A stretch of DNA of 64,000 nt from Megamerina dolium. Lineage: Eukaryota > Arthropoda > Insecta > Diptera > Megamerinidae. The first letter of the stretch is position 1, and each line of letters begins with the position of its first letter. The stretch spans positions 57,719,855-57,783,854 of the forward strand of contig OY978525.1 of assembly GCA_963854835.1 (NCBI GenBank). Reading direction: 5' to 3'. This document shows, in pieces, positions 1-64,000 of the stretch. The translations under genes were made by a program, and so were the position numbers. The notes under the pieces are model-generated. The model was given only the letters and a program-made list of their open reading frames with translations, was not told the origin of the DNA and did no database searches.

Positions 1-356
1 AAAATCACACCAGACATCACTCAAAAATTGGTGGATTCAATGCCAAATAGACTCCAGGCTGTCATTAACGCTAAGGGATGTCAACTAAATATTAAAATCA
101 ACTTACTTTGTTTTTAGTTTGAACTTAAAGAGACTGTACGAAATAAGCTGTGACATGAATTTTCCTATTTTTTTCTTATTTTATTTTTTTATAGTGTCAA
201 ACACTAAAATTTTGAAAAAGTAAATTTTGGAAAATAAAAAACAAACCTTCCTTTCTAAAATGGCATTTATATTTTGTTCAAATTTTTGCTATATTAGGAA
301 TTACGACTGCAGCAATTTTTAAACGGTCACTGTACGAAATAAGCTGGGAGCCACTG
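1..356 (+). mobile_element. Right end of a Tc1-like DNA transposon, with the transposase C-terminus
   Basis: Frame 1 is open from base 1 to a TAG at 115-117. It encodes about 38 residues ending a Tc1-type transposase, including the stretch SMPNRLQAVINAKG, which is the usual C-terminal signature of that family. The catalytic region lies outside the window. The non-coding end carries two direct copies of CTGTACGAAATAAGCTG (about 133-149 and 330-346), roughly 197 bp apart. This resembles the IR/DR arrangement of Tc1 elements with long inverted repeats. The outer edge reads as CAGTG on the opposite strand at 352-356, followed by TA at 357-358, the family's target dinucleotide. The left end is not visible, so activity cannot be judged. 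Confidence 0.8.
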
Positions 357-464
357 TATATACATACAGCCAGCCAGAACTGGTTAAATGTGAGTTTCAT
401 TAACTTCTAAGTGGGTAAAAAACTGCCTCGTTTTGTTCAGAGTTCGTTTTTAATAAAAATCTGA

Positions 465-498
465 GTAATAATAATAATAATAATAATAGTAATAATTT
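465..498. repeat. (TAA)n microsatellite
   Basis: About eleven near-perfect TAA units with one interruption. The surrounding AT-rich stretch from 359 to 700 shows no other recognisable feature. Confidence 0.85.
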
Positions 499-700
499 AT
501 ATTAATTTCGCTGGACTGAACTACTTTTGTCATAATATATATATTATTGGATCTGCAATTTAAAAAAATATATGAATTAATAAAAACACTTAAATTTAAT
601 AATAGCCCGGAGATGCAGAGACACTAATTTGCTAATTTGCTGTTCACACTATATTATATTCAATATGTAATTAATGAATGCTATCAACATTTTCATGCCG

Positions 701-1030
701 TGGGTGCCGTAGCTCAGTGGTTAGTGTGTAGTGTGCATAACAAATTTAATATCGATAAGATTTTTCTTTCGAACGGTACCCACCTGTCGGCAAGCACTTG
801 GCAATTCTTCCGACAGTAACAACTTGCCATGAAAAAGCTTCTTAAAGAACTCTGTGACAAAGCTCAGAAAAAGTGATGTCACAAGTGTTCTGCCGTTCGG
901 AACCGGCTAAAATAAGTAGGTCCCTTCTAATATTGTCCAAAATTTAAGACGCACAACAGTAATGGAAGAGAAGCTCGGCCAATGAGCCCTTTGGGAATTT
1001 ATGTGCCACATATTTATTTTTTATTTTTAT
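701..1030 (+). mobile_element. tRNA-derived SINE, copy 1 (B box deleted)
   Basis: It starts GGGTGCCGTAGCTCAGTGG, a tRNA-like 5' end with a Pol III A box at about 710-720. Compared with the full copy at 49451-49815, it lacks the next ~45 bp, which hold the B box, so it should not be transcribable from its own promoter. The body matches the other copies through the GCTCGGCC and GTGCCACATATTTATTT blocks. The tail is T-rich, not poly(A). Confidence 0.85.
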
Positions 1031-1345
1031 CAAAATTTTCATGAACTCCATTTTACATACAACACAACACTTCAGACCATAAATTCGCTATTCACAATTT
1101 CGACTGCAGTCAACTTGCTCACCACCAGTAGCATTGAACACAAAAATTAAGCACATATTAAATCACGACAACCCATTCAAGGTTAATCCATTTTAAATTC
1201 ACTTCCACTTAAAAAAGAAACACTGCACCATCACTTTTTTGGAGTATGCGGTGGTCCACTCGAACGAAATTACCGCGCTGCTGTCGCCATACACCGCTTG
1301 AGGATGTATGCATATAAAATCATAAATCAATATGGTACAAATGTA
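1031..1345. other. Unassigned AT-rich sequence
   Basis: No ORF of note, no repeat shared with the rest of the window and no promoter motif I would defend. It lies between the SINE tail and the old LTR. Confidence 0.4.
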
Positions 1346-1763
1346 TAGTTACGTTTTAATTTTGTGAACTTTAATTTTACTCGAATCATCCTCTAATGTT
1401 CTGTTCCATCACTGGGTTCTGTCAATAATAACTGCAACACTTATTTTGCACTAACTATGTGCAACAACAATTTATTTAATCAATACTTATACATAACATA
1501 CAAACACTCTTTAATATACTTGCTATTTTAACTTATATCGTGTTATGTTGTCTCGATCATATTTGGAATTGAATTGATTTATTTGTCAATAAACTTGCCA
1601 TATTTTTACAATTTTTCAACACCTACGAACCTTCTTTTATCGATATCTAGTTCTCATTCTTTCTTGTTGGCTTTTTCTAGTTATCGCCTATTCATTTTTG
1701 TTGACTTTCGTTTCAATGATACTATTCACAATTAGTTATGAATAACTATCTATACTCGTAACA
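1346..1763 (-). mobile_element. Degenerate family-1-type gypsy LTR (3' LTR of a minus-strand fragment)
   Basis: It aligns along its length with the family-1 LTR (compare 9154-9598), but with many substitutions. The terminal TGTTAC has decayed to TAGTTAC, while the other edge, CGTAACA, is preserved at 1757-1763. The CTGCCCTTC tract that follows corresponds to the polypurine tract read on this strand. This is an old insertion or a divergent subfamily. Confidence 0.8.
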
Positions 1764-2066
1764 CTGCCCTTCACTTAATCTTCTTCGTCCCGAACAAGCT
1801 ACTGTGCTTCCCTCTGATATGGTACAAGTCGCTCCAAGTGCACTACACTAAATTTTCCCCTTTTATCCCAGGCACGATAAATACGATACACCAAGTCATT
1901 AATTTTAGTAATTATGTCATATGGTCCTTCCCAATTAGTCTGCAGTTTAAAGGAAAGGCCTTTCTTTCGTTATGGATTATTGAGCATCACAAGTTCTGCT
2001 TCCTAAAACCCTTTGAAATTTGCTCTGAAATCATACTTGGCCTTCATCTTGTCGCTTATCATCTGT
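1764..2066 (-). pseudogene. Integrase C-terminal fragment of the same old gypsy element
   Basis: On the minus strand this region matches the last ~100 codons of family-1 integrase (compare 7943-8128 and 16070-16380), including the part downstream of the DDE core that ends shortly before the polypurine tract. It is interrupted by stops and is cut off at about 2066, where pogo-type transposase sequence begins in the opposite orientation. Only the 3' end of the element survives. Confidence 0.75.
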
Positions 2067-2068
2067 GA

Positions 2069-2647
2069 GCTGTCACGCCAGCAAACATCGAAGCTGGGTT
2101 CGAATGCACTGGCATTTATCCATTTAATGACAACAAATTCACAGATTTGGATTTCATGCCAGCCAGTGTAACAGATCGCCCAATGCCTGAATCAAACGCT
2201 GAAGAAAATGCAGAAGAAAATGAAGAAGAATCCATTTCCGAACAAGAAGTTGCTGCTTACGTCGAATTGTATGACAAAATGGCAAAGAATGCCGTAGAAA
2301 GCGTTTTGACGCAGCTTTTGGAGGCAGATTTGAACTCGACGATCGAGTCTATGGTGCCATTGCCATCAGCCCCGCCATAAAAAGAGACGAATCGCGGGCG
2401 AAAGCCACGATCAACGGTGATCTTGACCAGCAGTGAGTCAATGGAGACACTTCGAGCCGAGCAGGAGACAGCTGTCGAAAACAGCAAAAAAAAAATCGCC
2501 GGTCGTGGTCGTAGTGGTGGTCGTGGCGACGAACAGGATGTTCCTGGCTGCAGCACAGGCTCGCGTCCACATCCATCTGGACGCGGCTGTGGTAGACCAC
2601 GAAAACCAGTCACGCCAGAAAGCAGCGATGACGAAGATTCTGACTGA
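2069..2647 (+). pseudogene. C-terminal part of a pogo/Tigger-like (CENP-B-related) transposase
   Basis: Frame 2 reads through the motif AGFECTGIYPFND and then a TDLDF block. This is the C-terminal edge of DDE_1 transposases of pogo/jerky type, whose core cuts and joins transposon ends in the nucleus. An acidic Glu-rich segment (about 2190-2240) and a TAA at 2378-2380 follow. The same frame then continues without further stops through a basic GRKPRSTVILTSS segment, an RG-rich stretch and an AT-hook-like CGRPRKP, to a TGA at 2645-2647. I infer that the TAA is a nonsense mutation within one protein. The catalytic DDE core is missing, because a gypsy fragment abuts upstream. Antisense ORFs here are shadows. 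Confidence 0.72.
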
Positions 2648-3076
2648 AGGCCATTTTTGTCGTAAAGCATTCGATGGCACACTAATATCTCAATTTAGGA
2701 AATGTGCATTCTTTTTATTCTCTTGTTCGTAGAGTGTCATCTTAATTTTAAATGTGCAGACACATTGTTGACGCAAAGAAAATAATTCAATATGTTTATG
2801 ACCTAGCATTACAGACTTGAACGCTAGTCACACAAATGAGTATGGCTCGCGTGACTTAAATGTATACAAAAGAATCCTTTTTCAATTTTAGTAATTTGTA
2901 CTCAATCTTCAATAGTTTTTTTTTAGAAAGATCAATGTGTTTACAAGAAGGAATAATTCTAATCATGACGGTCTCGAAATATTGTACGTGGGTATATTAT
3001 ATACAATATATCCCATTATAATAATGCGTGGGTTTATGCATTTATGATTTTAACATTACCATATTTACAATATATA
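2648..3076. other. AT-rich flank downstream of the pogo remnant
   Basis: Probably 3' flanking sequence of the pogo-like element. No terminal inverted repeat could be recognised because the left end is absent. I see nothing else in it. Confidence 0.35.
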
Positions 3077-3080
3077 ATAT

Positions 3081-3518
3081 TGTAACGAGTATCGATAGTT
3101 GGTTACTCATCACTATTGTGACTGACACTATTGGCAGCATCGACATGAATGTCAACAAAAAGAAATAAGCGATAACCAGAACAAGCCAACAAGAAAGGAA
3201 GAGAAGAATCTCGATAAAGGAAGATTCTGGGGTGTTGCCAACAGAGTATAAATAGAGCCAGTGTTGAGCAGTGAGAATCAATCTAATTCCGAACGTGATT
3301 GCGAAAACATTGATACAGAGGCAAAAGTTGCAAGTACATTAGAGTGTTATTGTAAATAGTTGATTATAAACAGAGTTGATTGTAAATAGTGTTTATTAAA
3401 TAAATTGTTGCTATATATAGTTGTATAAAATAAGTGTTGCAGTTATTATTAACAGAATCCAGTGATCGAACAAGGTAATTCAAATAGAATTAAACGCTCA
3501 CAGAATAAAAACGTAACA
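3081..3518 (+). repeat. 5' LTR of copy A
   Basis: It carries a TATAAATA box at 3247-3254 in the motif GAGTATAAATAGAGCC, conserved in every family-1 LTR of this window, so transcription should start a few tens of bases downstream. AATAAA-like signals lie near the 3' part. It is flanked on the left by ATAT. Confidence 0.92.
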
Positions 3519-3520
3519 AT

Positions 3521-3538
3521 TGGTGTCAGAAGTGGGAT
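3521..3538 (+). promoter_or_regulatory. Primer-binding site of copy A
   Basis: TGGTGTCAGAAGTGGGAT begins two bases after the 5' LTR. The TGG start fits pairing with a tRNA 3' CCA end. The sequence resembles the tRNA-Leu-type sites of mdg3-like elements from memory; no alignment was possible. Confidence 0.75.
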
Positions 3539-3547
3539 TCTGTAAAG

Positions 3548-4835
3548 ATGGTGAAAATTGACCAACTGAAAGTGGACCAGCTTAAAAAGCTGTTGGTAGA
3601 TATGAATCTATCGTCATCAGGTGCAAAGGCGGAACTGTTGGTGAGGCTGAGGCAAGCTATGGAGGCTAAGGGAATTAATGTAGAATAACATGAGTTCTTC
3701 GAGGAAGCCGATATACAAGCAGTCGTGCACGCTGAGGAAGAGAGCAAAATAGATTCGAGTGGTCAACTCATGGAATTCATGAAAACCATGATGCAACAGC
3801 AGCAACAACAGCTACAAGAAAATGCGTCTCGCATTGACTCCAAGTCTCAAGAACATTCGGTACGTCAAGAAAACGCTATGGGAGAATTCCAGAAAACAAT
3901 TGACTACAAGTTACAAGAACATTCGGCTCGCCAAGAACACGTCATCGAAAATCTACAAAAAGGAATTGAACTTAGATTTCAGGAAATTTCCGGAACCATT
4001 AATGAAAAGGTCACGGATTTAAAGGAACATGTAGATGACTTGGAAGATAAGTTCGAGAAATTACAGCACGAACTCAATCAACTAAAAATAAATGGACCAG
4101 CCACATCAGTGATTAGAGATTCAAGTACAATCAAATTAAAGCCACCAACTTTTAACGGAAGCACGCCATTCCATATCTTCAAGCTTCAATTCGAGACAAC
4201 CGCTTCGAAGAATCAATGGGATGATAGCGAAGAGACTGCTGCTTTAATAGTCGCATTAAAAGGTAATGCTTCCGACGTGTTAAATGAATACAAGAGTCAA
4301 TTACATCGAGTTGAATTGAGATCGCGAGTGCAACGGAGTAATGAGAGCCTTCAGGAATTCGCTTCCGATATTGAGCGCTTATGTCATCTAGCGTTCTCCG
4401 GTAATTCGAAAGAGTTCGTCGAAAAAATAAAAATAGAGGCATTCATAGATGACATACGTGATGGAGAGATGTGCCCTAGTCATGTCACCAAGGAATACTT
4501 ATGCCGAAACAGTCAGTAGTGCCTTGACGTTTGAAGCCGCCAGTTTAATGTGTCGACCAGTGCCACGTGTACGGCAACTAGAGGCAGAAACAGCAGATCT
4601 GGTTGAAGCAGTTTGTCAGGCATTCAAATCTGTAGTGCAGCCTGAAGGAAGAACAACAGGTCGACGCGAAAACAAATTTACTGGTAAGTGCTTTGTTTGC
4701 GACAAATCAGGACACATGACACGTGACTGCCGTTTACGACGAAAGCGATCAAGATCCAATTCTCCAGGAAGACAAAAGAAGGAGAATAAGGTGGATAGCG
4801 ATCGCTCCACTAACACAAGTCCATCGTTAAACTAA
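3548..4835 (+). pseudogene. gag: gag of copy A: SAP domain, coiled coil, capsid-like region, CCHC knuckle
   Basis: The ATG at 3548 opens an N-terminal segment that fits a SAP module (LKVDQLKKLL, then SGAKAELLVRLRQAM). SAP is a DNA-binding fold unusual in Gag. An in-frame TAA at 3686-3688 breaks it. The same frame resumes at 3725 with a Gln-rich coiled coil made of repeated HS(V/A)RQE(N/H) units, then a capsid-like block starting KLKPPTFNG. A piece of capsid is missing near 4285, and the frame changes near 4449-4519. The last part (to 4835) has one zinc knuckle, CFVCDKSGHMTRDC, and a basic RRKRSRS tail. Gag packages the RNA into particles. This copy has at least three lesions and cannot make full-length Gag. 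Confidence 0.85.
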
Positions 4836-4873
4836 ATCGAGTCAGTTCAGCGGGGCGTGAACCGACTCCAACA

Positions 4874-6087
4874 ATGGGTTGCCCCATCATTCACATTTCA
4901 CAACTACAGCGTGTGCCAAGCAGCTTGACTATTGATGGAAAATTGGACAATATGGAATTCATGTTAACCCTGGATACTGGTGCATCACATACGATAATCA
5001 AGAGCGATTTGGTAAAGAGCCTTTAATGGGAATAAAATTGCGTACAGCAACGGGTGAGGATGCACAAATTCTGGGCAAGATAAAGAAACGAGTATCTATT
5101 GGAAATTGCACATGGGAACATGAATTCATTGTGGCCGACATCATCGATGACGTAATAATTGGTGTTGATTTTATGATTAACAACGGATTTACGTTAGATT
5201 TAAATCAACGGATATTACGTTATGCAAATGTCGAATTACCATTGAACATCGGTTACAAGCGGAGTGGAAACACCAAACGAGTACTGGCATGTCAACGCCA
5301 AGAAGTTCCAGCAAAATCAGAAGCGGTGATTTGGGCACAGATAAATGTGGATGATGGGACAGGCAAGTTGTGGTTAGTGGAAGCAGATAAAGAAATACAA
5401 AATAAAAACATCATACTTGGTAGGACATTAGTAGAACCTAAAGAAAATGGAATAGTACCGGTGCGAATATTAATTCCAACTAATACACCTACAGAGTTGA
5501 AGAAAGGAATGGTGATTGGTCATTGCCAGGAAGTTACTGCCGTAGTAGACTGCGAAAACGGTTCGTCGATAAAAAGTGGAAGATCAGGAACTGTCAGGGC
5601 GGAAACAAAAGCACAAATGGAGGAATCGGCAGGTGTGCTTACCAAACAGCAAAAAGAAAAGGCTTTACAAGTATTGGAGAAGTACAGTTCAATCTTTTCT
5701 TCAAATGGAAAAACTGGAGGACGAACAACCATCGTGAAGCATCACATTGACACCGGTGATTCCAGACCAATTCGTCAAACACCACGACGAGTTCCATTGG
5801 CCAAAAGAGACGAAGCCATTAAGCTGATTTCCGATATGCAGAAACAAGGTGTTATTGAACCATCAGCGAGTCCATGGAGTTCACTAGTTGTGCTGGTAAA
5901 GAAGAAGGATGGAAGTACTCGATTCTGTGTGGATTACAGAAAGCTGAATGATATTACCAAAAAAGACAGCTATCCACTACCAAGAATCGATAACACTCTG
6001 TGCACACTATCTGGTGCGAAGTGGTTCTCAACTCTTGATTTGCAAAGTGGCTACTGGCAAGTGGAACTTGGTAAGGAAGACCAATAG
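4874..6087 (+). pseudogene. pol: Protease and N-terminal reverse transcriptase of copy A
   Basis: Frame 2 from 4874 contains the aspartic protease active site LDTGAS (about 4969-4986) and stops at the TAA at about 5023. Protease continues in frame 1 from 5026 (MGIKLRTATGED, ending IIGVDFMI). The same break occurs in copy B. A linker and the RT fingers and palm follow (RFCVDYRKLND; FSTLDLQSGYWQ with the first catalytic Asp). The ORF ends at 6087 because about 20 bp present in copy B are deleted here. RT copies the RNA genome in particles; this fragment lacks the YLDD half. Confidence 0.87.
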
Positions 6088-6113
6088 ACGATGGTCTATG
6101 GCAATTTACAGTT

Positions 6114-7406
6114 ATGCCATTTGGCTTACGCAATGCGCCAGCTACTTTTGAACGTTTGATGGAGCGTGTACTCAGAGGACTACACTGGAAAACGTGTTTG
6201 GTGTTCCTCGATGACATTACCGTGATGGGAAAAGATTTTAACGACCACCTGGAAAAGCTGAAAGAAGTATTTGAGCGTATACAATCAGCAGGGCTTAAAC
6301 TGAATATGAAAAAGTGTTCACTCTTCAGGCGAGAAGTTAAATATCTTGGTCATAAAGTAACAACAGAAGGGGTACATACCGACGAGGAGATAGTAGCAGC
6401 AGTACAAGAATGGCCTATTCCGTCGAATCTTCACGAGCTAAGAAGCTTCCTAGGCTTATGCACTTACTATAGACGATTTGTTCCTGGATTTGCAAACATC
6501 GCCAGCAGTCTGCAAGAGTTGACAAGAAAGAACAAACCATTTGTGTGGGGCGAGGACCAACAGAAAGCATTCGAACAGCTGAAAGAAAAACTCTGTTCAG
6601 CACCAATATTAGCGTATCCAGTACCTGGTCAAAAGTTTGTGTTGGACACAGATGCGAGTGGCTATGGAATAGGTGGTGTGCTCTCTCAGATCATAGATGG
6701 GCAAGAAAAAGTAATAGCATACTACAGTAAAATCCTGTCGAAGCCAGAAAATAACTACTGTGTCACTCGAAGAGAGTTACTCGCAATACTGGAATGTGTA
6801 AAGTATTTCCATAAATACTTGTACGGCCAGTCATTTCATCTAAGAACTGACCACGCAGCGCTAAGGTGGTTATTACAATTTAAAAACCCAGAAGGACAAT
6901 TGGCGCGCTGGATTGAAAGGCTGCAGAGTTATGATTTTACCATCGAACATCGTAAAGGAGGACATCACGGCAACGCGGATGCTCTATCTCGTCGTCCTTG
7001 CAAAATGGAATGTAAATATTGTTCTCGAGTGGAAAGCAAGGTGCACATTGTCGACATAAGACTTACGAATATATTGCCGGAGGAGTCATGGACCACCGAA
7101 CGAGTGCAAGAAGATCAGCGGAATGACCCAGATCTCGTAAAGATTATGGAATACAAGGAGCAGGGCATACGTCCAGATTGGCAAGAAATGGCTAATGAGA
7201 GTCCAATAGCAAAGGCACACTGGGCGCAGTGGCAAAGCCTGCACTTACGAGACGGATGTTTATTCCGAGCTTGGGAAAGTGAAAATGGAAAAATCACTAA
7301 TGATCGTCTAGTGGTACCCAAGGCGAGAATAAATGAGGCGATAGCTGAGTATCACAATGCTTCCAGTGGAGGGCATTTGGGAATCACCAAAACCGTCGAG
7401 AAATAA
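6114..7406 (+). pseudogene. pol: Reverse transcriptase palm/thumb and RNase H of copy A
   Basis: A 430-codon open frame starts MPFGLRNAPATFERLM. It carries the catalytic pair as FLDD rather than the usual YLDD (copy B has YLDD), then the thumb (FLGLCTYYRRFVPGF) and RNase H (FVLDTDASGYG, TRRELLAILE, RTDHAALRW, GNADALSRR). It ends in the zinc-binding head of integrase (EYHNASSGGHLG). A one-base loss in an A run near 7400 shifts out of the integrase frame. The frame differs from the upstream RT half because of the deletion at 6087-6090. Confidence 0.9.
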
Positions 7407-7906
7407 AGAAACAATTTTATTGGGTTGGATGTCATGACCATGTCGCTGATTGGATTCGGAAGTGTAAGCAATGTGCAATGGCCAAAGGTCCCACTAAGAA
7501 AAGTCGAGGTAAGATGCACCAATACACCGTGGGTGCTCCATTTGAGCGAATTGCTATGGACATAGCTGGACCATTTCCAATAAGCAACGCAGGAAACAAG
7601 TATGTTCTGGTGGTTATAGATTCCTTCAGTAAATGGCCTGAAGTATACCCCATTCCAAATCAGGAAGCTAGTACAATTGCGGATGTATTCGTCAACCAAT
7701 GGGTTACTCGTTTTGGTGTACCGATGGAGTTACACTCAGACCAAGGTCGAAATTTCGAATCAGTTGTATTCCAAGAGATATGCCGTATGCTGGGTATATA
7801 CAAAACTCGTACAACACCTTTGCATCCACAATCTGATGGCATGGTAGAACGATTTAACCGTACCTTGGAGGAATATTTGAGAAAAGTCGAGATCAACCGA
7901 AGGTAA
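7407..7906 (+). pseudogene. pol: Integrase core of copy A, truncated
   Basis: The second half of the HHCC zinc finger is readable upstream (RKCKQC). The DDE core follows from 7478, with Asp in MDIAGPF, Asp in HSDQGRNF and Glu in DGMVERFNRT, so the three catalytic residues are present. The ORF ends at 7904-7906. Compared with copy B, roughly 200 bp of the C-terminal core are deleted at about 7890. Integrase joins element cDNA to the chromosome; this version would lack part of the core. Confidence 0.88.
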
Positions 7907-7942
7907 TTATACTAGCGAAAAGCGTATGAAGGAGAGCTTGTA

Positions 7943-8128
7943 ATGCTTCATAATCCACAACGAAAGAAAGGCCTGTCTCCTAAACTACAGACTCATTGGG
8001 AAGGCCCATATGAGATTATAGCAAAGATAAATGACGTAGTGTATTGTATTCAACGTGCCTGGAATAAAAGAGCAAAGTTTAAAGTAGTGCACTTGGAGCG
8101 ACTGGCGCCATATCGAGGGGAAGTATAA
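7943..8128 (+). pseudogene. pol: Integrase C-terminal (GPY/F-like) domain of copy A
   Basis: An open frame of about 60 codons beginning MLHNPQRKKGLSPK, with the WEGPYEII core of the GPY/F domain, ending at a TAA about 40 bp before the polypurine tract. It is separated from the catalytic core by the internal deletion, so it is an isolated domain. Confidence 0.82.
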
Positions 8129-8153
8129 AAACTTGTTCGGGACGAATAAGGTT

Positions 8154-8166
8154 AAGAGGAGGGCAG
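8154..8166 (+). promoter_or_regulatory. Polypurine tract of copy A
   Basis: AAGAGGAGGGCAG lies directly against the 3' LTR. Plus-strand DNA synthesis normally starts from such a tract. The reverse complement is present at 16032-16044 in copy B. Confidence 0.75.
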
Positions 8167-8604
8167 TGTAACGAGTATCGATAGTTTTTTACTCATCACT
8201 ATTGTGACTGACACTATTGGCAGCATCGACATGAATGTCAACAAAAAGAAATAAGCGATAACCAGAACAAGCCAACAAGAAAGGAAGAGAAGAATCTCGA
8301 TAAAGGAAGATTCTGGGGTGTTGCCAACAGAGTATAAATAGAGCCAGTGTTGAGCAGTGAGAATCAATCTAATTCCGAACGTGATTGCGAAAACATTGAT
8401 ACAGAGGCAAAAGTTGCAAGTACATTAGAGTGTTATTGTAAATAGTTGATTATAAACAGAGTTGATTGTAAATAGTGTTTATTAAATAAATTGTTGCTAT
8501 ATATAGTTGTATAAAATAAGTGTTGCAGTTATTATTAACAAAATCCAGTGATCGAACAAGGTAATTCAAATAGAATTAAACGCTCACAGAATAAAAACGT
8601 AACA
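8167..8604 (+). repeat. 3' LTR of copy A
   Basis: 438 bp, differing from the 5' LTR by GG to TT near position 20 and one G to A near the 3' end. It is followed by the ATAT duplication at 8605-8608. Confidence 0.92.
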
Positions 8605-8608
8605 ATAT

Positions 8609-8858
8609 AATATTTACAGTGGTAGCTACATATATTAATATTTACAATAATGTTTTGAGGGTACGTAATTTCTCTCTTCTAGCTAAGGAAATCTCCTGAG
8701 TCTTGCTTAAGCAATATGTTTAAATATCCATATTTTATTAATATTAATACTAAAAATGTTTTTGATTATATTACTATTAAGTTTAATAACTAATTTATTG
8801 GATACTTAATTCAAATATTTTATATACTGATGAATAATTAGTTTATTTCAAATATATT
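8609..8858. other. AT-rich spacer
   Basis: No coding signal. It might be further decayed 3' sequence of the minus-strand family-3 element, but I cannot align it to anything. Confidence 0.35.
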
Positions 8859-9030
8859 GTCACAAGTGTTCTGCCGTTCGGAACCGGCTAAAATAAGTAG
8901 GTCCCTTCTAATATTGTCCAAAAATTTAAGACGCACAACAGTAATGGAAGAGAAGCTCGGCCAATGAGCCCTTTGGGGCTTTATGTGCCACATATTTATT
9001 TATTTTTTATTGTTTTTTTTTTTTTGTTTT
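8859..9030 (+). mobile_element. 5'-truncated SINE, copy 2
   Basis: It matches the 3' half of the SINE from GTCACAAGTGTTCTGCCG to GTGCCACATATTTATTT and ends in a long T-rich tail (about 9000-9030). It lacks the tRNA head and Pol III boxes, as expected of 5' truncation. Confidence 0.85.
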
Positions 9031-9153
9031 AGGCTAATTTTAGTGTAGTTTATTTATGATAATAGTATATACCGCAATCTAAATTTTGCCAGTTGTTTTT
9101 GTTTCTAAACGTTGGTTCTTCTTTGTGCCTTGGGCTTTAATAATTCTTTATAT

Positions 9154-9598
9154 TGTTACGTTTTTATTCTGTGAGCGTTTAATTTTATTTGAATTACCTT
9201 GTTCGATCACTGGATTCTGTTAATAATAACTGCAACACTTATTTTATACAACTATATGCAGCAACAATTTATTTAATAATCTCTATTTACAATCAACTTT
9301 GCTTACTATCAACTATTTAAATAACACTTATAAGTACTTGCAACTTTTGCCTCTGTATCAATGTTTCCGCAATCACGTTCGGGATCAAATTGATTCTCAC
9401 TTCTCAACAGTGGCTCTATTTATACTCTGTTGGCAACACCACAGAATCTTCCTTTATCGAGATTCTTCTCTTCCTTGGCTCCTATCTCGTTGGCTTGTTC
9501 TGGTTATCGCTTATATCTTTTTGTTGACATTCGTTTCGATGCTGCGAATAGTGTCAGTCACAATAGTGATGAGTAATCAACTATTGATACTCGTTACA
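9154..9598 (-). repeat. Solo family-1 LTR inside family-3 integrase
   Basis: 445 bp, from TGTTACG to CGTTACA, flanked by ATAT at 9150-9153 and 9599-9602. It has no internal sequence, so it arose by LTR-LTR recombination. The TATAAATA box is present in antisense orientation. Confidence 0.92.
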
Positions 9599-9602
9599 AT
9601 AT

Positions 9603-10389
9603 ATCCGATTGCTCGGCCTTCTTTATATTCCTTTCTATTCTTAATTCGCTTTGACAATACTTTCGATTCTCTGCTTCATTTAACTTAGAACTAACTTGCA
9701 TTATTGAACTTCAAACTCTGTACATTTTATAGTGCTATGGAATGTATTATTATAAAATGTTACTGCTTTACCATTTATTCCGTTGCAGGTATTTTTTCTT
9801 CTAAATTTAAAACCCTTATCTCTTCGTTGATTGTATTGTTTAACCTCTCTATGTCGGAGTTGTCCGTGTGACTGCAAGCTTCGTGGTATAGAACTCCATT
9901 TCTTCTTCATATAAAATATATTTTGTTTCTAGATTTGATTTCGTTATCGAATACAAACCTTTTAATCTTTCCTTTAATTGAAATAAATTCTTGAATTATG
10001 AGTTTAATGGTTTGGTTATTTATATTTGGTAAATGGATATATATAGCGTGCTTAGAGAGTTTGGCGCGTATTCATAGACAAAATTAAGTTCCAACTATAA
10101 TTTAACATCAGCTTTTTGACAGATTTTTGTATGAGAAATTTGTCAAAAAAGTCGATAATATATTTAAGTTGGAACTAAATTTTGACAATAAATGCGCGCA
10201 TTTGTTTATAAAAATAATAAATGAGTTTTTGCTGTTGGTGTAAGTATCAATATCTATTATTTCATTGATATTAGATGGTGTTTCCGTATTATAGGTTTTA
10301 AATTTTATTGGATTGCTGTCATATTCTGCATTTTGTGTTGTGTTAATAATTTTGTGAATCGTTGTTTTTATTTTTGGGTTGTGATGCAA
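9603..10389 (-). pseudogene. pol: Family-3 integrase, degraded
   Basis: The open part at 10389-10108 includes a NPIKFKTYNTETPS linker and the block EIIDIDTYTN, which carries the first catalytic Asp. The block at 9910-9701 includes FYNNTFHSTIKCTEFE, typical of the region after the catalytic Glu. The middle, which should hold the second Asp and the Glu, is not readable. Stops and frameshifts exclude function. Confidence 0.7.
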
Positions 10390-10764
10390 TATTTAAGGCT
10401 TTCGAATGTAGGTTAAATGCCTGAGTGCTGGAGTTCATATGTATGAAAATATGAAATTTGACTTTAAAATTCGTCCTCGTCCTCAATGTCTTTAGCAAGA
10501 TACGAGCATCTGACAAATTTTATACGTGAATTTATTTCGTATATATCAAGAGGTTTTTGTCCTTTATTGTATTGGTGGTCGGTATAAATACCTACATTTC
10601 TTCAAACGACGTCTGAAACAGTTTCTTGATCTATGATATGTCATTTTGGTCTACAAAACTTCTATTGTTTCTAATATAGTACCGCTTTCGTATTGTTTTT
10701 CTTGAACTAAAATAATTTGTGTTTTAAATCGATTAACGACTAATAACGGCAACCGAAAGTGATC

Positions 10765-11361
10765 GTTTTAACCTTCTTCCTTGGAATCGTAAGTTTTCAC
10801 ATCCATGGAGTCATTGTCTTCGCTCTGCATATGATTAATGACTGAATCAGGTAAATCTGAGGCGTTTACTTCGTCGGTGTTTAAGTTTAATCTACTAAGA
10901 AAATCTTCTATGTAGTTACATTTATCTTTTATATACTCTGTTTCAAAGTTGTACTCTCCGAGTTCAATTAACCACCTTTGCACACGAAAATTATCTTTGC
11001 CGGCGTACTTTGTCATCAACAATTTAAGTGGTTGGTTGCCGAATATATACTGCCGGAAATGCTTTACACCCCAAACTATAGTCAACAATTCCTTTTCAAT
11101 AGTTGCCTACTTGGTTTCCTGTTTATTCAGTTTGTGATGCAAATGCAATTGGGTGGTCGTCTTGCGATAAGACGGCGTCATTGACAAAATTACTCACGTC
11201 GGTTACTATTAAACTTTTTTTTTTTATATTCATATCTACTGATTGATCTTTCTTAAGATATTTGGTCATGAGGTATGTTATTTTTGCATAGTTTTTGAAT
11301 AATTTGCAGTAGAATCCTATCATTCCTAAAAAGGTTCTAATTTTTATCTGCGTATTTGGTA
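10765..11361 (-). pseudogene. pol: Family-3 RNase H and RT thumb, degraded
   Basis: Minus-strand ORFs at 11323-11123 (MIGFYCKLFKNYAKI, the thumb and start of RNase H) and 11088-10768 (LTIVWGVKHFRQYI, VQRWLIELGEYNFE, then an acidic tail). These correspond to the RNase H and connection of gypsy Pol. A frameshift separates them and the RTE insertion at 11362 interrupts the upstream side. Confidence 0.78.
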
Positions 11362-11629
11362 TTTGGCTGCGCTGGCTAGGTCATGTCGAGCGGATGGAAG
11401 AATACGCTCCAGCTAAGAAGGTGCTATATTCGGAACCCGCTAGAGGACGACGCAGAAGAGGAAGACCTAACCTCCGATGTAAAGACTAAGTACAGGAGAT
11501 CCTGACGGCGCTTGGAATTTTTAACGCCAGCTAGCGAAGAACAGAGATGGCTGGTGAAGCATATTATTTTCGGCCTAAATCGATATTCGGTTGTTATGGC
11601 CACATAAGTAAGTAAGTAAGTATTTGGTA
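11352..11629 (+). mobile_element. 5'-truncated RTE copy with 10-bp target duplication
   Basis: 11362-11619 matches the last ~250 bp of the full RTE at 22639-25936, read on the plus strand, and ends in a (GTAA)n tail. It is flanked by GTATTTGGTA at 11352-11361 and 11620-11629. It lies inside the family-3 RT/RNase H region. Confidence 0.9.
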
Positions 11630-12239
11630 ATTTAAGGTTTTAAATAATTGCAAACTTAGAAGGATTCGGTTTAATCCCGTTTATTGTAAGGAGGTGTCCT
11701 AGGAACTGTCTTTATTTTTGCAAAAGACTGCACTTGTCTTCTTGGATTTTTAGCTTAGCTCTTTGCAGTGCTTTGAATTAAATTACTAATTTGTTTCTCT
11801 AAAAATGAGCTAAAAGCCAAAATGTCGTCCATATAGAATTACGAAAACCACAGTTCATCAACCTTTGAAACGTCCCAAGGGCATTTTTGAGCACAAAAGG
11901 CATACGATTAAACTCATAATGGCCCTGGAATGTAGAAAAAGCTGGTTTTGTTTTGTCCCCTTTTTCTAGTTGTGAAATAATGAGCATGACCTAATTTCTA
12001 CAGAATTCCCGATAAGTTTGGTATTCCTTCGTCGAGTTTGCGGTAGTCTACGAATAGACGTCCTTTCTTTTTACCAGAATTATCAATTTTTTTGGGGACA
12101 ATCCAAAGCAGACTATTGTAAGAGGAGTGCTTTCCTCTATTGTAACCTGTGAAAGCATTTGCTGTATTTGTGATTGAATTTCTTACTCGTGTATTTTAGG
12201 ATATCTATATGTTTTTTAATAAACAACCACAACAATAAT

Positions 12240-12247
<8 letters not shown>
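11630..12247 (-). pseudogene. pol: Family-3 reverse transcriptase, degraded
   Basis: The ORF at 11987-11799 contains HYEFNRMPFVLKNA and TFQRLMN, the conserved block just upstream of the YLDD motif. The sequence at 12000-12120 encodes the preceding KKKGRLFVDYRKLDEG block. The catalytic Asp pair itself is not preserved. Confidence 0.75.
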
Positions 12248-12421
<174 letters not shown>

Positions 12422-12424
12422 TAC

Positions 12425-13650
12425 TCACCCTACAGCTGGATGACAACCCCATCAGTGCCCCATCAATTGCACCCAAGGGAACTGCAACTGATGGGGGGAA
12501 GGTTCTGCGAATCAACCTTCAGCACAGTAAGGTGGCCTCGGCCGAGCTGCTACTCACACTATATTACCCAACAACGGTAAGGAAGACCAGATCTGCCATC
12601 CTGGTTAAGAGAAATATTAATGCATACCTCCTACCTAATTTCAGCTCCGATGACCTGTCGGTAGTTGCCATTGAGGGGGACGATGGGCCTGGACTTCTCG
12701 CCTCCTGCTACTTGGCGCATGACGCCGAGACACCGCCATAGAGGACGCCAGTCAACGAAAACGAAAGGTCGAAAGGTATACAGTATAACATAAGTATAGC
12801 GAATAAAGGAAACATTTCGACACGGTGACGTGAGGGTCTCAGACTGGAGGATGCTTACGCAACCCTTCTTTTCGGATCACAGTTACAAAGATTTTATAGT
12901 CTCTTTTAAAATCCCGCATACAGTTGAATTGTTGAGGAATCCTAGAAATACAATCTAGGACCTTTATGAAAACCTTAAGCACTTAAGCACTGTTCCTCAA
13001 ATCTCTTTTAGTGAGGATGTTGAGGCAGTCATATAAGCTCCCAGATCACTGCAGCGTCGTTCAGGCTGAGATCTGCGCCGCTATGAAGGCAGTAAAGCTG
13101 GCGATGGAACGCACTCCTGTTAAGCCGCAGGTTAATATATTCATTGACAGCCAAGTAGCCATTAAGGCAATAGTAACTGCAACGACAAACTCACAATGTG
13201 TACAACAGCGTAAAACTGGGATGGATATACTATGCGTTGACAAACACGTCCCCATCTATTGACGCACTCGCCAAAGCTGGCGCAAGCCTGTCGGAGATCA
13301 TTTCGTTACACATACATCCTCCTCTTTCCACATTGAAAACATAGATTGACATAGCAATGATCAGGAAGCGGAGTCCTTGTGGCATGAATTAACCTCCCGC
13401 AAGACTGCAATAATCATACTTCGCGCACATGATAGCAAATATACCGATTAAATTTTATCACTCCCAAGAGAGGATTGCAAAAATTGGTCTGGTACAATGC
13501 GATGAATGTACAACATGCAACGAGGTCAATGTTAGGGGGACCGTAGAGCACCTAATTTCTCACTTATTGCAATTCCACCATGCGTTTTATTATCACGATG
13601 ATTTGTATTTAAAATGGGATAATTTGGAATTTCGAAATAGTCATTATGTG
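12425..13650 (+). pseudogene. R1/LOA-group LINE remnant: endonuclease N-terminus joined to RNase H and C-terminal finger
   Basis: 12490-12740 reads as the start of a LINE apurinic-type endonuclease ([16 protein letters not shown], then ILVKRNINAYLLP), with an internal deletion and a stop at 12739-12741. At 13011-13250 there is an RNase H block (CSVVQAEICAAMKAVKLA and NIFIDSQVAIKA). At 13430-13640 there is a Cys-rich C-terminal segment ending TVEHLISHLLQF. The whole reverse transcriptase is missing, so this is a deletion derivative with several stops. Confidence 0.7.
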
Positions 13651-13915
13651 TGAAATGAGCTTCTATGTCTGTGGAGTTTTCTACAAGATATAGTTAGAGC
13701 TCAGGAACTGTTTTATTGAGTCCATTAGCATTCTAGGTGTTGTGTACTATTTTTCCACAACACTTACTAAGTACCTAGCTCACAAGATTAACACCTAGAC
13801 CTAATCTCTTAAATATCCCTCGAGTCTAACATACTCGTTGACTGAAATAAAACAATTATATTTTATTAAGGATACTTGCGGTTTCTACTTTATTGCTGGT
13901 GTTTTTCACTTTTAT

Positions 13916-14020
13916 ACTAATACTGGAGGGCCTCGTAAGGATCGCAGTATTTACACTTTTACTTATACTTTACACTAATACTGGAGGGCCTCGTAAGGAT
14001 AGCAGTATTTACACTTCTTA
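13916..14020. repeat. 58-bp tandem duplication
   Basis: ACTAATACTGGAGGGCCTCG begins at 13916 and again at 13974; the copies differ by one base in the core. The surrounding 13650-14480 has no coding signal that I recognise. Confidence 0.8.
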
Positions 14021-14479
14021 AAGCTAACACTTCGGTGTAAGACTCACAACTGAACAACCACTGCCTTCGGTAAGCTGGCACCTTATATCCATTTTTCTAA
14101 CACTAGCCACATATCAATCTACCCACATACCAACATATAACATACCATAATATATTTACACCACTTGTGTGTATGTATGTACTATATGTGTTTATGTACA
14201 CGATCGATGCACTCTCCATGTGTGTATATTCTACATGAAAAAGCAACTTTTTGATATTCTCAATTGTGTGGGAAAGTGCTTTGTCTGCATTTTCACACCT
14301 AGCTGCAACTCAGTTGGCGCAATGTTCTAACATTCCACAATTATAAGTAATATTAGTATGGATATATGTATTGACAAATATGTAGTTCCCAATTTCGGGA
14401 AATATGTCGCGAGGCAAAATATGCATATGTGCATATTACATATTTTGGATCGCAACATAGGCTACTATTTTTAACTTAT

Positions 14480-15215
14480 TAGTGATTTTCATCAAGTTTT
14501 TTTAACTCATATTGAAATAGTATTCATCAAGTTTGATATTAGTAGAGTTAGCTGTTTAACCAAGTGTTTCAGTTTAGTAATTTCTGTGTTGGGTTGTTTC
14601 TTTTATATTATTGGGTATATCGACATTAGATGCTAATTTTTCAGCAAATGTTTTAGTTAATTTTGTTTGTCTATTATTGACGTTTTGTATATTATTTGTA
14701 TTACTGGTTGATTGTTTTAATTGTGTTTAACTCAGAGCTGGAAAGCGTTGAATCCTGAATTGGGGGCTCAAAACTCATTTTGTAGTATAGTAGGTCATTT
14801 ACAGAATAATTTGCAGAATTTATTATTCTCAGATTGCTTTAGCTCAATGGTAAAAAATTCAGTTGTTGTTTCATATGTGCATGAAGTACATTCCGTATAT
14901 TACTGACATTATGCCCTCATACCAAAAGTTTTTGTATTATTTCGTTCTTGTTTGCTGAATGATACATTCCACGCAAAAGTATTCGAAATCGTCTTCTTCT
15001 TTTAGTATTCTGTTTTTTTTTTATTTTCTTAATTATTAATTATTTCAGTGGGTTGTATCTTTACTTTATTGTTTAAATGGACTTTTATTTCATATTTCTT
15101 TATTGTATCTAAAGATTTAATAAGTTTGTCAATTTGTTGCACTTTTAGGGATTCTAACCATTTGTTGCTGTTGTTATCTTTATCTTTATCATTATTGATC
15201 TCTTCTTCTTCCCTC
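14480..15215 (-). pseudogene. Jockey-clade LINE ORF1 (gag-like) remnant
   Basis: The minus strand encodes FRILLRGMYHSANKNE (about 15000-14940), typical of the PRE_C2HC region of Jockey ORF1. It is followed by NVSNIRNVLHAHMKQQLNFLP, then an Asn-rich segment, and finally LKHLVKQLTLLISNL near 14530, the usual C-terminal helix of this ORF1. Several stops interrupt it. ORF1 coats LINE RNA. ORF2 is not recognisable downstream. Confidence 0.65.
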
Positions 15216-15445
15216 GCATATATGTTACAATATACAGTGGTTACTGAGGCTACTAATATGGTTGTTGGTAAAAAATTTGTTTGTAAATCCTGTATTACTG
15301 GTGATGGGCATTGCGCAGCCCAGGATTTTACGTCTCAACATGTCTGCGGGAGATTGGATATTTGTCGTGATATTGGTTGTGTTTGCGCGAGGGAATTTGA
15401 TACATTGTTGCAGCGAACTGCAGCGTATATTCGCAACGAAGTGTC

Positions 15446-15612
15446 ATTGTTCTTATGGCGAAGAACGCATACCCGCATATTATGATTACTTTTTATGTTT
15501 GGTTTTACTTATTGTTTTGTGCAATATTGTTCTTGTGGCGAAGAACGCATCACCGCATCACATATTATTATTACTTTTTATGTATGGTTTTACTTATTGT
15601 TTTGTGCACTAC
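15446..15612. repeat. About 80-bp tandem duplication
   Basis: ATTGTTCTT(A/G)TGGCGAAGAA starts at 15446 and 15526. The second unit has small internal insertions. Function unknown; 15216-15445 shows nothing further. Confidence 0.75.
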
Positions 15613-15629
15613 TGTAGAATAAATTATAT

Positions 15630-16031
15630 TGTTACGTTTTTATTCTGTGAGCGTTTAATTCTATTTGAATTACCTTGTTTTATACAACTATATACAGCAA
15701 CAATTTATTTAATAAACACTATTTACAATCAACTCTGTTTATAATCAACTATTTACAATAATACTTTAATGTACTAGCAACTTTTGCCTCTGTATAGATG
15801 TTTGCGCAGTCACGTTCGGAATTCGATTGATTGATTGTCACTTCTCAACACTGGCTCTATTTATACTCTGTTGGCAACGCCCCAGAATCTTCCTTTATCG
15901 AGATTCTTCTCTTTCTTTCTCGTTGGCTTGTTCTGGTTATTGCTTATTTCTTTTTGTTGACATTCTTTTTTATGCTGCCAATAGTGTCAGTCACAATAGT
16001 GATGAGTAACCAACTATCGATACTCGTTACA
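15630..16031 (-). repeat. 3' LTR of copy B
   Basis: It matches the copy A LTR apart from scattered substitutions and a ~36-bp deletion after TTACCTTGTT (about 15679). The adjoining CTGCCCTCCTCTT at 16032-16044 is the polypurine tract on this strand. Confidence 0.92.
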
Positions 16032-16069
16032 CTGCCCTCCTCTTAACCTTGTTCGTCCCGAACAAGTTT

Positions 16070-16984
16070 TTATACTTCCCCTCGATATGGCGCAAGTCGC
16101 TCCAAGTGCACTACTTTAAACTTTGCTCTTTTATTCCAGGCACGTTGAATACGATACACTACGTCATTTATCTTTGCTATAATCTCTTATGGTCCTTCCC
16201 AATGAGTCTGCAGTTTAGGGGACAGGCCTTTCTTTCGTTGTGGATTATGAAGCATTACAAGCTCTCCTTCATAGAACCCTTTTGAATTTGCTTTCAAGTC
16301 ATACCTGGCCTTCATCTTATCGCTTATCATCTGCGACCGCTCTCTGATGAACTGATGTATTTCATTCAACTGTTCCCGATTTTCGCTAGTATAATTACCT
16401 TCGGTTGATCTCGTTGGTGTTACGACTCCAAATTTTAAATCAGCTGGCAGTCTTAACTCGTTTCCAAAAATTGCCATTGCCGGTGTAGTAGCCGTCGTAT
16501 CATGTTGTGCGCATCTATATGCCATTAGGAACATTGGTATATGTACATCCCAGTCTCTTTGATATTTATCTACGACTTTTCTCAAATATTCCTCCAAGGT
16601 ACGGTTAAATCGTTCTACCATGCCATCAGATTGTGGATGCAAAGGTGTTGTACGAGTTTTGTATATACCCAGCATACGGCATATCTCTTGGAATACAACT
16701 GATTCGAAATTTCGACCTTGGTCTGAGTGTAACTCCATCGGTACACCAAAACGAGTAATCCATTGGTTGACGAATACATCCGCAACTGTACTAGCTTCTT
16801 GATTTGGTATGGGGTATACTTCAGGCCATTTACTGAAGTAATCTATAACCACCAGAACATACTTGTTTCCTGCGTTGCTTATCGGAAATGGTCCAGCTAT
16901 GTCCATAGCAATTCGCTCAAATGGAGCACCCACGGTGTACTGGTGCATCTTACCTCGGCTTTTCTTAGTGGGACCTTTGGCCAT
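16070..16984 (-). pseudogene. pol: Integrase of copy B
   Basis: The open frame 16984-16187 carries the full DDE core: MDIAGPF, HSDQGRNF and DGMVERFNRT, then FLMAYRCAQHD and the linker to KGLSPKLQTHWEGP. Upstream the HHCC finger is readable, but a TAG sits at about 17064-17066. A TAA at 16184-16186 cuts the GPY/F domain; beyond it the frame stays open to the natural end at 16070. About 200 bp of core absent from copy A are present here, so this copy shows the native length. Confidence 0.9.
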
Positions 16985-17281
16985 TGCACATTGCTTACAC
17001 TTCCGAATCCAATCAGCGACATGGTCATGACATCCAACCCAATAGAATCGTTTCTTTATTTTCTAGACGGTTTTGGTGATTCCCAAATGCCCTCCACTGG
17101 AGGCATTGTGATACTCAGCTATCACTTCATTTATTCTCGCCTTGGGTACCACTAGAAGATCATTAGTGATTTTTCCATCCTCACTTTCCCATGCTCGGAA
17201 TAAACATCCGTCTCGTAAGTGCAGGCTTTGCCACTGCGCCCAGTATGCCTTTGCTATTGGACTCTCATTAGCCATTTCTTG

Positions 17282-19201
17282 TCAATCTGGACGTATGCCC
17301 TGCTCCTTGTATTCCATAATCTTTACGAGATCTGAGTCGTTCCGCTGATCTTCTTGCACTCGTTCGGTGGTCCATGACTCCTCCGGCAATATATTTGTAA
17401 GTCGTATGTCGACAATGTGCTCCTTGCTTTCCACTCGAGAACAATGTTTACATTCCATTTTGCAAGGACGACGAGATAGAGCATCCGCGTTGCCGTGATG
17501 TCCTCCTTTACGATGTTCGATGGTAAAATCATAACCCTGCAGCCTTTCAATCCAGCGCGCCAATTGTCCTTCTGGGTTTTTAAATTGCAATAACCACCTT
17601 AGCGCTGCGTGGTCAGTTCGTAGATGAAATGACTGACCGTACAAGTATTTATGGAAATACTTTACACATTCCAGTATTGCGAGTAACTCTCTTCGAGTGA
17701 CACAGTAGTTATTTTCTGGCTTCGACAGAAAGTTACTGTAGTATGCTATTACTTTTTCTTGCCCATCTATGAACTGAGAGAGCACACCACCTATTCCATA
17801 GCCACTCGCATCTGTGTCCAACACAAACTTTTGACCAGGTACTGGATACGCTAATACTGGTGCTGAACAGAGTCTTTCTTTAAGCTGTTCGAATGCTTTC
17901 TGTTGTTCCTCGCCCCACACAAATGGTTTGTTCTTTCTTGTCAACTCATGCAGACCAGGAACAAATCGTCTATAGTAGGTGCATAAGCCTAGGAAGCTTC
18001 TTAGCTCGTGAAGATTCGACGGAATAGGCCATTCTTGAACTGCTGCTACTTTCTCCTCGTCGGTATGTACCCCTTCTGTTGTTACTTTATGACCAAGATA
18101 TTTAACTTCTTGCCTGAAGAGTGAACACTTTTTCATATTCAGTTTAAGCCCTGCTGATTGTATACGCTCAAATACTTCTTTCAACTTTTCCATGTGGTCG
18201 TTAAAATCTTTTCCCATCACGATAATGTCATCGAGGTACACCAAGCACGTTTTCCAGTGTAGTCCTCTGAGTACACGCTCCATCAAACGTTCGAAAGTAG
18301 CTGACGCATTGCATAAACCAAATGGCATGACTGTAAATTGCCATAGACCATCGCCAATACTGAAAGCTGTTTTCTCTTTGTCTTCCTTACCAAGTTCTAC
18401 TTGCCAGTAGCCACTTTGCAAATCAAGAGTTGAGAACCACTTCGCACCAGATAGTGTGTCCAGAGTGTTATCGATTCTTGGCAGTGGATAGCTATATTTT
18501 TTCGTAATATCATTTAGCTTTCTGTAATCCACACAGAATCGAGTACTTCCATCATTCTTCTTTACCAGCACAACTGGTGAACTCCATGGTCTCGCTGATG
18601 GTTCAATTACACCTTGTTTCTGCATATCGGAAATCATCTTAATGGCTCCGTCTCTTTTGGCCAATGGAACTCGTCGTGGTGTTTGACGAATTGGTCTAGA
18701 ATCACCGGTGTCAATGTAATGCTTCACGATGGTTGTCCGTCCTCCAGTTTTTCCATTTGAAGAAAAGATTGAACTATACTTCTCCAATAGTTGTAGAGCC
18801 TTTTCTTTTTGTTGGTTGGTAAGCACACCTGCCCATTCTTCCATCTGTGCTTTTATTTCCGCTCTGACAGTTCCTGATCTTCCACTTTTTATCGACGAAC
18901 CGTTTTCGCAGTCTACTACGGCAGTAACTTCCTGGCAATGACCAATCACCATTCCTTTCTTCAACTCTGTAGATGTATTAGTTGGAATTAATATTCGCAC
19001 AGGTACTATTCCATTTTCTTTAGGTTCCACTAACGTCCTACCAAGTATGATGTTTTTATTTTGTATTTCTTTATCTGCTTCCACTAACCACAACTTGCCA
19101 GTCCCATCATCCACATTTATCTGTGCCCAAATCACCGCTTCTGGAACTTCTTGCTGGAACCTCTTGGCGTTGACATGCCAGTACTCGTTTGATGTTTCCA
19201 C
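17282..19201 (-). pseudogene. pol: Protease-RT linker, reverse transcriptase and RNase H of copy B (639 codons open)
   Basis: The frame begins inside the linker after protease. RT spans about residues 160-390: RFCVDYRKLND, FSTLDLQSGYWQ, MPFGLCNAS, and the catalytic VYLDD at about 321-325. The thumb follows (FLGLCTYYRRFVPG, with eight residues fewer than copy A), then RNase H from about 430 (FVLDTDASGYG, TRRELLAILE, RTDHAALRW, NADALSRR). The ORF ends within the spacer before integrase. Taken alone the RT and RNase H look competent, but no start codon or upstream Gag-protease exists in frame. Confidence 0.9.
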
Positions 19202-19650
19202 TCCGCTTGTAACCGATGTTCAATGGTAGTTCGACATTTGCATAGCGCAGTATCCGTTGATTTAAATCTGACGTAAATCCGTTGTCAATCATAAAATAAA
19301 CACCAATTATTACGTCATCGATGATGTCAGCCACAATGAATTCATGTTCCCACGTGTAATTTCCAATAGATACTCGTTTCTTTATCTTACCCAGAATTTG
19401 TGCATCTTCACCCGTTGCTGTACGCAATTTTATTCCCATTAAAGGCTCTTTACCAAATCGCTCTTGATTATAGAATGTGATGCACCAGTGTCCAGGGTTA
19501 ACATGAATTCCATATTGTCCAATTTTCCATCAATAGTCAAGCTGCTTGGCACACGCTGTAGTTGTGAAATGTGAATGATGGGGCAACCCACTGTTGGAGT
19601 CGGTTCACGCCCCGCTGAACTGACTCGATTTAGTTTAACGATGGACTTGT
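19107..19650 (-). pseudogene. pol: Protease of copy B
   Basis: 19439-19107 carries the C-terminal half (MGIKLRTATGED, EFIVADIIDDVIIGV). The active-site half (TLDTGAS) lies upstream in another frame, at about 19505-19480. The frame break at AAGAGCCTTTAATGG is the same as in copy A, so it was inherited by both. It is either an ancestral lesion or a recoding site. Confidence 0.82.
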
Positions 19651-19955
19651 GTTAGTGCAGCGATCGCTATCCACCTTATTCTCCTTCTTTTGTCTTCCTG
19701 GAGAATTGGATCTTGATCGCTTTCGTCGTAAACGGCAGTCACGCGTCATGTGTCCTGATTTGTCGCAAACAAAGCACTTACCAGTAAATTTGTTTTAGCG
19801 TCGACCTGTTGTTCTTCCTTCAGGCTGAACTACTGATTTTACTGCCTGACGCACTGCTTCAACCAGATCTGTATCAGTTGTACCTGTTTCTAATTGGTGT
19901 ACCCGTGGCATTGGTCGACACATGAAACTGGCGGCTTCAAACGTCAAGGCACTAC
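19651..19955 (-). pseudogene. gag: Gag C-terminus of copy B fused to an LTR fragment
   Basis: The minus strand reads the gag zinc-knuckle region: the CFVCDKSGHMTRDC equivalent near 19770-19730, then a basic tail. Small indels disrupt the frame. At about 19955 it joins the first ~50 bp of the 5' LTR, ending in the motif GACTGACACTA, through a deletion corresponding to copy A 3131-4520. Confidence 0.8.
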
Positions 19956-20018
19956 TAGTGTCAGTCACAATAGTGATGAGTAACCAACTATCGATACTCG
20001 TTACAATATTAAAGTTAT

Positions 20019-20321
20019 TGTAACGATTATCGATGGTTGGTTATTCATCAATAATTGTGAATGGCAGCATCGAAACGAACGTCAACAAAAAGAAATAGGC
20101 GATAACCAGAACAAGCCAAAGAGAAAGAAAGAGAAGAATTTCGACTACGATAGAGGAAGATTCTGGATTGTTGCCGCAGAGTATAAATAGGGACAATTGT
20201 TTACAAATGAAATCAATTCAATCCCGAAAGTGATCACGCAATCATTGATACAGTATCAGAGGCATAAGTTGCAAGTAAGATACATTAAAGATTTATTGTA
20301 AATAGTTGATTTTAAATACAG
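20019..20321 (+). repeat. Truncated, divergent family-1-type LTR
   Basis: It begins TGTAACGATTATCGATGG and follows the family-1 LTR with many differences, including a TATAAATA-type box near 20182. It is cut at 20321, where a poly(T) marks the 3' end of a minus-strand LINE. It lies 13 bp beyond the edge of copy B. Confidence 0.82.
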
Positions 20322-20720
20322 TTTTTTTTTATTGAAATGTTATAAAATTCAGATACATTTTATACAATTGCACCTAGATATTGCTAACAAGTAATATTCT
20401 TAAGATTTTTTGCTTTGTAGCCTTTTGCGAAAAATTAACTGTGTCGGCAACTTTTCGCACTTGCAGATCTCTATGTAGATCGTCGGTTCTTATGTACCAA
20501 GGAGCGTTAATGATATATCGCAGAACTTTTGTTTGGAAGCGTTGAATGACATCAACGTGGAAAATTTCCGCACATCCCCAAAGTTGGATTCCGAAGGACC
20601 CTACTGGCTTTAATATTTTGTTGTATATGAGTATCTGAAGCTTTAATTTTTATATGCTCCTTTCATTTGGCGCAGCTGGCGTATGGGACAACAATTTCAA
20701 ACAATTTCATCATTGATTTT
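20322..20720 (-). pseudogene. Jockey-clade LINE 3' end (RT C-terminal region)
   Basis: It starts with poly(T) at 20322-20330, i.e. a poly(A) tail on the minus strand. The minus strand encodes FGIQLWGCAE, IQRFQTKVLRYIINAPWYIR and DLHRDLQV, the conserved C-terminal region of Jockey ORF2, also seen at 29537-30652 and 53695-56161. It is strongly 5'-truncated and inserted in the old LTR. Confidence 0.78.
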
Positions 20721-21659
20721 CCTGATGTTCGAATATGCTTGGCCTTGTTTTATTCGAAAAAAGCGATCTTTTATATATGGTTTTAAGTTTAAATATCGAA
20801 CCCGTGGTATCTTAGAAAAATACATCTAGAATCTGTGGTTGTTTTAATTATTCCCATTTGATTTGTCAGGTATTTCGCTATACAAATTGGACCCGCCTTA
20901 TCACACATGTGTGAATTAGTTTTGTATATGAATAGAAAATCAGTAATTTAATGAGTATTTTTCTTCCTCAAGAAATGAGACTAAAAGCAACAACAAATTC
21001 ACAGGCATAGATGAGTGTGTTTGCAATGCGAGTGAAATCGACGAAAGACGAACAATTTAATGTGTTGGCTGCTGAACAAGCGCAATATGACAAAATCTTC
21101 AAAAATTCAATCGCGTGATTGCTGTGTTGCCGATCTCGAGTATTTATCAATGAAAAATACACAATGTGGCTTTGCATACGTACATATAGTTTTTACGTAG
21201 TAAAATATATACAAAACGAGAAATGAGAGCAATGGAAAGAAACAGATGATAGAGTTGATTGTTTGTAGTAGGCAAATATGGGATGCTTTCTTTTTGAAAT
21301 TCGTCTAAAAATTAAACGTTTTGAAAAGAATTAATTATTGTAAACAAATTAAATTTTAATAAAACATCGTGTTCCATGATAATTTAATTAGTCCTTATAA
21401 CCTACAATTTTTAATAAAATGTTGATATTCATTGATTTTGAGAAAAAAATAACCAAAGTATAACATACTCTAAATTTCGCATATTCTTGTATAAATATAA
21501 TTTGGAATTATCTTATGCATTTCAATATTAATTGAATTTTGATCGTGGGATTCATACATAGGTACATGTATTTATATATGGGACATGCCGACTCAAATCG
21601 ATTGTATGAAGCTGCGTTTGGTTTATGTATGAAAATGCTCATTCTCAACTGTTTCCATT
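20721..21659. other. Unassigned sequence
   Basis: AT-rich. A stretch at about 20960-21180 has more balanced composition and a 69-codon minus-strand ORF with no recognisable motif. No terminal repeats seen. Confidence 0.35.
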
Positions 21660-22600
21660 GTATCTAAAACCATTTTCAGTTTTAAGCATTGTTTCATCGC
21701 CAAATTTGGCTTTCTGAGTACAGTTTGTCAAATATGATCTGATCGAATAAGCCAATTAAATCAAGCTTTTTTAATAATAAGTCATGATTAACCTTATCGA
21801 AAGCTTTACTAAAATCAATGTAAATTACATCAGTTCGGAGGCCGCGAAAAACTCTTTGAAAGAAAAATACAGCAAATTGTTTACTGTAGATTTGCCTTCA
21901 GAAAACCCTGCTGATTGAAAGATATTACGGGTTTTACTGAGTAAACCAGTTGTGCAGTTAAAATCGCCTCAAACAATTTAAGTATAACGTTTAGTTTCGC
22001 TATACTACGTTAGTTTGAAATTTCCGACTTTGAACCGCTCTTAAAAAAACGGAATTAAGAACGATGCCTTCCAAATAGCAGGGTGATATCCGAGATGAAG
22101 TGAAGCATTCAATATATCAGTTAAGGGTAAATATTTCAAATCGAAGCAAGATTTAAGAATGCAATGAGAAAGGATAGCAGAAGCTAGAATTGTAAGTTTC
22201 TGCTGAGTAAGTAGAACAAAACAAGACAATTTTCCCATTTCATTGGCGAAAGGAACTCTTACGTTTTATTTTTATAAAATCAAAAAATGCTTTTGACTTC
22301 ATTTGAATATCGATTTAAGTTTATTAATGTAATCTTTATAGTATTTCCAATTTAGGGATATGTATTTACTTCTAAGAGGAATGTATGTCGCATAATCGAC
22401 TGAGCTACCAGACCCCATGTAAGACCTGTGTGCATGATTTCTAAGGTTTTTTGCGTCTTGAATCCTATAATAGACCAAACAGGCCACCCAATTTACGAGA
22501 GCCCTTTTGTTTAGAAATACATACTTCAAAGCAATTATAAAGGATATGGTTAAATTAAGATACTCACTCATCTAAAGTTGAATAGTTAGTTTTTTGTAAC
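21660..22600 (-). pseudogene. Non-LTR reverse transcriptase fragment of uncertain clade
   Basis: The minus strand encodes, in order, a basic Tyr-rich pre-RT segment (22571-22299), then WKASFLIPFFKSGSKSE and NYRSIAKLNVI (about 22100-22000), then TDVIYIDFSKAFDKVNHDLL (about 21840-21770), which includes RT motif A with its catalytic Asp. Motif C (YADD) is not found. Frameshifts separate the pieces. CR1- or Jockey-related is possible. Confidence 0.7.
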
Positions 22601-22628
22601 AATAAGATTCAGTTTGTAAACACCTTTT

Positions 22629-25600
22629 GTGGTGGATACTTACTTACTTATGTGGCCATAACAACCGAATATCGATTTAGGCCGAAAATAACATGCTTCG
22701 CCAGCCATCTCTGTTCTTCGCTAGCTGGCGCCAGTTAGAAATTCCAAGCGCCGTCAGGTTCTCCAGTACTTGGTCTTTCCACCGGAGGTTTGGTCTTCCT
22801 CTTTTGCGTCGTCCTCCAGCGGGTTCCGAATATAACACCTTCTTAGCTGGAGCGTGTTCTTCCATTCGCTCGACATGACCTAGCCAGCGCAGCCGCTGGA
22901 TTTTGATGCGCTTTACTATGTCAATATCGGCATACAGCTCGTACAGCTCATCGTTGTACCTTATTCGGTACTCGCCACCAACGCAAATAGGTCCAAAGAT
23001 CTTGCGTAGGACTTTTCTCTCGAAAACTCCAAGTATTCGCTCATCCGAGGTGGAAATTGTCCAGGCTTCAGCGCCATATGTTAGGACAGGCATGATGAGA
23101 GACTTGTAGAGTGTAGTTTTCGTTCTTCGAGAGAGGGCTCGACTTCTCAATTGCTTACCCAGCCCAAAGTAACACCTGTTAGCAAGAGTTATCCTACGCA
23201 TGATCTCCAAGCTGACGTCATTACTGCTGTTAATGCTGGTTCCAAGATAGACAAAGTCCCTTACTACTTCAAAAGCGTAGTTGTCAACAGTGACGTGCTG
23301 TCCAAGACGCCGGGACTCTTTGTTTGTTGACACTAGATACTTCGTCTTGCCCTCGTTCACCGTGAGACCCATCCGACGCGACTCTCTTTCCAACTCTGAG
23401 AATGCTGCACTGACTGCTCGCGTGTTCATGCCGATTATGTCAATATCGTCGGCATACGCTAACAGCATGACACTTTTGTTGAAGATAGTGCCATTATGTC
23501 GTACATCAGCAGCTCGTATTATTTTCTCCATAATAAGATTGAAGAAGTCGCACGATAACGAATCACCTTGTCTGAAACCCCGTTCGGTATTAAACGGTGC
23601 GGAGAGGTCCTTCCCAATGTTCACTGCACAACGGGAGTTATGCAGTGTCATTCTACAAAGTCGAATGAGCTTTGCAGGAATACCGAACACAGACATTGTT
23701 GCGTAGAGGTAATCCCTTACCGGACTGTCGAAAGCGGCTTTATAATCAACAAATAGGTGGTGTGTGTCGATCTGTTTTTCTTGGGTCTTCTCCAGGATTT
23801 GGCGCAGTGTGAAAATCTGGTCGATGGTGGATTTACCAGGTCTGAAGCCACACTGATAAGGTCCAATCAGGTTGCTGAGCATAGGCTTCAATCTTTCACA
23901 CAGTACGCTCGATAGAACCTTGTACGCGATGCTCAGGAGACTTATTCCACGGTAGTTGGCGCAAATTGTGGGGTCTCCTTTTTTATGTACAGGACAGAGA
24001 ACACTGAGCCTCCAATCATCAGGCATGCTTTCATCCGACCATATTCTGCTTATGAGCTGGTGCATGCGGGTGAGCAGCTCATCGCCTCCGGTCTTAAACA
24101 ACTCGGCAGGCAGGCCATCAGCACCTGCAGCTTTGTTGTTCTTCAGCCTTAAAATGGCCGTTTCAACCTCGTCATAGTCGGGTGGTGGAACATCAACACC
24201 ATCATCTGTAATTGGGGTTATCGGGCATTCTCCTCCACTGGCGGAATTGTTCGTAGCATCGCCATTCAGTAACGTGGAGAAGTGTTCCCTCCATAGGCTC
24301 AGTACACTCTGGACATCCGTAACCAGATTCCCATTTCCATCACGACAAGAAGAGGCTCCGGGATTTAAACCTCCACTCAGGCGCTTGATCTTTTCAAAGA
24401 ATTTTCGAGTCTCATTCTTGTCGGTGCACATCTCTATCTCCTCACACTCGCGTCTTTCCAACTCCCTCTTCTTGCGCCTGAAAAGACGTCTCTCTGCACT
24501 CCTTTTCTCTCTATACCGCTCCTTAACAGCTCGCGTTACGCCTGCACGCAGGGTTTTTCGGTAGTAACCGATTACCTCCTCGGCAGCAGTAGTCATGGAG
24601 TGGGATATATGTGTCCACCGTGCGCATGTATCATCAAGTGGGGGAGTGTTCTGCATAAGCAGATCCGATAGTCGAGTGGAAAATGCATCTGCTGTCTCTG
24701 GTGATTGCAGCTTACTGACGTCGAGCTTTCTCTGTGTGGGACTTCTCTTGTTATTTGCGACACATAAGCGTGTGCGCACCTTAGCTGCAACAAGGTAGTG
24801 ATCCGAGTCGATGTTGGCACCACGGATCGATTTCACGTCCATCACACTGGAAGCATGCCTTCCGTCAATCAACACATGATCAATTTGGTTTCTTGTACGA
24901 TGATCTGGAGACAGCCATGTCGCTTTGTGGATGTCGAGATGCTGGAATCTGGTACCACCAATTACCATGTTTCGTGCTGCGGCGAAGTCGATCAGCCTCA
25001 TTCCGTTATCGGAGGTGTTTTGGTGGAGGTTGAATTTTCCGACAGTTGGACCAAAGGTACCTTCCTTGCCCACCCTGGCATTAAAGTCGCCAAGCACGAT
25101 TTTGATATCGTGGCGGGGGCAGCGGTCATAAGCTTCTTCGAGGCGCTGAAAGAAGCTCTCCTTGGTCACATTGTCCTTCTCATCCGTCGGAGCGTGGGCA
25201 CATATAAGGCTGATGTTGAAAAATTTTGCCTTGATGCGGATTGTGGCCAGCCGTTCGTTCACAGGCGTGAACTGTGAGACAAGATGTCGTAATCTCTTTC
25301 TGACCAAAAATCCACATCCTAATTCGTGCCTTTCAGCATGGTAACTGTAGTAGATGTCACAGGACGCTCTTTTGGAGCAGCCCTGTCCTGTCCATCGCAT
25401 TTCCTGGAGAGCGGTGATGTCAGCTCTGTATTTTTCGAGGACATCAACCAGCTGGATAGAGGCACCCTCCCTATAAAGGGATCGGACATTCCAGGTGCAT
25501 ATCCGTAAATCGTTGTCCTTTTTTCGTTTGCGGGGGTCATCAACAAAAGCGGTAGTCCTTATCCGAGGCATTTTAGTTTTTTTCATTGGGGGGGTTTTTT

Positions 25601-25946
25601 ATGTGGCGGGTCCCAAACCCAACGCACAACCTCTAACCGAGGAGATTTTCGCCACTCACTTCAGCCGCCTCCCAGCGGGTGCCAGGAAGACGTTGCCCGG
25701 TGGTCGCCACATGGAGGGCCCCCATTAATAATAATGAAAGCGCCATCACAGAGTAAGCAGAGCAAGCTATATGACTACCCCTCATTAACAAATAAAGGTA
25801 TCATCACATAGCGCTCAGATCAAACTACATGACAGCCAGTGAGTTGACTTGCGATGAGTTCAACAAGGATTGCGCTAGCCCCACCTGGTTGATGCAGTTA
25901 GACACGTTACCTTGAGAAAACACCACCAGACCACCAGTGGTGGATA
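22629..25946 (-). mobile_element. Full-length RTE-clade LINE with 10-bp target duplication
   Basis: The element spans about 22639-25936 on the minus strand: a ~350-bp 5' leader (25587-25936), one long intact ORF, then ~38 bp of 3' sequence ending in ACTT repeats on the plus strand ((TAAG)n on the sense strand). It is flanked by GTGGTGGATA at 22629-22638 and 25937-25946. The intact ORF and perfect duplication indicate a recent insertion and possible activity. Confidence 0.94.
22677..25586 (-). CDS. RTE-clade LINE ORF2: endonuclease-reverse transcriptase (969 aa, intact)
   Basis: The protein copies LINE RNA into DNA at a chromosomal nick that it makes itself. Residues 27-270 form an APE-type endonuclease with the expected catalytic positions: Asn in TWNVRS (33), Glu in LQEMRW (62), Asp/Asn in LGDFNAR (167/169) and the terminal SDH (261-263). 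Residues 280-420 are a basic, Arg/Glu-rich linker. RT occupies about 480-800, with AAGADGLPAELF, GFRPGKSTIDQ, FVDYKAAFDS, RGFRQGDSLS and the catalytic AYADDIDI (710-717). The C-terminal domain (VLTYGAEAWT, RLRWLGHVERM) is typical of RTE. There is no RNase H, as usual for the clade. The ATG follows an A-rich leader. No stop or frameshift is present. Confidence 0.95.
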   Translation of the reverse strand: MKKTKMPRIRTTAFVDDPRKRKKDNDLRICTWNVRSLYREGASIQLVDVLEKYRADITALQEMRWTGQGCSKRASCDIYYSYHAERHELGCGFLVRKRLRHLVSQFTPVNERLATIRIKAKFFNISLICAHAPTDEKDNVTKESFFQRLEEAYDRCPRHDIKIVLGDFNARVGKEGTFGPTVGKFNLHQNTSDNGMRLIDFAAARNMVIGGTRFQHLDIHKATWLSPDHRTRNQIDHVLIDGRHASSVMDVKSIRGANIDSDHYLVAAKVRTRLCVANNKRSPTQRKLDVSKLQSPETADAFSTRLSDLLMQNTPPLDDTCARWTHISHSMTTAAEEVIGYYRKTLRAGVTRAVKERYREKRSAERRLFRRKKRELERRECEEIEMCTDKNETRKFFEKIKRLSGGLNPGASSCRDGNGNLVTDVQSVLSLWREHFSTLLNGDATNNSASGGECPITPITDDGVDVPPPDYDEVETAILRLKNNKAAGADGLPAELFKTGGDELLTRMHQLISRIWSDESMPDDWRLSVLCPVHKKGDPTICANYRGISLLSIAYKVLSSVLCERLKPMLSNLIGPYQCGFRPGKSTIDQIFTLRQILEKTQEKQIDTHHLFVDYKAAFDSPVRDYLYATMSVFGIPAKLIRLCRMTLHNSRCAVNIGKDLSAPFNTERGFRQGDSLSCDFFNLIMEKIIRAADVRHNGTIFNKSVMLLAYADDIDIIGMNTRAVSAAFSELERESRRMGLTVNEGKTKYLVSTNKESRRLGQHVTVDNYAFEVVRDFVYLGTSINSSNDVSLEIMRRITLANRCYFGLGKQLRSRALSRRTKTTLYKSLIMPVLTYGAEAWTISTSDERILGVFERKVLRKIFGPICVGGEYRIRYNDELYELYADIDIVKRIKIQRLRWLGHVERMEEHAPAKKVLYSEPAGGRRKRGRPNLRWKDQVLENLTALGISNWRQLAKNRDGWRSMLFSA

Positions 25947-26319
25947 GGACAAGAAATTTCCAAAGACATAGAAAGTAAGATGATGACTATCTTTAGAGAT
26001 GGAAAATGAGTCACAAGGAAATAAAGAAACATCTAAGGAATCGACAACATACAATATACCAAATCCAAAATTTTATTATTTTTACTTTTATTTATTATTT
26101 TATTATCTTATTTTATTATTTTATTATTAAAGACAATCTTGATTAAAGAAACGTGCCTAAGGTAAATAAAGATATCCGAATTTGGTGGAATGTAAGATCA
26201 TGTTATGAATAGAAATTTATTTAAGTTTTAGTTTTTTTTAGGAACACACGTGGCATTTAAACAGAATTTCTCGTACCAGTATTCCCTCTCTGCTTGCACA
26301 CAAATTCACACACTACATC
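25947..26319. other. AT-rich flank with a (TTTTA)n-like tract
   Basis: 26073-26130 is a T/A low-complexity tract. No coding signal otherwise. Confidence 0.5.
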
Positions 26320-26766
26320 GTGCACTACCTTGTGTTCAGTGGCAAAGCTCATTTCTGGTTGAATGGATACGTAAACAATCAAAATTGCCGTATTTGGTGT
26401 GAAAAGCAGCCAGAAACATTGCAAGAACTGCCAATGCACCCCGAAAAATGCACAGTTTGGTGTGAATTATGGGCTGGTTGCATCATTAATCCGTACTTTT
26501 TCAAAGACGAAGAAGGCAGGAACGTTACTGTGAATGACGAGCGATACCGTGTGATGATTCAAATTTTTTTTCCCCAAAGTGGAAGAGCTAGACATGGCTG
26601 ACAAGTGGTTTCAACAAGACGGTGCCACATGCCACACAGCACGCGAAACAATTGAAAGGCGAGTTCGGTGAACAGTTTATTTCACTTTTGGGGACGGATC
26701 CACCGTATGAACCATTTAAAGCGCAGCCTCGGTCAACATTTACATGAAATCATCTGTAAACATTGA
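26320..26766 (+). pseudogene. IS630-Tc1-mariner type DDE transposase remnant
   Basis: The frame shows FSGKAHFWLNGYV, then CRIWCEKQPE, KCTVWCELWAG and NPYFFKDEEGRNVTVN. After a one-base loss in a T run near 26570 it continues as WFQQDGATCHTARE, and finally RMNHLKRSLGQHLHEII. The first catalytic position, normally FSDEAHFW, is FSGKAHFW, so the Asp is gone. The second Asp (QQDGA) remains. The third acidic residue lies in a deleted part between GTDP and RMNH. A TIR-like AAAAATTACCCTGG occurs near 26860-26875. Dead. Confidence 0.78.
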
Positions 26767-26875
26767 ATTATATAAATATTTTGATCGACTCAAATAAAGA
26801 TTTCATACATTTCTCTAAATTTTATGTGTTTTTTTTAATCAAATCCGAAGGCTCTTAAAAAATTACCCTGGACTT

Positions 26876-28085
26876 GTTGTATAAAACAATCTATCGCCTT
26901 CTGAGAAAAAAAAATCATGGAATGACCTAAATATGTCTTCTGTGGATCTCTTTTCCTCAATATTTAAGTTTGGGTCTAGCTTAATTATTTCTAATCTATG
27001 GTATCCCTTTCGTGGTTAACCATTTTCTTAACGCTATTTTTTTTGTAGTCTATGTCGTATACTATGTGTTCAGAATGATTCAACTTAATTATATTTATTT
27101 TCAGCTCTTTATTTACAATATACGAATCCGTATTCGTGTTGAGCATTGGGAAATACACTGTGTTATCACACTGCCTAATGTCTCCCCTAAGTATATTCCA
27201 GGAAATTCTTCCTGTTTCTATACTGCCGTCATAATTATCCCAGGCACTACAAAGTCACTGTTGTGGAGTACTTGATTAACCTCGTTCAACGATTTGAGAG
27301 GTATAGTCAACAAATGAACAACATCAGCTTCTTTTTCATAGTATTGAGGACCGATCGGTTCCATGAATTGTCTCTTCTTAGAATACAATCTGCAAGTATC
27401 CTACTCTCTTCAGATATTAATTGTATTTCCAAACTCAAATCCTTAGTCCTCTCATGTTGGATTGTGTTGTGCCTTACCATGCGACACCATGAACTCTCCT
27501 TATATAACTGATTTTCTAGGACTCACCTCTTTTATTCTGCTTCTGTTTCCTGCAGATCCTCTTTCACAACACAATTATTTTTCAACAATTATAAAGTTTC
27601 CTTTTCACAGTATGGTTTTTATTCATTTCCATAAAGTAGTTTTTCTTTCACACAAAGTAGCTCTTACTCGACTATATAAAAATCCTTTATGATATAACTT
27701 TTATTTTTGTAAGATATTAAATCCTTTACAACATAACTTTTGTTTTTGTAGGATATTAAATCCTTTACAACATAACTTTTGTTTTTGTAGGATTTAAAAT
27801 CCTTTCACAATGTACACTTAGTAGTAAGCACGCACTAAACTCGCTCTTCGAGATATCTTATTGCACTAGATTAACTAACTCACTGACTGCCTTTTTTCAG
27901 GCCTTCCTTTAGTTTATATAGCCTCAAATATATTACATAATTTACAATTTAACCCCGTTTTTGAATAATAAGAAAATGCAATTTCTTAAGTAGGTCGATT
28001 CATTGCAATTTCTTCAGTAGGTCATAATTATAACTTATTTTTAGTAAGTCATCATTATTATTTGTAGTTAATACTTCATGCGTTC
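26876..28085 (-). mobile_element. Family-2 gypsy deletion derivative: pol scrap fused to LTR
   Basis: 26876-27490 aligns with the protease-RT spacer of family-2 copy C (40623-39990), in the same orientation. From about 27500 it jumps to the family-2 LTR (compare 42597-43090), so gag, the primer site and part of the LTR are missing. The LTR part is expanded by a tandem repeat and ends at 28085. Confidence 0.8.
27683..27805. repeat. Three ~39-bp tandem repeats inside a family-2 LTR
   Basis: Units begin AAATCCTTTA and contain ACATAACTTTTGTTTTTGTA; the first unit differs at several bases. Other family-2 LTRs carry fewer copies of this motif, so the array expanded here. Confidence 0.82.
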
Positions 28086-28814
28086 AAAGAACGTGTTCTG
28101 CTGTTTCCTGCCCTTCAAGACAGAGTCGACAGAGATCGTTGTTTACCACACCCATTTTCATCATGTGATAAGTTTACAATGACCTGTTAGTAGTTCAGTG
28201 TACAGTTTGATGTCTTTTCTGCTGAGGTTCAAGATAGTATGAACCTTAATATGTTCAGGGTCAATGAATCTTTTCTACTGCGGCATGCCTGTTTGGGCTC
28301 TCCAGTAATCGGTTAGACTACTTTTTTCCTTTTCACATATTAAGTTGTTCATGAAACTACTGTTTACCCCGCAGAAGGGTTCTGGCCCTATGAAAAGAGT
28401 GTCTGCGCCCTTTTTGGCCAGTAAATCTGCCATTTCATTTCCTGCATGCCCCTCGTGTCCCGGTACCCATATTAGAGTCACAGAGTTCCTCTTTGCTAAG
28501 GTATTGAGGAGTTCGAAGCATTCCCAGACCAACTTATATTGGAACGAGAAATTCATTAGTGATTTTAAAGCTGCCTGAATGTCCGAAAGAATTCATATAT
28601 TGGTTTCTCGATTGCCCCTATGTAGGCATTCTCTGACAGATAGCTCTAAGGCGCGGACCTCCGCCTGAAAATTGGAAGCTATTTTTCCCATTGCAATTGC
28701 CTTCCGGAAATTTGGCCCCACAATTCCCACTCCAGCACTGTCATCTTCCATTTTGAACCCATCAATTACCATAGCTGTGAGCCCTGATCTAGAAATATTT
28801 CGTTGTTTCTCCAC
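28086..28814 (-). pseudogene. LOA-group LINE RNase H and C-terminal zinc finger
   Basis: The RNase H signature: MVIDGFKMEDDSAGVGI (where the usual DGS reads DGF), FQAEVRALELSV with the catalytic Glu, ILSDIQAALKSL (usual SDSQ reads SDIQ) and IWVPGHEGHAGNEMADLLA. A stop lies between residues encoded at 28593 and 28560. The C-terminal finger LCRLCLEGQETAEHVL is at about 28140-28090. The core catalytic residues are mostly kept, but the frame is broken. Confidence 0.82.
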
Positions 28815-28857
28815 GCTGAGCGATCGTGAATGATCACTCCGAAGAGTTTGGAAAATA

Positions 28858-29585
28858 TTAATTTTTTATTATTAGGTTACCTTCTTTCAGTTGAATAGAG
28901 TTCGAAAGCCTTATGGCTGCACTGGCTGCTGTCCTCTTAACCACAAGGTGTAGAGGATTGAGACCTGTGATTATTCCTAAAGCTGCTGTGGGGAGAGTTC
29001 TCATCGCTCCCGTTACGCTCAAACAGGCTATTCGATGAATTCTGTTAAGGATCATCTGAGTTCCAATTTGATTTACCTTCGGTCACCATGCCATACCATA
29101 CAGCCTTTGGCAAGCGAAGGTAGCCTTCAGGGCTTTGTTTGTGAAGTATGATAAATGGTTGTTCCAAGTAAGAGTTTTACCCAGGATTACTCCCAAATAT
29201 TTCATCTCTTCAGAGAGTGGTAGTTCTGTTTCACCTAACTTCAAGATCCCTAAATTCAACTTCCTTCTCTTCGTGAAGGGTACCTGCGTCGTTTTGTAGG
29301 GTTTATCGAAAGTTCTTTCTCTTGACACCAGTCTTGTGTGATGTCAAGAGCTAGTTGCATACGCTAAGTTATGGTAAAGTCAAATTTGCCTCTAACCATA
29401 ATTATTAAGTCATCTGCCATACCCTGAACTTCGTATCCGAGATCATCGAGAGTTTGTAAAAGCTCGTCAATGACTAATAACCATAGGAACGGCGAAAAAA
29501 CGCCTCCTTGAGGACAACCCTTGGTTGACTTGACAATTAATTTTCTGTCCCCATTTCGTAAATTAATGTAAATTTTTGTCTAGTG
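28858..29585 (-). pseudogene. LOA-group LINE reverse transcriptase, C-terminal half
   Basis: Reads KGCPQGGVFSPFLWLL (about 29530-29480), then GMADDLIIMVRG, where the catalytic Tyr of YADD is Met. The thumb follows (29328-29083: EMKYLGVILGKTLTW), then CLSVTGAMRTLPTAAL (29055-28858). Stops separate the blocks. The upstream side is cut by the Jockey insertion near 29586. Confidence 0.82.
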
Positions 29586-30652
29586 TTTTTAACTTCAATT
29601 TCTACCATTGGGATATTTAAGTCATTGTGTATACATTCATTTCTAATATACCATGGTGCACCAGTTATCATCCTTAACATTTTAGACTGAGATCTCTGTA
29701 TGATTTCAATATTGCTATTACTAGTGTTCCCCCATAATTGAATTCCGTAACTCCAAATTGGCTTTATTATGCTGTTGTACAGTAGGACCTTGTATTTCAA
29801 GTTTAATGGTGATCTGAAATTGATGAGCCAGTGCAGACAAGAAGCTTTTAATTTCATTTGAGTTCTTTTTGCTTCGATGTGCTTGCGCCATGTAAGCCAT
29901 CTATCTAAGTGTATCCCTAGGTAGGTGACTTCATTTGTATGAGTTATGGCGACATTATTTAGTGTAACTGTCGGGCATGTGCTTTTGTTAAGTGTGAACG
30001 TTACATGTTTACATTTGGACTCATTAACTTTTATGCGCCAGTTAGATAACCATTTTTCAACAAGTACTAAATGCTCCCCTAAATCTGTGGATGCCTTAAT
30101 TGGGTTTCGATTACGGCTTAGAATAGCAGTATCGTCAGCAAATGTAGATGTCAACAACCGTGCATCTGTTGGTAGATCGGAAGTATATAATACATATAGA
30201 ATGGGGCCAAGAACGCTACCCTGTGGAGCTCCGGCTTTGATATTGAATTCTTCTGTGGAAAAGTCTTTATATTTTACAACAAAACGACAGTTATCTAGGT
30301 ATGATTCCAGTATTTGGTGGGAGCTTTCTGGTTGAAGTTTTCTTATTTTATACTTTAGCCCTTCATGCCACACTCTATCAAATGCCTGAGCAACATCGAG
30401 GAATATAGCTGAACAATACTCTTTGTATTCAAATGCTTTCCGTATCTCATTGGTAATTCTGTTGACCTGCTCGATCGTCCCATGTTTTTCGCGAAATCCA
30501 AATTGGTGCTGAGGAATTATGTCACGTTCTTCAAGATGAGGTCTGAGTTTGGCTAACAGCAGTTTTTCAAATAATTTTGAGAGACATGGTAGCAAGCTTA
30601 TGGGTCTGTAGGATGACGGCAATGTTTTATATTTTCCTGGCTTTAGGATCAT
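29537..30652 (-). pseudogene. Jockey-clade LINE reverse transcriptase (371-codon open frame)
   Basis: The frame carries SSYRPISLLPCLSKLFEK, HQFGFREKHGTIEQV, AIFLDVAQAFDRVWH (motif A), GAPQGSVLGPILY and the catalytic TFADDTAIL, then WLSNWRIKVNESKC and the C-terminal GIQLWGNTS and APWYIRN blocks. The RT core looks catalytically complete. However, the 3' end is cut at about 29586, where the host LINE resumes, so the last ~20 codons read host sequence. No poly(A) is present. A frameshift separates it from the upstream part. Confidence 0.88.
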
Positions 30653-31300
30653 TGTTAGTCGTGATTTTTTTCATTGGTTAGGAAACTAGCCCAGTTTTAG
30701 CATAGCATTAAACAAAACCACTAAAAATAATACAGCTGCCGTTGGAATTTCAATTAGCATTTTTGGTGTGATGCCATCGAAACCAGGAGCTTTGTTTGGA
30801 TTAAGCTGGTATTTAATAATCTCGTTGATTTCTTTGGATGATATTTTGAGGGGAGTGAAGCCACTAGTTGCAGTGCTATGTGGAGGGATTCGAAAGTCGT
30901 TTGAGGGCGGATTGGGCTGAAACACATTACATAAATGTATAGCAAATGTGTTGGCTTTTTCTTCTTCAGTGCGTGACCAATTTCCGACATGATTTCTGAT
31001 TGGAAATTCTGCATCAAGTGTCGTTTTCAGCTTTTTGTAAGAGTTCCAAAGCGAATTTGTTTTGGTAGTCATAGGAGAAAGCTTTCCGATACACATTAGC
31101 TGTTCAAATTACTCATCCTGTTTTAATGCTTCTTTCAGAGCTCTTTCAGCACACTTAAGTCTTTGTTTTGATGCAGGTGACCGGCATGTCTGCCATTCTC
31201 TTCTACGCCGGCGCTTTTCATTAACGAGTTTTTCAATTTGGGTGTTGGTGAATATACGAATATTCCTTTGTTTTTGGTAATCACGTGGGGTTGAAACTAT
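30653..31300 (-). pseudogene. Jockey-clade LINE, region between endonuclease and RT
   Basis: Minus-strand codons include a basic helix (IEKLVNEKRRRREWQ near 31240), then SLWNSYKKLKTTL, EEEKANTFAIHL and NKAPGFDGITPKML, the usual lead-in to the Jockey RT. A frame change near 30686-30652 and stops near 31110 break it. The endonuclease is absent, so this copy is 5'-truncated at about 31300. Confidence 0.78.
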
Positions 31301-32034
31301 TGCAGATTATCATCAATGACTACTTATATACTTTTTGTATTTCAGCCAATCTGTTTTTGGGGATGTCAGCCTAAATGGTAGTTTTGACAATGGAGGGCGT
31401 TCATTTATTTATAAAATAATACAGTAGAGTAATCTGAGGATAGTTCGTAACTTATTTTTATAATACATAAAATTTTTTCCATTGCTTTTAGCGGAAAGGA
31501 TGTGAGGCATATGGAGAAGGCAAGGTTTAATATCATCAACACCCGGAGATTTAAATGGATTAAATGTGGACATTGCCCATTTAGTTTAATTGACGGTCAA
31601 AATTTTACGAGCCAGTGATAGTGACCTGCGTGTAGCCATCAAGAAACTAATACCTAGATGTTTTCACTGTCCTCATCACAGGTGGCACAGTCTGGAAAGT
31701 GTGTGTCCACCAGTAACTGTCCCGTTTCTTTCAGACTTCCCGTATAATTTCCGTCTGCCTTTTTAAGTGTGGAAAGGCCAACTGAGTAATCTTTTTTAAG
31801 CGATTTCTGGAGTCTGGTAGCTACTGGGAGGTCCTCAATCTCCTCGCAGAACCTTTTCCATGAATCTCTCTTAGATTCTCTCAGTTTGCTATTGTAAGCC
31901 GTTAAGGCACATTTATAGGATACCCAGTCCCCATTGGACTTGGCTCTATTGAAAAGCTGACGTGCCTTCTTGCATAACTTGTTACGTTGCTCGCTCCACC
32001 AAGGGACGTTCCTAGAACGTTTCTTCACCACCAA
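31301..32034 (-). pseudogene. LOA-group LINE linker and start of RT
   Basis: 32034-31654 reads NVPWWSEQRNKLCKKARQLF, then LRESKRDSWKRFCEEIED and LLVDTHFPDC, the standard linker of this LINE group. Further on, PFKSPGVDDIKPCLL (about 31570-31530) marks the beginning of the RT. Between there and about 31300 the sequence is too decayed to align. Confidence 0.78.
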
Positions 32035-32163
32035 GTCGCAGCTCTTTTCGAAAGCTTCAGTTATTGTTTTTTCAAGTTTCCTGACCTCGAGGTCCAGTTC
32101 TTGAGAATTGTTAATTCCCGCTCTTAGGCACCCTAAATTTTGCTCTAAGTAGAAGTTATACAG

Positions 32164-32900
32164 CTACCAATTCGTCTTCCTCGCATTTCTTATTTCGAAG
32201 ATGTCTTCAACTTCCCCTTTCAGGTCAAAGCGTATATAACGATGATCTGACAAGGAGACTTCATCTAATACCCTCCAGTTAGAAATGTTATTAGATATAA
32301 ATGCACTGGGTAGAGTAAGATCTAACACCTCCCCCCTGATTGCATTTACAAAAGTTGGTTGATTTCCCCTATTTAATACCACAATGTTGTTAGTATTAAT
32401 GAAATGAAAAAGTGACTCACCTCGAGTGTTTGTATCCGTGCTTCCCCATAACGTATGATGTGCATTTGCATCGCAACACATCACCCATTGAAGATTCCGA
32501 GTGAGGCAGCAACCCATGAGCTGCTGGAGCTCCTGGGATACCGCCTCCCCCGAATCATCACCAGGAAGGTACAAGGAGGCCAGTATTACAATTCTTCTTC
32601 CTCTAGCACTGGGCACTTCTGCCTGTATTGCCACCAGATCACGTTGTAGGAGCTCTGAAATTGGGAGAAATTTAATATTTTTGTTGATGAGTAAAGCTGC
32701 CCCATTTTTTTTGTCTGCAGTCCATTTATTGTCCATTTATAGTCCATTCGCGGCCCATGGTTCTTGGATGGCTACAAAGTCGAGACAATTTTGTTCCACC
32801 ATGGCACTGAGTCTATATGAGGATGCTATTGCTCGGTGGAGATTTATTTGGAGCTGCCTCAAACTGCCAGTATGCATTCGAGGTGGAGCCTGGTACATTA
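32164..32900 (-). pseudogene. LOA-group LINE endonuclease
   Basis: The APE-type fold reads LQINLHRAIASSY and FVAIQEPWA near 32860-32770. After one stop (TAG, about 32740) the frame 32736-32164 continues with GAALLINKN, RIVILASLYLPGDD, VMCCDANAHHTLWGS, TFVNAIRGEVLDLTLPS and SLSDHRYIRF. The catalytic Glu (QEPW), Asp/Asn (CDANAHH) and SDH are all present. Only the early stop and the missing continuity with RT disable it. Confidence 0.84.
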
Positions 32901-33792
32901 TTTCCCAGACTGGCCTTTTCGGACCTTACCACCTTTCGTGCTCCGCAAGGTTTCCCTGGCCTCCGGATCCTTGAGTTCTCATTTCCTTTACTGCCAAGGA
33001 CCTTGCTGTTTCCAGCGGTATGCCCTAGGCAAGTAAAGCCTTCAGCCTGTTGCGTTCAGCCCCAGACAGCTTCACCCTATTGGTTTTGGAGTCTTCCTTT
33101 AGGAGAACGCGTTCCTCCTTAGGGGTGATGAGAGGTCCAGCCGACTCCTGGCTAAGTTGGACGTTCATCTTTTCAAGACTGTCGGAAGAAGGACCGGGTG
33201 CCCCCTCCAACTGGTGCTAGTCCATGTTCTAATTGGATATGCGACCTGGTGTCCCCTCCAGCTGATAATGAACTATAATTTCAGTGGCGTTTGGACCAAG
33301 TGCCCCCTCTTTCACTGAAGTTTTTAGGCTTTTAACCTCGTTATGCACCTTTAAAGGTGTGCAGTCCATACTTCTTTTTTTCAAATTTAGAGTCCATAAG
33401 ATCTGTTATTTGATTAAAACTTGCATTTTGGTTGCCCATGGGTGCCTCCAATGGGAAGGCAAATTGAAACGATAGGTTCGCCAGACCTTGTACGGAGATC
33501 GCTTGACTCTACTCCGTCAAGCAAGTTCGCAGGCATAGCTGTTCCACCGCGATTTTAAGGGGTTATTTTAGATCATTTATGAGTCGGTCCATGTCACACA
33601 GACTGTCAAGACTAGGCCTTAACAGTCCGTAGCATGAGCGGACTTTGCCTTGGGAGTTTTCCTTCTCCGACGCACGACTATTCGGCAACCCAAATTCAGC
33701 AGAGACATGACCGTACTGAAAATTAGCTATTGGTCAGAATTAATAGCCGCACTTCCCCTAAGGGCGGACCAATTTGCTAGTGTCTAGGCAGG
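32901..33792 (-). other. LOA-group LINE 5' leader and ORF1 C-terminus
   Basis: 33210-33025 encodes VKLSGAERNRLKALLA, the conserved ORF1 C-terminal motif of LOA/Bilbo-type LINEs. Downstream codons continue GIPLETARSLAV. Upstream (33211-33792) has Pro/Gly-rich scraps and stops; I treat it as decayed ORF1 or 5' leader. Confidence 0.6.
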
Positions 33793-36663
33793 TAACATGC
33801 TTCGCCAGCCATCTCTGTTCTTCGCTAGCTGGCGCCAGTTAGAAAATCCAAGCGCCGTCAGGTTCTTCAGTACTTGGTCTTTTCACCGGAGGTTTGGTGT
33901 TCCTCTTCTGCATCGTCCTCCAGCAGATTCCGAATATAACACCTTCTTAGCTGGAGCGTGTTCTTCCATTCGCTCGACATGACCTAGCCGGCGCAGCCGC
34001 TGGATTTTTATGCGCTTTACTATGTCAATATCGGCATACAGCTCGTACAGCTCATGGTTGTACCTTATTCGGTACTCGCCACCAGCGCAAATAGGTCCAA
34101 AGATCTTGCGTAGGACTTTTCTCTCGAAAACTCCAAGCATTCGCTCATCCGAGGTGGAAATTGTCCAGGATTCAGCGCCATATGTTAGGACAGGCATGAT
34201 GAGAGACTTGTAGAGTGTAGTCTTCGTTCTTCGAGAGAGGGCTCGACTTCTCAATTGCTTACCCAGCCCAAAGTAACACCTGTTAGCAAGAGTTATCCTA
34301 CGCATGATCTCCAAGCTGACGTCATTACTGCTGTTAATGCTGGTTCCAAGATAGACAAAGTCCCTTACTACTTCAAAAGCGTAGTTGTCAACAGTGACGT
34401 GCTGTCCAAGACGCCGGGACTCTTTGTTTGTTGACACTAGATACTTCGTCTTGCCCTCGTTCACCGTGAGACCCATCCGACGCGACTCTCTTTCTAACTC
34501 TGAGAATTCTGCACTGACTGCTCGCGTGTTCATGCCGATTATGGGGGCCTTAAAATGGGGACATGCCGATTATGTCAATATCGTCGGCATATGCTAACAG
34601 CATGACACTTTTGTTGAAGATAGTGTCATTATGTCGTAGATCAGCAGCTCGTATAATTTTCTCCATAATAAGATTGAAGAAGTCGCACGATAACGAATCA
34701 CCTTGTCTGAAACCCCGTTCGGTATTAAACAGTGCGGAGATGTCCTACCCAATTTTCACTGCACAACGGGAGTTATGCAGTGTCATTCTAGAAAGTCGAA
34801 TGAGCTTTGCAGGAATACCGAACTCAGACATTGTTGCGTAGAGGTAATCCCTTACCGGACTGTCGAAAGCGGCTTTATAATCAACAAATAGGTGGTGTGT
34901 GTCGATCTGTTTTTCTTGGGTCTTCTCCAGGATTTGGCGCAGTGTGAAAATCTGGTCGATGGTGGATTTACCAGGTCTGAAGCCACACTGATACGGTCCA
35001 ATCAGGTTGCTGAGCATAGGCTTCAACCTGTCACACAGTACGCTCGATAGAACCTTGTATGCGATGCTCAGGAGACTTATTCCACGGTAGTTGGCGCAAA
35101 TTGTGGGGTCTCCTTTTTTATGTACAGGACAGAGAACACTGAGCCTCCAATCATCAGGCATGCTTTCATCCGACCATATTCTGCTTATGAGCTGGTGCAT
35201 GCGGGTGAGCAGCTCATCGCCTCCGGTCTTAAACAACTCGGCAGGCAGGCCATCAGCACCTGCAGCTTTGTTGTTCTTCAGCCTTAAAATGGCCGTTTCA
35301 ACCTCGTCATAGTCGGGTGGTGGAATATCAACACCATCATCTGTAATTGGGGTTATCGGGCAATCTCCTCTACTGGCGGAATTGTTCGTAGCATCGCCAT
35401 TCAGTAACGTGGAGAAGTGTTCCCTCCATAGGCTCAGTACACTCTGGACATCCGTAACCAGATTCCCATTTTTATCACGACAAGAACAGGCTCCGGGATT
35501 CAAACCTCCACTCAGGCGCTTGATCTTTTCAAAGAATTTTCGATTCTCATTCTTGTCGGTACACATCTCTATCTCCTCACACTCGCGTCTTTCCAACTCC
35601 CTCAGCTTCCGCCTGAAAAGACGTCTCTCTGCACTCCTTTTCTCTCTATACCGCTCCTTAACAGCTCGCGTTACGCCTGCACGCAGGGTTTTTCGGTAGT
35701 AACCGATTACCTCCTCGGCAGCAGTAGTCATGGAGTGGGATATATGTGTCCACCGTGCGCATGTATCATCAAGTGGGGGAGTGTTCTGCATAAGCAGATC
35801 CGATAGTCGAGCGGAAAATGCATCTGCTGTCTCTGGTGATTTCAGCTTACTGACGTCGAGCTTTCTCTGTGTGGGACTTCTCTTGTTATTTGTGACACAT
35901 AGGCGTGTGCGCACCTTAGCGAGTCGATGTTGGCACCACGGATCGATTCACGTCCATCACACTGGAAGCATGCCTTCCGTCAATCACCACATGATCAATT
36001 TGGTTTCTTGTACGTTGATCTGGAGACAGCCATGTCGCTTTGTGGATGTCGAGATGCTGGAATCTGGTACCACCAATTACCATGTTTCGTGCTGCGTCGA
36101 AGTCGATCAGCCTCATTCCGTTATCGGAGGTGTTCTGGTGGAGGCTGAATTTTTCGACAGTTTGACCAAAGGTACCTTCTTTGCCCACCTTGGCATTAAA
36201 GTCGCCAAGCACGATTTTGATATCGTGGCGGTCATAAGCTTCTTCGGGGCGCTGAAAGAAGCTCTCCTTGGTCACATTGTCCTTCTCATCCGTTGAAAAA
36301 TTTTGCCTTGATGCGGATTGTGGCCAGCCGTTCGTTCACAGGCGTGAACTGTGAGACAAGATGTCGTAGTCTCTTGCTGACCAAAAATCCACATCCTAAT
36401 TCGTGCCTTTCAGCGTGGCAACAGTAGTAGATGTCACAGGACGCTCTTTTGGAGCAGCCCTGTCCTGTCCATCGCATTTCCTGGAGAGCGGTGATGTCAG
36501 CTCTGTATTTTTCGAGGACATTAACCAGCTGGATAGAGGCACCCTCCCTATAAAGGGATCGGATATTCCAGGTGCATATCCGTAAATCGTTGTCCTTTTT
36601 TCGTTTGCGGGGGTCATCAACAAAAGCGGTAGTCCTTATCCGAGGCATATTTGTTTTTTTCAT
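33793..36663 (-). pseudogene. RTE endonuclease-reverse transcriptase pseudogene
   Basis: The frame starts at the same ATG (36663) as the intact copy but is broken by deletions of 29 bp (near 36295), 9 bp (near 36230) and about 11 bp (near 35920), plus a one-base loss near 35948. A 31-bp insertion near 34544 and further changes near 34745 also break it. Long open pieces remain: 36663-36286, 36275-35916, 35914-34745 and 34533-33883. The last holds the RTE C-terminal domain. The YADD region is split by the 31-bp insertion, which adds a second copy of CATGCCGATTATG. Confidence 0.92.
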
Positions 36664-36999
36664 TGGGGGGGTTTTTTATGTGGAGGGTCCCAAACCCAAC
36701 GCACAACCTCTAACCGAGGAGATTTTCGCCACTTACTTCAGCCGCCTCCCAGCGGGTGCCAGGAAGACGTTGCCCGGTGGTCGCCACATGGAGGGCCCCC
36801 ATTAATAATAATGAAAGCGCCATCACATAGTAAGCAGAGCAAGCTATATGACTACCCCTCATTAACAAATAAAGGTATCATCACATAGCGCTCAGATCAA
36901 ACTACATGACAGCATGACTACAATCAACAAGGATTGCGCTAGCCCCACCCGGTTGAGGCAGTTAGACACGTTACCTTGCGAAAACACCACCAGACCACC
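33793..36999 (-). mobile_element. RTE LINE copy 2, damaged, lacking its 3' end
   Basis: Nearly collinear with 22689-25936. It lacks the last ~50 bp (3' UTR and tail) at the 33793 edge, where LOA-group sequence begins. Its 5' edge at 36999 matches that of the full-length copy. No target duplication could be found, as expected if the 3' end was lost after insertion. Confidence 0.92.
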
Positions 37000-37212
37000 C
37001 TGCTTACTCCCCGAGACGCTATAAAAGCCATTCGGACTGCTAGCAAGATCTTAACGACTGACCAGGAATCGTAGTAAACTACTTTCAACCTGTGCGTCGT
37101 AGGTAGTACTTAGTTTACGTGCTGGACTATGGCACAGTCTTTCATATGCCATGTTCCAGCTCATATTAAACCGCTACACCACGACAAGGTGACTACCAAA
37201 GAAGGTGATAAA
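37000..37212. other. Unassigned spacer with a TATAAAA motif
   Basis: CTATAAAAGCC at about 37020 is the only signal. No ORF or repeat match. Confidence 0.35.
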
Positions 37213-37304
37213 ATAACATAATGATAATAGAAATATTACTGTAACATTTGTAGTGAGTCAAAATGCATAAATTAGCATTATTTTGACTCACAACATCCCT
37301 CCAC
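37213..37304 (-). repeat. Truncated 3' LTR and polypurine tract of copy C
   Basis: The LTR start, TGTTGTGAGTCAAAATAATG on the minus strand, is preceded by GGGTGGAGGGA (polypurine tract, 37305-37315). The same tract precedes the LTR at 56243. Only ~90 bp of LTR remain. Confidence 0.85.
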
Positions 37305-37399
37305 CCACTATGAAGAAAAATTATCAATTTAAAAGATTGATAGTTTTTTCTTTTTAAAAATTTGTAGTTTTAAAAACGTATATACTGTGTATTTTTGTT

Positions 37400-38242
37400 T
37401 TAATATCTTACGAGTTTTTCTGGCAATCCACCATCTCCGTCGCTTATTTGTTGTATATCTGTTCTAGATGAGCCGTTGGATGAAAACGTAGGCGACGTTT
37501 TAATTTTTGCCCCTGATGCTGAAATCACTTTAAGGTGTCGAGGAGGGTTCATTTGGAATATTTAATGTACTGGAGGTGATATCCTTGGTTGATGTCTTGG
37601 TGTTGAACTTACTTGCTTTGTGCAACAGCAACCAAATTTAAGAAATAACATTGCAATGGTTATGACGATTGTTATCGTAGTCCCAGCATAAATCACCGTC
37701 ATCCATAGATTTTGTTGGTTCTCATGAAGAAACTGCGTTCTTTGCTTGATTTCAATGTTTGTTTTTAATTGCTCGAAGCTCACGTATCCTTTTTATTGCT
37801 TGTCTATATTTATAATGTTGCATTAAGCGTACCTCACAACTTGGATTTGCATATGTCATTGTCTTGTCCGGGCTTTTGCAGAGGAAACTGTTGTGATTAT
37901 TAATTCTCATACACTTTTCTCTGTCCTCCTGCCTTAAACCCGCGTATCTAGTTTTGTCTGTTGATTCTGCTACGTAGTCATAATCGAGCTTCACCACGAC
38001 ATCCCACTTGTTGTTTATGGATAATGGTATGGCGTATAGTTTGAACAGTGTATATTTCTCTTGATCCGGCATTGTGAGTTTCACCGTTACTCCTATCACA
38101 TCCGATATTGCAAAAGCTCTAACTTTTATAGTTTTGTATAGATCAAACGTTATACGGAACCACAAAGCTTTCCCTTCCAATGCCATCTTACTCATTATTT
38201 CGTTCATTTTCTCTTCTGGGATTTGTGATGGGTGTAGAATGC
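37400..38242 (-). pseudogene. env: Env-like glycoprotein remnant, C-terminal part (errantivirus type)
   Basis: Two overlapping minus-strand frames: 38242-37752 encodes about 165 codons of an ectodomain-like segment with several Cys, and 37783-37562 encodes a short helical stretch, then one hydrophobic membrane span (VIYAGTTITIVITIAMLF) and a Cys cluster (FGCCC). The position between integrase and the polypurine tract is that of env in insect errantiviruses, where Env mediates entry or transfer between cells. A frame change, the loss of the N-terminal half and an adjoining RTE scrap leave it non-functional. The homologous C-terminal tail lies at 53440-53636 in copy D. Identity as Env rests on position and membrane topology. 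Confidence 0.65.
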
Positions 38243-38440
38243 CAAGATCTTTGGACCTATTTGCGTTGGTGGCGAGTACCGAATAAGGTACAACCATGAG
38301 CTGGACGAGCTGTATGCCGATATTGACATAGTAAAGTGCATCAAAATCCAGTGGCTGCGCTGGCTAGGTCATGTCGAGCGAATGGAAGAACACGCTCCAG
38401 CTAAGAAGGTGTAATATTCGGAACCCGCTGGAGGACGACG
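38243..38440 (+). mobile_element. Internal RTE fragment
   Basis: Matches the C-terminal coding part of the RTE ORF on the plus strand, from AAGATCTTTGGACC to GGAGGACGACG. Both ends are truncated and no target duplication is visible. It replaces the upstream half of env. Confidence 0.88.
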
Positions 38441-38593
38441 TTTTTAATTTTCCATTTTTTTTATATAAATTTAGCATGAATTTGCGTTATTTCTTAAAAA
38501 AAGTGAGAATGAAACCAGGCATTTATAACGAAAACAATACGAATAACGCTGTTTATAGCAAATTATTACTTTTCGTACGTACTTGGTCGTACG

Positions 38594-38630
38594 TATAAAT
38601 AGTGGCTACGTTGGCTTTTATTCATCAGTA
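38594..38630 (+). promoter_or_regulatory. TATA-Inr core promoter candidate
   Basis: TATAAAT at 38594-38600 and an arthropod-type initiator TCAGTA at 38625-38630 place the A(+1) about 33 bp from the TATA start, which is canonical spacing. The palindromic CGTACGTACTTGGTCGTACG lies just upstream. Confidence 0.5.
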
Positions 38631-38653
38631 GTAATTTCTATTTATTAACCAAT

Positions 38654-38848
38654 ATGTTAAGATTTGCGAACCTGATTGAAAAATTATCCTGCTACTATGA
38701 CGCTTTAGAACTGTTGGAGGCTGAGCAAACCTGTGTAGAGCGGACCGACAGTGCCGTACATGATGCATTTACGAAACAGCTTAGTGTAACCTACAAGGTT
38801 ACACCTGAAGATTTTCGGGGACTTACGCTCCCCCAGATTATCAATTAA
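38654..38848 (+). CDS. Unknown 64-aa ORF behind a promoter-like segment
   Basis: The ATG at 38654 follows ACCAAT and lies 27 nt downstream of the predicted start site. The product is a soluble, Leu- and Glu-rich small protein (KLSCYYDALELLEAEQ; TPEDFRGLTLPQI) with no motif I recognise. Its TAA overlaps the ATG of a second frame (TAATG at 38846-38850) that runs about 45 codons, ending EYLVTITKLLNALEDF before entering family-2 sequence near 38985. Composition is less AT-rich than the surroundings. It may be a captured host exon, a piece of an unrecognised element, or chance. Confidence 0.35.
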   Translation: MLRFANLIEKLSCYYDALELLEAEQTCVERTDSAVHDAFTKQLSVTYKVTPEDFRGLTLPQIIN

Positions 38849-39056
38849 TGAGGATCTCCGATCTGTGCTGGGACTACGACACAGAGGTGGAGGTCTGCTT
38901 TAGGCTGTTACACCGAATGATCGGTGGTTTCCGCATTGAATACTTGGTGACCATCACCAAGTTGCTTAATGCTTTGGAGGACTTCATAATAGTCGTAGTA
39001 TATTCTTATAAATTTGAATTTTGTTCTATAAAATTTATAGTTATGTTTTTACAATG

Positions 39057-39912
39057 TTATATAATTTTACTTTTAGACAAACGGTTTTCATGTGCATTGT
39101 ATATAATGTAAGTCTTATTCACCTTGTGATAGAACTGCCCCCAGGCTTCATTGCTGGCATCTCTTGTCAGTACAAAGGGTTCTGAAGAATCTGAATATAC
39201 TAAAATTGGGGGAGAGCAAATTCCCTCCCTTAAATCTTCAAAAGCTTTCTGGCATTTATCGGTCCATTCAAATTTTGCGTCTTTCCTCAGCAACTTATTA
39301 ATTGGTAACGCCATGCCTGCCATATTTTCAACAAACTTTCGAATGCCTAAACGTCATTCTTATTTCTTGGAACAGGAATATTTTTGACACATTCTATCTT
39401 ACTGGAATCTGGCAATGCCCCTTTCTTAGTGCACTTATGACTTAGGAAATTATCTCTTTTCCCAAAAACTGGCACTTCCCTGTGTTTAGTTTTAAGTTAT
39501 GTTTACGTAAGAGTTCAAACAATCTCCCCACACATGACACATGACGGAATTTGACACATGTTGTGTCAAATTCCGTCCATAGACAACAATATCATCCAAA
39601 TACACAAAACAATCTATTCCCTGAAGTCCAGTCAACACATGATTCATTAATCTTTGAAAAGTAGCAGGTTAAACCGTTAACCCGAAAGGCATTCTATATA
39701 ATGCCCGACATCTGAACTAAAAGCGGTTTTTCTCTGTCAGATCCTTCCATTAGAATTTGATGATATCCATCTAGTCTCCATTTCTTCTTTCCATCGCTTC
39801 CCGCCTTCTTTGGAACTAATATTATTGGTGAATTCCATGGGAAAGAACTGGGAACGATTATTTCATCGTCCAACATTTTATTTACCTGACTATTAATATC
39901 CTCCTTATGCAC
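39057..39912 (-). pseudogene. pol: RT and RNase H of copy C, with deletions
   Basis: 39912-39694 starts with HKEDINSQVNKMLDD and PWNSPIILVPKKAG, then skips motif A through a ~100-bp deletion that joins to GYHQILMEG. The YLDD region near 39590 is readable (CFVYLD) but is followed by a small inverted duplication. The thumb/RNase H start at 39323-39118 (FEWTDKCQKAFEDL, FVLTRDASNEA, whose third position is R) then jumps to the pol-env spacer. Integrase is deleted. Confidence 0.82.
39543..39577. repeat. Perfect 15-bp inverted repeat with 5-nt loop
   Basis: The left arm GACGGAATTTGACAC (39543-39557) and right arm GTGTCAAATTCCGTC (39563-39577) flank ATGTT. Copy D has only one arm-like sequence here, so the second arm arose in copy C. 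Confidence 0.9.
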
Positions 39913-40054
39913 TTCTGGTAACCTAATTTACTGGTGCCTGATCTGCCTTTACTGGTATCGTGTGCTTTATGCCTGTTATGTAAGACAATTTATCGCCTTC
40001 CAAATAAAACAAATCGTGAAATGACTTGAAGATGTCTTCCATCGATTTTCTTTC

Positions 40055-41069
40055 TTACATATTTAGGTTTGAATCTAACTTAACCGTTTCTAATATTTTA
40101 GTAACCCTCTTGTAATTACTCTTTTCCCTAATGCTATTTATTTTAGAAACTGTATCATGCTCTATATGCTCTATATGATTGAATATAACTATATTAATTC
40201 TCATATCGTTATACACAGTATACGATTTCGTATTTGTATTCAGTATTGGTACATAAACTTTATTATTTGTGACACATCCCAATGTCTCACCTAAGAATAT
40301 CCCGGGAGAAACTTCTTGTTTTTCCACTATAACCGTTTCCAAATCAGTGTTTACATTCAAGGGAACTATCCTCATAGTTCTCCCTGGTACTACAATCTCA
40401 CTGTTGTAGAGTACTCTATTAGCCTCGTTCAATGATTTGAGAGGTAAAGTCATTAAATGCTGTTTTCGCTCATCGAAAAAAATCAGCCTCTTTTTCATTG
40501 TATTGAGAATCGATCGGTTCCATAAATTGTCTCGTCCTAGGATACCATCTGCAGGTATCCCTCTCTCTTCAGATATTATATGTAATTCTAAATTCAATTC
40601 ATTCAATTCATTAGTCTTGGCCCTAACGTGGTATCAAATCCTCCGAATGCACCACTAAGATTTTTCTTAGAATTCCCTTTCTGCTAACGTTTTTGTTAAT
40701 TACTGTTGATTTTACTAAACTGGTATCTGCCCCAGAGTCTACAAGTAAACTGAGTTTTCCATTTTTTGCTTCCTCACACGGAAACTCAATGAACACATAA
40801 TCTACATCAGAGATTCCAAAACAATAACCACGATTGCTATCACTGGATGCGAAAGAAGGGGTAACAATCCCTCTGGACGCTTGACTACCAACTTCCACCA
40901 TCCTACTACCTGACGTGGAGGGTGTGTCAACAATCTTTAAAGACGCATGAATGACACCTTCCATTTCATTTGGCCTATCTTTAGCAAAATTTTGGGGTTC
41001 CCGGTTTATTGGCCGTACCTGGGCCCCCCGTAGTTTCCCTGAGTAGGCCCTACATTTTCCTAGCTTCAC
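40055..41069 (-). pseudogene. pol: Protease region of copy C
   Basis: 41069-40623 contains LSLLVDSGADTSLVKS, the retroviral-type aspartic protease active site (DSGA). 40606-40055 continues with ERGIPADGILGRDN (the flap/helix region), then the linker toward RT. A frame change separates them at about 40615, at the same place as in copy D. The linker ends at a stop shared with copy D. Confidence 0.85.
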
Positions 41070-42441
41070 TTACTATGGCCTGTTTTTGGAGTATAATTCC
41101 CTTGCGGCTTTGAATTGTTTGTGAATGACGTACAAGATAGATTGAACTCATGCCCATATTGCTTACATTTTATACAGAAGTGTGTATTTTTCGTTTTAAA
41201 ACATTCGTCCCTTGTGTGTCCCTTCTTGTAGCAGAAGGAACAGGTAGGAACTTTCCTTTGGCCGTTTTGAGGATTTTCTTTATGCTTTGAGTACTGATTT
41301 GCCTTAAATGGCACTTTATTATTTCTCGTTTTGGTGGAACGCTACTATGTTACCTGTTTGGTTTTGGGAATCTTCATAAGAATTTAATAAGGTATTGAGA
41401 CCTACATTGGCTCCCACGTTAAGTGTGTAGTGCTGTTGCCCTCTGTTGAGCAGGATATTCGACCTCTCTAGCTCCTGCAGTAGTCCTCGGTCTTCTTTTC
41501 CCCCATATATGGTTTTGACACAGTGAGTTGCTGCGGTTTTCAATTCGTCTAATCTCCTGGCGAACGCTCTTATGCTTTCTTGTAGTCATTGCCGTGCAAA
41601 CTGGATTTGGTGAGTGATGGGTTCTAGATGGGCTATTTTCAGATATGTGTTTCTTAGAAGTCTATATAATTCTTCCGAATTGGCAAATTTTTTCGCCAAT
41701 ACCAAATTAAACTCATCTCCGTACAGACGTTGCTTTATACAGGATATGAAATCTTCCAACTCATCTGGTATGATTCCTTTGCTGGCTAATTTACACCCAG
41801 CATAAATTGGTGGACTTCCGTTCTCACATCTTTTGACTCAGCTCCAGTGAGTACTGGAACTAGTCTACTAACCATCTGCGCTATCTCGTCTATTTGCATT
41901 TTTTCCGTTGTTTGTGGCTGCGAGTTCGTAAGTATCTTACAGGTGTATGGCGGAGATGAGGTGTATTTTCTGCTAAACTGCGTTCTCTCTTAAGATTCCT
42001 TACTTGGGCCTGGAGGGCGCTTAATTGCTCAGTGTCCACGGAGGTTCTGAGTCTCTTTTCTATAAATTCCTCGGAAATATTTCTCTCCTTAAGAAATCTT
42101 TCTAACTCCTGATTCCTTCTGTGGAATTCTACGTTCTTTGCTTCTAGTTGTTCAGCTTCCAACCATTGGTTTACAATTCTTAATCTGAGGTTTATTATTT
42201 GTATCTCCGCTGCATCCAAATTGTCCTTTACAACTAAACTTGCTTCACCCTGTGTTTCTAAAAGGTTCCTTAATTCTGTTAATGTAGCATCTAGTTCCTC
42301 ACCTGGTGCTACTACTTTGCCGTGCTGCACTTTCGATTTCATGAGCTCGTATTGCTCGTAAGTACTATGTTTCGTAATTAAATCCCACACGAAAGTGGTG
42401 GCTTCCTGAATTGCAATATTTGAGGAGATACAAACCTCCAT
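41066..42441 (-). pseudogene. gag: gag of copy C
   Basis: 42441-41890 encodes 183 residues, mostly coiled-coil (LLETQGEASLVVKDNLDA, LEAEQLEAKNVEF), identical to copy D in translation. Then come stops at about 41790 and 41590, a further piece at 41543-41319 (NILLNRGQQHYTLNV), and two zinc knuckles in 41314-41066: CSFCYKKGHTRDEC (CX2CX4HX4C) and CIKCKQYGHEFNLSC (last spacing 5 instead of 4). The same breaks occur in copy D. Confidence 0.85.
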
Positions 42442-42575
42442 CAGATGTTATCCTGGAACACAAATCTATATTTATGCGCTAGGGAACAATGGAATCCTAA
42501 TACTGCGTTAAACGTTTAACGTAAAATATCTTGTCTTACAAGATACTTCGCAGTATCCTACCGGCTGCGCCAAAA

Positions 42576-43435
42576 TGTTGCGTCCTTCCTCGATTCTTCT
42601 CAGATAACTTAATTTTTAGGACTAACCTCATTTATTCTGCTTCTGTTTCCTGCAAACACAATTAATTTTCACAGTTATTAAGTTTTTCTCTTCACAATAT
42701 AGTTTTTATTGATTTCCGTTAATTAGTTTCTCTTTCACAATGCGTTTTCAAGTTCACGGGATATTAAATTCTTTACAATACAACTTTTGTTTCACTGGAT
42801 ATTAAATCCTTTCACAGTGTACACTCAATAGCAAACACGCGCTAACTCGCTCTTCGAGTTATCTTAATACACTTGCTTATCTAACTCATTGACTGCATTC
42901 ATTTCAGGTCTTGTCTTAGTTTATATAGCCTAAAATATATATCATAATTTACAATTTAACCCCATTTTAGTATAAACGTTTTCTGAAGAAATGGCCATAT
43001 CTTAAGTAGGTCAATTCATTGCAATTTCTTCAGTAGATCATATTTATAACTTATTTTTAGTAAGTCGTCATTATTATTTGTAGTTAATACTTCTTGTTGT
43101 AAATATTGTGCATGCGTTCAATATTATGTATGCCTGGTTGTTGCTTATTTTGTTTTTCTTTTTGGCTTTTGTTATCTTTTCACTGTGTATGGTTGTTGAA
43201 TTATTTCATAATCATATAGCGAGGTACGATTACGCTGACCACGCATTTTTATAAATATATTACAACACATTTTAGCCAATTATAATTACATTATGCATAG
43301 TGTGTTGATTATCATTAATTAATGGTTACAGTAAATACACATAATAAAATAACATAACGATAATAATAGTATTACTATAAAATTTGTAGTGAGTCAAAAT
43401 GCATAAATTAGATGAGCATTATTTGACTCACAACA
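42576..43435 (-). repeat. 5' LTR of copy C
   Basis: 860 bp, TGTTG...CAACA on the sense strand. The primer site TGGCGCAGCCGGTAGGAT (tRNA-Ser type) is at 42555-42572, read on the minus strand. The outer edge is followed by GTAT (43436-43439). Confidence 0.92.
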
Positions 43436-43967
43436 GTATCGACGAGAGGTCGGTGGACACATACACTGATACCTAATATAAAATTTTGGATCGATACGAA
43501 ACATGGAGAGGTTCATTACCACCTGACCCAGTTCCTCAGTGGCCATGGATGCTTTAGAGAATATTTGTATAAATTCAAACACGAGGATGACCCGTGGTGT
43601 CTCTATTGCAAGCACGAAATCGAGAACGCACAACACGTGCTATTGAAATGCGTCAGGATTGAAAGTGAACGCTCCCAACTTGAACGGTTAATGCTACAAA
43701 CGTTATCACCGGAGGGACTAATCCAATGCATGCTCTCCTCGAAAGAAGCATGGGGAACGTCAGCAGACATCATTACAAGAATGATGTAAAGATTACGACG
43801 TGATGAACAGCAACACTACCAGAAATAGCGGAGAGGGAATAGAACTCAAAATCCGGCCTTGCGAAGGAATGCCTTGACTATGGGTACCGCAAGAATGAGC
43901 AGGACAGTGATATCGGGGAAGGTCTATTAAAATTTCCACAATCGAGCGTATCGAAGCAAAAAAAAAA
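43436..43967 (+). pseudogene. R1-type LINE 3' end: C-terminal zinc-finger region with poly(A)
   Basis: The frame from 43436 is open: VSTRGRWTHTLIPNIKFW, then HGEVHYHLTQFLSGHGCFREYL, then the CCHC-like finger WCLYCKHEIENAQHVLLKC, ending at the TAA near 43787. The 3' UTR ends in a short poly(A) at about 43958-43967. This is the terminal part of ORF2 in R1-clade LINEs. Its upstream continuation lies inverted at 57104 and beyond. Confidence 0.88.
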
Positions 43968-44699
43968 CATTAATTGCATAAATGAGCATGCAAATCTGTA
44001 ATATCAATAAATTAATACATTTTTGTTTTTATTGTTTAATGAATAAATATGCATAGTTACCGAAATCCCAATAAACAAATAATCATTTGAATGAAATGTC
44101 AAATGTATGGTGAAATGAAATTAATGATGTATATAGAACTGTAAAATGTTAATAATATTTTACTCATACGAACTATTTACAAGTGATACGAGTAAATCCT
44201 GTATACAATACAATTTACGTAAAGGTATTAATGTATTTCTTAAGTATATTTAAGTAAAATTTGCAAAAGTTTTTTTCGGTTAATAAATTTATGCATAAAT
44301 TTTAATCTAAATGCAACAATGCAGTAAAATCCATTCACCACTAATGGTGTGTTTCGATTTTCACGGGTCTAAAAATAGGTTCTTAATAACACTACACGGC
44401 AGAAAAAAAGTATCTAAAAAGTATATTTTCTAGCCTAAGTTTGGCCAGCTAAAAAAGAAAAGGGCATTCATTTATTTTCCAAAGGCATGTTTTTGACATA
44501 TTCGCGAAAAACGTGATTTTATGCACTCTTTTTGGTTCGTGGCAAAAATCTCGAAAACGATTTATCCATATAATATGATTGGCACATCATTCAAAAGTTA
44601 TAGTCTTCTTCAACCATGTGCCGCCTGTGTTGATTGGATTAAATTTGCGATGAATGAAAAAATGAGACTAAATCTTTCCGGCCGGGTAGCTTCCTCCTT
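43968..44699. other. AT-rich unassigned spacer
   Basis: No convincing ORF or repeat. The ORF at 44521-44709 has no recognisable motif. Confidence 0.4.
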
Positions 44700-45420
44700 G
44701 CTTTGTTAGCTTCTTTCTGCTTAAATATATGGAGGGAGTACTGGCGTACTACACTGAAACGGCCCTGCACGAACTCGTTCGCGTAGCGGAGAGAGAACTG
44801 CCTTGTGGAGGGATATCTATGCCTACTTTTATGGATATAAAAGGTGCCTTCGATAAGATTGGATTCGATTAGCTAAGAGTGGCCCTTGCTACTCGTGAAG
44901 TCAGCGCAACCATTATAAGGTGGGTGGACAGCATGCTGAGAAAAAGGGCAATAAACTTTTAAAATGGGAGTTACAGACTCAGAGGTAGGGTAGTCAAAGG
45001 GTGTCCACAGGGGGCGTATTGTCGCCCATCCTTTGGAACATCACGGTCGATTCCCTACTCCAGCTTCTGGACTCAAAAGGCATACACACCATCGGGTAGG
45101 CAGATGACATAGCGATAACGGTGAGCGGTAAGTTCCTGGACACTATTTTTGATACCATGAGAGGTGCACTCAAAATTGATGAAGAATGGTGCACGGAACA
45201 AGGTCTCTCTGTAAATGCTAGTAAGTCGGAAGCAGTACTCTTTACTAAAAGGAGGACTGGGCTAACAATAGACCCCCTTAAGCATTTTGGATCGAATATC
45301 AACGTCTCCAAGGAAGTAAAGTATCTAAGTGTCATCCTGGATAACAAGCTTGGAATAGTCACGTCGGGTATTGCATCAGTGTAAGAGAGTGTTCGGTCTC
45401 CTGTGGGGAATTACTCCCAG
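44700..45420 (+). pseudogene. R1/LOA-group LINE reverse transcriptase fragment
   Basis: Reads TETALHELVRVAERELP, then MPTFMDIKGAFDKIGFD (motif A), KGCPQG(G) with a frame slip, LLQLLDSKGIHTIG*ADDIAITV (stop in place of the YADD Tyr), and EVKYLSVILDNKL. It ends KRVFGLLWGITPS, where the LTR of copy D begins. Several stops. Confidence 0.82.
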
Positions 45421-46376
45421 TGTTGTGAGTCAAAATAATGCTCATCTAATTTATGCATTTTGACTCAGTACAAATGTTATAGTAATATTATTATTATGTG
45501 TAACCATTAATTAATGATATTCAACATACTATGCATAATGTAATTATCATTGGCTAAAATGGGTTGCAGTATAATTATAAAAATGCGTAGTCAGCGTTAT
45601 CGTACTTCACTGTATGATTGTTGAACAATTTCACAATCATGAAAAACAAAGAACGAAGAAGAAAAAATAATTAATAAACAATAAATAAAATAATAAACAA
45701 TAAAAAAAGAACCAACGGGTCATCGTACCTCGCTATATGATTATGAAATAATTCAACAACCATACACAGTGAAAAGATAACAAAAGCCAAAAAGAAAAAC
45801 AAAATAAGCAACAACCAGACATACATAATATTGAACGCATGCACAATATTTACAACAAGAAGTATTAACTACAAATAATAATGACGACTTACTAAAAATA
45901 AGTTATAAATATGACCTACTGAAGAAATTGCAATGAATTGACCTACTTAAGATATTGCCATTTCTTCAGAAAACGTTTATACTAAAATGGGGTTAAATTG
46001 TAAATTATGATATATATTTTAGGCTATATAAACTAAGACAAGATCTGAAATGAATGCAGTTAGTGAGTTAGATAAGCAAGTGGATTAAGATAACTCGAAG
46101 AGTGAGTTAGCGCGTGTTTGTTATTGAGTGTACACTGTGAAAGGATTTAATATCCAGTGAAACAAAAGTTGTATTGTAAAGAATTTAATATCCCGTGAAC
46201 TTGAAAACGCATTGTGAAAGAGAAACTAATTAACGGAAATCAATAAAAACTATATTGTGAAGAGAAAAACTTAATAACTGTGAAAATTAATTGTGTTTGC
46301 AGGAAACAGAAGCAGAATAAATGAGGTTAGTCCTAGAAATTAAGTTATCTGAGAAGAGTCGAGGAAGGACGCAACA
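45421..46376 (+). repeat. 5' LTR of copy D
   Basis: 956 bp, about 95 bp longer than the other family-2 LTRs because of an A-rich insertion/partial duplication at about 45596-45730. A TATATAAA box is at 46025-46032. The edges are TGTTG and CAACA. Confidence 0.9.
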
Positions 46377-46379
46377 TTT

Positions 46380-46446
46380 TGGCGCAGCCGGTAGGATACT
46401 GCGAAGTATCTTGTAAGACAAGATATTTTACGTTAAACGTTTAACG
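46380..46446 (+). promoter_or_regulatory. Primer site followed by a chain of stem-loops
   Basis: TGGCGCAGCCGGTAGGAT (46380-46397) is the tRNA-Ser-type primer site known from 17.6/297-like elements. It overlaps GATACT-GCGA-AGTATC (46395-46410, GNRA loop), then ATCTTGT-AAG-ACAAGAT (46408-46424), then the perfect 16-bp palindrome CGTTAAACGTTTAACG (46431-46446). The same series is in copy C. A packaging or dimerisation role is inferred from position only. Confidence 0.65.
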
Positions 46447-46510
46447 CAGTATTAGGATTCCATTGTTCCCTAGGGCATAAATATAGATTTGTGTTCCAGG
46501 ATAACATCTG

Positions 46511-47886
46511 ATGGAGGTTTGTATCTCCTCAAATATTGCAATTCAGGAAGCCACCACTTTCGTGTGGGATTTAATTACGAAACATAGTACTTACGAGCAA
46601 TACGAGCTCATGAAATCAAAAGTGCAGCACGGCAAAGTAGTAGCACCAGGTGAGGAACTAGATGCTACATTAACAGAATTAAGGAACCTTTTAGAAACAC
46701 AGGGTGAAGCAAGTTTAGTTGTAAAGGACAATTTGGATGCAGCGGAGATACAAATAATAAACCTCAGATTAAGAATTGTAAACCAATGGTTGGAAGCTGA
46801 ACAACTAGAAGCAAAGAACGTAGAATTCCACAGAAGGAATCAGGAGTTAGAAAGATTTCTTAAGGAGAGAAATATTTCCGAGGAATTTATAGAAAAGAGA
46901 CTCAGAACCTCCGTGGACACTGAGCAATTAAGCGCCCTCCAGGCCCAAGTAAGGAATCTTAAGAGAGAACGCAGTTTAGCAGAAAATACACCTCATCTCC
47001 GCCATACACCTGTAAGATACTTACGAACTCGCAGCCACAAACAACGGAAAAAATGCAAATAGACGAGATAGCGCAGATGGTTAGTAGACTAGTTCCAGTA
47101 CTCACTGGAGCTGAGTCAAAAGATGTGAGAACGGAAGTCCACCAATTTATGCTGGGTGTAAATTAGCCAGCAAAGGAATCATACCAGATGAGTTGGAAGA
47201 TTTCATATCCTGTATAAAGCAACGTCTGTACGGAGATGAGTTTAATTTGGTATTGGCGAAAAAATTTGCCAATTTGGAAGAATTATATAGACTTCTAAGA
47301 AACACATATCTGAAAATAGCCCATCTAGAACCCATCACTCACCAAATCCAGTTTGCACGGCAATGACTACAAGAAAGCATAAGAGCGTTCGCCAGGAGAT
47401 TAGACGAATTGAAAACCGCCGCAACTCACTGTGTCAAAACCATATATGGGGGAAAAGAAGACCGAGCACTACTGCAGGAGCTAGAGAGGTCGAATATCCT
47501 GCTCAACAGAGGGCAACAGCACTACACACTTAACGTGGGAGCCAATGTAGGTCTCAATACCTTATTAAATTCTTATGAAGATTCCCAAAACCAAACAGGT
47601 AACATAGTAGCGTTCCACCAAAACGAGAAATAATAAAGTGCCATTTAAGGCAAATCAGTACTCAAAGCATAAAGAAAATCCTCAAAACGGCCAAAGGAAA
47701 GTTCCTACCTGTTCCTTCTGCTACAAGAAGGGACACACAAGGGACGAATGTTTTAAAAGGAAAAATACACACTTCTGTATAAAATGTAAGCAATATGGGC
47801 ATGAGTTCAATCTATCTTGTACGTCATTCACAAACAATTCAAAGCCGCAAGGGAATTATACTCCAAAAACAGGCCATAGTAAGTGA
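46511..47886 (+). pseudogene. gag: gag of copy D
   Basis: 46511-47062 is the 183-codon coiled-coil segment. Capsid-like codons follow in broken frames: PDELEDFISCIKQRLYGDE near 47190, then a TAG at about 47164-47166 and a TGA near 47364. A piece follows at 47409-47633, then two zinc knuckles in 47638-47886 (CSFCYKKGHTRDEC; CIKCKQYGHEFNLSC). The breaks coincide with those of copy C, so they predate the separation of the copies or were spread by conversion. Confidence 0.85.
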
Positions 47887-49029
47887 AGCCAGGAAAATGT
47901 AGGGCCTACTCAGGGAAACTACGGGGGGCCCAGGTACGGCCAATAAACCGGGAACCCCAAAATTTTGCTAAAGATAGGCCAAATGAAATGGAAGGTGTCA
48001 TTCATGCGTCTTTAAAGATTGTTGACACACCCTCCACGTCAGGTAGTAGGATGGTGGAAGTTGGTAGTCAAGCGTCCAGAGGGATTGTTACCCCTTCTTT
48101 CGCATCCAGTGATAGCAATCGTGGTTATTGTTTTGGAATCTCTGATGTAGATTATGTGTTCATTGAGTTTCCGTGTGAGGAAGCAAAAAATGGAAAACTT
48201 AGTTTACTTGTAGACTCTGGGGCAGATACCAGTTTAGTAAAATCAACAGTAATTAACAAAAACGTTAGCAGAAAGGGAATTCTAAGAAAAATCTTAGTGG
48301 TGCATTCGGAGGATTTGATACCACGTTAGGGCCAAGACTAATGAATTGAATGAATTGAATTTAGAATTACATATAATATCTGAAGAGAGAGGGATACCTG
48401 CAGATGGTATCCTAGGACGAGACAATTTATGGAATAGATCGATTCTCAATACAATGAAAAAGAGGCTGATTTTTTTCGATGAGCGAAAACAGCATTTAAT
48501 GACTTTACCTCTCAAATCATTGAACGAGGCTAATAGAGTACTCTACAACAGTGAGATTGTAGTACCAGGGAGAACTATGAGGATAGTTCCCTTGAATGTA
48601 AACACTGATTTGGAAACGGTTATAGTGGAAAAACAAGAAGTTTCTCCCGGGATATTCTTAGGTGAGACATTGGGATGTGTCACAAATAATAAAGTTTATG
48701 TACCAATACTGAATACAAATACGAAATCGTATACTGTGTATAACGATATGAGAATTAATATAGTTATATTCAATCATATAGAGCGTATAGAGCATGATAC
48801 AGTTTCTAAAATAAATAGCATTAGGGAAAAGAGTAATTACAAGAGGGTTACTAAAATATTAGAAACGGTTAAGTTAGATTCAAACCTAAATATGGAAGAA
48901 AGAAAATCGATGGAAGACATCTTCAAGTCATTTCACGATTTGTTTTATTTGGAAGGCGATAAATTGTCTTACATAACAGGCATAAAGCACACGATACCAG
49001 TAAAGGCAGATCAGGCACCAGTAAATTAG
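47883..49029 (+). pseudogene. pol: Protease and linker of copy D
   Basis: 47883-48329 includes LSLLVDSGADTSLVKS (aspartic protease). 48346-49029 continues with ERGIPADGILGRDN and the linker to RT (LEGDKLSYITGIKH). Protease matures the polyprotein in the particle. The frame break near 48335 and the TAG at 49027-49029 are shared with copy C. Confidence 0.85.
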
Positions 49030-50178
49030 GTTACCAGAAGTGCATAAGGAGGATATTAATAGTCAGGTAAATAAAATGTTGGATGATGAAATAATCGTTC
49101 CCAGTTCATTCCCATGGAATTCACCAATAATATTAGTCCCAAAGAAGGCGGGAAGCGATGGAAAGAAGAAATGAAGACTAGTTATTAAACAGATTTTTAC
49201 AATTCCACGCATCAATGAGATATTGGATCAGTTAGGTCATAGTAGATATTTTACTACACTTGATATGGCCAGTGGATTTCATCAAGTGCTAATGGAAGAG
49301 TTTGACAGAGAAAAAACCGCTTTTAGTTCAGGTGTAGGGTATTACGAATTTAATAAAATGCCTTTTACGTTAACGGGAGCACCTGCTACTTTTCAAAGAC
49401 TAATGAATCATGTATTGACTGGACTCCAGGGAATAGATTGTTTTGTATAGTGGGTGCCGTAGCTCAGTGGTTAGTGTGTTCGCCTTCTGATCTGTAGGTC
49501 GTGGTTCAATCCCCGGCTGATGCATAACAAATTTAATATCGATAAGATTTTTCTTTCGAACGGTACCCACCTGTCGGAAAGCAATTGGCAATTCTTCCGA
49601 CAGTAACAACTTGCCATGAAAAAGCTTCTTAAAGAACTCTGTGACAAAGCTCAGAAAAAGTGATGTAACAAGTGTTCTGCCGTTCGGAACCGGCTAAAAT
49701 AATTAGGTCCCTTCTAATATTGTCCAAAAATTTAAGACGAACAACAGTAATGGAAGAGAAGCTCGGCCAATGATCCCTTTGGGGCTTTAAGTGCCACATA
49801 TTTATTTTTTTTTTTTATAGTTGGATGACATTTTTGTCTACGGTCGGAATTTGGCACAACATGAATCGCGTTTGCGGAGAGTATTTGAACTCTTACGTAA
49901 ACATAACTTAAAACTAAATACAGAGAAGTGCCAGGAAAGATGTTCTGGCATTCTTAAGTTTAGTGAACTATTATAGAAAGTTTGTTGAAAATATGGGAAG
50001 CATAGCGCTACCAATTAATAAATTACTAAGAAAAGATGCAAAATTTGAATGGACCGATAAATGCCAGAAAGCTTTTAAAAATTTGAAGGAGGCAATTTGC
50101 TCCCCACCAATTTTAGCATATCCAGATTTTTCCGAACCTTTTGTGCTGACCAATAGCCTTTGCGAGCAGAGCGCTTAG
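49030..50178 (+). pseudogene. pol: RT and start of RNase H of copy D, split by a SINE
   Basis: PWNSPIILVPKKAG is followed by a frame slip. 49223-49450 reads YFTTLDMASGFHQV (motif A) and NKMPFTLTGAPATFQRLMN, ending GIDCFV at the SINE. After the SINE the frame continues LDDIFVYGRNLAQHE, so the insertion falls in the catalytic Y/LDD codons. A deletion follows near 49945, then NYYRKFVENMGS (thumb) and FEWTDKCQKAFKNL; the RNase H start ends in a stop near 50178. Confidence 0.85.
49451..49815 (+). mobile_element. Full-length tRNA-derived SINE, copy 3
   Basis: The head GGGTGCCGTAGCTCAGTGG includes the A box (TAGCTCAGTGG, 49460-49470). The B box GGTTCAATCCC is at 49503-49513. The ~300-bp body matches copies 1 and 2 and ends GTGCCACATATTTATT plus a T run. 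A likely 5-bp duplication TATAG lies at 49446-49450 and 49816-49820. The tRNA-like fold lacks a matching 3' acceptor arm, so this is not a tRNA gene. Confidence 0.88.
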
Positions 50179-50212
50179 TGATACTGAGAAAAGATATTCC
50201 ACGTGGCGATTA

Positions 50213-50728
50213 TTGGCGATCGTGTGGGCTTTAAATTATAGATCTTATGTACTCGGTAGACCATTCAAAGTCTACACTGACCATCAGCCCTTACGTGGAA
50301 TTGCCAATCTGAAAGACCAGACATCTCGCTTGGCACGTTTCAGACACAAATTATCTGAATTTGATTTTGAAATAATTTATAAACCAAGCAAACGGAACTT
50401 GAACGCGGATGCGCTCAGCAGAGTTCCACAACCGAATCAAGAGCCTACAATGGTTGTGACTCGTTCTATGGCGAGGAATAAAGTCGACAAGACCGAAAGC
50501 CAAGAAGAGCCTGAAGAAAGCTCTGGTGACGAGTTAGAACTAGATGAAAATGCAGAAAATCAGGAGAACAATAATGCGGAACTTCTCACTGATGAAAAGG
50601 ATATATTGACGATACTTCGCAACTTCCACAATTCACCTTTAGGAGGACATCAGTGTGCTCTGAAAACTTATTTCAGGATTAGAAGACAGTATAGGTGGAA
50701 AGGTATGAGAAGCCAAATTAAGGAATAA
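50213..50728 (+). pseudogene. pol: RNase H and integrase zinc finger of copy D
   Basis: Starts MAIVWALNYRSYVLGRPF, then TDHQPLRGI, RLARFRHKLSEFDFEI and LNADALSRV: the C-terminal RNase H. An acidic spacer (SQEEPEESSGDELE) leads into the integrase finger (FHNSPLGGH, RRQYRWKGM). The stop at 50726-50728 interrupts before the Cys pair (KNCQTNK...), which follows in a repeated AAATTGT context. Confidence 0.85.
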
Positions 50729-50780
50729 GTTAAAAATTGTTAAAAATTGTCAAACTAACAAGAGCTCGAGGCTCACGAAA

Positions 50781-51630
50781 ATGCCAATGATATTAACTGC
50801 TACACCATCTAAGCCATTTGAAAAGGTATATATGGACATGGTAGGAATTCTTCCAGAGACAACATCTTTAAATAAATACATACTTACATTTCAAGATGAT
50901 TTTTCCAAATTTTTTATTTGTGTAGCTATACCAGATGAAGCTAGCACAGTAGCAAAAGCGTTTTACAACGAAGTTATTGCGCGTTATAACATACCAGAAA
51001 TATTAGTGACTGATAATGGTACGAATTTTACTTCGAAATTGTTTTCCGCTACATGCAAGAAGCTGGGTGTTAAAAAATTACATATAACACCGTACCATCC
51101 ACAAGCAAATGGTTCTTTAGAAAGGAGCCACAGACCTTTAGCAGAATATCTTAGGAGTTTTGTTAAAGAAGATGGGTCTAATTGGGACCAATGGTTAGCA
51201 TCAGCAATGCACGTACACAATAACACCATACATACTTCGACAAAACGGACACCATTTAGTGTTCTATACGGTTTCAATATCGATATGCCGACAAACTTAA
51301 AAACAAAAAGATCACCTAAATACAATGCAGATTATCAAAATAAGGTATTAAAATACCAACTACAAAGGTCACATGAGTTAGTGAGGGAAAATCAGCACAA
51401 AGAATAGAAATTAGCTAAAATTCAATACGACATAGGAATCCACCTAATAATTTTTAAAATAGGTGATAAAGTATTGTTGAGAAATCAGACTAGGAAAAAT
51501 AAATTTAGTCCCATCTGGACTGGACCATATGAAGTGATACATGTGGACAGTCCAGTAACGACAACTCTCAAAGTCGGACAAAATGGTAAAAAGTGCCATA
51601 ATAATTTACTAAAACATTTTTATCAATAAG
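50781..51630 (+). pseudogene. pol: Integrase of copy D: complete DDE core and GPY domain
   Basis: YMDMVGILPE (first Asp), VTDNGTNFTSK (second Asp) and NGSLERSHRPLAEYL (Glu) are all present, and the core is open over 208 codons (50781-51407). After a TAG the frame resumes with YDIGIHLIIFKIGDKVLL and the GPY/F module IWTGPYEVIHVD, ending NLLKHFYQ at about 51628. Integrase inserts the cDNA. This core looks intact, but no start codon links it to Pol. Confidence 0.88.
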
Positions 51631-51724
51631 TAATAATAGTGGATACTCATGAGCATGGGCGAATTAATTAGTCAAGCATTTCAAGCAATCAAATAGTTAA
51701 ATTCGAGTTAGTATAGAAATATAT

Positions 51725-52161
51725 TGTAACGAGTATCGATAGTTGGTTACTCATCACTATTGGACTGACACTATTGGCAGCATCGAAACGAATGTCAACA
51801 AAAATAAATAAGTAATAACCAGAACAAGCCAACGAGAAAGAAAGAGAAGAATCTCGATAAAGGAAGATTCTGGGGTGTTGCCAACAGAGTATAAATAGAG
51901 CCAGTGTTGAGAAGTAAGAATCAATCGAATTCCGAACGTGACTGCGCAAACATCTATACAGAGGCAAAAGTTGCTAGTACATTAAAGTGTTATTGTAAAT
52001 AGTTGATTATAAACAGAGTTGATTGTAAATAGAGTTTATTAAATGAATTGTTGCTGTATATAGTTGTATAAAATAAGTGTTGCAGTTATTATTAACAGAA
52101 TCCAGTGATCGAACAAGGTAATTCAAATAGAATTAAACGCTCACAGAATAAAAACGTAACA
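51725..52161 (+). repeat. Solo family-1 LTR inside copy D
   Basis: 437 bp, TGTAAC...GTAACA, flanked by ATAT at 51721-51724 and 52162-52165. It lies just beyond the pol stop of copy D. Confidence 0.93.
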
Positions 52162-52165
52162 ATAT

Positions 52166-53439
52166 AGTGTAGGAAATCGTTATAAAAAATAGGTCAGCAA
52201 TATCAATAGGAGACAAACGTTATAGAATAAATGGAGAGAATTAACATGACGGGTTACCATTCCGTCTTCTACGGTCTGAGATGAAAATATACACAATCGA
52301 ATAGCGCAGAAAAGTTGGTTATTGCAACAGAAGGAAAATAGAACGTTATTGTCGAATTATACAATATGTAAAACAACGATGCATATCCCAAGTTTTAAAT
52401 TTTTAGAAAGATAAATTAATAAAACTTACATTATATACAATATACATAAAAACCGTTTAAAGTAAAATTAAAAACTTTGTAAAAACATAACAACTACAAA
52501 TTTTATAAAACAAAAGTCTAATTTATAAGAATGTACTACAACAATTATGTAGATGTAATTATGAAAAATAAATGTAAATGTAGACATTGTACAAAATAAT
52601 TGAATAGGTATATTACTGGTAATCTCGCCATCTCAAGGAGAGGAGAACGTTGACACAGTAGAAAGACAACTTATCCAGCAAGGTTAAGACACACCGGAAA
52701 AGATTTATACAGCGATTTAGTGGAGACCAAATAGGTAATCGAGTTGAAGTTACATACATATACATAAGTTCCAATATCCTGAACCAAGTGCTACAGCGTT
52801 AAATAAAGTCAACAGAATTAGCAGCATTCTCATGAAATACTTGGACTGTTCGATATATAGCAGCAGCAATACACAGTGTGTACATACAAGACTCATGTGT
52901 TATGTTTTTATCTGGATAGTGAACGCCTATAATTGACTCAGTTGTCGGGCATTTGACAATGGGTTACAGGGTATCAGGGTATACAGGGTATATATGGTTA
53001 TATCTTAGCGGTGTTGCATATAAAAAAATCACACTGCAAGATCTTGTTCATTCATTGAATGCGGTATGTTGAGATAAAATGTACATACCAGACAATACAC
53101 GTGCATTGAGCTTCCAATTTTTAAATAATGCTGAAGTATAAACATTGCAAAGATAAGCATTTAATAAGCAGATTAAATCGTCAGTCACACGAGTATAAAA
53201 AGGAGACACGATAACACCTCAACAATGCTGATGCTACAATGGAGTAACAACAACATTGATGCTACAAAGGAGTAATGCAATAACCATTCAAACGTTGGAC
53301 ACCACGATATATCACGGTGAGCAAGAAATCTACGTGGTATACAACAGTAGCACCGATGAAAAAGAAAAAAAATTAGTCCTACAACTCAGCCAATTACAAC
53401 AATGGTCAACATCACACCTGAAAACGCAAAGATAAAAGA
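52166..53439 (+). other. Pol-env spacer and degraded env region of copy D
   Basis: 52415-52550 aligns with 39115-38985 of copy C. The remainder has no long frame. By position it should contain env, but I cannot read a conserved segment. GGGTATCAGGG and GGGTATACAGGGTATATA at about 52967-52995 form a small repeat. Confidence 0.5.
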
Positions 53440-53636
53440 GTGCAGTGCAGCGAACTAAATTCTACATTCCAAATAAATCCACTTCGACACATTAAATCAG
53501 TTTCAACATCGAGAACAAAATATAAAGCAACAGCGGAATTAACAAGAACTTCTTCTAATCACAGTACAACAGAAGAAAGCGGCTCAACAGAAACAGAGAA
53601 CCAAGAAAATCAGCATCCGAAGAGGTAGATTGCTAG
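53440..53636 (+). pseudogene. env: Env C-terminal tail remnant of copy D
   Basis: Reads INPLRHIKSVSTSRTKYKA and a Ser/Thr/Glu-rich end (STTEESGSTETENQ). It aligns in DNA with 37400-37560 of copy C, just downstream of the membrane span there. The upstream ectodomain and membrane segment are absent. Confidence 0.55.
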
Positions 53637-53681
53637 TAGAAGTTAATATGTTATAAAGATAGGTATAAAATATTAAGATGC

Positions 53682-56174
53682 ACATATAAATACATAATAA
53701 TACTGTCCTCTAAGATACAGTATTACCAAACAGCAATATAAAGAATTTTTCTCAACTCTTGGTAGCAAATTCTTGGTTGCTAGCGATTTCAACGCCAAAC
53801 ACACTCACTGGGGCTCCCGCTTAATAACTCCAAAAGGCAGAAGACCACTAACCACGGCTACGATGTTATTTCAAATGGTCAACCGACATATTGGCCGACG
53901 GACAAGAGGAAGATACCCGATCTCATAGACTTTGGAGTCGCCAAAGGTTTGCAGATGGAAAATATCTCCACAGAGTGTAATTATGATCTATCATCTGACC
54001 ACTCACCCACGGTAATATCTATAAAATCACCAAGCCCCCAAAGCAATTGCGTTAGAAAGAAAATAGACTGGTTGAAATTTAAGAAATATATAAATTCCCA
54101 TCTTCCTCTAAGTACTGTATTAAGAAATGGACACGTTGTAGACTCAGCACTCGAAAAATTCAACCAGCTGCTCTCATTAGCTCTCAGCTCAGCCACCTGC
54201 ACAAGGGTATGCAAGCAATCAAACTATAGCCCATACACACCAGCTGACATTGAATTGCTAGTAAGACAGCAAATAAGACTCCGAAGGCAATGGCAGGAAT
54301 TCAGATCACCGAATCTGAAAACACAGCTACAGCATTGTACTCGAAAGTTAAAGCAAGCCTTAAAAATAAAAACAACAAAGAGTTAGAAGAGCACATAGCC
54401 AAATTAACACCTGGTGAAGCGTCAGACTACTCTTTGTGGAAATCAGCAAAAAACTCAAATCGGCCAATTCTCAATGATTCCCTCATCCGTTTGAGTGACG
54501 GTAATTGGGCTAGAAGCAATTGTGAGAAGGGCTTGGCTTTTCCAGACCACCTAAAAAGTGTATTTACACCCAATCCACCCTCTTCACAGTCCTCATTACC
54601 AAAATTAACTTCTCAACCTTGCTCAATAACGCTCAAAATTAAAAAAAGGACATATTCAAAGCAATTTATAAAGATTTAAACCCAAAAAAATCACCTGGTC
54701 CAGATAAAATTACCGGTAAAATGATAAAAGAGCTACCTCCGGCTTCAGTAATTCATCTCATGCACATTTTCAATGCTATCCTTCGTGTTAAACACTATCC
54801 CAAATCCTGGAAAACTTCAAATATTATTATGATAGCAAAACCAGGAAAAGACCCTACAAAAGTTGCATCGTACAGACCTATCAGCCTCCTGCATCTACTC
54901 TCGAAAGTATTCGAAAAGCTACTTGTCATGAATATAACTCCATTTATTAATCTCAATCAACTGATTCCCCAACATCAGTTTGGATTTAGAAAACAGCACG
55001 GCACAATAGAACAAGTCCACCGCATTGTAACTCTGAGAAGGAACACTTTTGAAGAAAAAAAGTATTGCTCAGCTGTCTTTCTTGATATTACTCAAGCTTT
55101 CGATAAAGTATGGCACGATAGCCTTATTTACAAACTCAAACTATTACTGCCTGCAAATGTCTCCTCATTGCTTAGTAGCTACCTCACGAAAAGACAATTT
55201 CTCGTACATCACAAGGATTACACAACAAATCCATTGGATATTCACGCTGGTGTTCCTCAGGGAAGCGTTTTGGGCCCCTTACTCTATCTCTTATACACTA
55301 CAGATATGCCCTCAATAACTATACATTTATATCGACCTTTGCAGATGATACGGCAATATTGTGCTCTCGCTCTAACCCCATAGAAGCTACTAAACTCCTG
55401 CAGACTCATATCGATTCTCTCAAAATCTGGCTAGCAAGATGGCGTATAAAAGTCAATGAATCAAAGAGCGTACATGTAACCTTCACGCTAAGGCCAGATA
55501 CATGTCCCCCACTTAAAATTAATGGCCAATCAGTTCCACAATGTTCCTCAACAAAGTACTTGGGTACTCACCTCGACAGAAGGCTGACCTGGAAAAATCA
55601 CATAGAGGCACAGAAAACTCAGATCAAGCTTAAAATTAATCAGTTATGGTGGCTGATACACAAAAGATCAAAGTTGAATCTCGAATACAAAGTGCTATTA
55701 TATAAAGCAATCCTGAAGCCAATCTGGACTTATGGTATTCAGTTTTGGGGCACCGCATCTCCCTCAAATATCGAAAAATTGCAGCGAATACAATCCAAGT
55801 GTCTGCGAATTATTGTAAACGCGCCTTGGTATATGAGGAACGTTAACATCCATCGAGATTTAAATGTACCCACAATTTCTGAGGAAGTTGCAATGTCTTG
55901 CAGAAGCTACATTCAAAAATTACACAGTCATCCGAATCCCCTTGCTAGGCAATTGTTGCTGAGCACGGGGCATCGTCGATTAAAAAGAAAAGACACACTG
56001 AATATGCTGTGAAATTGCTATACCTCGCGACTCAACAAATTGCGATGGAACGTAGGGAATATCACATAATTTTTAGTTAGTTTGTAAGATTTGAATACTT
56101 ATTGTTAGTTTCTAAGTATTTTAGAAAGATTCAATAAAAAAACTTATTTAACAAAAAAAAAACATGTAAATACA
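53682..56174 (+). mobile_element. Jockey-clade LINE inserted in copy D, 5'-truncated
   Basis: The element spans 53695-56161 and ends in a poly(A) run (about 56152-56161). It is flanked by a 13-bp duplication with one mismatch, ACAT(A/G)TAAATACA (53682-53694 and 56162-56174). It starts within the endonuclease, so ORF1 is absent. Confidence 0.87.
53700..56012 (+). pseudogene. Jockey ORF2: partial endonuclease, reverse transcriptase, C-terminus
   Basis: Endonuclease part: QQYKEFFSTLGSKFLVASDFN, then DLIDFGVAKGL and SSDHSP (53735-54000). The linker 53949-54386 and 54290-54679 are in different frames. RT (54721-55383) has VASYRPISLLHLLSKVFEK, FGFRKQHGTIEQ, AVFLDITQAFDKVWH and GVPQGSVLGPLLY. The catalytic FADDT falls at the frame change near 55335-55360. 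55359-56012 holds WRIKVNESKSVHVTF, GIQFWGTAS and NAPWYMRN and ends naturally at 56010-56012. About four frameshifts inactivate it. Confidence 0.87.
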
Positions 56175-56231
56175 CAGCATATACGTTTTAAAACCAAATA
56201 TTTCACCTAAACAATTTGTAAATTCAATAAT

Positions 56232-57103
56232 GGGTGGAGGGATGTTGTAAGTCAAGTAATGCTCATCTAATATATGCATTTTGACTCACTACAAATTTTA
56301 TAGTAATACTAATATTATCGTTATGTTATTTTATTATGTGTATTTACTGTAACCATTAATTAATGATAATCAACACACTATGCATAATGTAATTATAATT
56401 GGCTAAAATGGGTTGTAATATATTTATAAAAATGCGTGGTCAGCGTGATCGTACCTCGCTATATGATTATGAAATAATTCAACAACCATACACAGTGAAA
56501 AGATAACAAAAGCCAAAAAGAAAAACAAAATAAGCAACAACCAGGCATACATAATATTGAACGCATGCACAATATTTACAACAAGAAGTATTAACTACAA
56601 ATAATAATGACGACTTACTAAAAATAAGTTATAAATATGACCTACTGAAGAAATTGCAATGAATTGGCCTACTTAAGATATTGCCATTTCTTCAGAAAAC
56701 GTTTATACTAAAATGGGGTTAAATTGTAAATTATGATATATATTTTAGGCTATATAAACTAAGACAAGGCCTGAAATGAATGCAGTCAGTGAGTTAGTTA
56801 AGCAAGTGGATTAAGATAACTCGAAGAGCGAGTTAGCGCGTGTTTGCTATTGAATGTACACTGTGAAAGGATTTAATATCCTGTGAAACAAAAGTTGTAT
56901 TGTAAAGAATTTAATATCCTGTGAACTTGAAAACGCATTGTGAAAGAGAAACTAATTACCGGAAATCAATAAAATCTATATTGTGAAGAGAAAAACTTAA
57001 TAACTGTGAAAATTAATTTTGTTTGCAGGAAACAGAAGCAGAATAAAAGAGGTCAGTCCTAGAAATTAAGTTATCTGAGAAGAGTCGAAAGAACAACGCA
57101 ACA
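56232..57103 (+). repeat. Polypurine tract and 3' LTR of copy D
   Basis: GGGTGGAGGGA (56232-56242) precedes an 861-bp LTR (56243-57103; starts TGTTGTAAG, ends CGCAACA). It is closer in layout to the copy C LTR than to the 5' LTR of copy D. It is followed by ATAC at 57104-57107, the complement of GTAT at 43436-43439. Confidence 0.9.
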
Positions 57104-58110
57104 ATACATTCCATCTATATTTCCATACTCGTTCACTATGGCTAATTTTATTCTCTAATTTTATCCGCTCAGCCTGCGATAGTTTCTTATTATCGCGAAT
57201 TGACTGCGCTTGGGTTGCTATGATGTCAATAGGATATCGGCCCGCAATTAGATTCGCACATCATTAGAGGCTGTGCGAAATGCGCTACAAACACTTAGAG
57301 ATGATAATCTATATGCTGCTGTGATCCCTTTAATGTAAGACTTACAACCTGTCGCTGTAGCCCATACGGGTGCAACGTACTTTATTTTTGATGTGTTGAC
57401 GCCTGTGAGTAGATTCCTAATCGGTTGACGAGGTCCACCAAGGTTCGGCATGAGCCTCGATAATGCTGCACCAGCTTTTGCCGCGTTAACACCGGTATAT
57501 TTGAGGTGTTCTTTACAATTCAACCTACGGTCCGATAGGACTCCGAAGTATTTAATTTATGGACTGGAGAATATGATGTAGTTATCAACACGCACATCAA
57601 TATGCTCTACCTTCTTCCGGCTACCCAATACTGCTGGGGTTTTATGATCCGCCAGATCTAGTCCCGCAATCTCTAGTCATTGTGTAACACTTTTAATTGC
57701 TTTTACAGCGTTTCGTCTAAATTCTGGTAGGGTCTTTGCAACTACCGTGATAGCAATATCGTCTGCATACCCAAAGATATATACTCCTTTCAGCTTCTCT
57801 ATTTTAAGTTTACCGTTGTACACCTTAGAGTGCATGGATATGTAGAAGAGCATTTTGTGTACGGCCAATTTGCTGAACTAAAAGCATTTTTGATATCTAG
57901 GGTTACAACAGCACAGTATTCTTTACTGCCTTTCTGGCCTAAGTGTGTCCTCTCAGAGAGAGGGCATCCACATAACCTAAGCTAACCTAATGAACGATAG
58001 GACAACGGTTCATGCGGGGTTTATCGCGTTTAGGGATTAAGACAAGTGTTAGATGTTTCCACCGACGTGTAAATGACTCTTCTCCAAGTCGTTCGCATAG
58101 ACTGTCTGGC
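57104..58110 (-). pseudogene. R1-type LINE reverse transcriptase (upstream part, minus strand)
   Basis: Minus-strand order: GEESFTRRWKHLTLVLIPK (about 58090-58030), AVVTLDIKNAFSSANWP (motif A, about 57920-57870), a deletion, GYADDIAITVVAKTLPE (motif C, about 57780-57720), then the thumb/C-terminal region NLGGPRQPIRNLL, VAPVWATA and SVCSAFRTASND (57430-57250). After a frame slip it ends QAERIKLENK, then ERVWKYRWNV, at the LTR. RT lacks fingers sequence and carries stops. Confidence 0.85.
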
Positions 58111-58226
58111 ACTTACGTCTAAATGTCCTATTTATGGGTATTTCTCTACAACTGTAGCGCAAATGTCTTTCGCCATAGTAATTTCATCTAAATCTCGATA
58201 TTTAATATTTGAACTCCAACAATATT

Positions 58227-59160
58227 TCACCTTATTTCACCTTTAGAGGTCTTTTTGATTTTATTAACCTCTTCGCCAAGTTGCTTAAAATCTGGATTTG
58301 CCTTCAGTTTTTTTAATATATCAGTGCAAGATAATTCCCCGGATTTATTTATGACTATAGCTACGGGTCGAGCACGTATACGCTTTGGAACTATTCTTCC
58401 TTTATTTTCTAAGCAAATTCCTTTCTTTTGCGGTGGCTTGTTTGCTCCCGGTTTTATAACAGACTGCCAGTCCTCTTTTCTCTGTTGTTTTGTCTTCTGT
58501 GTCCTCTTCATGTAAGGTTTTTTCGCCCTGATTGTTACCTTTCGCATCTCTTTTTTCTGACCAGTGACTTTGTTATGTTGTCTTGTAAACGGTGTCTGTG
58601 CACCTTTTGACTCCATAATGGTTGGACCTTGCCGCTTATGAGAGTATCTTTCAGATGCTTCTTCATAAAAGGCTACTATGTTACATACCAAATCACTTAT
58701 CATCTGGTTAATGTGCCTTTACGATCCAATCATGTTCTGGAGCTCAGTAATTTTCTGGCCCAGAATATCAAACGCTTCGTTCTTCCGTATATCAGCAATA
58801 ATTGGGTTTATCTCACCTTCCCGCTGCTTTGGCGAGTTTTGTCCGTTGTCCTCATATCTCAATTTTTGCTTAGTCAATACATCTCCGCTACCTGTAGCTT
58901 CTACCGGTGAGTGAACCTTTACCGGCAACTCTGGCACAGATGGAGTGTTGCACTCAACCGGATTATTTGCCCCAACAGCCGACTAGTTTTCCGCCTCAAG
59001 CCGACTTGTTTGTTCGTTACTCTACCGCTTTACTGGCGAGTACATAAATTTAGGCCTTCGTGTAAAAGCTTCCCTTTTGTGTTTTTAATATTATTGTTGT
59101 TGTTGATTTTACTTGTTTCCATATTTAGGGGTTCCAAATCGATATCGTTATCTCTGCTCG
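58227..59160 (-). pseudogene. R1-type LINE ORF1 (gag-like)
   Basis: 58703-58227 encodes a basic segment (KKEMRKVTIRAKKPYMKR), then RARPVAIVINKSGELS, CTDILKKLKANPDFKQLGEEV and NKIKKTSKGE, the conserved C-terminal start of R1-clade ORF1. The upstream frame 58937-58719 has AFDILGQKITELQNMIG. A stop at 58719-58721 separates them. The zinc knuckles and most of the endonuclease between ORF1 and RT are missing. ORF1 would coat LINE RNA. Confidence 0.75.
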
Positions 59161-59957
59161 TAGTGTAATCACTTTAAGCAGTGAGGTCTATGCGAGCTGA
59201 TACAAGCCTTCATGAGAACTTGCATACAGAGATAGATTCGGGTTAGTCTAGAATAATACATCTAAACCTACACGACCAATTTAATGGTGACGAACATGGA
59301 GTGTTCTCGAGACCTGCCATGGATTTAGCGGGGCGGAGGTATTTATGGCATTAGCCCGAAAGCAATTTCTGCAGGGTATTACCCCTGCATACTCCTGCAT
59401 ACCCCTGCATACTGCACACAATACGGAGCTGTACATGGAGTTTGGAATCGACATATAGGTTAGCTACTTCATAATGCCATCATACTAGCACCGTGGACGA
59501 TATGGTTGTTTTCATTCTGAATAATTCAAAAAATTTCAACTATTTGAAGCTGCTACCACTTATGCCGTACTTCTCAGAGGTTAAGCTACGATGGGTAAGT
59601 GATAATTGTCGGTTCTAATCGCTGGTACGCGAAATAGTGGCATTCACATCACGATTGCAACCAATGCTTCACGTACAATGCCAATAAACATTGAGACTTC
59701 CGTTGGATGCACACCTATTGAAGTTTTCCAGTGCTGAACTCCGTGGTCACGTGTAAATACAAGTGCATATAAATACATATACTAATATTATAATAAAATG
59801 AGTTGAAATTTTAAAAATGTTTATTAATAAAATTTTAAACAAAAATAAAAGATTATTTCATTAAAAAAAATAATAATAAAATTTTAACAAAATATTGTAG
59901 AAAAAATGATAGAATACAACTAATGATGAAAGTCTATGCTTATATATGTGCCTATAA
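59161..59957. other. Unassigned, with a short CCTGCATAC repeat
   Basis: CCTGCATAC occurs three to four times at about 59384-59412. The rest is AT-rich with no readable gene. It may include the 5' leader of the R1 copy. Confidence 0.45.
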
Positions 59958-60461
59958 TTATGAAAATGGTCGAAGTTCTATATTTAGTTGATTACGTAGC
60001 AACTCCAATATCTGCACTTGAACCTCAGATTTCAACTCTTAGGCCTTTGTCTTTGTTTTGTATCTGTAAGTAAAAACGAATTCAAAAAAAATTCCATAGG
60101 CATGTATTTGTTTACCATTAATATATTTTCATTAAGCCATTATTTTTAAAATATTGTATAAACAGTTAATATGCAATAGTTAAAGTTCCTCACATTGGTC
60201 CATGCCTTCTTTCAGCCTACACTTTCTTTTATTGCACCGCCAAGCGCATTTAGTGATATTGCCAAAGAATCCCATTGGTCTTGCAAAATTTTGGCACCAG
60301 CATTACCAGCAAATCTAAAAAATGCAATAATTTATATGCAATATCAATTAAATTAATATAATAATAATTTACCTCTCGTGAACGAAATCTATCTTCTCCT
60401 CCCTATATTGAACAATATATGCCTTCTGCTCTATGGAAACTTTTTTGCTGTTCTTATTCAT
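59958..60461 (-). pseudogene. Spliced zeste-like Myb/SANT-domain gene, inactivated
   Basis: Minus-strand exons: 60461-60373 (ATG; KKVSIEQKAYIVQYREEK), 60314-60194 (AKILQDQWDSLAISLNALGG, then TGA, then KKAWTN) and about 60063-59958 (YKTKTKA, TAA, ELKSEVQVQILELL). Introns 60372-60315 (58 bp) and 60193-60064 have GT-AG ends. The first splice joins Arg-Phe in frame. The order of helices, with the W and KKAWTN blocks, fits the Myb/SANT-like DNA-binding domain of zeste-type regulators, where the stop at 60214-60212 would be the conserved Trp (TGG to TGA). A second stop and an apparent one-base phase mismatch at intron 2 indicate a pseudogene. It may be a host gene or come from a transposon carrying such a domain. 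Confidence 0.62.
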
Positions 60462-60590
60462 ATTTCTATGATTAAATAATTCGAATTTTTAATGTTGATT
60501 TGATTAAAAGCCATAATTTCTTACCACTTTTCAAATTTAGCTGCATCAAAAATGGTGTCTCATAATTCCTTCTGTTTTTAGTGGTTTTTA
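60462..60590 (-). other. Putative 5' non-coding exon and first intron of the zeste-like locus
   Basis: Donor GTG|GTAAG at 60525/60524 and acceptor ATAG at 60467-60466 define a 59-bp intron ending four bases before the ATG. This supports a spliced transcript. The exon upstream contains stops in all relevant frames. Confidence 0.45.
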
Positions 60591-60832
60591 GCGATAAAGC
60601 CAATAATTTTAGCAGATAATATCAACTTGAATACCAACATAAGCGAATAAGCTGAAGTTGACAGTTTATCCGAAGTATATAACTGTCCGTCAAAATAAGA
60701 AAATAAGCAAAGCGAAAACTGGAGAAATAAAACAATTGGAATCGCAATTATCTCTTAATTTCACTAAAATTTAATTGGAGGATTTAAGCGAAAGAGTGAA
60801 TTGGAATAGGATTGCTGTGTCATTCTACTGAA
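60591..60832. other. AT-rich upstream flank
   Basis: Would hold the promoter of the zeste-like locus; no clear TATA or initiator identified. Confidence 0.3.
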
Positions 60833-61350
60833 CTTCTTGCACTCGGTCGGTGGTCCATGACTCCTCCGGCAAGATATTCGTAAGTCGTAAGTTTCTTTCT
60901 GGCTTCGACAAGATTTTACTGTAGTATGCTATTACTTTTTCTTGCCCATCTATGATCTGAGAGAGCACACCACCTATTCCATAGTCACTTGCATCTGTGT
61001 CCAACACAAACTTTTGACCAGATACTGGATACGCTAATACTGGTGCTGAACAGAATCTTTCTTTCAGTTTTTCGAATGCTTTCTGTTGTTCCTCGCCCCA
61101 TACAAATGGTTTATTCTTTCTTGCTAACTCATGCAGACTGCTGGCGATGTTTGCAAATCCAGGAACAAATCGCCTATAGTAGGTACATAAGCCTAGGAAG
61201 CTTCTTAACTCATGAAGACTTGATGGAATAGGCCATTCTTGTACTGCTGCTACTTTCTCCTCGTCGGTATGTACTTCTTATGTTGTTACTTTATGACCAA
61301 TATATTTAACTTCTCGCCAAAATTGTGAACACCTTTTCGGATTCAGTTTA
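60833..61350 (-). pseudogene. pol: Family-1 pol fragment (RT thumb and RNase H), internally deleted
   Basis: Matches copy B 17357-17410, 17720-18155 and adjoining sequence. The minus strand reads VLDTDASDYGIGGVLSQ and then jumps from LSKPERN to LRLTNILPEESW, skipping ~330 bp of RNase H. The thumb FLGLCTYYRRFVPGF is intact, including the eight residues absent from copy B. There are no LTRs, so this is an isolated scrap. Confidence 0.87.
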
Positions 61351-61484
61351 GGTAAATAGGTAGGTTGTCTCACTTAGGCCTATTAAAGGCCTATTGTGAT
61401 ACCACCGGAGTTTTATCCCTTACCCAATTGGGTCCTCTTTGAGCCAACCTGTGGATTTTATAAATTACACTATCTTTGTTAGTT

Positions 61485-62243
61485 TTATTTGCCCAACCTC
61501 TGAGACAACCCCAAGAAAAGCCGTTCCGAATGCAGTGAGTGCTCAACTGTTTCTTCTTCCTCTATATCTTGGCAGCTCTTACAGTAGTCGTAAGAAGGTG
61601 GCCCTAGTCCATTCGCGTGTGTTCCAAGAAGGCAGTGTCTTGTTAGAAACCCAATTGTCATTTTGATGTCCTGCCTGCTCAGTTGTACTTTAGTTCGAGC
61701 TATGTTCCATTTCGGCCACATTAGCCGACTATTTAAACAGTTTCCTGTCTGCCTCCAAAGTGTGTTAGCAGTATCTATGAATCTGTCTATCAGTAACTTA
61801 CAAGTTGTCAGTGGCATTGGCACCGATGCCTTGTCCGGGTGGAGTGCTATTGTTGTGCCATGCCTTGCTAGTTTATCAGTCCTACAATTGCTTTTGATGT
61901 CTCTGTAGCCTGGTACCCAAATAAGGTGGATGTTGAAGTATTTAATGAGTTATATTAGTAGTTCGTAACAGTTTATCACCGTCTTTGATGACTGCCTACT
62001 CAGCGATTTTAGTGCCGCCTGACTATCGGAATAGATATAAATATCTTTTGTAGTCAAAACACCTTTTTTGACAATAGAGAGTGCTTCCTTTATGGCTATA
62101 ACTTCAGCCTGAAATACACTGCAATGATATGGTAGGCGGAAGACTACATTGGCACTTAACGCTTCCGAATATACGCCTCCTCCCACCTGACCAATAAATT
62201 TGGAACCGTCGGTGAAAATACTGACTTTGTTCTCGCAGTCCAT
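61485..62243 (-). pseudogene. LOA-group LINE RNase H and C-terminal zinc finger
   Basis: 62243-61950: VSIFTDGSKFIGQVGGGVY, FQAEVIAIKEAL and IYSDSQAALKSL, so the first Asp, the Glu and the second Asp of RNase H are present. A stop follows at about 61948. 61823-61485: RLMWPKWNIARTKVQLSR, FLTRHCLLGTHA and the finger YCKSCQDIEEEETVEHSL. RNase H would degrade the RNA strand during target-primed reverse transcription. Confidence 0.84.
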
Positions 62244-62501
62244 CCTATCGTTATCCCAGTCTTCTGTCGTTGTTAAGGAATATTGCCGACGAGTTGCAAT
62301 AGTCGGTGGTTCTGGGTATGGTATGTGGCCTTAAGGCCCATTGGCTGCTAATTTTGTACCAAACAGTTTGATCGGTAGCAGGTGCAACATGACATTCAGC
62401 TCTGCTGTTGGGGATGTTCTAAGAGCTCCGCTTATGGACAAGCCACCTATTCTCTGAATACCTTCCATGCTTTTAACTGCATAGCTTTTATTTAGAACCG
62501 G

Positions 62502-63300
62502 TCACCAGACTAAAATACTGTAAGTCAGAATTGGCTTTACTACAGCTGTGAATATCCAGTGTGCGATATGAGGCTTCAAACCCCATTTCGCTCCCACTGC
62601 CTTTTTACACGAGTAGAGAGCTATATCCGTTTTTCTGACTCTATCTTCTACATTATAACTCCAAAAAAGCTTCCTATCTAGGATCAGCCCTAGATACCGG
62701 GATTTGTCAATAAACGGCAACGTAGTACCGTTTAAAGTTGGGGGGTGAACCTCAGGTAGCTGGTGCTTCCTGGTGAACATAACCAATTCTGTCTTGATGG
62801 CATTGACGTCTAGTCTACATGACTTAGACCAAGTATCAACTTCGTTTAATATGTCTTGCATTATTTCGCACATCATCCGCGTAAGCAATAATTTGATAAT
62901 CCTTCCTCTCCAGGCACCGCAACATTTTATTCATTGTCAAAACCCACAGATGAGGGGAGAGTACACCGAGTTGAGGAGTCCCTCTGTTGACAGATCTACG
63001 CACATTCGAGTTTCCCATTGCTGAATTTACGAATTCCCTTATCAGCATATGCCCGATGTACTCAACCAGGGACTCGGCTAACCCAGCACTGTCAACGCGG
63101 TAATTACTGCCCTCGGGTGGGTGTTATTGCAGGCCCCCTCGATATCTAAGAAGGCTACTAGAGTGAATTCCTTGTCCTCTATTGAATTTTCTATTTCTCT
63201 TATGAGCGAATTCAATGCTGTTTCAGTAGATTTACTTTTACTGTAGGCATGCTGTGATTTCGCAAGTTGCTTTGGTGTAATTTTACTGGTGTAATTTTAC
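62502..63300 (-). pseudogene. LOA-group LINE reverse transcriptase
   Basis: Minus-strand blocks: AYSKSKSTETALNSLIREIE (63250-63200), FTLVAFLDIEGACNN (motif A), NRGTPQLGVLSPHLWVL (normally CPQGGVLSP), IIAYADDV (motif C, about 62890), then after a frame slip WSKSCRLDVNAIKTELVMF and SRYLGLILDRKLFWS, ending at 62502. Catalytic Asp residues are present, but frameshifts and substitutions break it. Confidence 0.85.
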
Positions 63301-63471
63301 TCATTTATTTTTAATAAGAATTATGAGAGACTGATAGGCCTATAGTCTTTAGGGCTAACATGTGAGATTTTGCCTGCTTTTAGTATAAATACCACTTTTA
63401 CTTCCTTTCATAAGGAGGGAATATAATTAAATTGCAAAGCACATTTGAAAATCCATGATGTAATCTAAGGA

Positions 63472-63828
63472 CTATTGAAGTTGCCCTGGGTATATACCAT
63501 GGGGTTCCGGTGATTTGAATGGTTTGAAAGACCTAACTGCCAATTCTATGTTAGCTCTAGTGACAATGCTTGTGACGTCTGCGTCGGATTCCGAATTACA
63601 TCCGCCTTTATTTAATGTTGAGGCGCTAGCTACGCTGTCTGGAAAGTGTGTGTCCAAGAGTAAGTTCAAAATTTCTTCACTGGATACCGTCCAGCTTCTA
63701 TCAGTTTTCTGTAGGTATCCGATTGAATGGTTCGTTTTTAAAAAGATTTTTCTTAGTCGAGAAGATTCTGTAGTGCTCTCAACGTCCTCAAAGAATGCCC
63801 TCCATGCGGTCCTCTCCGCCTTCCTCAA
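63472..63828 (-). pseudogene. LOA-group LINE linker before RT
   Basis: Reads RKAERTAWRAFFEDVEST, then NLLLDTHFPDSVAS, then ELAVRSFKPFKSPEPHGIYP, the start of the RT domain. It is open over 118 codons. Upstream to 64000 it continues in a poorly kept frame. Confidence 0.82.
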
Positions 63829-64000
63829 CTCTTTCTTATAGGATTTTAATCTATCATAATAGCAATTCCAATCGTTATCCCTTCGATATAACTTCCGACG
63901 TTGATTTTTCTTGGTATTGTCGACTGAATTGACCGACGGTACACTGCCAGTTAGTTGCCCTTATGTTCCTAGTTTTGGGTGGTTTGATCAACTCTTCCTC

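Follow-up and report, generated by a model that had tools for sequence, protein, structure and literature searches.

The window, a stretch of 64 kb (C1:57719855-57783854) from a chromosome-scale assembly of 500.5 Mb in 8 contigs, contains two gypsy-like LTR retrotransposons, C and D, in opposite orientation. Copy C, on the minus strand, has its 5' LTR at positions 42576-43435, and its 3' LTR is reduced to the first 88 bases (37208-37295), where a LINE on the left cuts it off. Copy D, on the plus strand, extends from a 5' LTR at 45421-46376 to a 3' LTR at 56243-57103. Between 51639 and 57103, D is one element when two later inserts are set aside, as genomic copies without the inserts (L005, L006 and L008) indicate. 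One insert is a solo LTR of another family (51725-52163, plus strand) with ATAT on both sides, missing from L008; the other is a LINE near D's 3' end (53704-56168, plus strand) with a reverse transcriptase domain and a poly(A), missing from all three copies. A short repeat is also inserted in D (49450-49815) and missing from C. As controls in the window, an element A and two solo LTRs each carry ATAT on either side. An Rfam scan of the 64-kb window gave no match.

C and D resemble the 17.6/297-type gypsy elements of insects, with which they share a TGGCGCAGCCGGTAGGA primer site after LTR ends of the form TGTTGT...GCAACA and, in D, an integrase core domain. The likeness is one of sequence features, and the four-base words that flank the elements vary here, a difference from that type.

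The outer edges of the two copies both face an R1-type LINE. C's 5' LTR ends at 43435 and is followed by GTAT, a target duplication (43436-43439, plus strand), and by a plus-strand frame, VSTRGRWTHTLIPNIK..., that stays open to 43786. This is the 3' side of the interrupted LINE (R1b; 43436-43967, plus strand), comprising the final 117 residues of the frame along with the beginning of the poly(A) tail. D's 3' LTR ends at 57103 and is followed by ATAC, the same duplication read as GTAT on the minus strand (57104-57107), and by the decayed 5' side of the LINE (R1a; 57104-58088, minus strand; the matched part, with its extent set by local matches, the LINE itself running on rightward). Here the minus-strand frame reaches the LTR edge with the residues ...SERVWKYRWNV. 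Both edges are as the initial annotation had described them, and its statement that the halves join in frame after removal of one GTAT is borne out as well: the join reads WNVSTRGRWTH, and a genomic copy with an open frame at this place (L041) reads WDASTKGRWTH. Among distinct R1 sequences of the same assembly in which both halves are present, 41 of 46 give an exact four-base overlap of the halves (64 of 70 loci before identical sequences were merged), which rules out a chance alignment. In the remaining five, the projected offsets are -2, -9, -9, -26 and -138, where an exact join is -3; the two offsets of -9 are those of L076 and L077, to which both R1 halves are closest. Four loci that represent the window itself (L001, L007, L016 and L046) were removed from these counts and from the trees.

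Two separately built trees, limited to sequences of 500 to 1,000 bases with more than 100 aligned columns, rule out that the halves come from two clearly different R1 subfamilies. R1a is placed with L076/L077 with a support of 0.82, and R1b with the same pair with a support of 0.65, by a small margin (a distance of 10.7% to L076/L077 vs 11.3% to the next locus). Because L076-L079 had been fetched by their match to the R1a side, only the placement of R1b is an independent test. R1a is 86-87% identical to genomic R1 copies, over 179-897 of its 897 bases, and R1b mostly 85-88%, both halves being about equally far from the main copies. The R1 join and the common nearest relatives support the earlier proposal that the two outer LTR edges once bounded one insertion in one R1 LINE.

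The label R1 holds for the type of LINE but not for a residence in rDNA. No rRNA family matched in the 19 R1 copies that were scanned with their flanks, and R1-type copies are dispersed over six of the eight contigs, so this is not the 28S rDNA-specific R1 LINE. Exo_endo_phos_2 and RVT_1 domains were found in L041, and R1b has a zf-RVT match below its cut-off. An apurinic-type endonuclease together with a reverse transcriptase is typical of the R1 clade, and by these domains the LINE is a candidate member of it. It may be akin to R1-clade LINEs such as Waldo, with which it shares the endonuclease and reverse transcriptase domains (L041) and dispersed copies, several of them beside CA-rich stretches; it differs in that the 3' UTR of young copies here matches the Rfam R2 element.

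At insertion, the LTRs of an element match each other. In D, the flanks are unlike: the 5' LTR abuts CCAG (45417-45420, plus strand) in LINE-c, and the 3' LTR abuts ATAC in R1. LINE-c is the reverse transcriptase part of a different LINE (44730-45420, plus strand) that is cut at D's 5' LTR, and the two genomic copies of it that we read continue past CCAG. The LTRs of D also disagree with each other. D's 3' LTR is 96.9% identical to C's 5' LTR, and the two share a 123-base gap in the outer U3, whereas the inner part of D's 5' LTR, from 45719 on, is 99% identical to C and its outer U3 is of a different lineage. Over 175 columns of the outer U3, private changes number 11 in D's 5' LTR (D5), 4 in its 3' LTR (D3) and 1 in C's 5' LTR (C5); over 657 columns of the inner LTR, they number 5, 14 and 6, respectively. 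The unlike flanks, the changes in the outer U3 and the common gap assign D's outer 5' end to another lineage and pair C5 with D3. Copy D is chimeric.

The initial annotation had called both elements chimeric. For D this stands, by the unlike LTR edges and flanks; for C it comes down to three characters in 88 bases, because the LINE has destroyed C's 3' edge. In a comparison of the surviving fragment (C3) over 71 ungapped columns, we counted 4 differences for C5-D3, 4 for D5-C3, 3 for C5-D5, 5 for C5-C3, 7 for D3-D5 and 8 for D3-C3. Summed by pairing, this amounts to 8 differences for exchanged ends, 12 for ends paired within copies and 11 for the third way. By distance alone, C5-D5 (3) are closer over these 71 columns than C5-D3 (4) or D5-C3 (4); the two informative sites and the one indel in the fragment agree in grouping C5 with D3 and D5 with C3. 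Copy C is probably chimeric, in agreement with an exchange, on the little evidence that 88 bases provide. An LTR piece at 27493-28080 was ruled out as the remainder of C's 3' LTR, as it is joined to a LINE.

Could two elements have inserted independently at the same base of two R1 copies, with surviving flanks that happen to be complementary? The R1 family is large, with copies in the hundreds (first-look candidates: 311 and 349), which favors such a coincidence. We searched the genome with 301 bases across each edge and scored the best candidates. The left edge (C/R1b) gave 41 matches, of which the only spanning one is the window itself (best 40 of 559 candidates), and the right edge (D/R1a) gave 40, again with the window as the only spanning match (best 40 of 225); neither R1 junction, looked for as an event on its own, occurs elsewhere among these scored matches, nor does any other insertion of the gypsy-like family at that R1 base. 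At D's 5' edge, one of 40 matches spans, once more the window; of the rest, 18 cover the LINE-c side and 21 the LTR side (best 40 of 1,325). Among 17 further LTR starts of the gypsy-like family, 5 are 3' LTRs, recognized by the polypurine tract. The other 12 have varied flanks, with ATAC once (L087) and with L093 and L094 alike; they were read on one side and are flanks, not proven duplications. From these sequences, the family appears not to be tied to a single target, an argument against two separate insertions having hit one and the same R1 base. Neither the scored edge matches nor the varied flanks lend support to an insertion hotspot there. Given also that both R1 halves have the same nearest relatives and that a coincidence leaves D's unlike LTR edges unexplained, we regard it as extremely improbable.

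C and D contain a pair of inverted arms (39771-43233, minus strand, in C; 45719-49181, plus strand, in D) that match over 3,463 bases with 28 mismatches and no gaps (99.2%) and are spaced about 2.5 kb apart. Their identity falls abruptly at both ends: one end falls at the 123-base difference in U3; at the other, 91 bases are missing from C, and the sequence beyond them is 83% identical. Within a 701-base piece of the arms, C and D differ by 2 mismatches, whereas the next copy, E, is 96% identical and all others are at most 93% (best 40 of 661). Arms that are closer to each other than to other copies of the family, and that end abruptly, are what gene conversion between close inverted copies would leave. 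Gene conversion between close inverted repeats is familiar from the palindrome arms of sex chromosomes. Those share with the present arms an identity far above that of their surroundings; here, the arms belong to two retrotransposons, and they form one pair in one genome.

Exchange of the target duplications is visible for one of the two expected pairs. GTAT and ATAC are paired, with continuity of R1, but a partner of CCAG was not found in the window or by a genome-wide pattern search. DNA comparison did not find the 3' half of LINE-c in the window, and a 26-base pattern of LTR end, CCAG and LINE-c, allowing up to 3 mismatches, had a single match genome-wide, in an uninterrupted LINE copy. The missing reciprocal flank leaves room for a different real rearrangement: the inversion may have been non-homologous, an inverted duplication may have been accompanied by loss, or a third copy such as E may have taken part in the exchange. 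The LINE that replaces C's 3' end and the presence of the related copy E 72 kb to the left would both suit it. E is 96% identical in the gag piece, but only 78% identical to D5 in its LTR. The 5' flank of E, the side that was read, belongs to a different gypsy family, which also speaks against E as the holder of the missing flank. Because members of the family such as E are mosaic anyway, a mosaic structure alone is nothing special. C and D, by comparison, are inverted, close to each other and near identical exactly where a crossover is needed, and we consider another rearrangement very unlikely.

The same arms raise the question of whether the order in the assembly is the true one. Near-identical inverted arms around a short segment are a known setting for orientation errors, and arms of 3,463 bases at 99.2% identity, some 2.5 kb apart, fit that setting. 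If the true order were uninverted and the assembler had placed the 2-kb segment between the arms backwards, all signs at the flanks and LTR edges would look identical. Against this, the 28 differences between the arms give accurate long reads anchors, the assembly is chromosome-scale with 8 contigs, and near-identical arms would still need gene conversion between C and D. We judge an artefact unlikely, though its probability is appreciable. Loci of this kind may assemble in either orientation, and reads must decide.

Crossover and gene conversion between the inverted gypsy-like elements, which flipped a segment of about 2 to 9.4 kb, is in our assessment the probable explanation. A first gypsy-like element would have inserted in the R1-type LINE with a four-base duplication of GTAT. 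A second, related element would have come to sit at a distance of some 2 kb, in the opposite orientation, its 5' end at CCAG within a different LINE. The two would then have recombined. Conversion would have made a 3.46-kb stretch of them nearly identical, and a crossover within this stretch or at its edge, before or after the conversion, would have flipped the intervening segment. As a result, C would combine the 5' end of the first element with, probably, the 3' end of the second, and D the 5' end of the second element with the 3' end of the first. The initial annotation had proposed a flip by recombination between C and D, which is supported; the flipped piece would not be the whole 13.7 kb. 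The edges suggest a minimal flipped segment of 43436-45420 and a maximal one of 39771-49181. That 13.7 kb separate the R1 halves is due to most of D, with its later inserts, standing between them. It is also conceivable, but in our view quite doubtful, that the head-to-head arms act as a recurrent flip-flop, in which conversion keeps them near identical, the 2-kb segment repeatedly reorients and both orders segregate in the population.

Known counterparts are the Galileo-generated inversions of Drosophila buzzatii, such as 2z3, explained by ectopic recombination, whose marks are copies in opposite orientation, target duplications exchanged between them and chimerism of the copies (PMC2775673). 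The present locus has in common with that case two related inverted copies; of the two duplications, one is seen to be exchanged, and chimerism is evident in D and weakly so in C. Galileo is a DNA transposon and 2z3 a chromosomal inversion, whereas here LTR retrotransposons bound a flipped segment of some 2 to 9.4 kb, carry a 3.46-kb homogenised tract, allow only one duplication to be paired and are read from a single assembly. In a limited literature search, we found no report of such an event between two inverted LTR elements of an insect. We regard the locus as another, well-preserved example of this known process, here among LTR elements.

On this reading, the locus offers a base-exact record, legible in a single genome, of how two inverted LTR retrotransposons recombined, and one in which events can be ordered. 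LTR ends ascribed to the same insertion (C5 and D3) are about 3% apart, compared with 0.8% for the arms, so that, if equal rates are assumed, the homogenisation would be younger than the insertion. The homogenised tract stops at unequal sequence on both sides.

Upon scanning R1-type LINE copies from the same assembly, we found that 18 of the 19 copies scanned (drawn from L017-L045) have a stretch in the 3' UTR that matches the R2 RNA element of Rfam (RF00524), with scores of 52-69 bits against a gathering cut-off of 38 bits. In L041, a copy with an open frame, the matching stretch spans L041:2702-2808, and the frame encodes an apurinic-type endonuclease domain despite the RF00524-type 3' UTR of these copies. 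The window's own R1-type LINE copy lacks most of the matching stretch. The combination of an R1-type LINE with an R2-like 3' end may be worth a separate study. Two copies of this family, L027 and L030, lie in tandem within ~650 bases.

Among the best 40 of 661 candidates, the copy most similar to the arms (the inverted repeat common to gypsy-like copies C and D), apart from C and D themselves, is copy E, which resides nearby on the same chromosome, 72 kb to the left of C (G000:C1:57689257), and is inserted inside another gypsy element. Compared with the arm elements, its gag piece is 96% alike and its LTR 78%.

The window contains a second inverted gypsy-type pair (4515-7896 and 16565-19956), the members of which are 94.7% alike across 3.4 kb. 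Element A (3081-8606), which takes in the first of these two stretches, is flanked by ATAT on both sides, so its edges give no sign of an exchange. On the minus strand, a reverse-transcriptase LINE frame is fused near 29540 to an RNase-H-type LINE, of which the 3' part is present; this second LINE in turn gives way to a partial gypsy LTR near 28089. These are further nested or recombined pieces.
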